From the NCBI RefSeq assembly GCF_032854445.1, contig NC_088296.1, forward strand, positions 27,583,064 to 27,647,063: DNA of 64,000 nucleotides, given 5' to 3'. Source of the stretch: Liolophura sinensis. Lineage: Eukaryota > Mollusca > Polyplacophora > Chitonida > Chitonidae. The translations under genes and the position numbers were made by a program. Below are positions 1 to 64,000 of the stretch, in pieces. The notes under the pieces are model-generated. The model saw only the letters and a list, made by a program, of their open reading frames with translations. It was not told the origin of the DNA and did no database searches. How positions within the stretch are numbered: position 1 is the stretch's first letter; every line of letters begins with the position of its first letter.

Positions 1-290
1 GCTTATATTGGTAGATCTAGGGTCAGTCCTGGGTCGGGTCACATCTAAGAAGAACTGTAGCTTCCTCGCTTAATTGGCGTTCAATACTAAGGGGATACTG
101 TAAAAACTGGTTGTCCCGTATTTCAGTATAATGGCTCGGGTGGGGCGGCTTACTTGCCATTGGTAAGTGGTATCAGCAAAGCATCACTAGACAAAAAAAG
201 AGGTGGAAATCCGTTCTGCAGCAAGGAGGCACATTACATGCACTCTGAGGATTCCTTAGCTGTCGTATGACTGGAAAATTGTGAAGACGC
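1..290 (+). mobile_element. SINE-like element, family B, left end cut by window edge
   Basis: This stretch matches the copies at 7866-8180 and, inverted, 13262-13540, 28608-28905 and 47010-47360. Shared blocks are the segment around a B-box-like GGTCAGTCC, the 'GGGGATACTG' block, the 'TTACTTGCC...GGTAAG' block and the 'GGAAATCCG' block. The tRNA-like head would lie left of base 1. A SINE family is inferred from copy structure; I do not know its published name. Confidence 0.6.
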
Positions 291-596
291 AAAACATGTT
301 CCATGTGAGTGTAGGAAATCAGTATTTAAATTGTGTACCATAGTAGTCTCTATATGTTGTGGATAAGCCAGATATGTATATGCCACATGATTGCAACTGT
401 TCATATATCCTCAGTGGCAAGGAAATGTAACACACTGAATATACAGCTATTATCCTCGAGATTTATCAGTTAGTTGATAATAAAGCAAACTGTGAACTCA
501 TTTGCTGAAATACACCACACTCAGTGTGACACATGCTTATTGTTCAGTAGTGTACATTTCGCTACATCTTACAAATGTCATGAATGTATGATGGTA

Positions 597-1160
597 CACA
601 GTGTGACATTAACAAGCGATTACACAGAATTTTACACAAAGTTCGCCCGGTATCCCATGATGGTACACAATGTCACACAAACACATGTGGAGACAGAACT
701 TACCCAGAGTTAGCGAAGTCCGCCCAGTATCCCATGATGGTACACAATGTCACACAAACACTTGTGTAGACAGAACTTACCCAGAGTTAGCGAAGTCCGC
801 CCAGTATCCCATGATGGTACACAATGTTACACAAACACATGTGGAGACAGAACTTACCCAGAGTTAGCGAAGTGCGCCCAGTACTCCATGATGGTACACA
901 ATGTCACACAAACACTTGTGTAGACAGAACTTACCCAGAGTTAGCGAAGTGCGCCCAGTATTCTATGACGGTACACAATGTCACACAAACACTGGTGTAG
1001 ACAGAACTTACCCAGAGTTAGCGAAGTGCGCCCAGTACTCTATGATGGTACACAATGTCACACAAACGCTTGTGTAGACAGAACTTACCCAGATTTAGCT
1101 ATCTTCGCCCAGTATTCCATGATGGTATACATTGCAAAACCTAATACTAAAAACAGTTTT
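597..1160 (-). repeat. 77-bp exon-border satellite behind esterase gene 1
   Basis: About seven tandem units of 77 bp. Read on the minus strand, each unit carries a copy of the last 32 nt of the esterase coding exon (reading roughly MEYWAHFANSG), then a consensus donor GG|GTAAG, then about 45 nt of intron-like sequence. The array starts immediately after the real donor at 1165-1164. The same unit, with the same length, follows the donor of the paralog at 25025. Units here are mostly of the WAHFAN or WADFAN subtype. The array therefore consists of repeated exon-intron boundaries inside an intron. Confidence 0.9.
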
Positions 1161-1165
1161 CTTAC

Positions 1166-2701
1166 CCAGCTTTGGCAAAATTCGTCCAGTATTCCATGAC
1201 GGTACGAGATAATATTTCCTCCTCTGCAGTCCCGTTGAAAAGCAATGTTGTGTAACCGAAAACATAAGGAATGTCTTCCGCATGGGTGGGGCCATCGGTC
1301 CAGGGATAGACAGGTATCCAAGAGCCTTTGTGGAGGAACTGATAAAAAAAGGTTTTTCCCGATTCACCAGCGTCTTGCCCAGAAGTCATTGCGCCTGCGT
1401 GGATGCGCGCTGTTTGAACAATATCCGCCACAAAGCTCATATCCCCACTAAGCTGAGCGGCCATCCGGGTATTTCCGAAAGGATCGTCTCTATTTTCCCA
1501 ATCGGTATACTGATACCTCATCGTGGGAAGAAGTTTTTCGATGACATCTTTGTCTTTGGTTACGTAAAGCTTCAGAATTTTCCGTATTCTTTGCTCTAAG
1601 TCTTCGTTTGTTATAATGGCCGCCGAGATATTGCTTACCACGCCAAAAAACTGCCCCGTCAGCTCAAAAGTGACCGAAAACTCTCCTTCTTCCTTCATTA
1701 TTCCAATCATCAGATCTAACGAACGAAACCTCTTAATGGACTCAGAGGATTCGGGGTTTTTAACCATGTCCAATGGGTTCTCTGGAAAAACGTCTCCTCT
1801 GTAGGAAGGACTCCACCCACCCAAAGATTCGTCCATGAGCTGCAATGCTTGAGCGGCTATCAAGTCCTGGAATGGTTTCTCCCTTAAACAGGTCACCATG
1901 GCGCCAGTTTCTGTGGGACATCCTGTTTTGACGGCAAGGTCTTTGGCGATCTTCAGAGGGTTTCTGTTGTGACTCCACGGTGCCCAGGCTGTCCCGCTTT
2001 GGGCGATTATTTTGCTAAACTTTCCGTGACACAGCGAAGAGATCGCCAGTTGGATCACGGAAGCAGATCCCGCGCTCTCGCCAAAAATGGTAACACTGCT
2101 GGAATTTCCGCCAAATTCTTCGATGTTGTCGCTAACCCATTCCAAGGCAGAACACTGGTCTCTCAGACCGAAGTTTCCGATGGAGTGTTCGTCCAAAGTG
2201 TCGAGGAATCCTAGTACGCCCAGGCGATAGTTGATGACAACAACGACGACACCGTTTTGAGCTGCCAGCCACACCCCGTTGTACGTCTTACTGTCGCCCC
2301 AGGTAAACCCTCCACCGTGTATCCAAACCATGACCGGCAGCTGGCTGGCTTTGGACGCTTGTAGCGGCCTGTAAACGTCTAGCCTTAAACAGTCTTCCGT
2401 CATGTTAGTGCTTGTAGTATTTGGTAGAAAACCCGTCTGCTGAGGACAGATAAACTCGTTACTAACGGCATTGAACACGCCGTTCATTCGGGATTTCCTG
2501 ACCGGAGGCTTAAACCGAAGGTCCCCTTCTGGAGCCTCGGCGTAGGGAATTCCCAGGAAAGTTTCTATTCCAACATTTGTGATTTCTAGTCCCCTAACTT
2601 GTCCGACAGTTGTGTTGACGACAGAGGCGGACGCCTTCGCCATGGAAACAATGACGATGGCGGCAAGTAGCAGGATTTTCATGACTCTGATTTGGAAATA
2701 T
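1166..2701 (-). CDS. Type-B carboxylesterase (COesterase family), first coding exon; 3' exon outside window
   Basis: The exon encodes 505 codons plus 2 nt of an alpha/beta-hydrolase of the carboxylesterase/cholinesterase family, which hydrolyses carboxylic esters. CDS starts at 2682, where the Met is followed by a hydrophobic signal peptide (residues about 1-20), so the enzyme is probably secreted. Visible motifs: EDCLRLDVY (96-104), oxyanion-hole HGGGF (122-126), nucleophile elbow GESAG with Ser203, catalytic Glu in MKEEGE (about 332) and catalytic His467 in THAEDIPYVFG. A splice acceptor (CTACAG) ends at 2702, so a 5' non-coding exon is likely. The donor GGTAAG sits at 1165. The C-terminal exon starting GNPN, present in the paralog, is not found in bases 1-1165, so the gene is incomplete here. 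The physiological substrate cannot be told from sequence. Confidence 0.93.
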
Positions 2702-2707
2702 CTGTAG

Positions 2708-3160
2708 AAATGAGAAAAGATATAAAAATAAAAAGTAAAAACATATTAAAAGTCTGTTTTATACACAATGACAAACTGAGTTACACGAAGGCTATGATTG
2801 AGTCATTATTTAATTGATTGGTTGACGATTATTATCTATACAGATCACGGGAAAAACAAACAACATCTTGTAAATGATCGCATTAATTCAGTTTTACTGG
2901 TTGATTTGCCGAAAGATGGCCCAAACGGGAGGCGGGAGAACATTCAGTCCTTGACACATGGCCTGAGCTAGATTGTGTATGCAATCCACCATATCAGTAC
3001 TATTACTGATGTGAGAGTCAAGGAAGTTCTGACGGATCCTAGCCTGCTAAATATACTTGATACTTGACAGAAAATACTTGGTTGTTCCTGTGGACAAAGC
3101 CCTTAATAATATTATATTTGTCTGAAAGAATGATTTCTATCAGGTTCTTATGGGGGAGCT
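2708..3160. other. No gene seen; 5' flank/intron of esterase gene 1
   Basis: AT-rich sequence upstream of the gene 1 coding exon. If the acceptor at 2702 is used, this is the first intron on the minus strand. I see no clear promoter or first exon. Confidence 0.4.
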
Positions 3161-3540
3161 GAGTATCACCACTACCACAACATCAACGTACTGAGTATCA
3201 CCACTGCCACAACATCAACGTACTGAGTATCACCACTGCCACAACATCAACGTACTGAGTATCACCACTGCCACAACATCAACGTACTGAATATCACCAC
3301 TGCCACAAAACGTACTGAGTATCACCACTGCCACAACATCAACGTACTGAGTATCACCACTGCCACAACATCAACGTACTGAGTATCACCACTGCCACAA
3401 CATCAACGTACTGAGTATCACCACTGCCGCAACATCAACGTACTGAGTATCACCACTGCCGCAACATCAACGTACTGAGTATCACCACTGCCACAACATC
3501 AACGTACTGAGTATCACCACTGCCGCAACATCAGCGTACT
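3161..3540. repeat. 32-bp minisatellite, about 12 copies
   Basis: Tandem units beginning GAGTATCACCACTGCC, nearly identical, with one shortened copy near 3300. Low divergence suggests recent expansion. Confidence 0.95.
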
Positions 3541-3781
3541 CAATAACGATCTATACTCTGGAGGAACTATTTAAAAAGCATCAGCCCTTTCTCAAAACAA
3601 AGGAGTATATCCAGACTTTCCTGTCACAACGACATACCATAACTTTACTGGATTCCAAAAATGCATAAATCCCCCTGCACAGCTCGCTTTATCGTGGGGT
3701 CAAAAAGCTGTTTAACCAAACTTGTGTCATTTTGGTAAAGATATAATTGTTGAATTGCAAAAAATTCAGGCGTCAACTATG

Positions 3782-4030
3782 TTTATTTATTTGATTGATG
3801 TTTCACGCCGTACTCAAGAATATTTCACTTATACGACCAGCATTATGGTGGGAGGAAACCAGGCAGAGCCTGGGGGAAACCCACGACCAGTCGCAGGTTG
3901 CTTCCAGACCTTCTCACGTACGGCCGGAGAGGAAGTCAGCATGAGCTGGACTTGAACTCACAGCGACTGCATTGGTGAGAGGCTTCTGGGTCATTACGAT
4001 GCGCTAGCGCGCTGACCAACGGAGGCCCCC
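3782..4030 (-). mobile_element. Full-length tRNA-derived SINE, family A
   Basis: On the minus strand the element begins with a tRNA-like head (GGGGGCCTCCGTTGG, A-box region; B-box-like GAGTTCAAGTCC), continues through a conserved central block (GGTTTCCTCCCACCATAATG) and ends in TAAATAAA. Imperfect target-site duplications flank it: AGGCGTCAACTATG on the left and AGCGTCAACCATATG on the right. Confidence 0.85.
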
Positions 4031-4045
4031 AGCGTCAACCATATG

Positions 4046-6240
4046 CGGATACTTAAAAACTAAACGTCTCACTGAAGCACCTGGTGTTCTAACACACATA
4101 CCGTAAAAGGACATAACTACTTGGGATTTCACCACTCCATTTAATAGATAGAATTTCATCACTAATTGTTTCAATGTTTAATAAAACAGGCCAACGCTAT
4201 ATCAACGCCAAAGGTAGCAAAGCCTTCTTCAGTTCCACAACATAAAAAGGTTAGCATTCATTGGATTTTTCCATGTTCACTGAGTTGCTCGAATTTCTCA
4301 TCATTATGAAATTCGGGGAAACCATGTATCAACCGTGTATGGGTACAAACTGTGTCCCATTTTGGCCGACTTATACCTGTTTTCATATAACGTGCGACTA
4401 TATGCAGAAACTGTTAAAGGAGTAATCCTCACCAGGCCCGATCTTTCTCACTAAACGGTGTATTGATGATCTGTTGGCATTAAACAATCCGTATATAGCA
4501 TAGTCTGTGAAAGATATTTACCCACCTTCGCTGGATTTAAAGGAAACCCGACTCTCCAGATGGTGTTTTATCTTAACGTATATGTGTACCAAGAACAAAC
4601 GGTTTTTTCTCTTGCACACTTTACAACAAGAGGGATAGTTCCAGTTTGGACATTGTAAATTATCTTTACTTAGACAGCTACATACTGACGAGTCCTGCAT
4701 ATCGTGTCTACATATCTCGCCTTTTAGCATTTGTTAGATCCTGCATGTTGTGTGACGATTTCAATCAACGTTACAGGTTATGACTGCAAAAACTAGTGTG
4801 TACAAGGTTATTCCAAGGTTATTGAGTTTGAACTCAATCACTCCACGTTTCTAAAGTTAACAGTGAACGTCGTAAGTAAATATGGACAGAGCGTCCAGAA
4901 TCTCCGCGTCACGCTCTGCTTGATAATTGTGTATAATTCCGCTTAAGCCGGTGTATACAGCAGGAGCATTATATTCATCGCATTGAGTTAGATCGCCACG
5001 TTGGATATATATGAACAGTTGCAATCAAAGCGCTACTGAGATACATACATAGTTATCAACAACTGATATTCTAGCGTACACAGTTTGAATACAGATTTCA
5101 CTCAGTCGCCTAGATCATGCCTTGTATCTTTCCAACATCATCGGAAACTGTTGACCGCTTCTCTAGTTACTTTCTTAGTTCTTTGGTGGTTGGTGTTATA
5201 CGTCGTTTAGGGAATTGGCATTGCGATTATTGACGTTACTGGTTGACGGCTGGTATACGAATGTCTGTTTGGACCCACAGATTACTTCATTAACTGATTA
5301 ATTAATGTTTGATAAAGGGCTCCGAAATAGTCTGCTAAAACTTGCCGCAAAGCACTATAAAGAAGATTCCTTTGGGACTAGGCATAACTTTATGTGCTTG
5401 TATATCAAAAGGAAGAAATTCTGAAATAAAACCAGACTTTTCTCACTTGCGCAAGTCCGTAGACTGCCATTAAAACTGATGACGTCATGTAGTGACTATA
5501 TAAATATTCTTACACATATCTGAACGTTGTGTAGCAACTGTTCACAAAGAAATGTTTTCTTTATACCCCCTCAACTAAGTTAGGATGAGGGAGAGAGGGA
5601 TGTATACAGGAGTAGACCTATCTGTCCAGTTATCTGTAGACGCGATTTTGTCCATGCATCGTCTCCCAAATTAGTGCGTGGATCTTGATAAAACTTACCG
5701 TGCATCTTGCGTCTTATCTGAAGTCGAGCATGCTTAAGTTTAATGGCAATCCGGTAATTATTTTCATTACCCCATTTCGGAATTTGAGAAATAGCTCTTT
5801 TTCGTGTATTCCTGTTTTGCCCACATTTCCTATAGTACTGGGCCTATTTTCATGAAATTTGGCGTACAACTTCGCAATGATCTATACGCGTCCACACCAG
5901 TTGGGTTATTATTTTCACAATTACTCCCGCTCAGGTACATATTGCCATAATGGATTTTTCTGCACACAGATTTTGTCAGTGCAACTGCCGCTAAATCATT
6001 GTAACTATATTTTTCTGAAACTTTTATATATCTTTGATCTAATCTAATCTAAATCTAAATGACAGTGTGATCATTATATTTATTCGTGAGAATTTTGGGG
6101 AATGAAAGAGGAGTATTTCGGACATCCAGATTAAATGTTTTTGGTCAGAACTGTAGGCACTCAGTGCTTTGACGGCATTTACTCTAACACTCGCGTCTGT
6201 TTCATTAAAAGTAATTTAGAATAGGTGTTTGAAGAATTGG
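4046..6240. other. No gene recognised
   Basis: About 2.2 kb of AT-rich, apparently single-copy sequence. Open frames are short (70 residues or less) and lack recognisable motifs or splice context. Confidence 0.5.
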
Positions 6241-6267
6241 GAAGGAGCTTAACATTTGTGGACCTGA

Positions 6268-6515
<248 letters not shown>

Positions 6516-6734
6516 GGTAAATAAAGTGAACGATGTATGCCCAACAGTCTTGACCAGTTACATGATACGGTGGGAGTTTGTGCCACACTGAGGAATCACT
6601 GTTCGGGGAAAAGCCATTGGGTTCTGATGTTTGCTTGTTTCATTGGCGATTAACATGACATTAACATTATTTCTGTCATACCGCGATTGGGTGTCATTGT
6701 ATCCAGACGCAGCCGATACCGACATGCTCACAAT

Positions 6735-7480
6735 GCTGGGGACAACAGACATCACGACGCATGCATCACCCAGTCCCCGAAGTGCTCATAATGCTGGAGA
6801 CACCAGACACCACGACGCATGCATCACCCAGTCACCGAAGTGCTCATAATGCTGGAGACACCAGGCACCACGACGCATGCATCACCCAGTCACGGACGTC
6901 CTCATCATGCTGGAGACACCAGACACCACGACGCATGCATCACCCAGTCACGGACGTGCTCATCATGCTGGAGACACCAGACACCACGACACATGCATCA
7001 CCCAGTCACGGACGTGCTCATAATGCTGGAGACACCAGGCACCACGACGCATGCATCACCCAGTCACGGACGTCCTCATCATGCTGGAGACACCAGGCAC
7101 CACGACGCATGCATCACCCAGTCACGGACGTCCTCATCATGCTGGAGACACCAGGCACCACGACGCATGCATCACCCAGTCACGGACGTCCTCATCATGC
7201 TGGAGACACCAGACACTACGACGCATGCATCACCCAGTCACGGACGTGCTCATCATGCTGGAGACACCAGACACCACGACACATGCATCACCCAGTCACG
7301 GACGTGCTAATAATGCTGGAGACACCAGGCACCACGACGCATGCATCACTCAGTCACCGACGTGCTCATCATGCTGGAGACACCAGACACCACGACGCAT
7401 GCATCACCCAGTCACGGACGTGCTCATAATGCTGGAGACACCAGACACCACTACGCATGCGTCACCCAGTCACAGACCGA
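6735..7480. repeat. 58-bp minisatellite, about 13 copies
   Basis: Units contain CATGCTGGAGACACCAG followed by GACGCATGCATCACCCAG. Because 58 is not a multiple of three, the open frames of 160-240 codons repeat every three units. They have no start context, domain or splice evidence and are treated as repeat artefacts. Confidence 0.95.
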
Positions 7481-7865
7481 CCAGTATACTTAGCCCGTTC
7501 CCTTCATGCAGATCTCCTCTCTTTGGTAACTCGGGTACAAGCTCCGTAGTCTTTTGTTTGTACCTTAATCTCATCACTGGTCCGCTTTCACTAATCGCGG
7601 AGGCGCCAATAGATACAAAACATTCACAATTTCTCGTAAAAATAAGTAAGCAACATAATCTTCGCCGGTTAACTAATTCGACATGTCGATCATCAGTAAT
7701 TACCCCTAAATATACTGTGTCAAAATTGCAAACGCGTGACATAAAACATTGTTGTGCCTCGGCTCGATAGAATATATAAACTGACAATCGAATCTTATGG
7801 AAGGCGAATGCCGTGACAACTATGTCTCCCGAGGATGACATAAACATTCACTACACTAAAACACC

Positions 7866-8180
7866 GGCCCCGAGAGCACAATTGGTAGAGCCTCCGCTTC
7901 GGGGGCGGTAGATCTAGGACAACTCCTAGGGCCTTAAAAATGGGGAAGTTGACTCGCTGGACGGTCAGCATTATGGGGATACAGTGTAACGACTGGTTGA
8001 CCCGTATCAGTATAATTGTTACTTGCCTTCGGTAAGTCGTCACAGTGAAGCAGCACTAGATAAAAGAGCGGAAGAAATCCGCCTTGTAACAAGAAGGCAC
8101 ATTACATACACTCTAAGGACTCATATGAATGAAAAATTGTTAAGTACGACGTTAAACCCCAAGCGCTCACTCACTCGTTA
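7866..8180 (+). mobile_element. SINE-like element, family B, near full length
   Basis: Begins with a tRNA-like head (GAGAGCACAATTGGTAGAGCC), continues through the same blocks as the copy at 1-290 and ends AAGTACGACGTTAAACCCC followed by (ACTC)n. This gives it a tRNA-derived head and a simple-repeat tail. Confidence 0.75.
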
Positions 8181-9710
8181 AACCAAATCAACATTTCGTC
8201 AAGCAGAACAAACATCGTTCAAACCATTACAAAGACATAACAGCCCACCCAATCACATTATACTGACACCGGGACAGCGTTTGATGTGTCCTTCAAATGT
8301 AGTTCGCGTTCTGTTATACTCGTCAGGCCTACACTGGTGTGGCTGACCGCTGTCTTTTGTTACACCAGGTCTGTTATCTGTCAACGAGGCAGCTTGAGGT
8401 CAGCCGTGTCAATAGTTAGACCTATAACGGACATGAAACCCAATTAACTGTAAAAAGCCGACGGGAAAATAAGTCAGAAACAAACAATGTTACAAGAGAG
8501 ATAGTTTTGTCAGGTGGTTCTTATCATTTCTCGGTCGTGGTTGAGTTATTTTAAGTTATTCGTAGCCCCTGACCCTATCCCGTGACGTGACTCAGTTTGC
8601 ACAATACAGGATGTTGAGGACATGTGTTTTGTTTCCGGCTATTTACTCATAAAAGGAGTGTTAGGTGTCATCTATATAGTGGACATGTATGAATCTTGAA
8701 TTTTGTTTTTTCTTTGTTTCTATAGGATATTTTTTGTTCTAAAATTCAAATGTTAGGCTACGCCATAACAAAACGATGCTTTGATTACAATTTAAGGCGC
8801 TAAAACCGGAAATCCTTGTGAAAACTGAAATCCAACACTGCTGTCACATGTTCTCTGACACTGATGTTGTGAAATCCTCTAAGATATGGCCACACTTCTA
8901 AGTCAGAAAATGGTCAACTTTAACATAAACATATCTTTCATTATCATTATCAAATTTATAAACTTGAAAACGTCACAGTTAAATGTATAAATTAGATGAA
9001 ACAAAACACACAGAAACACACAACATCTTTGCTTCGTTCAGTCTGTTAAACCGAATGGTTGTAGCAAAAGAAATGTTTACTGTTTCTTATTCGAGAATTT
9101 TTTTTTACAGAAATTAATTAGAATACAAGATGAATGATTAGTATCCGTGACTGCATGTACAGAAGTAGCGGGACATTGCGCAACTCTCACCCAGCTGCTC
9201 CATTCTGTTATTGCTCATCGGTCAGGGCTTAGGATCGCGAAGCTGTCTTAGCCTTAACTCAGACTTGACAATAGCACAGTTTACTGCGCTAATATTCTGA
9301 CACTTCAGAGCTATATTCTAATCCTAAAACTTGTCGTAGGCATTCAAGACGGAAAAGAGACTTCAAATCTAAATTCAGGAATAACACCACAAATTAACTA
9401 AGACTAAGGTAATTTCGTGATCACTGGGACTTGGTGTTTCACGCCACGCAACGCTTTAAAAAACTGTTGTCAACAGAATTATCAGAATTAATATTGTAAA
9501 AGTTTTCTTAATGAAAATAACGTTCTACTCTTCTGTCTCAAGATGTGTAGTTCATCGTCCATTCCCGCCTTTATGATGACGATTTGTGGGCAAACAGGTG
9601 ACGTAGTACTCATGTTATACACGTGAACAATGGCCGGTCCGATATGGGCCCTGTTTCGCCACTTGGCGGCAATAAGTACCGCATGTAGGTACGTATGTAA
9701 GTAAATAAGT
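8181..9710. other. No gene recognised
   Basis: AT-rich sequence without long frames or clear repeats. A segment near 9540-9640 resembles 22520-22640, so part of it may be an old dispersed repeat. Confidence 0.4.
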
Positions 9711-9713
9711 ATG

Positions 9714-9900
9714 TATGTATGCTTGGGGTTTTACGTCGTACTTAGCAATTTTTCATTCATATGACGGCGGGACGTCATTGGGTGTCTGTATATATAGGCC
9801 TACTGTGTTTTCTTATGGTAAGGTAAGTTCATACCGCCGAAGGGTTGTCGCCACTGAAGTATCATGCCTAAGACACCAGGGCCAAGTTGTTCCAAAGTGT
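9714..9900 (-). mobile_element. SINE-like fragment, family C
   Basis: Contains GGGGTTTTACGTCGTACTTA followed by 'TTCATATGACG', then 'CACTGAAGTATCATGCC'. Similar blocks occur at 18838-19020 and 41022-41165. The tail is shared with family B, so B and C are probably related. Confidence 0.5.
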
Positions 9901-11055
9901 ATTAGCTAATACTTGTATTAAGTCATGTAGTATATTTAAGATTTTAACTAAATTCAGCATCCAATGCAGTTGTCCAAAATCAAAGTGTAAGAGTAGTAAA
10001 TGAAGTTCATATTTCATATATTGTTACGTAATTATCTTTAGGCAAAGTACGAAATCCAATACTTGGCTTAAAATTAAATCTGATGTTAAGTCGTAAAACA
10101 GTTTGAACAACCGGCCCCAAACGTTATACATTATACCGGCACCGAGTCAGTAAGTTTTATAAGTTCATGAAAACCAAACAACTCAGTACATACATGTCAA
10201 ACAAGTGAAACAGAAGTATACCTTGAGGATCCAGTGCAGATCTAGGGTTAGCTCTCATCCACTCCCCACCACTATTAAGTTTAAAACTTCGCTGTCTGTT
10301 TTTCAAACCGCTGTTACTGAGCACTTGGCGTCTATTCTCTCTCACTACTGCTCAGGAGACGGCTAGCACTGAATGAGTGAATCTCGTGCAATCCCACATG
10401 GTATATACCTCACGCCCTGCCCACCCCCTCCACACTCCACGCATGTGCACGCTCGCACCTATATCTGGGTCACATTGCATGGTGGCTTTTCAACGACTCT
10501 CCGCACAAACTAGTAAACACAACATATATTATTACCCCTACTGTACCATAAAAAATGTTTCAAATAACGAAAATAAACCATTACAACACAGGTAATGAAA
10601 CACCCAGATACCTGGCGTTTACAGGTGAGATAATTACGTACATACATACATACATACATACCTACATACATACATATGGTACATAAATGAACATTTTCAG
10701 GTCAGTATTTAGGTCTGCACAGACTGAGGCGTCGGCTTAGGAACTGGGATCAGTGTAGAACAGGTACAGAGAATCCGCTAGCGTGACCCCGGCCAAGAAC
10801 TTGTATACGGTTCACTGATCAGGCCACAGTCTGTGTGTACTGTACACAACATGTTTTTCACTGAAACGACTGTGACGTTTCGCTATCGTTGCCTTTACTG
10901 TCTAAACTGATTGTTTAACCATATTCACAGCTTCGCTTCCGTATTAATCCGTTTTTCTGAAGGTTAATTAAGCTTGGAAGAAACATGATTTCAGGTGACG
11001 TGTGGGTGTATGCGCAATTTTGAGTGTGTGATTGACTGAATACAAGGTTTAAATG
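9901..11055. other. No gene recognised; contains a CATA microsatellite
   Basis: A (CATA)n-type microsatellite lies at about 10636-10676. Otherwise no coding or structural signal was found. Confidence 0.4.
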
Positions 11056-11059
11056 ATAC

Positions 11060-11307
11060 ATATTTATTTATTAGTTTGATTGATCTTTTTACGCCATACA
11101 CAACGACATTTCACGTATATCGCTGCGGTTAGAATTATGGTAGGAGGTAACCGGGCAGAGCCGCGAGGAAACCAACGAGATTCCGATGTACGGCCGGAGA
11201 GAAAGCCAACATGAGCTGGGCCCGGACTCACAACAGCCGCATTGGTGAGAGGCTCCTGAACCATTATGCTCTACTAGCAGGCTAACCAGTTCGCCACGGA
11301 CGTTCAT
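11060..11307 (-). mobile_element. Diverged full-length family A SINE
   Basis: Same order of blocks as 44167-44432 (tail, ACGCCATAC, GGCAGAGCC, CGTACGGCCGGAGAG, tRNA-like head) but with many substitutions, so it is an old insertion. Confidence 0.7.
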
Positions 11308-11383
11308 TGACAGCCCAATATTATATCCATCATTTCGCGTGTACATAAATGCACTTTATAATAAAAGAGATACACCAGTCGAC

Positions 11384-11545
11384 AGCAATGACAGCAAATA
11401 TACAGAAAATACACTGTATATACGGAAAATACACTGTCTTCTCGGCAAAAAGACATTAAATACACGATATATACAGCAAATATACAGAAAATACACTGTA
11501 TATACAGAAAATATACAGAAAATACACTGCATATACAGAAAAAAT
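11384..11545. repeat. AT-rich tandem repeat (ACAGAAAATACACTGTATAT type)
   Basis: Irregular 15-25-bp units built from 'ACAGAAAATACACTG' and 'TATATACAG'. Confidence 0.8.
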
Positions 11546-11561
11546 AGGAACACAATATTAA

Positions 11562-11648
11562 TAATTTATTTGATGGTGTTTTACGCCGTATTCAAGGCTA
11601 TTTCACTTATACGACGGCGTTTAGAATTATGATGGGAGGAAACCGGAC
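11562..11648 (-). mobile_element. Family A SINE fragment (3' part)
   Basis: Contains the tail and the GTTTTACGCCGTATTCAAG to GGAGGAAACCGG blocks. The tRNA-like head is missing. Confidence 0.65.
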
Positions 11649-11649
11649 C

Positions 11650-12290
11650 GAATATTACTAATATTACTGTTAAGGTATATTGAAATAATGGAGCACAAAC
11701 TTCCGCGTATAGCTGATGTGACATTTGTCAGAAATGTACGCAATTGACGCAATCTCGGTTTTACACAACACAACAGCCAGTCTATTACAATGATCCTCAG
11801 AACACGTTGCATATACAAAAGCTATGAAGACAAAACACGAGCTAAATCTTCTCTAACTGCATGCTGTTGTAATCTTAGAAACTGGTACGAGCTAGAACAT
11901 GCCGAACAATTCTCAAGAAGAAGTGTGCAAGATTATAAAAAGAAAACTAACCTTGCGTATCGCTTTCGAGCACAATATGTACACGGAACACTTCGGTGGT
12001 CTAATGGTACAAGCGTCCGCCTGGAAGTCGGCGTACCCCGGTATCAAAACCGCGTCGGGTCATACCAAGGACTTTAAAAGCGGTACTTGCTGCGGCCTCG
12101 TTCGGCTTAGCACCGAGAAATTAGAGTTAGGAACGTGACTGGATGTCATGCCTGGTGTCTTCGGCATAATGCGTCAGTGGCCGAACTTTGGGGGCACTTG
12201 CCATAAGAAGACACAATATATGTATATTCACCTTCTGTGATAACAGCCATCATCATTGTCTGACTGGTTTGGAGTAGCAAATAAAGGTGT
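11650..12290. other. No gene recognised
   Basis: Short overlapping frames near 11790-12140 have no recognised domain. Nothing else is supported. Confidence 0.35.
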
Positions 12291-12490
12291 NNNNNNNNNN
12301 NNNNNNNNNNNNNNNNNNNNNNNNNNNNNNNNNNNNNNNNNNNNNNNNNNNNNNNNNNNNNNNNNNNNNNNNNNNNNNNNNNNNNNNNNNNNNNNNNNNN
12401 NNNNNNNNNNNNNNNNNNNNNNNNNNNNNNNNNNNNNNNNNNNNNNNNNNNNNNNNNNNNNNNNNNNNNNNNNNNNNNNNNNNNNNNNNN
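12291..12490. other. Assembly gap of exactly 200 N
   Basis: The gap is flanked on both sides by the same 17 bases, GTAGCAAATAAAGGTGT (12274-12290 and 12491-12507). The two contig ends overlap, so the gap may contain no missing sequence. Confidence 0.95.
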
Positions 12491-12507
12491 GTAGCAAATA
12501 AAGGTGT

Positions 12508-12985
12508 TAAATTACACCTTTCAGTGTAATGTAATCTTTTTTGGTAAGCTTGCTCTCTCTGTGACAGTACAAATTACACTCCTACACGACGGTAAAGATT
12601 CTCCACAGAATAAAGGCGTTTAGTCAGTTACACCTGCCATGTAATGAGTCTGTCTGTACTGTGTGTTATATGTCTGTCAATACGAGGGGTCTTTAGACTT
12701 TTACCTGTAATATGCAGTACCAGAAAAACACGGATAGATCGCGGGAGAAACCACCGCATTTTCCCAGGCTCCTGAAAAACCTCCTGACGTAAAGCCTTAA
12801 TCTAAACAGGGTATGATAGGGCTGGTCCATGTGTAATATCCTTGGTTAATATCACTCTTGACACGTGACGCCACGTAACCAAACTCCCACATTGCGCGGT
12901 TACAGCCAACCGAGTACTCTCTAGTGATTAAGGCAAATTTCGTTCTGGGTTGAAAAATTTTCTTCTTAGCCAGGTTTATCGCGGA
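12508..12985. other. No gene recognised
   Basis: Single-copy-looking sequence between the gap and the next minisatellite, with no long frame. Confidence 0.35.
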
Positions 12986-13256
12986 GAATGATTTACATTA
13001 CTTATATCCATGGAATGATTTACATTATTTATATATATGGGAATGATTTTACATTATTTATATCTATGGAATGATTTACATTATTTATATGTATGGAATG
13101 ATTTACATTATTTATATCTATGGAATGATTTACATTATTTATATCTATGAATGATTTACATTATTTATATCTATGGAATGATTTACATTATTTATATCTA
13201 TGGAATGATTTACATTATTTATATCTATGGAATGATTTTCATTATTTATATGTATG
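12986..13256. repeat. 27-bp AT-rich minisatellite, about 10 copies
   Basis: Units of the type GGAATGATTTACATTATTTA with variable single-base spacers. Confidence 0.92.
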
Positions 13257-13261
13257 GAATC

Positions 13262-13540
13262 GTTAGAGTGCACGTGATGATCCTCCTTGTTGCGGGAGAG
13301 ATTTCCACCGCTCTTTTATCTACTGCTGCTTCACTGAGATGACATACCGAGGGCAAGTAAGCGGCATCTCCCGAACCATTATACTGATTAGGGGACAACC
13401 AGTCGTTGCACTATCCCCTGGAAGCCTGAACTCCAAGCAGGCAGCTACAACTTCTTCTTTTAGGGTCTTAGGTGTGTCCCGACCCAGGATGACCCTGAAT
13501 CTGGCGCTCCTGAAGCCGACGCTCTACCAACTGGGCAGTT
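13262..13540 (-). mobile_element. SINE-like element, family B
   Basis: Inverted copy of the family seen at 7866-8180. It has GATTTCCACCGCTCTTTTAT, CTGCTTCACTGAGA, the 'CTATCCCCT' block, and at the right end a tRNA-like head whose + strand reads CTCTACCAACTGGGC. Confidence 0.7.
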
Positions 13541-13614
13541 AGGACAGGTACAAATTTTTTGAACATGACTAATACTTTCACAGGCTGCTATAGGATGAAT
13601 TTTCCCTTCAAACG

Positions 13615-13616
<2 letters not shown>

Positions 13617-13710
<94 letters not shown>
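13617..13710. repeat. (AT)47 dinucleotide microsatellite
   Basis: Uninterrupted AT dinucleotides over 94 bp. Open frames reading IYIYIY on either strand come only from this tract. Confidence 0.98.
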
Positions 13711-13713
<3 letters not shown>

Positions 13714-13754
13714 TGGTGATGCCATACTCAATAACATTCATTAGTATTTATATT

Positions 13755-13945
13755 TGAAGCCGAAGGGACAGGAGGAAACCGTAGGGACAGGAGGAAATCG
13801 AAGTGACAGGAGGGAAACCGCAGGGACAGGAGGAAACCGAAGGGACAGGAGGAAACCGCAGGGACAGGAGGAAATCGAAGGGACCGGAGGGACATCAGGG
13901 TGATCGGAGAAAGCTAGAGCGACCGGAGGAAAATAGAGCAACCGG
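13755..13945. repeat. About 20-bp minisatellite (GGGACAGGAGGAAACCG)
   Basis: About nine imperfect units, decaying toward the right end. Confidence 0.85.
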
Positions 13946-14019
13946 AAGAACCCAACGACCTTCGCTAGGTACCTTTGAGCCAGCGCTTCAAACATCTAAG
14001 CCAAGGAGGCCCTAGCCGA

Positions 14020-14240
14020 TATATTTTATTTATTTACTTGACTGGTATTTTTGGGCCGTGGTGAGGAATAGTTAAGTTATAGGATGGCGGCATTATGGTG
14101 AGACGAAATCGACAGAGCCATAGGCGAATTAATAAAATAGCCGATATCAGGGCGACGGTAGTTATACGATGGCGGCATTATGATGAGACGAAACCGACAG
14201 AGCCGTAGGCAAATTAATAAAATAGCCGATATCTGGGCTA
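14020..14240. mobile_element. Two diverged family A SINE fragments in tandem
   Basis: The block GATGGCGGCATTATG(G/A)TGAGACGAAA followed by 'CGACAGAGCC' appears twice, about 78 bp apart. It resembles the ACGACGGCGGCCAGCATTAT part of family A. It is heavily decayed. Confidence 0.45.
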
Positions 14241-14496
14241 AGGTATTATAGATATGTACACTGAACTTTATCTTGTGATCACATGAAAAAACCGGGGATA
14301 GGACCCCCTGATGGGAACAAGTCTGTTTGCAAATCACCTGGGTATGCGATTTATTGATGTAGTTTATGTGGTTTTATTTAAAAAAAAAGCAACAGCGTAT
14401 CTATGAAGGGTGTCTTTCCTTTGAATCAGATTGCATGTCGTTCAAAAGCGACAGAAGCTTATGGTAATGCTGTCTGTACGGTAGTCTTTGTACCAC

Positions 14497-15112
14497 TTCT
14501 GCTGACACATCTGCTGACACATCTGCTGACACATCTACTGACACATCTGCTGACACATTTACTGACACATCTGCTGACACATCTGCTGACAATCTGCTGA
14601 CACAATCTGCTGACACATCTGCTGACACATCTGCTGGACACATCTGCTGACACATCTGCTGACACATCTACTGACACATCTGCTGACACATCTGCTGACA
14701 CATCTACTGACACATCTGCTGAAACATCTGCCGACCCATCTGCTGACACATCTGCTGACACATCTGCTGACACATCTGCTGACACATCTACTGACACATC
14801 TGCTGAAACATCTGCTGACCCATCTGCTGACACATCTGCTGAAACATCTGCCGAACCATCTGCCGACCCATCTGCTGACAAATCTTTTGACACATCTGCT
14901 GACACATCTGCTGACACATCTGCTGACACATCTACTGACACATCTGCTGACACATCTACTGACACATCTGCTAAAACATCTGCTGACCCATCTGCTGACA
15001 CATCATCTGTTGAAACATCTGCCGACCCATCTGCCGACCCATCTGCTGACAAATCTTTTGACACATCTGCTGACACATCTGCTGACATATCTGCTGACAC
15101 ATCTGCTCACAA
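14497..15112. repeat. 12-bp minisatellite (TCTGCTGACACA), about 50 copies
   Basis: Because the unit is a multiple of three, both strands are open for long stretches (minus strand SADV repeats, plus strand LLTH repeats). There is no flanking coding sequence, so it is treated as non-coding. Confidence 0.95.
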
Positions 15113-15589
15113 AATGAATAACCATATGTAAAAAATGAGGAAAAGTCCATTTGTGGAATTATATTTCATATTTCTTAAAAAACTGTTATTTTATGCAAAC
15201 CATCCGTCGATGCTCGGAAATATTCGTACCTGACGTCATCAATGAACATTCTGGGAGCGTGGAACCTATTTCCTTGGAAATTCGAGACTACGTATGGCTT
15301 GCATCTGTGTAATTAATGTGAAAACTAATGAAGACAACCTGTACGTCGACCAATGAAACTTCTTTGCCAGGGTATGTTGCTGGTGCGGAAACTGTATGGA
15401 CCAACACGGATTAGGTCACTTTCCACTCGTGTGAGAAAACCAGTTGTCTTTTGATAGAACACCTGGTTGAAAAATTTCAATTGATCTGTTGTGAAAACAA
15501 TATCTGTACGACATAACGAATAGCATCAACTTGACATAAATCATTAGACAGCAATAAATGTGTATATAACTAAATAAAAAACCTCCTAG
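15113..15589. other. No gene recognised
   Basis: AT-rich spacer between two tandem arrays. Confidence 0.35.
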
Positions 15590-15822
15590 AGAGACCATTA
15601 GACTTCCAGTGAGAGACAATTAGACTTCTGGTGAGAGACAATTAGCCTTCCAGTGAGAAAGAATTAGACTTTCAGTGAGACACAATTAGACTTCCAGTGA
15701 GCGGCAATTAGACTTCAAGTGAGAGGCAATTAGGCTTCCCCTGAGAGACAATAAGGCTTCCCGTGAGAGACTATTAAACTTCTAGTGAGAGGCAATTAGA
15801 CTTCCAGTGAGCGGCATAACAA
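15590..15822. repeat. About 22-bp minisatellite (TTAGACTTCCAGTGAGAG)
   Basis: About ten imperfect copies. Confidence 0.85.
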
Positions 15823-15874
15823 CACTCAACATAGGGAAACATGACAAAACCTGGAGATGGACAACTCTGATGGT

Positions 15875-16235
15875 AATTCATGCATGTCGTACACGTGATT
15901 TATTGATTCTGAACAGCTCATCTTGCAGATCAAAAGCTATAATGTCGTACACGTGATTTATTGATTCTGAACAGCTCATCTTGCAGATCAAAAGCTATAA
16001 TGTCGTACACGTGATTTATTGATTCTGAACAGCTCATCTTGCAGATCAAAAGCTATAATGTCGTACACGTGATTTATTGATTCTGAACAGCTCATCTTGC
16101 AGATCAAAAGCTATAATGTCGTACACGTGATTTATTGATTCTGAACAGCTCATCTTGCAGATCAAAAGCTATAATATCGTACACGTGATTTATTGATTCT
16201 GAACAGCTCATCTTGCAGATCAAAAGCTATAATGA
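15875..16235. repeat. 58-bp satellite subarray, about 6 near-identical units
   Basis: Units run from GTCGTACACGTGATTTATTG to 'CAAAAGCTATAAT' and are almost identical. They align to the 77-bp units at 16369-17770 apart from lacking about 19 bp (GCAGTTCTGACTTAAATTG). The homogeneous 58-bp block therefore looks like a recent expansion of a deletion derivative. Confidence 0.92.
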
Positions 16236-16368
16236 TTTTTTTTTGATTGGTGTTTTACGCCGTACTCAAGAATATTTCACTTATACGACGGCGGCCAGCA
16301 TTATGGTGGGTGGAAACCAGGCAGAGCACGGGGGAAACCCACGACCATCCGCAGGTTGCTGGCAGACC
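16236..16368 (-). mobile_element. Short family A SINE (no tRNA head) inside satellite
   Basis: A 133-bp copy with perfect 12-bp target-site duplications, AAGCTATAATGA at 16224-16235 and 16369-16380. On the minus strand it starts at GGTCTGCCAGCAACC, with no tRNA-like head. The copy at 18656-18786 starts at the same base. Confidence 0.9.
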
Positions 16369-17770
16369 AAGCTATAATGACAGTTCTTACCTAAATTGTC
16401 ACAAACGTTATTTATTTATGCTGAACAGCCCGTTTGCATATAAACAACTGTGATGGCAGTTCTGACAAAAATTGTCATGCATGTGATTTATTTATGCTGG
16501 GCAGTCCGTCGTGCATATAAACAACTGTGATGGCAGTTCTGACTAAAATTGTTATGCACGTAATTTATTTATGCTGTGCAGTCGCCCTTGTAGATAAACA
16601 ACTGTGAGGGTAGTTCTGACTTAAATTGTCATACACGTGATTTATTTATGCTGTGCAGTCCGTCTTGCATATAAACAACCGTGATGGCAGTTCTGACCAA
16701 AATTGTCATGCACGTGATTTATTTATGCCGAACAGTGCATCTTGCATATAAACAACTGTGATGGCAGTTCTGATTAAAATTGTCACACACGTGATTTTTT
16801 TATGCTGTGCAGTCCGTCTTGCATATAAACAACCGTGATGGCAGTTCTGACTAAAATTGGCACACACATGATTTATTTATGCGGAATAGTGCATCTTGCA
16901 TTCAATCAACCGTGATGGCAGTTCAGACTAAAATTGTCATGCACGTGATGTATTTATGCTGTGCAGTCCGTCTTGCATATAAACAACCGTGATGGCAGTT
17001 CTGACTAAAATTGTCATGCAAGTGATTTATTTATGCTGAACAGCCTGTTTGTAGATAAACAACCGTGATGGCAGTTCTGACTTAAATTGTCATGCACGTG
17101 ATTTATTTATGCAGTGCAGCCCGTCTTACAGATAAACAACCGTGATTGCATTTCTGACTAAAATTGTCACACACGTGGTGTATTTATGCTGAACATCCGG
17201 TCTTGTAGATAAAAAACTGTGATGGCAGTTCTGACTAAAATTATCATGCACGTGATTTATTTATGCTGAATAGCTCGTCTTGTAGATAAACAACTGTGAT
17301 GGCAATTCTTACAAAAAATGTCATGCACGTGATGTATTTATGCTGTGCAGCCCGTCTTGTAGATTAACAACTGTCATGGCAGTTCTGACATAAATTGTCA
17401 CACACGTAATTTATTTATGCAATGCAGTCGGCCTTGTAGATAAACAACTGTGAAGGCGGTTCTGACTTAAATTGTCATACACGTAATTTATTTATGCTGT
17501 GCAGTCCGCCATGCATATGAACAACCGTGATTTCAGTTTTGACTTAAATTGTCACACACGTGATTTATTTATTCTGTACAGCCCGTCTTGTAGATCAACA
17601 GCTATAATGGCAGTTTGGACTTAAATTGCCATACACCTGATTTATTTTTGCTGAACTGCCCGTTTTGTAGATAAATAACTGTGATGACAGTTCTCACTTA
17701 AATTGTCATACACGTGATTTATTTATGCTGTACAGTCCGTCTTGCATAGGAACAACTGTGATGACAGCTC
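16369..17770. repeat. 77-bp satellite, about 18 diverged units
   Basis: Units contain CACGTGATTTATTTATGCTG, then 'CAGTCCGTCTTGCATATAAAC', then 'GGCAGTTCTGAC'. Divergence is much higher than in the 58-bp subarray. Most units carry a CACGTG-type hexamer. Confidence 0.9.
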
Positions 17771-18655
17771 AAGTGGCAAGGTGATGTATTGGTTTTGGAC
17801 AGCCCTTCCATACGGCAGTGACAGCACATCCCGTCCCTTATTTAATAGTAAAGGAAGCAGGAAGCAGAGAGTAAAGAACGATATTGTAAGGTTGTAATAC
17901 AGAGTTTTGCCTACAGAGTTCTCTGGTGGACTCTCAAGCTACACCTACCTGTACATTCGCAAATACTAACCTGTGTCTGCACAGGTGTACATTCTAATGA
18001 CAACATATGAAAACAAGGTAAATGGATGTATGATTACCGCCTATGCAACGGTTAATTTGTTAAAATCCACAGGTAGGACGTTATAAAATCATTCCGTCAC
18101 AGATACAATTACAATAAAATTTCACAATGTACGAGTTTCTGGCATAAAGCAAGATGTGCTAGCCCAGTAATCTGATTGAGGTTTTCCAGTCAGCTTTATG
18201 ATATATTAGAGCGGCACAATGTACGAGTTGCTGACATAAAACTCATTTGTTTGCACTTTAGGCGTTTTGGAGTTAGTAGTGACGAGCAGCTATACAAAAT
18301 GACCCACTTATTCGTCAAACAAACGCGAGAGTTGAATGGTGTGCCGCGCATACCGGTTGCATTTGCACGAGGTCATTTTTATAGTCATTTGTTGGCATTC
18401 ACCACTTTACAGGAGTCGGGTGAAAAAGTGAGCACATCTTGAAGTTCGCGCTACGATTACCAGGTGGAGAGTGGCGAAGAAACAGCGAATCATTTGGCCA
18501 CTGCTTTAGATGAACAGAGCAAAGGAACACAAGGCGACGTGATTAGCTCTAGTTCTCTAGTGGAAGCGATAAAGGTAGGCCTGGGGTTCAGTGTTACTTG
18601 TTTGATGTGTCCATTGGGTTGCTGTAGTGAGCTGTATTCGGAATGTTAACATTTA
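17771..18655. other. No confident gene; one unexplained 88-codon frame
   Basis: A frame at 18176-18442 has a normal-looking residue composition (LYDILERHNVRV... MTHLFVKQTRELNG), but I recognise no domain and see no clear splice context. A 26-bp motif CACAATGTACGAGTT(T/G)CTG is present twice (about 18124 and 18216). It may be an old transposon or gene fragment. Confidence 0.3.
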
Positions 18656-18786
18656 TTTATTTGATTGGTGTTTTACGCCGTACTCAAGAATATTTCACTT
18701 ATACGACGGCGGCCAGCATTATGGTGGGTGGAAACCGGGCACAGCCCGGGGGAAACCCACGACCATCCGCAGGTTGCTGACAGACC
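18656..18786 (-). mobile_element. Short family A SINE (no tRNA head)
   Basis: A 131-bp copy flanked by perfect 12-bp duplications TGTTAACATTTA (18644-18655, 18787-18798). Its 5' boundary matches that of the copy at 16236-16368. Confidence 0.9.
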
Positions 18787-18837
18787 TGTTAACATTTAAC
18801 ACAACAGTGCATGAAGCTACTAACAGAAGTGTATGTA

Positions 18838-19020
18838 TGCTCGGGGTTACATCGTACTTTTTCGGCCATATGTTTTTCGAGCAGTCATTAGGTGTGTGCG
18901 TACTTCTTGAGGCACCTGTGACTCATCCATGCAGCCAAAACGCTGCCGCCACTGAAGTATCATGCCAAAGACATCAGACATGACACCCAACCAGTCACAT
19001 TATACTGACACCGGGCCAAC
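18838..19020 (-). mobile_element. SINE-like fragment, family C
   Basis: Shares CTCGGGGTTACATCGTACTT, 'CACTGAAGTATCATGCC' and 'CCAGTCACATTATACTGACA' blocks with 9714-9900 and with a short piece near 8245-8275. Confidence 0.5.
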
Positions 19021-21100
19021 CAGTCCTGTTTTCTTGTTCTTAGCCTATCAGTGCAGAGAGAGTCAAGCGAGTATCATTTTCAAAGTCTTTGGTACGACCT
19101 GATCTGAGAATAGAGATGACATAGAGTGTTTAAGCGTTCGAGAGTTAAGGCTCCGGTCGAACCTAAACTCAAAAACTTAAGCTGTTAACTTTAACAGATA
19201 GTCTGTGGCCTGAGTGATGCTAGAATGTGTTCTGTTATTATAATATAATAATCTATAGCATTCAACATAATATCCTGTTTGTCTAATGGAAGTTTTAATC
19301 TTGAATGGTTTACCTTTGGCTATGTAACAGGCTTGTGTGTTTTTATTTTATGTATATTAAGTAACTACTTTCCTAAACCAAACATGTATTTCTAGACCCG
19401 CTGCATTGATTGGGGTTTTACGCCATACTCAAGAATATTTCATTCTTGACCAACCCCCGCCTCCTCCCTCATGCACAAATGAGGACTATAAATCTAGACT
19501 GCATATTGTTGAGTAAATGTTTCAGAAAAGGTTTATTCGGGATCGGTAAAGTTTGCCAAGGAAATGTTAACCAATACATTGAAAGAGTAAACGTATAGTT
19601 TTATGTGAAGTGAAACTTAACTGGATCGGATGCAGGTCATCTGTAGCTTTCCAATTTGCGGGAGAATTGTAACAGTGAAATAGTGCAGTTGTGCAATATC
19701 CCCGGATGTGTCATTCTTTCACATATTGCTGACACACTTAGCGACTGTCGTGAGTACCGAATGGGTGAATTATCTATTCTGCCGGATATCGGCAAAATTA
19801 AAATTTTCCACAGAGACAAACAACATGACTTCCGATCAAACTTTTACGGCTGAAACTACATGTGCCAGATATTTCTAATTTATTCTTTTAGTTCTTAAGA
19901 TCAACATATTTGGCTCAGTTGTTTTAAAATTGCAAACTTGATGTTCGAAGACCAGTTTACATTAACATATGTTATAAAAACACAGACAAATGTAGTCCCG
20001 GATGGAAGTGAGGCATAGCACTCCCTGTGTATGAGTTAACAGACAGAAATAAGCAAACTCACGTCCGGCATCGTCAAAGCTGGACTACTTCATGTGATAT
20101 GTTCAAATGCAGCAAATGGTTTAACATGGGCACAATTACAGTTGTTAAATGCCAAAAATGAAAACAAAAAACATGATGATAAAACTTTGTCCACTACAAC
20201 TTTGCCTTACACTGCTTAGAGTGTCTTGGCAACTATATTATATATTTATTCAAATTCAGCCTAAAAGGTGGGGAGGGGGGGGGGGAGCTTAGTTACAGAG
20301 TGGGTTATGACATGATAATGTGAGAGGCACCATAACAAATCTTCGCGATGTACACAAATATATGCAAGTTAAAAGGAAGAAGTTAAAAAAAATTGGGCGG
20401 CACGCGCTACACACAAAAGCCAGAGGCACAGTCAATGTTTTACATTACGTTGTAAAAGATTCTTACAATTTATCAACTCTCTGATCATTGATAAGATAAC
20501 AGCAGTTAAAATGTGAGTTTTCAACTTTGCGGAACAAAAACGTCTTTTCACCGGCGTGACTATGTTAATATATTTACGTATAGATTCATACATAATTTTT
20601 GTTGTTCGGTTTAAATTCCCTCAAGCATAAAAACGTTATGAATTTCCACAGGACGTTTTAAAGACCCAAACAATCACACCACAACTATATGTACACTTAC
20701 ACGTACGACTACGTAATCTATGCGTCGAAACAGATATTCGTATATCAGCCGTCAACCAAGATGGACCTTCAAGGTCAATAATGGCAAGGTCAGTAATGTC
20801 AAGGTCAATAATGGCAAGGTCAATTCCCAAAACGAGGTCCAACACAAACCACTAAAAAACTAAAAAAGTATGTAAAATACAAAATCATGCAAAGAGAAGC
20901 AGTCAACGGTTATCAATGGTCCAGGGAAGGCTCAGGTTATGTTCTAGGAGACTGAGTGAATTCAGTGTTCCAACCGTGTAGCATGCTAGAATATAAGTTG
21001 TCGATAATAAAATGTGTATCTCAGTTGCGCTTAGATTGCAGCTGTTGATGTTTTCAAAGTGACGATCTAATTTAACACCATGAAGATACTGCCCCAAGCC
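19021..21100. other. No gene recognised; small repeats only
   Basis: A family A fragment lies at about 19400-19442 (GGGGTTTTACGCCATACTC). A short 18-bp tandem repeat (AAGGTCAATAATGGC) lies at about 20768-20825. Otherwise AT-rich sequence. Confidence 0.4.
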
Positions 21101-21178
21101 CCAGGTTAAGCGGAATAAGACCCAGTCATGAAGCTAAGTGCCAGAGACCAACGATTGCTCTGTAAATTTAATCGAAAA

Positions 21179-21690
21179 ATGAGATCGGCATGGAGAAAAG
21201 TGATTTTGCTGCTGGACAATGCAACAAGCCATATCAGCGTTGGACTGGACCTTTCCCATGTGACTGGGATTTTACAAGAAATTCCTTGCTAAGCATTTTC
21301 TGCAGTGTGTTGAGGAAAAGACGGAGCAAGCTGTAACACTCTGACAAGCAATTTCCTTCGTTAAACAGGTTCAGACTTATGTGAAGCCATCTATGGAGAC
21401 ACGTGAACATTCTATTAAATGCGATCACCACTCAACAAAATAACGAGACCGACGAAGACATTCTTCCTCTTGCCGATCTCAGGCAACTTTTATTGAGCTT
21501 TCCTACAGAGAATCGTAGGGATGCAGACACATACATTGCCACTGGCAACGCAGCCGAGGGGAGAGAATCCTTGCGTCATCAGGCCATTCTGGAAATCGTT
21601 AGCGACACCGGGGAACCTACAATGACAGTGATGATGATACATGGGGAAATGTTAACGCTGGTGATTTCAAGGACTGAGGGCAAGTGAGAG
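21179..21690 (+). pseudogene. Decayed pogo/Tigger-like DDE transposase fragment
   Basis: From 21179 the reading frame gives AWRKVILLLDNATSHIS. It matches the hallmark 'K(V/I)LLLLDNAxSH' segment around the second catalytic Asp of DDE_1 (pogo/Tigger, CENP-B-like) transposases. The frame is broken by a stop at about 21272. A second open frame (21403-21687) contains NETDEDILPLADL and AILEIVSD, in keeping with the acidic C-terminal region of such proteins. No N-terminal DNA-binding region or terminal inverted repeats were found, so this is a fossil. The alternative is a chance resemblance. Confidence 0.6.
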
Positions 21691-23480
21691 TGAGAGTTTA
21701 GTGAGAATTATACAACTTTTTGAACAAAACACTGACTTATGCAGTACTGGCCAGTTGAAAGCTGTGTATAGTCATGTCGCTGCCAGGATTATGGAAAAAA
21801 AGCAATCACTGAATATGTTGCGTGAAGTACCGATAGGCCTATAAGCGTTTCATTTTGTTGTTTGATTCGTGCCATCCACGTACATGTATGTAGGCAAACA
21901 GTTTTAAATCTCTGTCAGTAAATAAACATCTAGGAAGACTGTATGCATTTTTGTCCAATTAATTTCCTTGCGTATATTAGAACCTCTTTGGGAATACATG
22001 TAGCCATGTGCTATTGACAGATGAAGTATATATAAGCTCCACACATCACATATCCAATATAACAACACACGTTCCTTGAATCAACTTGGTTGCTTTGAAG
22101 AGAGTTGACTTTTTTCTATGCGACAATATTTTCTATTTTGTCTTTTGTTTCTTTTCCATTTTCAGTGCAATAACATTTTGTCTGGTCTATTTTCTGTCGA
22201 TAACAGTTGAATAGGAGGTAGTTGAAAGGGTTTCTTCCTTGCCACTAACAGACGTGACTAAGTCTTCTGAAATAATTTTGAAAATCTTTAGAGGTAAAAA
22301 AACCTTTCGTTGATAGCCAATTTTGTTACTTGCAAAACGGGTTAGACAAAATTGCCGGTCGCCTGACTGAGTTAGTTATCTTAGCATAACCGTTATGTTC
22401 TTTGTAAAACGGGTCCCCTGACTACGGTGGCTATCTGGCCAACAAGGGCAGACAACCCCACTGAACATTCGTAAGAAAATTTGACACCGTGAATTTGTCT
22501 CCTAAAAGTAATTTGGACCAAATCTGCACAGTCTGTTGTCCATTCCTACCATTGCGATGACCTTTTGTGGGGAAACTGGTAACGTATTACTTATGCTTTG
22601 CAAGAGGACGATGAACAATCCAGCTTGGACCCGAGCCGCCATTGCAAGGAAACATATACACTGTTAAATATATAAAAAAAACTTATAGGGTAAAGAGCAA
22701 AAGCAGAGCAACTACGGCAAGGGTGAAAGCTGACAAATAGCCACATAAAACCGATGAAATGCTGCAATTTGTCAATTTGCCGCAATTGGGGTTTTATCCT
22801 CACCATTCATATGATAACATAAATAGAAGCATTTGAAAAGCCACCTGTAAAGCAATACCTTGGCAAATGCCTGGCATTGGATATTTGTATACTTTGGGGC
22901 GATAATGCTAAAGCACCAATTTACATGTAGGACTAACAGCAATGATGAGTCATTATGACACAAGTTAAGATCGAATTAAGACACAAATTAGGTTCCATTT
23001 TAATGATTCAAGTTGTCGGAACCCGGTTTAAGTACTTGCCTTTCAATGGCTCGCTCAAAGTGCTGGTTCAGCGGGAGCAATGGATCACTTGTCCTCCACT
23101 AATACAGGCCACATATTTACCTCGCTCAGGGGGTAAAAACCGGATCCCACACTTAGAAAAACTCTCCAGATACTCCCAAAGGTATGGAAGTGGTGGCTGT
23201 TCTCATGTATATAATCTTCACTTCAACGCCCTTTGAACTGATAGCTTCAAAATTGTTGATAATTCCGCCTGTACCCCGTATGTGAGGGTGTATGTGCATC
23301 GCGCGGAATAATACCGTCTATGTATAATAAGTTACAATCAAAAAGCAACGAATGTCTGTGTCGACGCCTTGATATTAACATCAGCCAATCCGTCCTTCTA
23401 TGAATCAATCATGACCTTTAGGTTAATGAACTAGTTAATCTGTAGAAATGGAATCGTCTTCATTGTATGTCTTTTCTTGT
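21691..23480. other. No gene recognised; 5' flank of esterase gene 2
   Basis: AT-rich sequence with short frames only. The first exon and promoter of esterase gene 2 probably lie here or further left, because an acceptor sits at 23487-23488. Confidence 0.4.
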
Positions 23481-23488
23481 CTTTGCAG

Positions 23489-25024
23489 GTCTTTACAAAT
23501 CAAAGACATGGGTATCCTTCCGCTTATCTCCCTCGTCGTTGTATCCATAGCGACGGCGTCTGCGTCAGTCGTGAACACAACCGTTGGAGAAGTTAGGGGA
23601 CAAGAAAACACAAATGTTGGAATAGAAACTTTCCTGGGAATTCCCTACGCCGAGGCTCCAGAAGGGGACCTTCGGTTTAAGCCTCCGGTCAGGAAATCCC
23701 GAATGGATGGAGTGTTCAATGCCGTTAGTAACGAGTTTATCTGTCCTCAGCAGACGGATTTTACGTCTCTTACACTAAACCTGAACATGACGGAGGACTG
23801 TTTAAGGCTGGACATTTACAGACCGCTGCAATCATCCAAAGCCAACCAGCTGCCGGTCATGGTTTGGATACACGGTGGAGCGTATATCATTGGAGACAGT
23901 CAAACGTACAACGGGAACTCGCTTGCGGGAATGTACGGCGTCGTCGTTGTTGTCATCAACTATCGCCTGGGCGTACTAGGATTCCTCGACACTTTGGACG
24001 AACACTCCATCGGAAACTTTGGTCTGAGAGACCAGTGTTCTGCCTTGGAATGGGTCAGCGACAACATCGAAGAATTTGGCGGAAATTTCAGCAGTGTTAC
24101 CATTTTTGGCGAGAGCGCGGGATCTGCTTCCGTGATCCAACTGGCGATCTCTTCGCTGTGTCACGGAAAGTTTAGCAAAATAATCGCCCAAAGCGGGTCA
24201 GCCTGGGCACCGTGGAGTCACAACAGAAACCCTCTGAAGATCGCCAAAGACCTTGCCGTCAAAACAGGATGTCCCACAGAAACTGGCGCCATGGTGACCT
24301 GTTTGAGGGAAAAACCATTCCAGGACTTGATAGCAGCTCAAGCATTGCAGTTGGCAGAGCCCTCTTTGGGACTTTTTAACCCATCGTACAGAAGAGACGT
24401 TTTTCCAGAAAACCCAATGGACATGGTTAAAAACCCCGAATCCTCTGAACCCATCAGGCGGTTTCGATCCTTAGATCTGATGATTGGAATAATGAAGGAA
24501 GAAGGAGAGTCTTCGATCAACTTCGAACTGACGGGCAAGTTTGATGGCGTGATAGCCAATCTCTCCTCGGGAATTATGTCTGACAATTCTCAAGAAGAGA
24601 GGATAAGCACAACTCTGAGGCGTCTCCTCACACAAGACGAAGACGTCATTCGAAAACTTCTTCCCACGATGAAATATCAGTACACCGACTGGAAAAATAG
24701 AGAAAATCCTTTCGCAAATACCCGGATGGCCGCCCGTTTTGAAGGAGATATAAATTTCGTGGTGAGTATTGTCCAAGCGGCTCGGCTCCACGCAGGCCCA
24801 GTGACCCCATCGCAAGAAGACAGACGATCAGAAAACACCTTTTTCTATCAGTTCCTCCACAAAAGTTCTTTCTTACCTGTCTATCCATGGACGGATGGCG
24901 GCACCCATTTTGAAGATGTCCCTTATGTCTTCGGGTACACAACTCAAGTTTATAATGGAACCGCGGACGAAGAGGCGCTATCTCGTGCCGTTATGGAATA
25001 CTGGACGAACTTCGCTAAATCAGG
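23489..25024 (+). CDS. Esterase gene 2, exon with start codon
   Basis: Acceptor AG at 23487-23488, start codon at 23508, donor GG|GTAAGT at 25025. The coding part is 1517 nt, exactly the length in gene 1. Unspliced read-through hits TAA at once (GGG TAA). Confidence 0.92.
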
Positions 25025-28000
25025 GTAAGTTCTGTCTCCTTACGTGTTAGTGTGACATTGTGTACCATCATGGAGTACTGGACGAACTGTGTTAAATCTG
25101 GGTAAGCTCTTCACGTTTTTGTATGACATTGTGTGCCATCATGGTATACTGGACAAATATAGCTAAATCAGGGTAAGTTCTGTCTCCTCACGTGTTTGTG
25201 TGACATTGTGTACCATCATGGTATACTGGACAAATATAGCTAAATCAGGGTAAGTTCTGTTTCCTCACGTGTTTGTGTGACATTGTGTACCATCATGGTA
25301 TACTGGACAAATATAGCTAAATCAGGGTAAGTTCTGTTTCCTCACGTGTTTGTGTGACAATGTGTACCATCATGGTATACTGGACAAATATAGCTAAATC
25401 AGGGTAAGTTCTGTTTTCTCACGTGTTTGTGTGACATTGTGTACCATCATGGTATACTGGACAAATATAGCTAAATCAGGGTATGTTCTGTCTCCTCACG
25501 TGTTTGTGTGACATTGTGTGCCATCATGGAGTACTGGGCGCACTTCGCTAACTCTGGGTAAGTTCTGTTTCCTCACATGTTTTGTGACATTGTGTACCAT
25601 CATGGTATACTGGACAAAGATAGCTAAATCGGGGTATGTTCTATGTCCTCACGTGTTTGTGTGACATTGTGTACCATCTTGGAGTACTGGGCGCACTTTG
25701 CTAACTCTGGGTAAGTTCTGTCTCCTCACGTGCTTTGTGACATTGTGTACCATCATGTTATACTGGACAAATATAGCTAAATCGGGGTATGTTCTGTCTC
25801 CACACGTGTTTGTGTGACATTATGTACCATCATGGAGTACTGGGCGCACCTCGCTAATTCTGGGTAAGTTCTGTCTCCTCACGTGTTTGTGTGACATTGT
25901 GTACCATCATGGTATACTGGACAAATATAGCTAAATCGGGGTATGTTCTGTCTCCACACGTGTTTGTGTGACATTATGTACCATCATGGAGTACTGGGCG
26001 CACTTCGCTAATTCTGGGTAAGTTCTGTCTCCTCACGTGTTTGTGTGACATTGTGTACCATCATGGTATACTGGACAAATATAGCTAAATCGGGGTATGT
26101 TCTGTCTCCTCACGTGTTTGTGTGACATTGTGTACCATCATGGAGTACTGGGCGCACTTCGCTAATTCTGGGTAAGTTCTGTCTCCTCACGTGTTTGTAT
26201 GACATTGTGTACCATCATGGTATACTGGACAAATATAGCTAAATCAGGGTAAGTTCTGTCTCCTCACGTGTTTGTGTGACATTGTGTACCATCATGGAGT
26301 ACTGGGCGCACTTCGCTAATTCTGGGTAAGTTCTGTCTCCTCACGTGTTTGTGTGACATTGTGTACCATCATGGTATACTGGACAAATATAGCTAAATCA
26401 GGGTAAGTTCTGTCTCCTCACGTGTTTGTGTGACATTGTGTACCATCATGGAGTACTGGGCGCACTTCGCTAACTCTGGGTAAGTTCTGTCTCCTCACGT
26501 GTTTGTGTGACATTGTGTACCATCATGGTATACTGGACAAATATAGCTAAATCAGGGTAAGTTCTGTCTCCTCACGTGTTTGTGTGACATTGTGTACCAT
26601 CATGGTATACTGGACAAATATAGCTAAATCAGGGTAAGTTCTGTTTTCTCACGTGTTTGTGTGACATTGTGTACCATCATGGTATACTGGACAAATATAG
26701 CTAAATCAGGGTAAGTTCTGTCTCCTCACGTGTTTGTGTGACATTGTGTACCATCATGGTATACTGGACAAATATAGCTAAATCAGGGTAAGTTCTGTCT
26801 CCTCACGTGTTTGTGTGACATTGTGTACCATCATGGTATACTGGACAAATATAACTAAATCAGGGTAAGTTCTGTCTCCTCACGTGTTTGTGTGACATTG
26901 TGTACCATCATGGTATACTGGACAAATATAGCTAAATCAGGGTAAGTTCTGTCTCCTCACGTGTTTGTGTGACATTGTGTACCATCATGGTATACTGGAC
27001 AAATATAGCTAAATCAGGGTAAGTTCTGTCTCCTCACGTGTTTGTGTGACATTGTGTACCATCATGGTATACTGGACAAATATAGCTAAATCAGGGTAAG
27101 TTCTGTCTCCTCACGTGTTTGTGTGACATTGTGTACCATCATGGTATACTGGACAAATATAGCTAAATCAGGGTAAGTTCTGTCTCCTCACGTGTTTGTG
27201 TGACATTGTGTACCATCATGGTATACTGGACAAATATAGCTAAATTGGGATATGTTCTGTCTCCTCACGTGATTTATTTTTTTATTTGAATTCTGTTTCA
27301 TTAAGAGTATTTCACTTATACGACGGCGGCCAACATTATTGTGGGTGGAAACCGGGCAGAGCTCGGGGGAAACCTACGATCATCCGCAGGTTGCTGACAG
27401 ACCTTTCCACGTACGGCCGGAGAGGAAGCCAGCATGATCTCCACACGTGTTTGTGTGACATTGTGTACCATCATGGAGAAATTGGCGCACTTTTCTCAGT
27501 CTCGGTAAGGTTAGTCTCCAGTCGTGTTAGTGTGGCATACAGTCATGGTATAGGGATGGACAATGATAAAGCTGGATGCGTCAGTGAGACATTGCCATTT
27601 TGGGGAGCTTTAACCGCATTTGTTACACACTGTGAACTTAACGTCATGTTACACGACACACACGAAAATATACGAAACATCCATGTAGAAATTCGTGGAT
27701 CGTGGGGTTTGATGGGGATTTCGATACAGATGAGTATTGAACACATCGCTGGCGGTTTTGATGTTTTAACAAGGAGTCGTTCTTGGAAAAGTGTTCAGCT
27801 TGAGGGCAATTTGAGTAATCCCAAACCAGTGACGGCTGACGAACTGCAGTTAACATCACTGCATTTAATGGTTAATTTTGCTTAACTCTTTTTGCTATTG
27901 TGCTTGTGACTATTTATAAATTTACTTGAATAGTCAGAACAAAACTCTAACTGAGGTATACAGAGAGGGGGCATTATTTCACCAGATACGTGTGACCGTT

Positions 28001-29407
28001 TGTCAGATATCCCGCTGTCTTGGCAGCTTTGGTTTTGCTATCCATGTTCTAGTCGTTTTATACACAAAATATTCTCACCAGATTAATCGTCATAAATGAT
28101 AGATGGAACTTTGACGCTGGCATAACCCGTATGAGCGCCAGAGCTGAGTTTGTGCGGGACAATAGTGAGATAACTCCGAATAATTATAACCTTTTGATCC
28201 ATATTGTGGTTTATGTCAAACCCAATATCAACACCTGACATAACAAATATTACCATTAATACCATAGCCATTATTTTATTTGATTGGTGTTTTACGCCGT
28301 ACTCAAGAATATTTCATTTATACGACGGCAGCCAGCATTATGGTAGAAGTGAAGTACAAGGCGTATGTCCAAATGCAGCATATATCTGCCGGGATTCGTA
28401 AAGGGAGGTAACTTTGTAAATACCGACGCTAACGGTGTGAAATGTGTGTTTAATTCATGGGAACGATATGTCTCTGTGCAAATCTTCACCAAAATGGGTG
28501 AAAAATGGGGATGCAAGCAAATTGGAGGCTTGGGCCATACCCTTAATAACTTCCTTGCAGTGGTCTTAAAGAAACCAAAAGAGAATTACGCTGATGGATT
28601 GAGTGAGTGAGCGCTTTGGGTTTAATGTCGTACTTAACAATTTTTCAGTCATATGACGACGAAGGAATCCTTAGAGTGCATATGCGTGTAAAGCGCCTAC
28701 TTGTTGCAAGACGGATTTCCAACGCTCTTTGATCTAGTGCTGCTTCACTGAGACGGCTTACCGAAGGCAAGTTAGTGGCTCCGCCCGACCCATTATTCTG
28801 ATACGGGTGTTTGGTACTATCCCCTTTATGCCGAACGCCAAGCGAGGAAGTTACACCTTCCTGTTTTAAGGTCTTGGGTGTAACTCACTGACGACATGAA
28901 GACCAACTGATACAGGCTGAAATTATAGAAACTTCTTTGCCTTCCAGCTTACCATGACCTGGTTGATCGGAAATAACGTTAGTTTTACAACGTTTGTTAT
29001 CCATTTTTACAACGTTTTTTGATTGCATGTATGTGAACTTGTCATTTGCTTATTTATCTTTCAGAAACCCGAACTTACCAAGCAAAAAGTATATCCAAAC
29101 AACATGGCCGACATTCGACGCAGAGATGGAGAAATTCGTTCAGCTCGAGGTCAACATGTCACCTAATTCAACATCCACCTTCCCGTATGCTCGGCGAGTG
29201 GCATTCTGGGAGGAGCTGGTACCGGCGCAGATAAAATCTATTGAGGATTTTAAGAAAGAATTAAAAGAATCAGAAGAAAAAGAAAAGGAAAAGTGTAAAC
29301 CGCCTAACACAGCTAACGCTCTTGCGGGTGGAATCTTATGTGTCTATCTGCTGCCACTGGTCTTATATTCTGTGATATTTGGTTTTTACACACAGGTACT
29401 TTTTTAA
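23508..29407 (+). CDS. Type-B carboxylesterase (COesterase family), complete two-exon coding region
   Basis: Joining 23508-25024 to 29065-29407 gives 1860 nt, 619 residues plus stop, which is a usual length for the family. The phase-2 junction (GG|A) restores the family motif GNPN. The Met at 23508 is preferred because a splice acceptor (TTTGCAG) ends at 23488 and because it aligns with gene 1. An upstream Met at 23448 lies before that acceptor. Residues 1-20 form a signal peptide. Motifs: EDCLRLDIY (96-104), oxyanion-hole HGGAY (122-126, Ala where gene 1 has Gly), GESAG with Ser203, Glu about 332 in MKEEGE, His467 in THFEDVPYVFG. The catalytic triad is intact. The C-terminus is a charged linker followed by a hydrophobic stretch of about 24 residues (ILCVYLLPLVLYSVIF), suggesting a membrane anchor or GPI signal. 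The enzyme is probably an extracellular ester hydrolase with unknown substrate. Confidence 0.93.
25025..27260 (+). repeat. 77-bp exon-border satellite in intron of esterase gene 2, about 29 units
   Basis: Each unit reads as a 32-nt exon-end copy (ATGGTATACTGGAC... or ATGGAGTACTGGGC...), then GG|GTAAGTTCTGT, then about 35 nt ending TTGTGTACCATC. The first unit continues directly from the true exon end. Two subtypes, MVYWTNIAKSG and MEYWAHFANSG, alternate as dimers at about 25480-26500, and the right end is homogeneous. Each unit holds a strong donor motif (some GTATG) and nearly all hold a CACGTG hexamer. No unit has a good acceptor, so these are not cassette exons. One or two further units resume at 27439-27515 after a SINE. 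Confidence 0.95.
27272..27438 (-). mobile_element. Family A SINE inserted into the exon-border satellite
   Basis: Tail-first copy truncated within the linker before the tRNA-like head (ends GGAAGCCAGCATGAT). Flanking CTCCTCACGTG (27261-27271) and CTCCACACGTG (27439-27449) fit a target-site duplication of satellite sequence. The satellite therefore predates this insertion. Confidence 0.8.
27516..28263. other. Intron sequence of esterase gene 2, nothing further recognised
   Basis: An open frame running through 27540-27885 starts inside the SINE and satellite and has no recognised domain. It is regarded as chance. Confidence 0.4.
28264..28345 (-). mobile_element. Family A SINE fragment
   Basis: Contains tail, GTTTTACGCCGTACTCAAG and CAGCCAGCATTATGG blocks, then stops. 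Confidence 0.7.
28608..28905 (-). mobile_element. SINE-like element, family B, in intron of esterase gene 2
   Basis: Inverted copy with the (TGAG)n/TTTAATGTCGTACTTAACA tail on the left and the blocks GGATTTCCAACGCTCTTTG and CTATCCCCTTTATGCC. The tRNA-like head is largely missing. Confidence 0.7.
29065..29407 (+). CDS. Esterase gene 2, terminal coding exon
   Basis: Acceptor TTTCAG ends at 29064. The exon opens with the rest of GNPNLP and contains TTWPTFDAEMEKFV, which matches the conserved end of type-B esterases. After that come a Lys/Glu-rich linker and a hydrophobic C-terminus. The stop is at 29405-29407. A possible donor (CAG|GTAC) at about 29397 leaves open an alternative longer transcript. 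Confidence 0.88.
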
Positions 29408-29969
29408 CAGTAAAACTTTCATTTCTGTTAATTTTCTATGTATTTTCTGTAAGATTTTCATTATGTGTACTCAGAAACAATGGTTTCCTGAAACCTGAAG
29501 TATAACCTTTGTGGGTGTAGGCAGTAAGTATAGTCACCGTACACTGTATCTGTATCAGTGATATCCATGATACAGGATTTACGGTCAAGTTTTTACATGT
29601 TTTTTTCTTTTTCTGTGCATGTCCTGAAAACTGAAACAAAGATACAACTTTCAGATTTTGGCAGCTGCTTTATCTTGTTGATTTTTCCTTTAAACTGATA
29701 TTTTTTTTTCGCTGAAGTCTGGTACCTTCCTTTAGTACATGTACTCGTGGGCGTCAGCAAAAATGTTTTGTATACTTATAGTCTCAACAGTTTTCAACGG
29801 CGCTATGAAATCCACTGAAATCTGCTAATAATACCCCGATTTCACAAGGCACTGTTACCAATATTTCCATTTTGTCAACTTAGAATATTTGCCTTTTTTA
29901 AACGAAAATCTACCGTGGAGGAAGCTTTATTAACTATATTAACACTTTATAAAATTCGTCTAGTGTATA

Positions 29970-29988
29970 AATAAACTAGGCGAATAAA
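29970..29988 (+). terminator. Candidate polyadenylation signals for esterase gene 2
   Basis: Two AATAAA hexamers (29970-29975 and 29983-29988) about 565 nt after the stop codon. Confidence 0.45.
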
Positions 29989-31228
29989 ACTAAAAGAGTT
30001 AAAATCTTTTACATATGAAGAGTTTGTGTTTTTACTTATTTCTGCTTTTTGAAAACTTAAATTATAAGCACCCTCACATGATCAAACAGTTTACCCCTGC
30101 CTGTGCAACTGTCGGGGCGGGGGGACGCTTGACTGACTCGGAGTAGGCTATCCCACCATAAGGCTAACCGCTGACGTATAAGGGAAATATTCTCGAGTAC
30201 GGCCTTAAAAATCTAATAATAATAATCTAACAGAGTTGGCTGTGGCGTTAAACAGATCGATATCTTAAACAAGGTATCTCATTTGGTGACCAAAGAGTTT
30301 AACCGTCAGGCTGTAAATTCTATCATTACGTTCTCACGGCATTCAAACAAATCGAAAGACAAGGCCATAGGAGACTGTTAGTATATAGGCGAAGGAGACA
30401 GTATTGTGAGATGTTCTGTTTTCAAACAGTTCTCCTCATGGCCGCATGGATTGGGAATGGCTTCACGATAGAGTATAAAAGTCACGCCAATGAACAAGCT
30501 AAAAGTTCCAGAGGGCGCCACCTGTCGGGATGACACCTACTCCCTACGTCAATAGGTTAATACCCGTATGTTGAGTGTTAAAACGTAGTGAAATCAGGGG
30601 AGGTAATCGATACATCATTCTCAAAGGAAAAAAAATACTCTGAGCGTCATAGCCACCCTAGCGGCTTTGTGAGATCCTGAAATGCTATTGTGCAATATTC
30701 GTCTAGACATAATTACGGTTTTTTATGCTTTTTTTTATAATATTTTTTTAGTTGTGAGTTTGGTTGGGACACCCAGATATGCACAGCTGATGCATATTGA
30801 TGGAAGACAAGTGGTCTTCAACGAAGGTTAGCCTGTGCAAACCACAACATGGGTGTCATCCACTGGGAAGTTTACTGTCACTAGGGTCGACGAACTGAGA
30901 TAGCGGAAAGAACGTTCAAATTCCCTCTTCATGGCCGGGTTTCCGGGAAACCGTGCAGAGTCTGTCCTGTTTATTCCCACCATAACACCACCATAACACC
31001 AATCAAGTAATAAAATAAATAAATAAATAAATAAAATAAATTCGAATATCTGAACGCCAATTAATAACTGGTGTCTGATATGACTCGTATGCATCGTTTA
31101 AATTGAAGTTTCAGCAAACCTGGTCCTACGTGTAACTAATGTGTCAAAATACTCTTAAGCTTTATCCTCATATTAACGGCTTAATGTTTCCATATTGGGT
31201 TCTTAATCCAATCTGGTTAATTCTAACA
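29989..31228. other. Intergenic sequence with decayed SINE pieces
   Basis: Plus-oriented family A remnants lie at about 30150-30210 (CCACCATAAGGCTAACCG to GAGTACGGCC) and 30880-31045 (ending ACACCAATCAAGTAA plus AAATAAAT repeats). No gene recognised. Confidence 0.5.
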
Positions 31229-32605
31229 TAAACCGTGACTGAATGCCCGACTGAGCCGTGACTGAATGCCCGACTGGGCCGTGACTGAATGTCCGACTGG
31301 GCCGTGACTGAATGTCCGACTGGGCCGTGACTGAATGTCCGACTGGGCCGTGACTGAATGTCCGACTGGGCCGTGACTGAATGCCCGACTGGGCCGTGAC
31401 TGAATGCCCGACTGGGCCGTGACTGAATACCCGACTGGGCCGTGACTGAATGTCCGACTGGGCCGTGACTGAATGCCCGACCGGGCCGTGACTGAATGCC
31501 CGACTGGGCCGTGACTGAATGCCCGACTGGGCCGTGACTGAATGCCCGACTGGGCCGTGACTGAATGTCCGACTGTGACGTGACTGAATGCCCGTCTGGG
31601 CCGTGACTGAATGCCCGACTGGGCCGTGACTGAATACCGACTGGGCCGTGACTGAATGCCTGACTGGGCCGTGACTGAATGCCCGACTGGGCCGTGACTG
31701 AATGCCCAACTGGGCCGTGACTGAATGCCCAACTGGGCCGTGACTGAATGCCCGCCTGGGCCGTGACTGAATGTCCGACTGGGCCGTGACTGAATGTCCG
31801 ACTGTGTCGTGACTGAATGCCCGACTGAGTCGTGACTGAATGTCCGACTGGGCCGTGACTGAATGCCCGACTGGGCCGTGACTGAATGTCCGACTGTGCC
31901 GTGACTGAATACCCGACTGTGCCGTGACTGAATGTCCGACTGGGCCGTGACTGAATGCCCGACTGGGCCGTGACTAAATGCCCGACTGGGCCGTGACTGA
32001 ATGCCCGACTGGGCCGTGACTGAATGCCCGACTAGGCCGTGACTGAATGCCTGACTGGGCCGTGACTGAATGTCCGACTGGGCCGTGACTGAATGCCCGA
32101 CTGGGCCGTGACTGAATGCCCGACTGGGCCGTGACTGAATGCCCGACTAAGCCGTGACTGAATGTCCGACTGTGCCGTGACTGAATGCCCGACTGGGCCG
32201 TGACTGAATGCCCGACTGGGCCGTGACTGAATGCCCGACTGGGCCGTGACTGTATGTCCGACTGTGCCGTGACTGAATGCCCGACTAAGCCGTGACTGAA
32301 TGTCCGACTGTGCCGTGACTGAATGCCCGACTGGGCCGTGACTGAATGCCCGACTGGGCCGTGACTGAATGCCCGACTGGGCCGTGATTGAGTGCCCGAC
32401 TGGGCCGTGACTGAATGTCCGACTGGGCCGTGACTGAATGCCCGACTGGGCCGTGATTGAATGCCCGACTGGGCCGTGACTGAATGTCCGACTGGGCCGT
32501 GACTGAATGCCCGACTGGGCCGTGACTGAATGTCCGACTGGGCCGTGACTGAATACCCGATTGGGCCGTGATTGAATGCCCAACTGGGCCGTGACTGAAT
32601 GCTTC
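31229..32605. repeat. 23-bp minisatellite, about 60 copies
   Basis: Unit GTGACTGAATGCCCGACTGG plus GCC, with recurring single-base variants (GTCC for GCCC, GTGCC for GGGCC). Three minus-strand frames of 120-190 codons come from the 23-bp period (69 nt = 23 residues) and are not taken as genes. Confidence 0.96.
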
Positions 32606-34159
32606 ACTTGGCGAAAGGCGTTTTACAGTTCCTTCTATTGACGAACTATACACTTACTAGGTGTGAAAACAGAGTACCAATGTAGTGCGTCTAACAGCGT
32701 GCATGTACCCCTGTCGCTGCCATTGTCGTATATCATTAGTTACATGGCTACATAGACACAGGATACGGACATATATGGTGTCAGCAACCCTCATGTTGCG
32801 CCAGGCGTCAGCTTGTGTGGTGCGTGAGGAAGTCTCCAATGACGTCCTGCGAAAAATCGTTATCTTATTGTTTTACATACGCATCTTGATGTAATTAAGA
32901 CAGCCATGTCTAACATCATCTATCTTTAATTACTAGGTACATGTATATTAACTCTTCAAAGCCCCGAGATTAACTTCACAAAGATCTACAGATACTGACA
33001 ATGACAGGAGTTCCAGACAACATGGTATTGGGAAGTGGCTGTACTGACAACTGTTCGGTGTATAGGATGCCAGCCTATGTTTAAACACAAATGTATGCGA
33101 GTATGGTCCCACGATGTACATGTAACGCGTTTATGGATAAGACGTCTGTGTTCAAATGAAAACAGCTAGGCGTTTGCACATTAATACCTGTGTTTTTATA
33201 AATACATGTCATGCGTCGTTAATATTAGTACTGTAGAGAGATGGGTATACCCAGCAAGTGTGTCTTGAGGCCCTTCACCTCCCGACCAACGCGCCAGCAC
33301 GCACATGTAGGTGTCTTACACTGACAATCTTACGTTAATAATTGTATCGACACGTTTGAATCAATAATGAGACGATTGATCAATCGATTCATCTCATTAA
33401 AAGTTTTTCGTTCATAAACAGTGGTACAGCTCATTATAATAAACGATAAAATATATACCGTAAATATTGGCATATCTTTTCCTTCGCCCTTTCTTTCTCC
33501 ACACATTCTTCACGAGTCTGTCATTTATTCCTACACAGATTACATTTATTCAAGTGTTGACAATACGTGGTCTGTGAAGAGCGCTGGCCCTCCACCGACA
33601 GGGCCCTAGTCAGTTTCCGCGCTTCAGGGGGCGGTGGATTCAGGGTCAATCCTTGGTCTGTCACACCTAAGGCCTTAAAGAGGAATGGTTAAGTACGACG
33701 TTAAACCACAAACACTCACCCACTCACTCAGCTTGCACTCCACATATAAGCATGAGACCTGTGGTGTAAATAAGGAAATCATGAATACACCGTTAAAAAC
33801 AAAGTGAATAAATCAATAAATAAATCGATCAATAAATAAAAAAAAATGAAGAAAGAAACAGAGAAATAAAGAATTAAAGAAAGAGATAAAGAAATAAACA
33901 AATGATCATTAACACACGAAATGTCATTATCAAGTCCTGCCTGACTGCTTTAAAAACGCTCTCTACCCATTGCCCCTCCTGTCCATCGCAGATGTTCTGC
34001 CGGTGATATCTCTGCGTTGTTTCCGCAGAAATCTATATTCCGTCCTGTCCCTTCAACAACCTGATGGATTTCCACAGCTAATTAGCACACCTGTTCCCTT
34101 CTTAAAACCAACCAGACTTGTGGAGGAGGCACCACTCTGACACAACGGAACAGATCAGC
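32606..34159. other. 5' flank of first Kazal gene; one SINE fragment
   Basis: A shortened family B SINE lies at about 33582-33728 (GGGGGCGGTGGATTCAGGG to AAGTACGACGTTAAACCAC). The region just before 34160 should hold the promoter. I see no convincing TATA box. Confidence 0.45.
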
Positions 34160-34196
34160 ATGAGGGCTTTAATTATCGTCTTGGTCGCTTTTGCAG
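34160..34196 (+). CDS. Kazal gene 1 exon 1 (signal peptide)
   Basis: ATG with hydrophobic codons, then GCA G|GTAAGT. Phase 1 end, as in gene 2. Confidence 0.8.
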
Positions 34197-37100
34197 GTAA
34201 GTTGTAACTTCCTCTGTTCACTTTTTTCTCTTTCTCACCACTTTAGTTTCCTGATTTATCAGTGATTTATGAACACGACGAAAGCCTTAAATGTCGTTTG
34301 TCTCCATGTATGATCTGTGAACACGACTAAAGCCTTGAATGTCATTTGTCTGCATGTATGATTTGTGGACACGACAGAATCCTTGAATATCATTTGTCTG
34401 CATGTATGATCTGTGGGCACGACAAAAGCCTTGAATGTCATTTGTCTGCATGTGTGATTTGTGGACACGACAGAAGCCTTGAATGTCATTTGTCTGCATG
34501 TATGATTTGTGGACACGACAGAAGCCTTGAATGTCATTTGTCTGCATGTGTGATTTACGGACACTCTGAAATCCTTGATTGTCATTTGTCTGCATTATGA
34601 CTTATGGAGAAGACGAAATCCTTGATTGTCATTTATCTACATGTATGATTTGCGGACACGTCGAAACCCTTGTCATTTGTCTACATGGAGGATTTGCGGA
34701 CATGTCGAAATCCTTGTCATTTGTCTACAAGTAGGATTTGAGGACACGTCGAAATCCTTGTCAGTTGTCTACATGTACGATTTGTGGACACGTCAAAATC
34801 TTTGCCATTTGTCTACATGTATGATTTGCGGACACTCTGAAATCCTTGATTGTCATTTGTCTGCATTATGACTTATGGAGAAGACGAAATCCTTGATTGT
34901 CATTTGCCTACATGTATGATTTGCGGACACATCGAAATCCTTGTCATTTGTCTACATGGAGGATTTGTGGAGACGACGAAATCTTGATTGTCATTTGTCT
35001 ACATGTATGATTTGCGGACACGTCAAATTCCTTGTGATTTGTATACATGTAGGATTTGAGGACACGTCGAAATCCTTGTCATTTATCTACATGGAGGATT
35101 TGTGGAGACGACGAAATCTTGATTGTCATTTGTCTACATGTATGATTTGCGGACACGTCAAATTCCTTGTGATTTGTATACATGTAGGATTTGAGGACAC
35201 GTCGAAATCCTTGTCATTTGTCTACATGGAGGATTTGTGGAGACGACGAAATCTTGATTGTCATTTGTCTACATGTATGATTTGCGGACACGTCAAATTC
35301 CTTGTGATTTGTATACATGTAGGATTTGAGGACACGTCGAAATCCTTGTGATTTGTATACAAGTAGGATTTGAGGACACGTCGAAATCCTTGTCATTTGT
35401 CTACATGTACGATTTGCAGACACGTCAAAATCGTTGTCATTTGTCTACATGTATGATTTGCGGACACTCAAATTATAATCCAAAATTAAAATCCTAAATA
35501 TATACAACGGATACAAGTTTGGACTTTGTACTGTAGAATGTTGGGCATTCTTTTTCAGATATTTTGCAAAGTGAAGATTTTGACTGATGTTTTAGACAAG
35601 TCTCAGAGTTGTCCAGAGATGAGACCACCTACATGTCAACTTCATTTTTCACCTGTTTTGAGGACTTCTTTGCACATTGAATCACTTTAAACGAATGTTG
35701 GACTACACGCCTTTCACCGCATCGTGGTTGTCACATTGGAGTCAAGAGCGTCTAAATCATGGAATACCCCTGTCCTTATTCACTCAAAAATAGTTTGTTA
35801 ATTCTAAATGAGAGTCTGTTGTCTGAGTGATTGTAAAACGTGCTATGTCACTGTAACATACCGCTCATATTCAGCATCATTCGGTTTTAGTCTAATCTGC
35901 TACAGTGACAGAACAATCTGCTACAATAACAAACTTCCTTTACCCTATCACCCAGAGAACGGATTTTTGTTCATTTTAACAGATTGTTTTTGTGAGAATT
36001 TCGTAGAGTGATCTACGTTAAGATCATCGCTTCCCTGGTTGTACTGAAGCCTTCTGAATATGGAAGTAGCGGAAACAAATTTGATGAATTTGTTCACAAA
36101 AACGTGAACAAGAAGAACTCCGATGAAATTTGTGATGTCTTCATAATCGACATTCGTTTCATCTGATGCTGTAAAGATAGACTTAGAATTTGTCATTTGT
36201 GATTTCAGAAATATGGAATTCTGTTTCGAGTGTTTATTTGATATAAAATATTTTAGAGACAGCGCTAAATTACTCTATGGATTGATTGTTTCAGCGGCTG
36301 TTTCAGCGGCAAGAAAATGTCCCAACACCTGTTGGAAACTCCCCCGTGAACCAGTGTGCGGCAGCAATGGCGTCACCTTCAGGAATTACTGCGCACTTGT
36401 TCGAAGAAACTGTATGCAACCAAGGACCAAAGAAGTGGTAAGTGAAGTTTTAGAAAAATTCCCAGATTGGTCCGGGCTGTTGGACCCCGTCAACCCCCCC
36501 CCCCTCCCAACAATCCTTCTTCTACCACCCGAGTTCGAACCCGAGTCATGTCATATGTAAAAAAACTGATAAAGTTCTAATCGAACCGATGTCAGATTAG
36601 CGCGGTGACCATTGAAAGGGACAATATTGGATTGTTAGCATGATATGTTTTTAATGACTTATTAATTAATTTGTTTATTTCTATGATTGGTGTCTTACAC
36701 ATTTTACATTAGTGTTGGGGGAGGGGGGATCGGACAGAGCAGGAGGAAACCCCCAAGCATCTGGAGTTTGCTGTCAGATCTTCCCACGTACGACCGGAAA
36801 GAGAAGCCAAGACCAACACAGATAAATTAAAATATTTATGTTTTTTTATTGCTGTTTAAGGCCTTACACATGAGTTTTTATGTTATTATATGATGACGGT
36901 GAGATTTGTGGTGAATTTAAGATAAACGACAGGCCTTTGGCAAGTTACTGGAGGCTTTCCCCACGTGTGTTGTGCAGAGAAACACTGTATATTTGTGGTG
37001 TTGAACGTTAGATTGGGAAATCGGCCGCAGAACTATGGTCAACCGCTTTAGTTGGGTGGGTGAGTGTGTGTGTGTGAGTGGGAGGGTTGGGGGGGGGGGG

Positions 37101-40100
37101 AGTTATACACACGGAAGGAGTCTGTGAAAATGAATTTGTTATGGTATGTGGTGACAACATTTAATCTGTCACACAGCCTAACAGTCATTCGCAATGCTGA
37201 AGTGAACACATTTTATCAGTATAATCAAAATCTATGATTGTTTTGAATTTGGTAGGGTTTCGTCGATTAACACATGCATGGGATCAGCCAGTGGGAGTTA
37301 TCTCCCTTTAGTTAGCGTTCGTTAATCCCGAACGACGAGTTCGAAAGACTCACCTGTCTGTGCACAACACAAACCACATAAATGAACCTGATGAACCTGG
37401 CGTCAGTAGTGCTGGCGTCAGTCGTGCTGGCGTCAGTAGTGCTGGTGTCAGTCGTGCTGGCGTCAGTCGTGCTGTCGCCAGTCGTGCTGGCGTCAGTCGT
37501 GCTGGCGTCAGTAGTGCTGGTGTCAGTCGTGATGGCGTCAGTCGTGCTGGCGTCAGTAGTGCTGGCGTCAGTCGTGCTGGCATCAGTCGTGCTGGCGTCA
37601 GTAGTGCTGGCGTCAGTCGTGCTGGCGTCAGTCGTGCTGGCGTCAGTCTTGTTGTCGTCCCAGTCTGGCGTTGTTGACCGTCGGGTTTGTGTGAATAACT
37701 CTTTTCTTATTGTGTATTTCACAAGTGGTTATGCTGTATGTTTGGACACATTAAGAAACATCAAACTACCAAACTTCCCAAACATATGCCTGTGTTGTTC
37801 GCAAAAATGTGAATTACGAATATCCGCTACCAACTATAACATACTTTTTGTTAAAATGGCTTCTAAAATTGCTCCTCCTAGCTGCAGGCTTAAGAACATC
37901 ATTAAGAACAAACCGCCTAATTAAATACACATGTTATGTCGAGGTACAGTTTTGTTTTCATGGAAGTGTCTAGATTTAGCTGTAGAGACGATTCCACTAA
38001 GATTGTCTTGACCTACGTAAAACTGCTTCAAATCTTATTCCAATCCTTATTTGTCGACCATTGGGATTGGAATTAGACACAAATGTTAGATGAAGACAAT
38101 TCTGTCCCAATTTGAACCTTTTAGGTCCTAGAGTACCCATTGTTTTGAGATTTAAAACTTATTCTATTACCCTTCGATTCCTTTTTATTACATACAACGC
38201 ACTGCTTGGCTCTATGCCAAGTGCACATTATCTGGGTCGTTAGATGCTCCCCATCACGAGACAGAAACGTATGACTTCTGGACGGGTCTATTGTAGTTCT
38301 ATGGGTGGATAGAGGTTGTTCTTTACATTGAATAAAGCAGACGACAAATATAAACAAAGAAACAAAATGGCTATTTTTTTCTGTCGGAGCGAACGTTTAT
38401 TTTAAAGAAGAAAAGTATCAGGTTACAGATAATTTAAAGCCCATAGGGACGTTTGAACGCTACACAAAAGAGATAATAATGGTGTCACGAAAAGTTTTTT
38501 TTTTACATACGGACCTGATAATTCTTCCTCCGAGTCTTTCTTTCAGCGGCCTCTCATAAACGTCCCAGTTGACCACAAACCATGCTATGGCAATCAACCA
38601 ATGGGTCACAAAACGATCGGATCCATGATGTCTGATATTTCCCGCTATGCAAAACTTAGCCGCCGGTACACAAATCACTGCGTCCGGGTTACGACAGCCA
38701 CAGTTCTTGCTGATGCCGGAGTTTTTTGTGATGGATGTTATGTCTGTGACAGACCACCACAATCAATCCAGTGTAGGAAGTTATTTCACCAAACCGTCCG
38801 TTTCAAAACGCCGTGAAATCAGCATTATCCTGCATGCTTCAAGTGTCTTATCAGAAAATGCTGAAAGTGAAAATGCCGTTGAATGAAAATACTCCCATGT
38901 CAGTCACGCCACTCCCAGTGCAAATGCCCGACGCTGTCGACTGTAATGTTACACGTAACAGTGGCAATGCCACTCACACGGCAAAATTCCAGTTTTCAGT
39001 CACGCCTGAAAGTTTTGGAGGGCTGTTCAACAATGCTACAATAAATAACAGCAGACTTCACATCAACTTCGCATCCTCTGGATAGCTGCAGATCGTCCTT
39101 TTCAACTCCCAATTCTTGTTTGATGTTAAACTGTTGTTTTTTTTATCCCCACTGTTCAGTCCGTTCACTCATGTTTTCTCTCCGCAAACGTTATTGTCTG
39201 ACTGCCGCCAATATATTGCCGTTGACCCAGATCTTCAAATTTGGTACATCATGTGAAATTTATGCATGAGTGTGACGTGTATATTTTACGTAACTGGCAC
39301 GGCGCACTGAGCGAAACATGTGCACGGGGCTGGTTTAATGTACATATAACTTTGTACAGATTGCGTCATTACAAATTTAAATTGTGATAGCCATCCATTG
39401 TAGTTCACAATGCAATAAACGCAAATCATATTTATTTTCATGATACCTTCAACATATAAATTATAATATATTTATTTGCTTACTTACAATAAGCATAAAC
39501 ACATATCTGTGATGTTTTTGTTGTATTATTATTTATCAACATATGTTGAGAAATTAATATTGAATTGAAAATGTAAACTGAAGTGTTCCATTATTTCAAC
39601 ATTCGTTACCCAGTGTTCATGAATTTGATACAGAATACAAGACGACCGCAAAGCATTTACACAAGTAAACCAAATAGAATTCAGTATCAAACTATTGTTA
39701 ACCTAATTTTGTGTGTTTCAGTTCTTTTTTCGTACGTAATTCAAACTTTAATTACGTTTAAACAGTTGAGCTGCCCACTTTTGCAGTCGTTTTGCTGATG
39801 CCAGAGGTTTCCAGCTCCTTTAGCGCGTCATACAGAGTTTGGGAAAACTTTTGATCTGCCCGAACTCTCGCTGCCAGCATCGAGCGACCTTCCCGTATCA
39901 CTGTCAGTGTGGTCGCTGTTTGACACCGTGCCTGTCTCACCGAAGCCTACTCTGATAACAGTGTCTTAGCTGAAATATGAAAGCAACCTCGCAGATGTGT
40001 TATTTTATAGTGCTATATTTTATAGTCGGATTTGTTTTCGAGAAACAAACGTATTCTTTTTATTATTCTATCTTAGTCGTGAAGCACGTCCGTAATATTT

Positions 40101-42928
40101 AGCATCGCATTTTAACACCCCCAGTAAAACACATCATGGTTTCATCCAGAATTAGGTCACGCCCCTTTAGATTGGTTGGACGAAAACAACGTGTCAGGGA
40201 AAGTGGAGGCATTTTTGGCTGTTAATCTATACCGCTATGGCGTTTTTGTTATAATTACGAAAATATTTTGCTGCTACCAAGGTAATAGAATAGAAATAAT
40301 GTTCGCGTCAGGGTAGTCTAACGGTAGTTTTACATCAAATCGATGTGGAAGAGTTTAGAAATTTTTAGAGTTTATATTTTAAAAAATTAAAATTTCTAAA
40401 CTCTTCCACATCGATTTGATGTAAAACTACCGTTAGACTACCCTGACGCGAACATTATTTCTTAATTCAAAATTGCAAGTTTTACGTTAAAGTTCGCTTC
40501 GTGGAATCAATGCCTTAGCCAGCATAGATTTAATTTAATTTAATTTCACTTGTTTTGCATATGTGCTACTGAGACTGGCATTAGGGTCGTCATAGCCTGC
40601 CTTGACCCCTTTTATTGCAGACGCTGCTGTATGATGGAACATGTGTGAACTATGACCTCGCCGTTCCTAGGGCCCAGGACCCCCAACCGGAAATCCGGTA
40701 CAGGCCCATGGACTGCTCGCGCTATCCCGGGCCCAAGTTTGCTCCGTGCCCTAATCTCAGTGACCCCACCTGCGGTAATGATCTGAAAACCTACCCGAAC
40801 GAGTGCAGGATGTGCCGTACCCAGAAAGAAGGGCTTGTCATCCGTCATAAAGGTACGTTTACCAGGAAAGTCTATGTTAGTTGACGACTGGTTTAACGAC
40901 GTCTGTTGTGAAGCCTAGATTCATCACAGGCACATAAGAAAGTGACCTTAATTGGTCTAGTGTTCGAAACCTATTCAGGTAGGGGATTTTGTCTGGAGAT
41001 TTATATGTATGTATGTACACATGTACGCGTGGGGTTTAACGTCGTACATGAAAATATTTCAGCCATCTGACGAATATGAGTCATTGGGCGTGCATACAGA
41101 TAGTTTATCTTCTGAGGGAGGGAGAGTCCATGCCACCAAAGTGCTGCCACCACTTCGGGAATCGGGCTACATGTGCCGTGTAGTACGTACCTCAATGGGT
41201 TACATGTACCATGTGGAACGTACCTTAGTGGGTACATGTACCGAGTAGTACGTACCTCAGTGGGTTACACGTACTATGTGGTACGTACTTCAGTGGGTTA
41301 CATGTGCCGTGTAGTACACACTTCAGTGGGTTACATGTGCCATGTAGTATGTAACTCACTGGGTTACATGTACCGTGTAGTACGTACCTCAGTGGGTTAC
41401 ATGTGCCGTGTAGTACGTACCTCAATGGGTTACATGTACCATGTGGTACGTACTTCAGTGGGTTACATGTGCCGTGTAGTATGTAACTCACTGGGTTACA
41501 TGTACCGTGTAGTATGTACCTCAGTGGGTTACATGTGCCGTGTAGTATGTACCTCAGTGGGTTACATGTGCCGTGTAGTATGTACCTCAGTGGGTTACAT
41601 ATGCCGTGTAGTACGTACCTCAGTGGGTTACATGTGACGTGTAGTACGTACCTCAGTAAGTTACATGTACCGTGTAGTACGTACCTCAGTAAGTTACATG
41701 TACCGTGTAGTACGTACCTCAGTGGGTTACATGTACCATGTGGAACGTACCTTAGTGGGGTACATGTACCGAGTAGTACGTACTTCAGTGGGTTACATGT
41801 GCCGTGTAGTACGTAACTCACTAGGTTACATGCACCGTGTAGTACGTACCTCAGTGGGTTACATGTACCGTGCAGTACGTACCTCAGTGGGTTACATATG
41901 CCGTGTAGTACGTACCTCAGTGGGTTACATGTGACGTGTAGTACGTACCTCAGCCTTCAAATGTCGTATTGACGAAAGCGGGGAGCTGAACCGACCGTTC
42001 TAATTTAGGCCATCACAATTGGGGGATCATAAAAAGCCGTCCTGAATGGAACCGGCTTTGTCTAGGTCATTGGTTTTTTCTTTTGTATACATCCGAGCCT
42101 GTCCGAGACGGCCTTGATCCACCAATGTTTCCTAGTGTAATCGAAGCTTAATGTTGGCAATCATTTTAGGGCGATGTACAACGTATGAGATGGCTCTGAC
42201 AGGCGAATCCGACCCTAACGCAGTCAGTAAACGGGAAATCGCTCCTCTGGCACTGCCACGTCAGGTGAGATACACAAATCCTGCTCCTTCAATCCACAAG
42301 ACATTTGGACAATTTGGCGTTTTTTTTATCTTACACAATGGGACTTAGATGTCATAAAATCGTCAGATGTCATATTTTTTTAAACTTGTAAAACATTACA
42401 TTAACTTTTCGCAATATTTCCTAAAATTAGCTTTACCTTTCCGGAGATTACGGTAATCTTATAACACTTTCGTTACAATTGCCAAATTTTTACGGACTGC
42501 TTACTTCCCCTTTAATAATGTTTTTACACAGCCTTACAAAGCTTTGATGTCTTTGTATACGGCTTGACCATTTGTTAAATATGGAGTCAACACAGTTAAG
42601 CACGTTCCAGAATAATCTCACCTGATATTGTCTCGATATACTGCACAAAATAGGATCTGTCGTATGCCATTAATCCTTCCATAAATCTAGGATCTGTCGT
42701 ATGCCATTAATCCTTCCATAAGTCTGACTCCGTTTCCTTTCACAGCCTAACTGCCGAGACGCCTTTGTCCCGTGTTCGCACACTTACGGAAGCCAAGTTT
42801 GCGCCTCTGACGGAATGCGTGAGCAGACTTTCGCGAGTGAGTGCGTTCTTTGCAGCCACTGGAGGAAAGCCTCTGTGAATGGAGCTCCACTGAACTACCT
42901 AATTACAAAGGTTGGAGGCATCTGCTAG
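34160..42928 (+). CDS. Secreted three-domain Kazal-type serine protease inhibitor (first gene)
   Basis: Joining 34160-34196, 36295-36437, 40621-40852, 42170-42264 and 42746-42928 gives 690 nt, 229 residues plus stop, with GT-AG introns in consistent phases (1, 0, 1, 0). Residues 1-17 are a signal peptide (MRALIIVLVAFA...). Three Kazal domains follow, each with six cysteines. Domain 1 has CGSNGVTFRNYC, domain 2 has CGNDLKTYPNEC. Domain 3 has a variant CASDGMREQTFASEC with three extra residues where the family has CGTDGVTY. Counting two residues after the second Cys, the inferred P1 residues are Lys, Asn and His. It probably inhibits extracellular serine proteases; only domain 1 has a trypsin-type P1. 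Exon borders fall inside or between domains as in the second gene, so the two genes are tandem duplicates. Confidence 0.9.
34258..35468. repeat. 44-48-bp satellite with higher-order repeats, intron 1 of Kazal gene 1
   Basis: Units carry TCATTTGTCTGCATGTATGA and 'GGACACGAC'. From about 34941 to 35351 composite units of roughly 135 bp repeat three times. Frames across it on both strands are repeat products. Confidence 0.92.
35469..36294. other. Remainder of Kazal gene 1 intron 1
   Basis: No repeat or exon recognised before the acceptor at 36293-36294. Confidence 0.4.
36295..36437 (+). CDS. Kazal gene 1 exon 2 (most of domain 1)
   Basis: Encodes AAVSAARKCPNTCWK to RRNCMQPRTKEV, with donor GTG|GTAAGT. 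A second acceptor TGTTTCAG lies 12 nt downstream (exon start 36307), in frame. Its use would drop four residues at the signal cleavage region. Confidence 0.9.
36683..36812 (-). mobile_element. Diverged family A SINE in Kazal gene 1 intron 2
   Basis: GATTGGTGTCTTACAC, GGACAGAGC, GTTTGCTGTCAGATCTTCCC and 'CGACCGGAAAGAG' blocks in family A order. Confidence 0.6.
37391..37655. repeat. 15-bp minisatellite (GTCGTGCTGGCGTCA), about 17 copies
   Basis: Lies in Kazal gene 1 intron 2. A unit of 15 keeps all frames periodic with five residues (VLASV; TTDAS on minus), giving open frames without gene support. Confidence 0.95.
37656..40293. other. Rest of Kazal gene 1 intron 2, no exon recognised
   Basis: Short frames near 38600-39085 (for example MPLNENTPMSVTPLPVQM) have ordinary composition but no recognised domain or splice signals. 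Confidence 0.4.
40294..40460. repeat. Perfect inverted repeat: 72-bp arms, 23-bp loop
   Basis: Arms 40294-40365 and 40389-40460 are exact reverse complements starting AAATAATGTTCGCGTCAGGG. The loop is AT-rich. It lies in Kazal gene 1 intron 2, ending 160 nt before exon 3. Possible identities are a fold-back MITE or a hairpin-forming intronic RNA. I found no clear target-site duplication. Confidence 0.95.
40621..40852 (+). CDS. Kazal gene 1 exon 3 (end of domain 1, most of domain 2)
   Basis: Acceptor TTTATTGCAG ends at 40620. Encodes LLYDGTCVNYD (sixth Cys of domain 1) through CGNDLKTYPNECRMC. Donor AAAG|GTACG. The 232-nt length is identical to exon 3 of gene 2. Confidence 0.92.
41022..41165 (-). 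mobile_element. SINE-like fragment, family C, in Kazal gene 1 intron 3
   Basis: GGGTTTAACGTCGTACATGA, 'TCATTGGGCGTGCATACAG' and 'CCATGCCACCAAAGTGCTGCC' correspond to blocks in 9714-9900. Confidence 0.45.
41166..41955. repeat. 33-bp minisatellite, about 24 copies, Kazal gene 1 intron 3
   Basis: Unit GGTTACATGTGCCGTGTAGT plus 'ACGTACCTCAGTG'. Being a multiple of three it is open on both strands (GYMCRVVRTSV per unit on plus). No start or splice context makes it a gene. Confidence 0.95.
42170..42264 (+). CDS. Kazal gene 1 exon 4 (linker)
   Basis: Acceptor CATTTTAG ends at 42169. Encodes the last Cys of domain 2 (GRCTTYEMALTG) and the linker KREIAPLALPRQ. Donor CAG|GTGAGA. Confidence 0.88.
42651..42726. 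repeat. 38-bp tandem duplication just before exon 5
   Basis: Two copies of a unit starting TAGGATCTGTCGTATGCC abut the acceptor region of Kazal gene 1 exon 5. Confidence 0.9.
42746..42928 (+). CDS. Kazal gene 1 exon 5 (domain 3 and stop)
   Basis: Acceptor TTTCACAG ends at 42745. Encodes PNCRDAFVPC, the variant CASDGMREQTFASEC and ITKVGGIC, then TAG. The ending KVGGIC corresponds to KMGGIC of gene 2. Confidence 0.9.
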   Translation, partial: PNCRDAFVPCSHTYGSQVCASDGMREQTFASECVLCSHWRKASVNGAPLNYLITKVGGIC

Positions 42929-43026
42929 ACGTCCGCATTCTCCACCCAGGGAAGCATGAGCACGCTTAATGAGTTATCTCCCTTCATTGAGGAAACTTAA
43001 AATATTGTGAAGGATGATTTGAATGC

Positions 43027-43032
43027 AATAAA
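43027..43032 (+). terminator. Polyadenylation signal, Kazal gene 1
   Basis: AATAAA 99 nt after the stop codon. Confidence 0.7.
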
Positions 43033-43309
43033 ACATTTTGATTTGATTTTATTCATCACATTTGCTTGTTTTCACTTACAGTTTAGTAAGATTAGAAGTT
43101 GACACTACGACACAGCCATATTTTTTTTCTGAATAACCAGCAGCAATCAGGGCGCAGGCTGATTCGATCTATTGACGATCCAGAAAGGTTATGTCCCGTA
43201 TAGCCAATCTAATTAAATGCTTGTCATGGTGGTGATTTGTGAGAGACCATAGTAAAATATAGACCCTGGTAAATTTACTGACAGATAGTTGAGGGTGTAT
43301 ACAGATGGT

Positions 43310-43660
43310 ATAAAGTGTACATAGACAGTCTAGGTTGTATAAAGGTAGCCTATTTTATATACAGAGGGTCCAGGTTGTCTAGAGTGTAAACGGACAATCC
43401 GGGTTGTATACAAATAGTCTAGAGTGTATAAGGACAATCCGGGTTGTATACAAATAGTCTAGAGTGTATAAGGACAATCCGGGTTGTATACAAATAGTCT
43501 AGAGTATATATGGACAATTCGGGTTGTATACAAATAGTCTAGAGTGTATACGGACAATCCAGGCTATGTACAAATAGTCTAGAGCGTATACGGACAATCT
43601 AGATTGTATACAGATGGTCTAAGTTGTATACAAATAATGTAGGGTTATACAGATAGTGTA
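43310..43660. repeat. 40-bp minisatellite, 3' flank of Kazal gene 1
   Basis: Units of 'GACAATCCGGGTTGTATAC' plus 'AAATAGTCTAGAGTGTATA'. The period of 40 is the same as in the next array, so they may be related. Confidence 0.85.
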
Positions 43661-43679
43661 GGGCTATGCAGATCGTGTA

Positions 43680-45415
43680 GGATTTATGCAGATAGTGTAG
43701 GGTGTATACAGGTAATGAAGGGTGTGTACAGGTCATGAAGGGAGTGTGCAGATAGTGTAGGGTGTATAGAGATAGTGTAGAGTGTATACAGGCAATAAAG
43801 GTGTGTGCAGGTAATTAAGGGTGTACACAGGTAATGAAGTGCAGATGGTGTAGGAAAGGTTATGAAAGATGTGTGCAGATAGTGTTGGGTGTATACAGGT
43901 ACTGAATGGTGTGGTCGAGATAGTGAAGGGTGTGTGCAGGTAGTGTAGGCTGTATACAGGTAATGAAGGGTGTGTGAAGGTAATGAAGGGTGTATACAGG
44001 TAATGAAGGATGTGTGCAGATGGTGTATGGTGTATACAGGTAATGAAGGGAGTGTGCAGATAGTGTATGATGTATACAGGTAATGAAGGGAGTTGTGCAG
44101 ATAGTATATGGTGTACAATGGTAATGAAAGAGTGTGCAGATGGTGTATGGTGTATACAGGTAATGATTTATTTATTTATTTGATTGGTGTTTTACGCCGT
44201 ACTCAAGAATATTTCACTTATACGACGGCGGCCAGCATTATGTTGGGTGGAAACCGGGCAGAGCCCGGGGGAAACTCACGACCATCCGCAGGTTGCTGGT
44301 AGACCTTCCCACTTACGGCCGGGGAGGAAGCCAGCATGAGCTGGACTTGAAATCACAGCGACCGCATTGGTGAGAGGCTCCTGGGTCATTACGCTGCGCT
44401 AGCGCGCTAACCGACTGAGCCACGGAGGCCCCTACAGGTAATGAAGGGAGTGTGCAGATAGTGTATGGTGTATACAGGTAATGAAGGGAGTGTGCAGGTA
44501 ATGAAGGGTGTATACAGGTAATGAAGGAGTGTGCAGATAGTGTATGGCGTACAATGGTAATGAAGGGTGTGTGCATATAGTGTAGGCTGTATACATGTAG
44601 TGAAGGGTGTATGCAGGTAATGAAGAGCATGTGCAGGTTATGAAGGGTGTATGCAGGTAATGAAGGGCGTATACAGGTAATGAAGGGTGTGTGCAGATAG
44701 TGTATGGTGTATACAGGTAATAAAGGATGTGTGCAGATAGTGTATGGTGTATACAGGTAATGAAGGGTGTGTGCAGATAGTGTATGGTGTATACAGGTAA
44801 TGAAGGGTGTGTGCAGATGGTGTATGGTGTATACAGGTAATGAAGGGTGTGTGCAGATAGTGTATGGTGTATACAGGTAATGAAGGGAGTGTGCAGGTAA
44901 TGAAGGGTGTATACAGGTAATGAAGGAGTGTGCAGATAGTGTATGGCGTACAATGGTAATGAAGGGTGTGTGCATATAGTGTAGGCTGTATACATGTAGT
45001 GAAGGGTGTATGCAGGTAATGAAGAGCATGTGCAGGTTATGAAGGGTGTATGCAGGTAATGAAGGGCGTATACAGGTAATGAAGGGTGTGTGCAGATAGT
45101 GTATGGTGTATACAGGTAATAAAGGATGTGTGCAGATAGTGTATGGTGTATACAGGTAATGAAGGGTGTGTGCAGATAGTGTATGGTGTATACAGGTAAT
45201 GAAGGGTGTGTGCAGATAGTGTATGGTGTATACAGGTAATGAAGGGTGTGTGCAGATGGTGTATGGTGTATACAGGTAATGAAGGGTGTGTGCAAATAGT
45301 GTATGGTGTATACAGGTAATGAAGGGTGTGTGCAGATAGTGTATGGTGTATACAGGTAATGAAGGGTGTGTGCAGATAGTGTATGGTGTGTACAGGTAAT
45401 GAAGGGTGAATACAA
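43680..45415. repeat. 40-bp minisatellite with 400-bp higher-order repeat
   Basis: Unit 'GAAGGGTGTGTGCAGATAG' plus 'TGTATGGTGTATACAGGTAAT'. A block of ten variant units near 44521 recurs near 44920, about 400 bp later, with the same rare variants in the same order. The array is split by a SINE. Minus-strand frames of up to 327 codons arise from it. Confidence 0.95.
44167..44432 (-). mobile_element. Best-preserved full-length family A SINE (266 bp)
   Basis: On the minus strand: tRNA-like head with A box TGGCTCAGTCGG (44411-44422) and a B-box-like TTCAAGTCC, linker, conserved body (GGTTTCCACCCAACATAATG), tail ATAAATAAATAAA. It is flanked by TACAGGTAATGA at 44155-44166 and 44433-44444, which is also array sequence. 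It serves as the reference copy in this window. Confidence 0.92.
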
Positions 45416-47006
45416 ATAGCGTAGGGTGTGTACGGTCTAGATTGTATACAATCGTAGCAAGGTCGACATAGTCCCGTCCCTGTAGTCTACCGTAAGATGT
45501 GCGACAGCCTCGGAAGTGTTATGACTGGCCAGCCTCTGGCATACCAAGAACTCCCCTTACGTCCTGCCAACGTTCCTTCTACCGAACCAGAATTCCTAAT
45601 TTCATGCATTCAGCCAAAAGCATTATAACCATACTGAAAACAAACGCCAAAAAATTGATTAAATGTCTTCCATTTGATTAAATGATTTGATAGGAGCACA
45701 TTACGCTAAATGTCAAACTGTAGTATATTTCTCTATGATTTAGAGATGGATGCTAAATGCCATATACTAACATATTTCACTTTGATTAAATGCTTGATGT
45801 TAAATGCCGTACTCTGGTACATTTCAAGACGGCTAAATTCAAAGGTGAAGGATGTCAGTGTGTCTAGAAAAACCAGCGGCATTTAGTGGGATACAAAATC
45901 GACGCTGAACTTGCCTGTCTTTCACATCAATGAACGAATGACGATTTTGTGTTCCTCTAACAGGTATATGAAAAACTTCGCAACTTCAGCCACAGTCAAA
46001 CCAGCGAGAGTTTCATACAAGGTCTATGTTGGTCATCGTCTACAGCCCTGCTTCCCTATTCACCACTCTGCGTGTATGATGTCGCATTCACTAGCCTGGA
46101 ACTCGGTCAGTTCCTCTAACATGCTAAAAGAGAAAGAACCCCAAAACAAAGTTTTTTGACTGCTGAAGTAGTGCTGTTGCATTGTTATCCATAAACTGGA
46201 AATTAATGCATTGAGTCAGACATTTGCGTCTACCAGGAGTCAATAATCACACGAAGGTATGTCCAGTTTGAGACCGATAATCCAGATAATTTCTTTCTTT
46301 CACGATACTTCTCATAGCTTACTTATTTCAATAGCTAAACAAAAGCAACAAGTGAGGCAAGAAAGTTATCCATCATTGTGCTGGTTGAGAACATATGCAT
46401 GGTGTTTTGTTGCGATTTAAGGTTGATTTAAGGTTTATTTTCGGTAATATCCCGACGCCGGCTCCTCGAATCCGCCGTGACGATACACTTGTAGTGCAGC
46501 CTCACTGGAACGCCCCACACGGTCACGTTATGATTCAGAAGCGATCAGTCCTTTGCCTCAGATCTCACTTCTGTTTGATTCTTCCAAGCTTAGCTTTTAG
46601 AAGCTCTGTTCCTTTTTATTCATCATCCTTGGGCTCGAGTGTGCTGTTGTCAATAAGTAAAAACTTTACACTTCTTAAACGTGTTTCTTTTATTCTCACA
46701 GTAATTTTTGACCTCATATCACCTACACATGTACTTTGTCGCGAATAATAGAGACGTTACGATCTTCATTATTCACGCATAATGAGGTGACATGAATTCA
46801 AAATTGCGGAGATTACGGGAAACCAGTTTTTTTGTCACTTTAAGGACAGTGCAGTCGACAGGAACGAGTTCCCGGCTTGTGGATATAACGATTCGGAGCT
46901 GTTAAAGGGGATGCTAAGCGAGGAATATGATTAACCGATATCAAAGCCAACTTAGTTCTAGTCCTCTCATGCTGGAGGCAAACCAACGCAACACCAAGAT
47001 TATCTC
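45416..47006. other. Intergenic, no gene recognised
   Basis: Short frames (for example 46395-46748) have no recognised motif, and I found no coherent exon-intron structure. Confidence 0.4.
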
Positions 47007-47009
47007 TGA

Positions 47010-47360
47010 ATGAGTGAATGACTAAGTTAGTGCTTTCGGTTTAAGGTCGTATTTAGCAATTTTTCAGTCATATGACGAGTCCTTAGCGTGCATACATGTG
47101 TTATGTGCCTCTTTTTTACAGGATGGATTTCCACCGCTCTATTATCTACTGCTGCTTTAATGAGGCCACTTACCGAAGGCAAGTAAGCCGCACCGCTCGA
47201 GCCATTTTACTGACACCGGTCAACCAGTAGTTACACTATCCCCTTAATGCTGAACGCCAAGCGAGGAAGCAACATCCTCTTTGAAGATCTTAGGTGTGAT
47301 TCGGCCCAATACCTACAGCCACTGACGCGGATGCTCTGCCAACTGAGCCATTGGGGCCAG
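47010..47360 (-). mobile_element. Best-preserved family B SINE-like element
   Basis: On the minus strand: tRNA-like head GGCCCCAATGGCTCAGTTGG, body blocks shared with 7866-8180, and a tail ending near 'CGACCTTAAACC'. This copy best shows the A-box-like TGGCTCAGTTGG. Confidence 0.8.
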
Positions 47361-47544
47361 TCCATGGTTAAAATCTTAGGCATGACTCGATTCAAGATGA
47401 AATCCCGAGTCTAACCCTTTCGAAGTGGATGTGCCGGCTATATATTTAAATGCACCGCTACCGTGATAACGGTCTCTATTATTCATGGAGAATTGAGGTG
47501 ATAATTGAATTCAGAATAACGTCAAGGTCAATGACAATCCGGAC

Positions 47545-47960
47545 ACACGGGGATGTTCTAGCGAAACTCCCAAAACGGGGATGTCCTGTGGAAATTTCAA
47601 ACACGGGGATGTCCTATGAATATATAGATGTCCTGGAGAAAGTCGTAAGAAGAGGATGTCCTATAGAAACTCCGAGCACGCGATTGCCTCAGCCAAACTC
47701 CGAAGACGGGGATGTCCTAGCGAAACTCTGAACAGAGGGATGACTTGTCGAAACTCCAAAGGCGGGGATGTCCTAGCGAAACTCTGATCACAGGGATGAC
47801 TTGTCGAAACTCCGAACACGGGGGTGTCCTGTAGAAACTCCGAACACGATTTTGTCCTAGCGAAACTCTGAACACGAGTATGTCATGTAGAAACTCCGAA
47901 CACGGAGATGTGCTGGAGAATGTCCGAAGACGGGATGTCCTGACGAAACTCCGCACATAC
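47545..47960. repeat. About 28-30-bp minisatellite (GGGGATGTCCTAGCGAAACTC)
   Basis: About 14 imperfect copies built on 'GGGATGTCCT' and 'CGAAACTCCGAACACG'. Confidence 0.88.
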
Positions 47961-48706
47961 TTTGGCGAAAGTATTGCTATCAATACGGTTATCTCGCCTG
48001 TACCATCGCCGACACCCAACAATGTAACAAGAAGCGCGATTGGTTGAACAATAAAGTCAAGCTGATTGGCCATTTTACCGACAGTCTATTGCTTTGGAAA
48101 CCAACAATCTACTCTCTGAAAATTCACGCGTCTAACGGAAACTAGAAACTAGAAACCAGCAACTAGAAGAGGGACAGACAGAACGCCGTCAAAATTTCTC
48201 AGATGTGCCGGGGTCTCTTCTCTTTCCTTTCTCTTTTCAGAGGAAGATTAATTCACAAGGCGTGAGTTGAAAGCGTGAGAGAGGTTTTACAATTTGTGGT
48301 GTTTCGGTTACCATGCTTTTTTCAATAAGTTGACTTTCGTGTCGCGCTCTATGGAGGACCAATTCATTCTGTCTTTGTCCGCCTGTATTTGTTTGTTGAT
48401 AAGTGTGTGCGATAAGCGGATGATTTTTTCCAATATACAGGCTATGTTAAACCCACTGTTGGTGTGCGTTTTGTTTTGTACACTGTACCTGTGTGTTATA
48501 TTGTCCGCTCCCGATCTAGTCTGAATCCATTCAAGGTTTCGTTTCACAAATTGTCGCCCTCCACGACTGAATTTGACAAAGGCAGTTTTGAATCGAGAAC
48601 CGTTCTCGCCTCTGTCACAACATTGCCCTTTGTAGGTCGTAAATGCGTGTGCACTTCCCATTTTTCCATTTGAGCCACATCAGAATCAGCGAATGCTGGA
48701 TTCATA
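47961..48706. other. Intergenic, no gene recognised
   Basis: Overlapping frames of 69-117 codons on both strands near 48300-48670, without motifs. Confidence 0.35.
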
Positions 48707-48885
48707 CAAATGTCCTCATTGGCCAAGGGCGTGATGGTCGCTGTCATCCAGGGGATCTCCACTACAAATGTCCTCATTGGCCAAGGGCGTGATGGTCGCT
48801 GTCATCCAGGGGATCTCCACTACAAATGTCCTCATTGGCCAAGGGCGTGATTGTCGCTGTCATCCAGGGGATCTCCACTAGACAT
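48707..48885. repeat. 58-bp tandem triplication
   Basis: Three almost identical units starting ACAAATGTCCTCATTGGCC, about 450 bp upstream of the second Kazal gene. Confidence 0.95.
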
Positions 48886-49323
48886 TTTTTTGTCTATCTT
48901 CGTGCCTTTTGTAAGCAGCTACATACTGGAGCTCACGCAATGTACTCCTTAACATGAATAACCAGTATGTGAAAGGATAGCACGTGGGTTGGCCGCTTTT
49001 AAGAAACCAAAATATTGGCCTTGTGCGTTTGTTCATTTACACGACACGATCAGTGGTGTACCGAGAGACGACGCGGACGTGAACGTGGACAAAACCCTCG
49101 AGTCGATATTGAGGTGTTATGAGACTCTCACAACACTAATTGGCTTTAAGAAAACTTGGAGAAAAAAGTCCCTACCTGTGTCAATAGACAGTTCTATATT
49201 CATATGGATTTTGTATACTTTGTGTAAATATTAAGGTGTCCTTTCTTTGATATCTCAGTCTTTCTCCATCACAGGTGTGTCCTTTAAGCAGGTGGAAATA
49301 CTATGCTTCGTCCTCATTTGTGA
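48886..49323. other. 5' flank of second Kazal gene
   Basis: A possible acceptor (CCATCACAG, about 49275) and another AG at about 49290 suggest that a 5' non-coding exon may be spliced. No TATA box is asserted. Confidence 0.35.
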
Positions 49324-52300
49324 ATGGCGCCCTACCACGTCCGAACCATGCTAGGACTGTACGCATTACTTGGCCTTCTGGCACTGGGTAAGATACCACA
49401 TACATACATAACATTTGTACTGCACTAAACTGTTGCCAAACCTTCGCGTACAATAAACCTGCCTGGTTGATATATATGTGTAAATTCATCTCTTGATTTC
49501 TCATGCATTTTCAATATTTCTACGTTTCTGACGGACTATCCTTCTAATTCTTCTAACTTTGGACAGTTATATTGCAGCGGACAGCGAGCTGGATGATGTT
49601 GTAAACCTTGCCAGATGTCAGGAATGACCAAGATACGCATTCGTATGGGCCCTGTCAAAAAGTGTTGAGAAAACAAATGCCGAAATTGACACTACCCTGA
49701 AAGTTTGATTGAATTCTCAATCGGACTGTCTTTTGGAGCCTAACTAGCGTGAAATAAGGAACTTCGGTTTGCTGAGTTTTGTGAGCCCTTGAGACATCTT
49801 AACAAGTCACGTAATAGCTAATGTCCCGTCCTCTATTTCCATGGTAGATTTTTACAAAAACGTAAGCCTTTTATATCATTTCGGCGATTAAATAACAACG
49901 GTAATTTTTATGGTAGGCAAATTTTGCACAGTTGTACGGCTGCTGCCTTACTAGAATGCTTGGCGGGGAACACCAAGAACAGTGTTTTAAACTGTTGGTG
50001 TACACTGACAGGTCTTTCAATCTACTGACACAACAGTGTACCGATTCACCGTTTAACCGACGGTGCACTGACTGCAGTCAATCATTCATTTGGTCGGTCC
50101 ATTTACCTCTGCTTGTGTCAGTCCGTTCGTCCGTGAATCCGTCATTCATTCATTCATTCAATCCGTCATTTGGTTCGTCCATTTACCTCTGCTTGTGCCC
50201 CTCCGTTCGTCAGTCAATCCATCATTCATTCAACCTGCCATTTGGTCAGTCCATTTACCTCTGCGTGTGCCCCTCTGTCCGTCAGTGAATTCCTCATTCA
50301 TTCATTCAATCTGTCATTTGGTCAGTCCATTTACCTCTGCGTATGCCCCTCTGTCCGTCAGTGAATCCGTCACTCATTCATTCAACCGGTCATTTGGTCC
50401 GTCCATTTACCTCTGCGTGTGCCCCTCTGTCCGTCAGTCAATCCGTCATTCATTCATTGATTCAATCCGTCATTTGGTTCGTCCATTTACCTCTGCGTGT
50501 GCCCCTCTGTCCGTCAGTCAATCCGTCATTCATTTATTCAATCCGTCATTTGGTCCGTTCATTTACCTCTGCGTGTGCCCCTCCGTTCGTCAGTCAGTCC
50601 GTCACATATTCATTCATTCAATCTGTCATTTGGTCCGTCCATTTACCTCTGCGTGTTCCCCTCTGTTCGTCAGTCAATCCGTCGTTCATTGATTCAGTTA
50701 AATGCTCAGTTTTCCTCTACAGGTCTGGCGCAAGACACTTGTCCTGACTGCTCGTCAATACCTGACTCCCCCGTGTGCGGTACTGATGGGAAGACGTACC
50801 CGACATCCTGCGCCGTGAGCAAACGGAACTGTGATGACCCCAAACTGAAACTGGTAAGTTCTTCTCTGGACACACTCTTGAAAAGCGCTACAACAATAAA
50901 AACAACGTGTATGAGCGACAAAAGAAGATATGAAGCAGCAGTAACGCTGGGATTAGAGGTGTCGCGAGGTCGCGTTCAAAGGCTTATACCGTGGCTAGAT
51001 TCCAGTATTCATTTCTTTATTTTGAAGTTTCTTTACCAAGGCATTGTAGCATAAAGAAATGAAGACACACACTAAAAAGAGACAATTTATAAAAAAACCC
51101 CAGAAATCCGGATAAAATTGATCTGTCAACTCACAATCTGTTATCCCCTGAATGCATCAGTCAGATTATACCGTCACTGAATGCATCAGTCAGATTATAC
51201 CGTCACTGAATGCATCAGTCAGATTATACCGTCACTGAATGCATCAGTCAGATTACACCGTCACTGAATGCATCAGTCAGATTATACCGTCACTGAATGC
51301 ATCAGTCAGGTTATACCGTCACTGAATGCATCAGTCAGATTATACCGTCACTGAATGCATCAGTCAGATTACACCGTCACTGAATGCATCAGTCAGGTTA
51401 TACCGTCACTGAATGCATCAGTCAGATTACACCGTCACTGAATGCATCAGTCAGGTTATACCATCACTGAATGCATCAGTCAGATTATACCGTCACTGAA
51501 TGCATCAGTCAGATTATACCGTCACTGAATGCATCAGTCAGATTATACCGTCACTGAATGCATCAGTCAGGTTATACCGTCACTGAATGCATCAGTCAGA
51601 TTATACCATCACTGAATGCATCAGTCAGATTACACCGTCACTGAATGCATCAGTCAGATTATACCGTCACTGAATGCATCAGTCAGATTATACCGTCACT
51701 GAATGCATCAGTCAGATTATACCGTCACTGAATGCATCAGTCAGGTTATACCGTCACTGAATGCATCAGTCAGATTATACCGTCACTGAATGCATCAGTC
51801 AGATTATACCGTCACTGAATGTATCAGTCAGATTATACCGTCACTGAATGCATCAGTCAGATTATACCGTCACTGAATGCATCAGTCAGGTTATACCGTC
51901 ACTGAATGCATCAGTCAGATTATACCATCACTGAATGCATCAGTCAGGTTATACCGTCACTGAATGCATCAGTCAGATTATACCGTCACTGAATGCATCA
52001 GTCAGATTATACCGTCACTTTCACCGGATAATCGCACGGTAATTAATTTGTCCCTTCTAAGAACATATTAACATCTATCAACCAGCCAATTGATCATCAT
52101 CTGGAACAATTCCAGAGTGAAACAATCAACTAACCAACAAGCTTATGTATAACTGTCCACCAGCGGTCATTTGCGCAATGAATTCTTACAATAAACCGCT
52201 GTTCCTATTGTGTCCTCTCCTGATGTGTGCGGGTAGGTTTGGCAGCAGCCTGCGAATGGTCGTTGATTTCACCTGGTCTCTGTCCGATTTCCCTCCACCA

Positions 52301-55300
52301 TAATGCTGACCGTCGCCGTATAAGTGAAATATTCTTGAGCACGGCGTAAAACACCAATCATATAAATAAATAAATAAATAAATAAATATGTTCTTGGAAT
52401 TAGCTTACCTTTCTCAAGAGAATTAAAAATGAAGTTTATTAATTTAAGGAGAGGATTTTTCTCTAAAACTTTTAACTTTTATCAGATTTGTTTGATCAGT
52501 CTTAATGAATGAATAAAGGAAAACAGTTCCATATACACCGGAGACTTCCATTCATCTTTTCCCAGGGAATCCTATACAAAGGCGCATGCGTGGATTATGT
52601 GGGGACTTTCCCACAGCCCATACAGCCTCAGCCCCAAACCGTGTATGCGCCCATCGATTGTTCCCTCTGGCCCGGTCCGAGGGAAGCTCCCTGCCCCAGG
52701 AACCTGGACAGACGCTGCGGTAACGACCTGACCAACTACTTTAACGAGTGTGAGATGTGTCGCACTGGAAAGGGAGCTCTGAACACCAGACATAAAGGTA
52801 GCAGTCTAGACTCGTTGTGGGAAGAAGTCGTTTTTAGGTTACACCATGCGCAATTTGGGGAATTTTCTCCACGATTTGCCCCCGAACTGAAAAGTGAAGG
52901 ATTGGGTAATACTGCCACACAGACAGTTTAAGTTGTTGAAATACTATAAGTATTTGCTCTGCTTTTTTTGCGTCTAGATAAATTATGTCGGAATTTTATC
53001 TGTTTTGGATAGAACTGAAATCTTTTGCCCTGTGTTACTACGATCCCACCTGAGTGTTACAAAGGTGACAAAATCCTACCGCTTCACTTCTAACAATCAC
53101 AGCTCAAAACATGTTGGTCATCGTGCCATGGTTTTTTGCTATGTTGATGACACGTGCTGCTATGACGTGGTAGCACGTGCTATGTTGATGGCACGTGCTG
53201 CTATGACGTGGCAGCACGTGCTATGTTGATGGCACGTGCTGCTATGACGTGGCAGCACGTGGAAGTCAGTAGATGTATATTATTGAGATGGAAATTGGGA
53301 TATTTACTACATAAATTGTTAGGGAAATCATTGCGCTCATCTAACATTTATAGGGCCTGTACGGGTTGTCTAACGTTATATTTTCTCCGCGTGGTGGCGC
53401 GGGCGCATATAGCCTACCGGAAGTTGGGGAATAAGCAGAGCGGTTTAATTATGATAAATGCTTGGTGCGATGTAAGTGGACTAATGACACATATGTCTGT
53501 TGCCGGGAAAAATCCCATGAACAAATAACGTGTCCATGCCCTATTCGAGGCTTTCTTTTCGGAGCCTTAATTTGAAGTCAAATATTTCCCCGTAATTTTT
53601 GTAATCTGTAAATTAAGTGGTAGTGTCACTTTAAGTCTACCTGGAGTAAAAGACTTTGCAACAGATAGCAACATCGCTGCAATATGGCTGTAATATTGCT
53701 GCAATCTGGCTGTAATATGGCTGTAATATTGCTAGTTTGGAGAAAAAAACATAATCATTTATCAATTGAAACGGTTTCGTAACATAAAGTGGGACATGGT
53801 TATTTCTTATTTCATTGATGATTTACGCCGTACTCAAGAATATTTCACTTATACGACAGCCGCCAGCATTATGGTAGGAAGAAAGCAGCAGAGCCCGGGG
53901 GAAACTTACGACTATCCGCAAGCTGCTGGAATGCGATATGACATTTTCGTGGACTGGCTTGTTTTGGCAGTTATATCAGGTGGCAGTTATTTTCGTATTC
54001 CTATGAGCTGTGTTATAATGATTTAACAACCCTTTTAACCTGGACGTCGTATACCAGCGGTTAAATAATATTGGGCGTACAGAATCAATAATTGTAAGGC
54101 GAACACCGTCCTACCCAATGATTATACTCAGTTATAAATATTTATCATACATAGTTATCAGTTATAAATATTTATCATACATTGTTATCAGTTATATATT
54201 CCCGGGGTTTTTTATTCTACTATTATTCAATGAATTTGTGTGTGTATTCAGCGGGCCAGTAGATGATAGCTGTTTTTTTCACATAGTCTACACATCAGAC
54301 CATGTAAAATTATTTTACAATAATAATTGATTGATTTATTTATTCATTTGAATGGTGTTTTACGCCGTACTCAGTAATATTTTACTTATACGACGGCGGT
54401 CAGCATTATGGTGGGAGGAAACCGGGCAAAGCCCGGGGATAACCCACAACCATCCGCAGGTTGCTGGAAGACCTTCCCACGCAATAATAATTGACAATAA
54501 CAAGGTATATACATACAAGTTCAGCCTGCGGATTGTCGTCGGTTTCCTCAGGCTCTACCCGGTTTCCTCCAACCATAATGCTAACCACCGTCGTATACGG
54601 AAAATATACTTTGGCGAGGCGTAAATCACCCATCAAGTAAATAAATACATTGAAATCGTTTAGCATTCAGAGCATATAGTTCAGTTTCCTTCGTACCTAA
54701 AACAGTGTTAAAATAAAAACTATAACAAAAATATGGAATGTGTGTTTGCATGTTTTGGGGTTTTACGTCGTACTTGACAATTCCTCGTTTGTATGACGAC
54801 GCGGTGTCATTAAGACGACACTGTGTCATTATGACGACGCGGTGTCTTTAAAACGACGCTATGTCATTAAGACGACGCGGTGTCATTAAGACGACGCGGT
54901 GTCATTAAAACGACGAGGTGTCATTAAGACGAGGAGATGTCATTAAGACGACGAGGTATCGGCCACAAGTATCATTTTGAAGTTTTTAGTATGATCCCAG
55001 ATTTCCCGACTTGTAGTCGAACTCTCTATAAACCTCAGGCCCACCGTAGCGGTGTAACAAAAATATGGACACTAATTAAACATTTGAAGAGAATTAGTCT
55101 TACAGAGCCATACATATATCTTTGCAATTGTTTGTTTTCATTTTGTTCAATGTCAAGATAAGACTAAAAGAAGCAAATCCTCATTTTTTCGGTCACCTCT
55201 TAGTGAGAGGACAAGTCAATGTTACAACTAAGTGTACAGAGAATGACGTAGACAGAGAACGACGTAGAAAGAGAACGACGTAGACAGAGAACGACGTAGA

Positions 55301-55998
55301 CAGAGAACGACGTAGACATAGAATAATAATGTTGTAAAGGTATGTTGTGTGCACTGGAGAGAATGACGTTTGTGAAAACACGTTATGCACACGAACAAGG
55401 GAGCTTAATATAACACTCGGGTGCTCCTAAATACGGCTGTTCACACGTGTATGCCTCCTGTACTTATAATGTACGTATTCTGCAGGGCTGTGTACGGACT
55501 ATGAACTAGCGCTGAGTGGTAAGGCGTATCCTGTCTTCGCCAGACTGGCTCCTAGAGAGATCGCTCCTATTGTCTTCCCCAGAAAGGTAAGTGCGAACAT
55601 GTATTTATTTATTTTATTTAATGGTTAGTCTAAATGGGTCGCTGAAAAAGTTCTGAAACAAGAAAAACGTGTACATATAACAGTACAGGCTGCTACATGC
55701 ATAGATCCACTTTATGATCAGACTTGTACAATATATTGCGTGTACTAGACTTCCATACTTTTGCAACAGGTTAACTGTTGAAGCTCTCCAAAAGACATAT
55801 CGTAAGTGTCTTTCCATTTTTCAGCCTGACTGCAGGGACGCGTTTATCCCCTGCCCGAGGGTGTACGGCATGGACGTGTGTGGCACGGACGGGGTGACCT
55901 ACAGTAGTGAATGTGACCTGTGTAACCTTAAGAGAGCCAAAGAAGTTCGCGGCGAAACATTCGACGTCATGATTGTCAAGATGGGTGGGATTTGTTAA
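49324..55998 (+). CDS. Secreted three-domain Kazal-type serine protease inhibitor (second gene)
   Basis: Exons 49348-49387 (or from the in-frame ATG at 49324), 50723-50853, 52566-52797, 55486-55586 and 55825-55998 join in phases 1, 0, 1, 0 to 678 nt, 225 residues plus stop (233 with the upstream Met). The signal peptide is MLGLYALLGLLALG. The three Kazal domains show CGTDGKTYPTSC, CGNDLTNYFNEC and CGTDGVTYSSEC, each with six cysteines. Inferred P1 residues are Ser, Arg and Arg, so domains 2 and 3 may be trypsin-type inhibitors. That is a different specificity set from the first gene. The downstream tandem duplicate of exons 4-5 could provide an alternative 3' end. Confidence 0.9.
49348..49387 (+). 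CDS. Kazal gene 2 exon 1 (signal peptide)
   Basis: MLGLYALLGLLAL then G|GTAAGA. An in-frame ATG 24 nt upstream (49324) would add MAPYHVRT. The shorter form gives a more typical signal peptide. Confidence 0.78.
49388..50082. other. Left part of Kazal gene 2 intron 1
   Basis: No repeat or exon recognised. Confidence 0.4.
50083..50695. repeat. About 75-bp pyrimidine-rich satellite abutting exon 2 acceptor
   Basis: About eight units containing GTCATTTGGTCCGTCCATTT and 'ACCTCTGCGTGTGCCCCTC', ending about 27 nt before the acceptor at 50721-50722. The last unit may contribute the branch-point region. Confidence 0.92.
50723..50853 (+). CDS. Kazal gene 2 exon 2 (most of domain 1)
   Basis: Acceptor CCTCTACAG ends at 50722. 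Encodes LAQDTCPDCSS to SKRNCDDPKLKL. Donor CTG|GTAAGT. Confidence 0.92.
51145..52020. repeat. 29-bp minisatellite, about 30 copies, Kazal gene 2 intron 2
   Basis: Unit TGAATGCATCAGTCAGATTA plus 'TACCGTCAC', very homogeneous apart from recurring A/G and T/C variants. Confidence 0.97.
52228..52388 (+). mobile_element. Family A SINE (body and tail), intron 2 of Kazal gene 2
   Basis: Plus-oriented copy: GGCAGCAGCCTGCGAATGG, 'CCACCATAATGCTGACC', 'TAAGTGAAATATTCTTGAG', ending TAAATAAATAAATA. The tRNA-like head is missing. Confidence 0.85.
52566..52797 (+). CDS. Kazal gene 2 exon 3 (end of domain 1, most of domain 2)
   Basis: Acceptor TTTTCCCAG ends at 52565. Encodes GILYKGACVDY to CGNDLTNYFNECEMC. 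Donor AAAG|GTAGC. It is 232 nt, the same as in gene 1. Confidence 0.92.
52798..53127. other. Kazal gene 2 intron 3, first part
   Basis: No recognised feature. Confidence 0.35.
53128..53262. repeat. 42-bp repeat, three copies, carrying paired CACGTG hexamers
   Basis: Units read GCACGTGCTGCTATGACGTG then 'GCAGCACGTGCTATGTTGATG'. Each has two E-box-type palindromes around a TGACGTGG. Confidence 0.88.
53263..53804. other. Intron 3 sequence; small TGTAATAT(T/G)GCTGCAAT repeats near 53680
   Basis: Short irregular repeats near 53680-53735. No exon recognised. Confidence 0.4.
53805..53930 (-). mobile_element. Family A SINE (body and tail)
   Basis: TTTACGCCGTACTCAAGAAT to CCGCAAGCTGCTGGA. It stops close to where the short copies at 16236 and 18656 stop. 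Confidence 0.8.
54331..54481 (-). mobile_element. Family A SINE, 151-bp truncated copy
   Basis: Flanked by perfect 13-bp duplications CAATAATAATTGA (54318-54330 and 54482-54494). The 5' end lies at CGTGGGAAGG on the minus strand, slightly longer than the short copies. Confidence 0.9.
54515..54648 (+). mobile_element. Family A SINE (body and tail), opposite orientation
   Basis: GCCTGCGGATTGTCGTCGG, 'CCAACCATAATGCTAACC' and the tail CATCAAGTAAATAAATA. With 54331-54481 it forms an inverted SINE pair separated by about 33 bp. Confidence 0.85.
54748..54960. repeat. 18-19-bp repeat (GACGACGCGGTGTCATTAA) after a SINE C tail
   Basis: A family C-type tail (GGGGTTTTACGTCGTACTTG) runs directly into about nine copies of the repeat. 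The array probably grew from the end of the element's ATGACGACG. Confidence 0.75.
55238..55322. repeat. 16-bp repeat (GACGTAGACAGAGAAC), about 5 copies
   Basis: Short tandem array in intron 3 of Kazal gene 2. Confidence 0.85.
55486..55586 (+). CDS. Kazal gene 2 exon 4 (linker)
   Basis: Acceptor TATTCTGCAG ends at 55485. Encodes GLCTDYELALSG to REIAPIVFPRK. Donor AAG|GTAAGT. Confidence 0.9.
55825..55998 (+). CDS. Kazal gene 2 exon 5 (domain 3 and stop)
   Basis: Acceptor ATTTTTCAG ends at 55824. Encodes PDCRDAFIPC, CGTDGVTYSSEC and VKMGGIC, then TAA. Confidence 0.92.
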   Translation, partial: PDCRDAFIPCPRVYGMDVCGTDGVTYSSECDLCNLKRAKEVRGETFDVMIVKMGGIC

Positions 55999-56056
55999 AT
56001 GCTACGTCTACGTCCCAGCTCCACGTGTAATTGTTCCACCATGACGATTGTAAACT

Positions 56057-56062
56057 AATAAA
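56057..56062 (+). terminator. Polyadenylation signal, Kazal gene 2
   Basis: AATAAA 59 nt after the stop, followed by a genomic run of ten A at 56070-56079. Confidence 0.7.
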
Positions 56063-56409
56063 GCTTTTGAAAAAAAAAACGTATAAAGATTTTCTCTCCA
56101 CGTTTTACTGGAAAAATACACTTCTTGGAGTACCTCAATTCTTTTTATTTGTCAGACATATCCAATTACCAGTTTCTCTTTTTCTCACATCTGGTAATAA
56201 ACATATTTTCATATGTTTTGAAATCCCGAGAAAAATGGGAGAGAAATGTAATTTTTTGTTTTCAGTTTATTAATATATGTCCCAGTCGGACTACGTGTTG
56301 GATATGTATTTCTGAAATAATAGGCCACCGATGAAAAACGTCAGAATTTTGTCCTGGCAACTGGGGTTTTCCTCCAGTAAGTTTCCTGTATGCCACCTTT
56401 GACCGGACG

Positions 56410-56625
56410 AGGGTTTACGTCGGAATATTAGCCCGAGGCTTACTGCATCTAACAGCCTCATCTATCGACCTCATCTAACCTCATCTATGGACCTCATCTA
56501 ACCTCATCTAACGACCTCGTCGGAATGTTAGCCCGAGGCTTACTCCATCTAACAACCTCATCTATCGACCTCATCTAACCTCATCTAACGACCTTCTCTA
56601 ACCTCATCCATCCTCTCTCTCATCT
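56410..56625. repeat. Irregular CCTCATCTAAC repeat cluster
   Basis: Present in unit A only. It lies inside the 661 bp missing from unit B. Confidence 0.8.
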
Positions 56626-57319
56626 CATCTAACAATAGATTGTTACACAGCTAACGTAAGATGCGGGAGATGCAAATTATAAAAAAACGCATTTCCATCA
56701 ATTTTTAAACCCTCTACAAATCCAGCTTCACGTCGTTTAATAGTTATGTCCAAGTCCAGCACCCAGAGCCAGGTTGTTGTCCAAGTGTTTATGTATTTTT
56801 CTTATACAGAATATTTCCGCACGTCCTGTTCTAAAACTGCATCAAATCTGCCCGAAACTAACATCGTCACAATTCACATAACGACAATAAAATTGGCATT
56901 TTGTTTCAAACACATATACACTTATGTTATATTCTTTAAACTCTAGACAGAAAAATGTAGAGATAAAATTTCATGGGCCGTAACCTTGACTTAGCGACAG
57001 ATCTCACCTGACAGACTGCTATTTACAGTGCACCTAGCCTATTAGCCTTTTGTGAACACATTTAGTACAGTTATAAGGGCTCTATCAGCATGAGCGCTCA
57101 TTCACCTGGTACATGTACTTATAATGTATTAAAATTATAAATATGTATGTAAAAACATATAAATGACAATAATTCTGTCTGTTTGGATTAAGACAGGTGT
57201 ATATTTCCTCTGCGTCTACCGTCAATTTACAGCGAAGTAATTGCACACATTCACGTCAGTATGCATAGTTTAGGCGCTACGTTCGTTTGTTCCTACCCTT
57301 ATCCTCCTAACATGTATTA

Positions 57320-58700
57320 AGGTGTCCTTGAGGTATACTTGAGGAACATTTGAGGTGTACCATTGGGCTATAGCATATCTAAACTGAGGTGTGTCTAGGG
57401 TATGCTTGAGGTGTATTTGAGATGTACTGAAGGTGTATTTGGGGTACAATTATGCAAACCAGTGCCTCAAGTACACATATAGTACAACTCAGTGGAGGTG
57501 TACCCTATAAATATAAGGTAAAAATATGAGGCACAAGGTGTATTGGAGGTACATGCTTATAGGCAAGGTGAATGTACTCTGTTTTCACTTTTGTTTTGAT
57601 AGAAAACAAGCTCAAAGCACTTAAATATTGGCTGTATAAATTATAGATAAATTTAAATAAGTTTGCGCATGCTGTTCTCTATTTACAGTGCATGTATCTG
57701 TAAATCTCAGTTGATTTACAACAAAGGCAGTGACAAACATTTACATAAAGCTTTCTAGCTGCCTGATCAAAATTCTGTGGTACTCCTGTTCTATGCCCAT
57801 TAGAACTGTCCATGTGCCCAAACATGTTACAAATTCTGTCCCAGGAAGCATCAATCCGTGCATAACTGGGCTGTTTTCCCACAGCCTGGAATATATATGC
57901 ACATTGTTCAGGGCAGCCATCTTGGAATAATCAGGGGTAAATATATACGCGCTCTGTGACTGGTCAATATTCGCACACTGAATGGCAAGTTAGTGTTCGG
58001 TTGGACAAAGGCTTACATTTATTTAGTAAATCTTTTTCATTTTTTGCACAAAAACTTTTGTAATTTTATATTCAACATTTTGTCTGAAGTAAAATGTCTA
58101 AATCTTATCTCTTAATTGTTTTAAAACTTTAAAAAAGAGTATGAGGTGTACCTGAGACACATGACCACTAAATTATTTTCAAAACCTGCCAAAATTCTTA
58201 AGGAACACCTGAGGTACATCATTTAGTTTTTTTTTCAAACTTTCAAAGTTTTTAAGTTAAACGTGAGGTACATCATTTACTTATTTTTCAAACTTTCAAA
58301 GTTTCTAAGATAAACGTGAGGTACATTTACTTATTTTTCAGACTTTCAAAGTTTCTAAGATAAACGTGAGGTACATCATTCTTATTTTTCAGACTTTCAA
58401 AGTTTCTAAGATAAACGTGAGGTACATCATTGACTTATTTTTCAAACTTTCAAAGTTTCTAAGATAAACGTGAGGTACATCATTGACTTATTTTTCAAAC
58501 TTTCAAAGTTTCTAAGATAAATGTGAGGTACATCATTTACCTTTTTTAAACGTTCAAAGTTTATAAAGTGAACTTGAGGTACATTTTCTAAGTTGATTTT
58601 CTGTGAAAGTTGCTGAGGCGTATTTGAGGTACTTTATTTTATATTAAAAAACCGCTCAAAAACTCTCAAAGTTTCGAAGTTGTAACTGAGGTACATCTTC
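57320..58700. repeat. Region rich in TGAGGTRYA motifs around an open-frame remnant
   Basis: The left flank (57320-57560) has many GAGGTGTA/GAGGTACA motifs. The right flank (58140-58700) has about ten 51-53-bp units with CGTGAGGTACATCATT and 'CAAACTTTCAAAGTTTCTAAG'. Between them a minus-strand frame (57679-57882: ASWDRICNMFGHMDSSNG) loosely resembles a Myb/SANT-like segment. It might be a degenerate DNA transposon with subterminal repeats, but this is not established. It is also present in unit B. Confidence 0.45.
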
Positions 58701-58894
58701 TAAGTGTTGACAATTAATCTGCTAAACTGAAGGTTACTCCAGACATTGAATTCATGGAATACGTCATGTTGCACTCAGACAAGCTCATGTAGAAGATGAC
58801 AAAGGAATGTATGAAACAAGACAAAGGGATTACAGTGTGCACACACTCAAATACACGTAACATGTGAAGCTGGGATACCTGTATGACATCAACG

Positions 58895-59370
58895 CGAAAG
58901 TCTTGCGTGTATCTGCATTTCTAGGACAACATGAGGAGAAGTGTCTGGCCTGGTGTCACATTCAAAGGGTAGCAGGAAGATAACGTAGAAATCTTGTGTG
59001 TATCTGCATTTCTAGGACAACATGAGGAGAAGTGTCTGGCCCAGTGTCACATTCAAAGGGTAGCAGGAAGATAACGTAGAAATCTTGTGTGTATCTGCAT
59101 TTCTAGGACAACATGAGGAGAAGTGTCTGGTCTGGTGTCACATTCAAGGGACAGCAAATTTGTGGACATAAGGAAGATGACGTAATAATCTTGTGTGTAT
59201 CGGCATTTCTTGGACAACATGAGGAGAAATGTCTGGTCTTGTGTCACATTCAAAGGACAGCAGGAAGATAACGTGGAAATCTTGTGTGTATCTGCATTTC
59301 TAGAACAACATGACGAGAAGTGTCTGGTCCGATGTCATATTCAAGGCAGAGTAAATTTGTGGACATAAGG
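58895..59370. repeat. About 90-bp tandem repeat, 5-6 copies
   Basis: Units contain CTTGTGTGTATCTGCATTTC and 'ACAACATGAGGAGAAGTGTCTGG'. Repeated in unit B at about 63232-63700. Confidence 0.92.
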
Positions 59371-59709
59371 AATGTAGGAAGTGGTGGGCAGGGGAGGGAT
59401 AAAATGTCTGGTGGTACATTCAGACGTTAACAAATTAAATGACATAGGTAGAGGTGTCAGGCCTGGGGTCGCACTTAATGGACAAAAACGGTCGTAATGT
59501 GGAGAGGGGTCCGGTCTGGTGTCCCACTTAATGGACAAAAAAATTGTGATAATCAGGCAAGGCGATGATAAAAGACAATAAAATCTGGTATCATAGATGA
59601 AACTGCATCTACGGTGATTCACTGAAGCGAAAATACATGTTAATGGCTAGTGTTCGTGACACATGTATAAACAGCACGACAAGGATGTCTTGATATGGTT
59701 ATAGGACCG

Positions 59710-60348
59710 TCATGGGATGACACACGTACCACAACATGACCTGGTCGTCAGGGGATGACACACGTGCCACAACATGACCTGGTCGTCAGGAGATGACACA
59801 CGTACCACAACATGACCTGGTCGTCAGGGGATGACACATGTGCCACAACATGACCTGCTCGTCAGGAGATGACACACGTGCCACAACATGACCTGGTCGT
59901 CAGGGGATGACACACGTACCACAACATGACCTGGTCGTCAGGAGATGACACACGTACCACAACATGACCTGCTCGTCAGGGGATGCCACACGTACCACAA
60001 CATGACCTGGTCGTCAGGGGATGACACACGTGCCACAACATGACCTGCTCGTCTGGAGATGACACACGTACCACAACATGACCTGGTCGTCAGGGGATGA
60101 CACACGTGCCACAACATGACCTGGTCGTCTGGAGATGACACACGTACCACAACGTAACCTGGTCGTCAGGGGATGACATAGGTGCCACAACATGACCTGG
60201 TCGTCTGGGGAAAATACACGTACCACAACATGACCTGCTCGTCAGGGGATGACACACGTACCACAACATGACCTGCTCGTCTGGGGATGACACACGTACC
60301 ACAACATGACCTGGTCGTCAGGGGATGACACACGTACCACAACATGAC
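59710..60348. repeat. 38-bp minisatellite, about 17 copies, ending at the duplication junction
   Basis: Unit CTGGTCGTCAGGGGATGACA plus 'CACGTACCACAACATGAC'. The last copy is cut at 60348, where unit B starts. Confidence 0.95.
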
Positions 60349-60430
60349 CTTAATATAACACTCGGGTGCTCCTAAATACGGCTGTTCACACGTGTATGCC
60401 TCCTGTACTTATAATGTACGTATTCTGCAG

Positions 60431-60531
60431 GGCTGTGTACGGACTATGAACTAGCGCTGAGTGGTAAGGCGTATCCTGTCTTCGCCAGACTGGCTCCTAG
60501 AGAGATCGCTCCTATTGTCTTCCCCAGAAAG
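60431..60531 (+). CDS. Duplicate of Kazal gene 2 exon 4
   Basis: Same acceptor, frame and donor as 55486-55586, with no disabling change seen. It could splice to exon 3 of gene 2, be the 3' end of a partial gene copy, or be an assembly duplication. Confidence 0.75.
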
Positions 60532-60769
60532 GTAAGTGCGAACATGTATTTATTTATTTTATTTAATGGTTAGTCTAAATGGGTCGCTGGAAAAGTTCTG
60601 AAACAAGAAAAACGTGTACATATAACAGTACAGGCTGCTACATGCATAGATCCACTTTATGATCAGACTTGTACAATATATGGCGTGTACTAGACTTCCA
60701 TACTTTTGCAACAGGTTAACTGTTGAAGCTCTCCAAAAGACATATCGTAAGTGTCTTTCCATTTTTCAG

Positions 60770-60943
60770 CCTGACTGCAGAGACGCGTTTATCCCCTGCC
60801 CGAGGGTGTACGGCATGGACGTGTGTGGCACGGACGGGGTGACCTACAGTAGTGAATGTGACCTGTGTAACCTTAAGAGAGCCAAAGAAGTTCGCGGCGA
60901 AACATTCGACGTCATGATTGTCAAGATGGGTGGGATTTGTTAA
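60770..60943 (+). CDS. Duplicate of Kazal gene 2 exon 5 (domain 3 and stop)
   Basis: Encodes the same peptide as 55825-55998; the one exon change noticed (GGGGAC to GAGAC context at PDCRD) is silent. No copies of exons 1-3 lie between the units. Confidence 0.8.
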   Translation, partial: PDCRDAFIPCPRVYGMDVCGTDGVTYSSECDLCNLKRAKEVRGETFDVMIVKMGGIC

Positions 60944-61001
60944 ATGCTACGTCTACGTCCCAGCTCCACGTGTAATTGTTCCACCATGACGATTGTAAAC
61001 T

Positions 61002-61007
61002 AATAAA
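61002..61007 (+). terminator. Polyadenylation signal of the duplicated 3' end
   Basis: AATAAA at the position matching 56057-56062, followed by twelve A instead of ten. Confidence 0.6.
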
Positions 61008-61331
61008 GCTTTTGAAAAAAAAAAAACGTATAAAGATTTTCTCTCCACGTTTTACTGGAAAAATACACTTCTTGGAGTACCTCAATTCTTTTTATTTGTC
61101 AGACATATCCAATTACCAGTTTCACTTTTTCTCACTTCTGGTAATAAACATATTTTCATATGTTTTGAAATCCCGAGAAAAATGGGAGAGAAATGTAATT
61201 TTTTGTTTTCAGTTTATTAATATATGTCCCAGTCGGACTACGTGTTGGATATGTATTTCTGAAATAATAGGCCACCGATGAAAAACGTCAGAATTTTGTC
61301 CTGGCAACTGGGGTTTTCCTCCAGTAAGTTT

Positions 61332-61364
61332 CCTTATAACTGTACATTTAGTACAGTTATAAGG
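61332..61364. repeat. Short palindrome at the unit B deletion junction
   Basis: CCTTATAACTGTAC (61332-61345), spacer ATTTA, then its exact reverse complement GTACAGTTATAAGG (61351-61364). Unit A has only the right arm. Confidence 0.95.
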
Positions 61365-64000
61365 GCTCTATCAGCATGAGCGCTCATTCACCTGGTACAT
61401 GTACTTATAATGTATTAAAATTATAAATATGTATGTAAAAACATATAAATGACAATAATTCTGTCTGTTTGGATTAAGACAGGTGTATATTTCCTCTGCG
61501 TCTACCGTCAATTTACAGCGAAGTAATTGCACACATTCTCGTCAGTATGCATAGTTTAGGCGCTACGTTCGTTTGTTCCTACCCTTATCCTCCTAACATG
61601 TATTAAGGTGTCCTTGAGGTATACTTGAGGAACATTTGAGGTGTACCATTGGGCTATAGCATATCTAAACTGAGGTGTGTCTAGGGTATGCTTGAGGTGT
61701 ATTTGAGATGTACTGAAGGTGTATTTGGGGTACAATTATGCAAACCAGTGCCTCAAGTACACATATAGTACAACTCAGTGGAGGTGTACCCTATAAATAT
61801 AAGGTAAAAATATGAGGCACAAGGTGTATTGGAGGTACATGCTTATAGGCAAGGTGAATGTACTCTGTTTTCACTTTTGTTTTGATAGAAAACAAGCTCA
61901 AAGCACTTAAATATTGGCTGTATAAATTATAGATAAATTTAAATAAGTTTGCGCATGCTGTTCTCTATTTACAGTGCATGTATCTGTAAATCTCAGTTGA
62001 TTTACAACAAAGGCAGTGACAAACATTTACATAAAGCTTTCTAGCTGCCTGATCAAAATTCTGTGGTACTCCTGTTCTATGCCCATTAGAACTGTCCATG
62101 TGCCCAAACATGTTACAAATTCTGTCCCAGGAAGCATCAATCCGTGCATAACTGGGCTGTTTTCCCACAGCCTGGAATATATATGCACATTGTTCAGGGC
62201 AGCCATCTTGGAATAATCAGGGGTAAATATATACGTGCTCTGTGACTGGTCAATATTCGCACACTGAATGGCAAGTTAGTGTTCGGTTGGACAAAGGCTT
62301 ACATTTATTTAGTAAATCTTTTTCATTTTTTGCACAAAAACTTTTGTAATTTTATATTCAACATTTTGTCTGAAGTAAAATGTCTAAATCTTATCTCTTA
62401 ATTGTTTTAAAACTTTAAAAAAGAGTATGAGGTGTACCTGAGACACATGACCACTAAATTATTTTCAAAACCTGCCAAAATTCTTAAGGAACACCTGAGG
62501 TACATCATTTAGTTTTTTTTTCAAACTTTCAAAGTTTTTAAGTTAAACGTGAGGTACATCATTTACTTATTTTTCAAACTTTCAAAGTTTCTAAGATAAA
62601 CGTGAGGTACATTTACTTATTTTTCAGACTTTCAAAGTTTCTAAGATAAACGTGAGGTACATCATTCTTATTTTTCAGACTTTCAAAGTTTCTAAGATAA
62701 ACGTGAGGTACATCATTCTTATTTTTCAGACTTTCAAAGTTTCTAAGATAAACGTGAGGTACATCATTGACTTATTTTTCAAACTTTCAAAGTTTCTAAG
62801 ATAAACGTGAGGTACATCATTGACTTATTTTTCAAACTTTCAAAGTTTCTAAGATAAATGTGAGGTACATCATTTACCTTTTTTAAACGTTCAAAGTTTA
62901 TAAAGTGAACTTGAGGTACATTTTCTAAGTTGATTTTCTGTGAAAGTTGCTGAGGCGTATTTGAGGTACTTTATTTTATATTAAAAAACCGCTCAAAAAC
63001 TCTCAAAGTTTCGAAGTTGTAACTGAGGTACATCTTCTAAGTGTTGACAATTAATCTGCTAAACTGAAGGTTACTCCAGACATTGAATTCATGGAATACG
63101 TCATGTTGCACTCAGACAAGCTCATGTAGAAGATGACAAAGGAATGTTTGAAACAAGACAAAGGGATTACAGTGTGCACACACTCAAATACACGTAACAT
63201 GTGAAGCTGGGATACCTGTATGACATCAACGCGAAAGTCTTGCGTGTATCTGCATTTCTAGGACAACATGAGGAGAAGTGTCTGGCCTGGTGTCACATTC
63301 AAAGGGTAGCAGGAAGATAACGTAGAAATCTTGTGTGTATCTGCATTTCTAGGACAACATGAGGAGAAGTGTCTGGCCCAGTGTCACATTCAAAGGGTAG
63401 CAGAAAGATAACGTAGAAATCTTGTGTGTATCTGCATTTCTAGGACAACATGAGGAGAAGTGTCTGGTCTGGTGTCACATTCAAGGGACAGCAAATTTGT
63501 GGACATAAGGAAGATAACGTAATAATCTTGTGTGTATCGGCATTTCTTGGACAACATGAGGAGAAATGTCTGGTCTTGTGTCACATTCAAAGGACAGCAG
63601 GAAGATAACGTGGAAATCTTGTGTGTATCTGCATTTCTAGAACAACATGACGAGAAGTGTCTGGTCCGATGTCATATTCAAGGCAGAGTAAATTTGTGGA
63701 CATAAGGAATGTAGGAAGTGGTGGGCAGGGGAGGGATAAAATGTCTGGTGGTACATTCAGACGTTAACAAATTAAATGACATAGGTAGAGGTGTCAGGCC
63801 TGGGGTCGCACTTAATGGACAAAAACGGTCGTAATGTGGAGAGGGGTCCGGTCTGGTGTCCCACTTAATGGACAAAAAAATTGTGATAATCAGGCAAGGC
63901 GATGATAAAAGACAATAAAATCTGGTATCATAGATGAAACTGCATCTACGGTGATTCACTGAAGCGAAAATACATGTTAATGGCTAGTGTTCGTGACACA

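Follow-up and report, generated by a model that had tools for sequence, protein, structure and literature searches.

Minisatellites whose unit spans an exon–intron boundary have been described as "mirages" in amphioxus (PMC3087553, PMC3902484). In the literature searched, which leaves most subscription journals outside its scope, donor- or acceptor-spanning arrays are named as a kind for amphioxus only. Boundary-spanning units occur in Adh3, BflGb6, and BflGb9, with similar repeats in PGBD5 and TnC. The splice signals often lie within the unit, copies are homogenized inside the array but not at its edges, which escape homogenization, and regular splicing is reportedly undisturbed (PMC3087553). 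Likewise, PMC3902484 describes repeats that cover splice sites in lancelet PGBD5, with citations of Adh and TnC. By our own reading of PMC3087553, the authentic boundary of BflGb6 is the end member of its array. Internal tandem repeats at exon–intron boundaries in human segmental duplications are treated in PMC2812944; these variable minisatellites occupy the boundaries of paralogous genes, where they add length to exons or create introns, and have, on average, units of 30 bp in four copies. In Crassostrea gigas, short satellite-like arrays are reported to be borne by mobile elements (Helentrons) and scattered through the genome (PMC7492417).

Here, we describe a boundary-spanning array at an esterase gene of Liolophura sinensis, in a window of 64,000 nucleotides (C2:27583064-27647063) of the 609-Mb assembly. 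The array shares with the amphioxus mirages a boundary-spanning unit with splice signals, an authentic boundary as the end member, and homogenization inside but not at the edges. It is an intron minisatellite of a kind that is known but has seldom been described, although the first-pass annotation of this DNA knew of no named system like it; the name is in use for amphioxus (PMC3087553 and PMC3902484). It is an unusually long mirage, with about 29 copies compared with 6 and 3 in two BflGb6 haplotypes. Mirages would then not be confined to amphioxus, and the copy number here is roughly five times that reported for BflGb6. BflGb6 has a repeated acceptor boundary and BflGb9 a single duplicate of a donor boundary, whereas the esterase has a long donor array. 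The most interesting part is the repeated occurrence at one donor: unlike the amphioxus mirages, as far as these are described, the esterases include two paralogues with a common unit and a second lineage with a unit of its own. The human repeats resemble the esterase arrays in affecting paralogues, but the esterase intron is old and its place unchanged; unlike the C. gigas arrays, the esterase unit is the host gene's own boundary.

We consider it highly probable that the array is a passive mirage, that is, a boundary minisatellite spread by unequal exchange and gene conversion. Judged from its sequence, the most likely view is that instability of this chromosome region gave rise to it as a harmless side product, rather than that it regulates splicing.

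Structure of the array at esterase gene 2

The long coding exon of esterase gene 2 lies on the plus strand at 23439-25024 (Pfam PF00135, E 1.4e-126), where 23439 is the start of the stop-to-stop frame and is not settled as the start of the exon. Relatives of its product in the PDB are neuroligins, carboxylesterases, and cholinesterases. The exon is followed by the authentic donor, GTAAGT (25025-25030, plus strand), in phase 2 within a conserved Gly, and the acceptor, TTTCAG|AAAC, completes the codon (GG|A, in G-NPN). The second and last exon (29065-29407, plus strand), placed from the sequence and by tblastn, begins at 29065 behind TTATCTTTCAG, where it completes the Gly of G-NPN; by eye, its C terminus is hydrophobic. 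In the PDB comparison of the gene 2 esterase, the match to human BChE ends at residue 478, a place at which BCHE has an intron.

Tandem Repeats Finder identified a 77-bp unit in 29.7 copies at 24993-27271 of the window, with 89% matches. This result and the cutting of the array into units confirmed the proposal of the first-pass annotation that about 29 units of 77 bp form a satellite in which the end of an exon is repeated together with the 5′ splice site that belongs to it. The array starts within the end of the long exon and includes the donor, and its unit 0 is the authentic exon end, as is also the case in the gene 1 array described below. Units were cut at a sequence anchor, with the joint at 25679 placed by hand; as defined by unit comparison, the stretch 25025-27271 (plus strand) comprises complete units 1-28, which measure 71-77 bp, and unit 29, which is interrupted by an insertion. 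A search of the window for a 23-nt core of the unit, allowing at most 3 mismatches, gave 36 occurrences versus 0 in 100 shuffles, and six of the 36 lie on the minus strand, at 655-1062, in the gene 1 array.

Each unit is composed of 40 nt of exon-like and 37 nt of intron-like sequence, the latter starting with GTAAGTTCTG. The copied exon end (24985-25024, plus strand) was determined by comparing exon ends with units and corresponds to GTACCATC plus 32 nt. Its length is best seen against the exon of gene 1, which has GTACCGTC ahead of ATGGAATACTGG; array units have GTACCATC at that place. Hence, the exon origin of the repeated part, as first annotated, holds, and its length has to be revised from 32 to 40 nt. 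The favored mechanism would begin with a tandem duplication of a segment that takes in the last 40 nt of the exon and about the first 37 nt of the intron, after which the array would have grown by slippage and unequal exchange.

The interior of the array is homogenized and includes ten letter-identical units, so that the array could be mis-sized, its copy number being assembly-dependent. Decay is seen at the edges, in units 1 and 29 and in the outer units. The initial estimate of the span, which ran to 27515, took in a dispersed repeat inserted in the array at 27272-27435 (plus strand), recognized from its other copies within the window. Beyond the insertion, decayed outer units (27436-27538, plus strand; 77-82% identical to gene 1 units) reach to about 27538. 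Most units at 25141-27217 can be read as a frame of 11 codons that opens with ATG, in the context ACCATCATGG, and closes with TAA. The predicted RNA fold of three array units was no better than that of shuffled sequences (z −0.86; 47 of 200 shuffles equally good), and Rfam and ARAGORN searches of the window gave no match.

Two types of array units

Units 2-28 fall into 20 A-type units, which read MVYWTNIAKSG, and seven B-type units, which read MEYWAHFANSG. The two types alternate over 15 units (units 6-20; 25449-26601, plus strand), forming a 154-bp higher-order repeat (P 3e-5 versus shuffled order). All differences between the A and B consensus sequences fall in the exon-like part (10 of 32 positions, compared with 0 of the 45 others); this contrast gave Fisher P values of 5.9e-5 for the 32/45 split and 1.1e-3 for the 40/37 split and P 0.00014 in a span test, all tests having been picked after the pattern had been seen. 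Confinement of the difference to the exon-like part is not explained by simple slippage and counts against the passive-mirage explanation. We read it, by assumption, as conversion of the exon-like part of units from another, unseen source. Purifying selection on the exon-like part was considered and rejected, as differences within types are like those of the intron-like part (0.020 versus 0.033 in A and 0.045 versus 0.030 in B). The sequence at the junction between A-type units, ACCATCATGGT, is almost perfectly palindromic.

Donor sites and a possible role in splicing

The GT dinucleotide is intact in 28 of the 28 complete units (1-28), as GTAAG in 23 and as GTATG in five; unit 29 is without GT. 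Over units 2-28, the mean pairwise difference is 0.052 for the donor hexamer, 0.032 for the rest of the intron-like part, and 0.141 for the exon-like part, the last value being high because there are two unit types. Taken by type, the donor hexamer varies more than either other part among the 20 A-type units (0.066, compared with 0.020 for the exon-like and 0.033 for the intron-like part) and shows no variation at all in the seven B-type units (0, compared with 0.045 and 0.030). Since A donors are the most variable part and B donors invariant, the units give no uniform indication that donors are maintained. The invariance of the B-type donors counts against a passive mirage.

In a single pre-mRNA, one exon is thus followed by about 29 donors that hardly differ, which makes the intron a natural test case for how a 5′ splice site is chosen. 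The first-pass annotation had proposed that these donors could compete with, buffer, or shift splice-site choice. Under such regulation, U1 would be shared among about 29 donors, and splicing from a later one would give a transcript with an early stop, which would lower expression or yield an esterase without the hydrophobic C-terminal tail. TAA comes directly after the exon (GGG TAA), and a transcript from any later array donor would carry this stop. In keeping with regulation, GT has been retained in all complete units, B-type donors do not vary, and the authentic donor of gene 1, TGGGTAAGA, scores below its six good copies (7.31 versus 8.87, using a hand-written scoring matrix). Against it stand the variability of the A-type donors, the weakening of five donors to GTATG, the 14 of 18 paralogues that manage without an array, and the amphioxus mirages, which reportedly leave splicing undisturbed (PMC3087553). 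We regard regulation as very unlikely, and a splicing role of the donor array is not supported by these comparisons or by the stop after the exon; more probably, splicing would proceed from the first donor, and the copies would be passively removed as intron.

A related proposal, that the array titrates U1 or protects the transcript from premature polyadenylation (telescripting), draws on the density of strong plus-strand donors, which amounts to 10.1 per kb in the array versus 0.8 per kb in the non-array part of the window. Transcripts of one gene would be few relative to the U1 pool, which speaks against titration, and the sense strand of the gene 2 intron has neither AATAAA nor ATTAAA. The suggested influence on polyadenylation thus finds no support in the intron's sequence, and we give this proposal almost no credence. 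The first-pass statement that the donors have no matching acceptors was tested on three units, in which AGs are preceded by 5-8 pyrimidines within 15 nt, compared with 12 at the true acceptor.

Near the start of exon 2, at 29071-29079, lies GAACTTACC, which is complementary to the array donors and occurs once on the plus strand of the window outside the gene 1 array. Conserved pairing between donor and exon 2 was rejected, as exon 2 of gene 1 has GAACTATCC instead.

A second array at the inverted paralogue

Esterase gene 1 is an inverted paralogue of gene 2, as shown by codon comparison. Its long coding exon occupies 1166-2745 on the minus strand (Pfam PF00135, E 2.6e-128), where 2745 is the start of the frame and the exon start is not settled; the counterpart of the last exon of gene 2 was found in stretch L038. 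On the homologous donor of gene 1, Tandem Repeats Finder, the core search, and unit cutting revealed a second mirage array of the 77-bp unit (1165-590, minus strand), which was absent from the first-pass annotation. This array consists of a diverged first intron part, six good units, and one decayed unit.

The six good units have best matches of 88-96% in the gene 2 array, the closest pair being gene 1 unit 4 and gene 2 unit 19 (96.1%). Over their first intron parts, genes 1 and 2 share 69% identity in a gapped alignment, compared with a mean of 50% and a maximum of 63% in 500 shuffles. Mean unit identity is 0.909 within the gene 2 array, 0.921 within the gene 1 array, and 0.846 between them; identity being higher within than between, each array has its own history as well. 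The likeness between the two arrays far exceeds that of nearby synonymous sites, as the synonymous difference of the exon near the donor (codons 450-500) is 0.62.

Between the two genes, dS is 0.38 overall, 0.00-0.07 over codons 150-250, and 1.29 over codons 450-500, and their longest common exact run is 109 nt. The near-identical codons 150-250 lie in the middle of the exon, at 23958-24257 and 1933-2232. They would represent a gene-conversion tract, which suggests that genes 1 and 2 do convert, and gene conversion may likewise move array sequence between the inverted paralogues. A match between the introns beyond the two arrays (286-56 with 28633-28855) was rejected as homology, since it consists of a dispersed repeat.

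Arrays in the esterase family

Across the genome, the 77-bp unit has at least 37 matches, all at the gene 1 and gene 2 loci. A satellite borne by a mobile element was rejected, as none of these matches is listed at a dispersed place. The esterase protein matches 29 genomic places at E 1e-20 or better among the 85 of 92 candidates scored. The match reaches the donor in 18 paralogues, and GG|GT lies at the identical place in 18 of 18; L012, with three stops in its match, was omitted from this count and from the tree, and its end piece, L027, was counted. Each exon end was compared with the next 450 nt, and a second copy was detected in four of the 18, namely gene 1, gene 2, L016, and L015 (a score that none of 300 shuffles attained for any of the four). 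In the same 450 nt, the other 14 have no detectable second copy (P at least 0.057), the lowest values being those of L025 (0.057) and L027 (0.10). All four copy-bearing paralogues lie at 27.48-27.61 Mb of contig C2, and they are not independent events. L017, beside them at 27.477 Mb, is without an array, as are the 13 others; the match of L023 (27.43 Mb) stops before the donor and falls outside this judgment.

Because GG|GT is shared by all 18 paralogues and 14 lack a detectable copy, the intron is older than the array. This bears on the idea that duplication of a splice-site segment created the intron (a Rogers-type model), for which the amphioxus globin mirages have been proposed as intermediates (PMC3087553). 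An intron at one place in all 18 paralogues whose match reaches it, with or without an array, argues against such a birth, which is exceedingly improbable here. The end of the esterase match at human BChE residue 478, where BCHE has an intron, argues against it as well.

At L016, which lies approximately 100 kb away from gene 1, the homologous donor carries an array with another unit, of 82 bp, whose six close and about five decayed copies occupy most of the 1.15-kb intron. In the sister gene, L015, the intron measures 0.26 kb and contains one decayed copy. The left breakpoints nearly coincide: measured back from the donor, they lie at 40 nt in gene 2 and in L016, at 39 nt in gene 1, and at 43 nt in L015. 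These positions would fit a single ancient array that predated both esterase lineages, evolved in concert, and was lost in the other paralogues, which is a variant of the passive-mirage explanation and not exclusive of it. However, well-supported branches of a tree of 16 of the 18 paralogues (L027 and L028 left out) force two changes, that is, array origins, with the program warning of a possible false grouping of the long branches of L015/L016 and L019. Moreover, the closest paralogue, L011, is without a copy, and of 12 comparisons of intron parts, one gave P 0.034 and the others at least 0.064. A single ancient origin seems unlikely.

The L016 locus also bears on whether array and coding exon exchange sequence, the mirage serving as a reservoir. 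If so, such a reservoir could rewrite the last codons of a working enzyme. The authentic exon end of L016 is identical to its first array copy over 49 nt and has two silent differences from that of L015. At these two sites, the decayed L016 units 7-9 have the L015 state. Against exchange, the most distal unit, 11, has the L016 state at both sites, and the decayed piece between units 10 and 11 has one site of each state, so that the sites give no direction for an exchange. In the window array, the A/B difference confined to the exon-like part touches on the same idea, but at 7-9 of 40 positions, the gene 2 exon end does not agree with the array units with which it was compared, which counts against exchange. 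On these sequences, we think exchange between array and exon improbable.

In the L016 gene (stretch L039, C2:27478000-27486000), four of five joints between close units have an acceptor-like TTTTCTCCTGACAG, and the fifth has TTTTCTCATGACAG. With this joint, a 35-nt exon-like part, and then a donor, the L016 units look like mini-exons.

Repeat content of the region

The window ends 0.75 Mb from the end of contig C2. Tandem arrays with a period of at least 10 and at least 2.5 copies covered 27% of the window; in six further stretches from the terminal 2 Mb of C2, coverage was 75, 67, 31, 7, 1, and 63%. Elsewhere, it was 2, 8, and 9% at 8, 14, and 24 Mb of C2 and 0, 9, and 0% on other contigs; the 13 stretches compared are a tiny part of the 609 Mb. 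Thus, five of the seven contig-end stretches reach at least 27%, where three of the seven (the window, L038, and L039, which include the stretches at 7 and 31%) were chosen for their esterases and are not random. The two array-poor stretches (7.1% and 1.2%) count against proneness of the region. Judging from these 13 stretches, a minisatellite-rich zone would produce accidental boundary arrays more often, and proneness of the contig end may be the reason for more than one occurrence under the passive-mirage explanation. Repeated arrays at one donor in a minisatellite-rich contig end suggest regional instability rather than selection.

The dispersed repeat has an ATTT-rich end and occurs at 27272-27435, 44166-44337, 18651-18787, 3782-3942, 16268-16368, 54334-54481, and other places; copies at 27272, 44166, and 16268 abut or split tandem arrays. 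We take it to be SINE-like and to resemble molluscan SINEs; six 22-base strings from it had no match in literature text. Other donor-rich arrays in the window, considered as possible mirages, lie at 41164-41953 (minus strand, 14 sites), 50078-50696 (minus strand, eight sites), and 6301-6513 (plus strand, 12 sites), and by eye no adjoining exon was recognized on the donor strand of these three. Kazal-type exons are found at 36147-36560 and 50461-51054, the latter with a 76-80-bp array that ends about 25 nt before its acceptor. Finally, 58210-59372 and 62496-63709, approximately 4.3 kb apart, contain the same set of 53-, 91-, 106-, and 197-bp repeats and are seemingly a segmental duplication.
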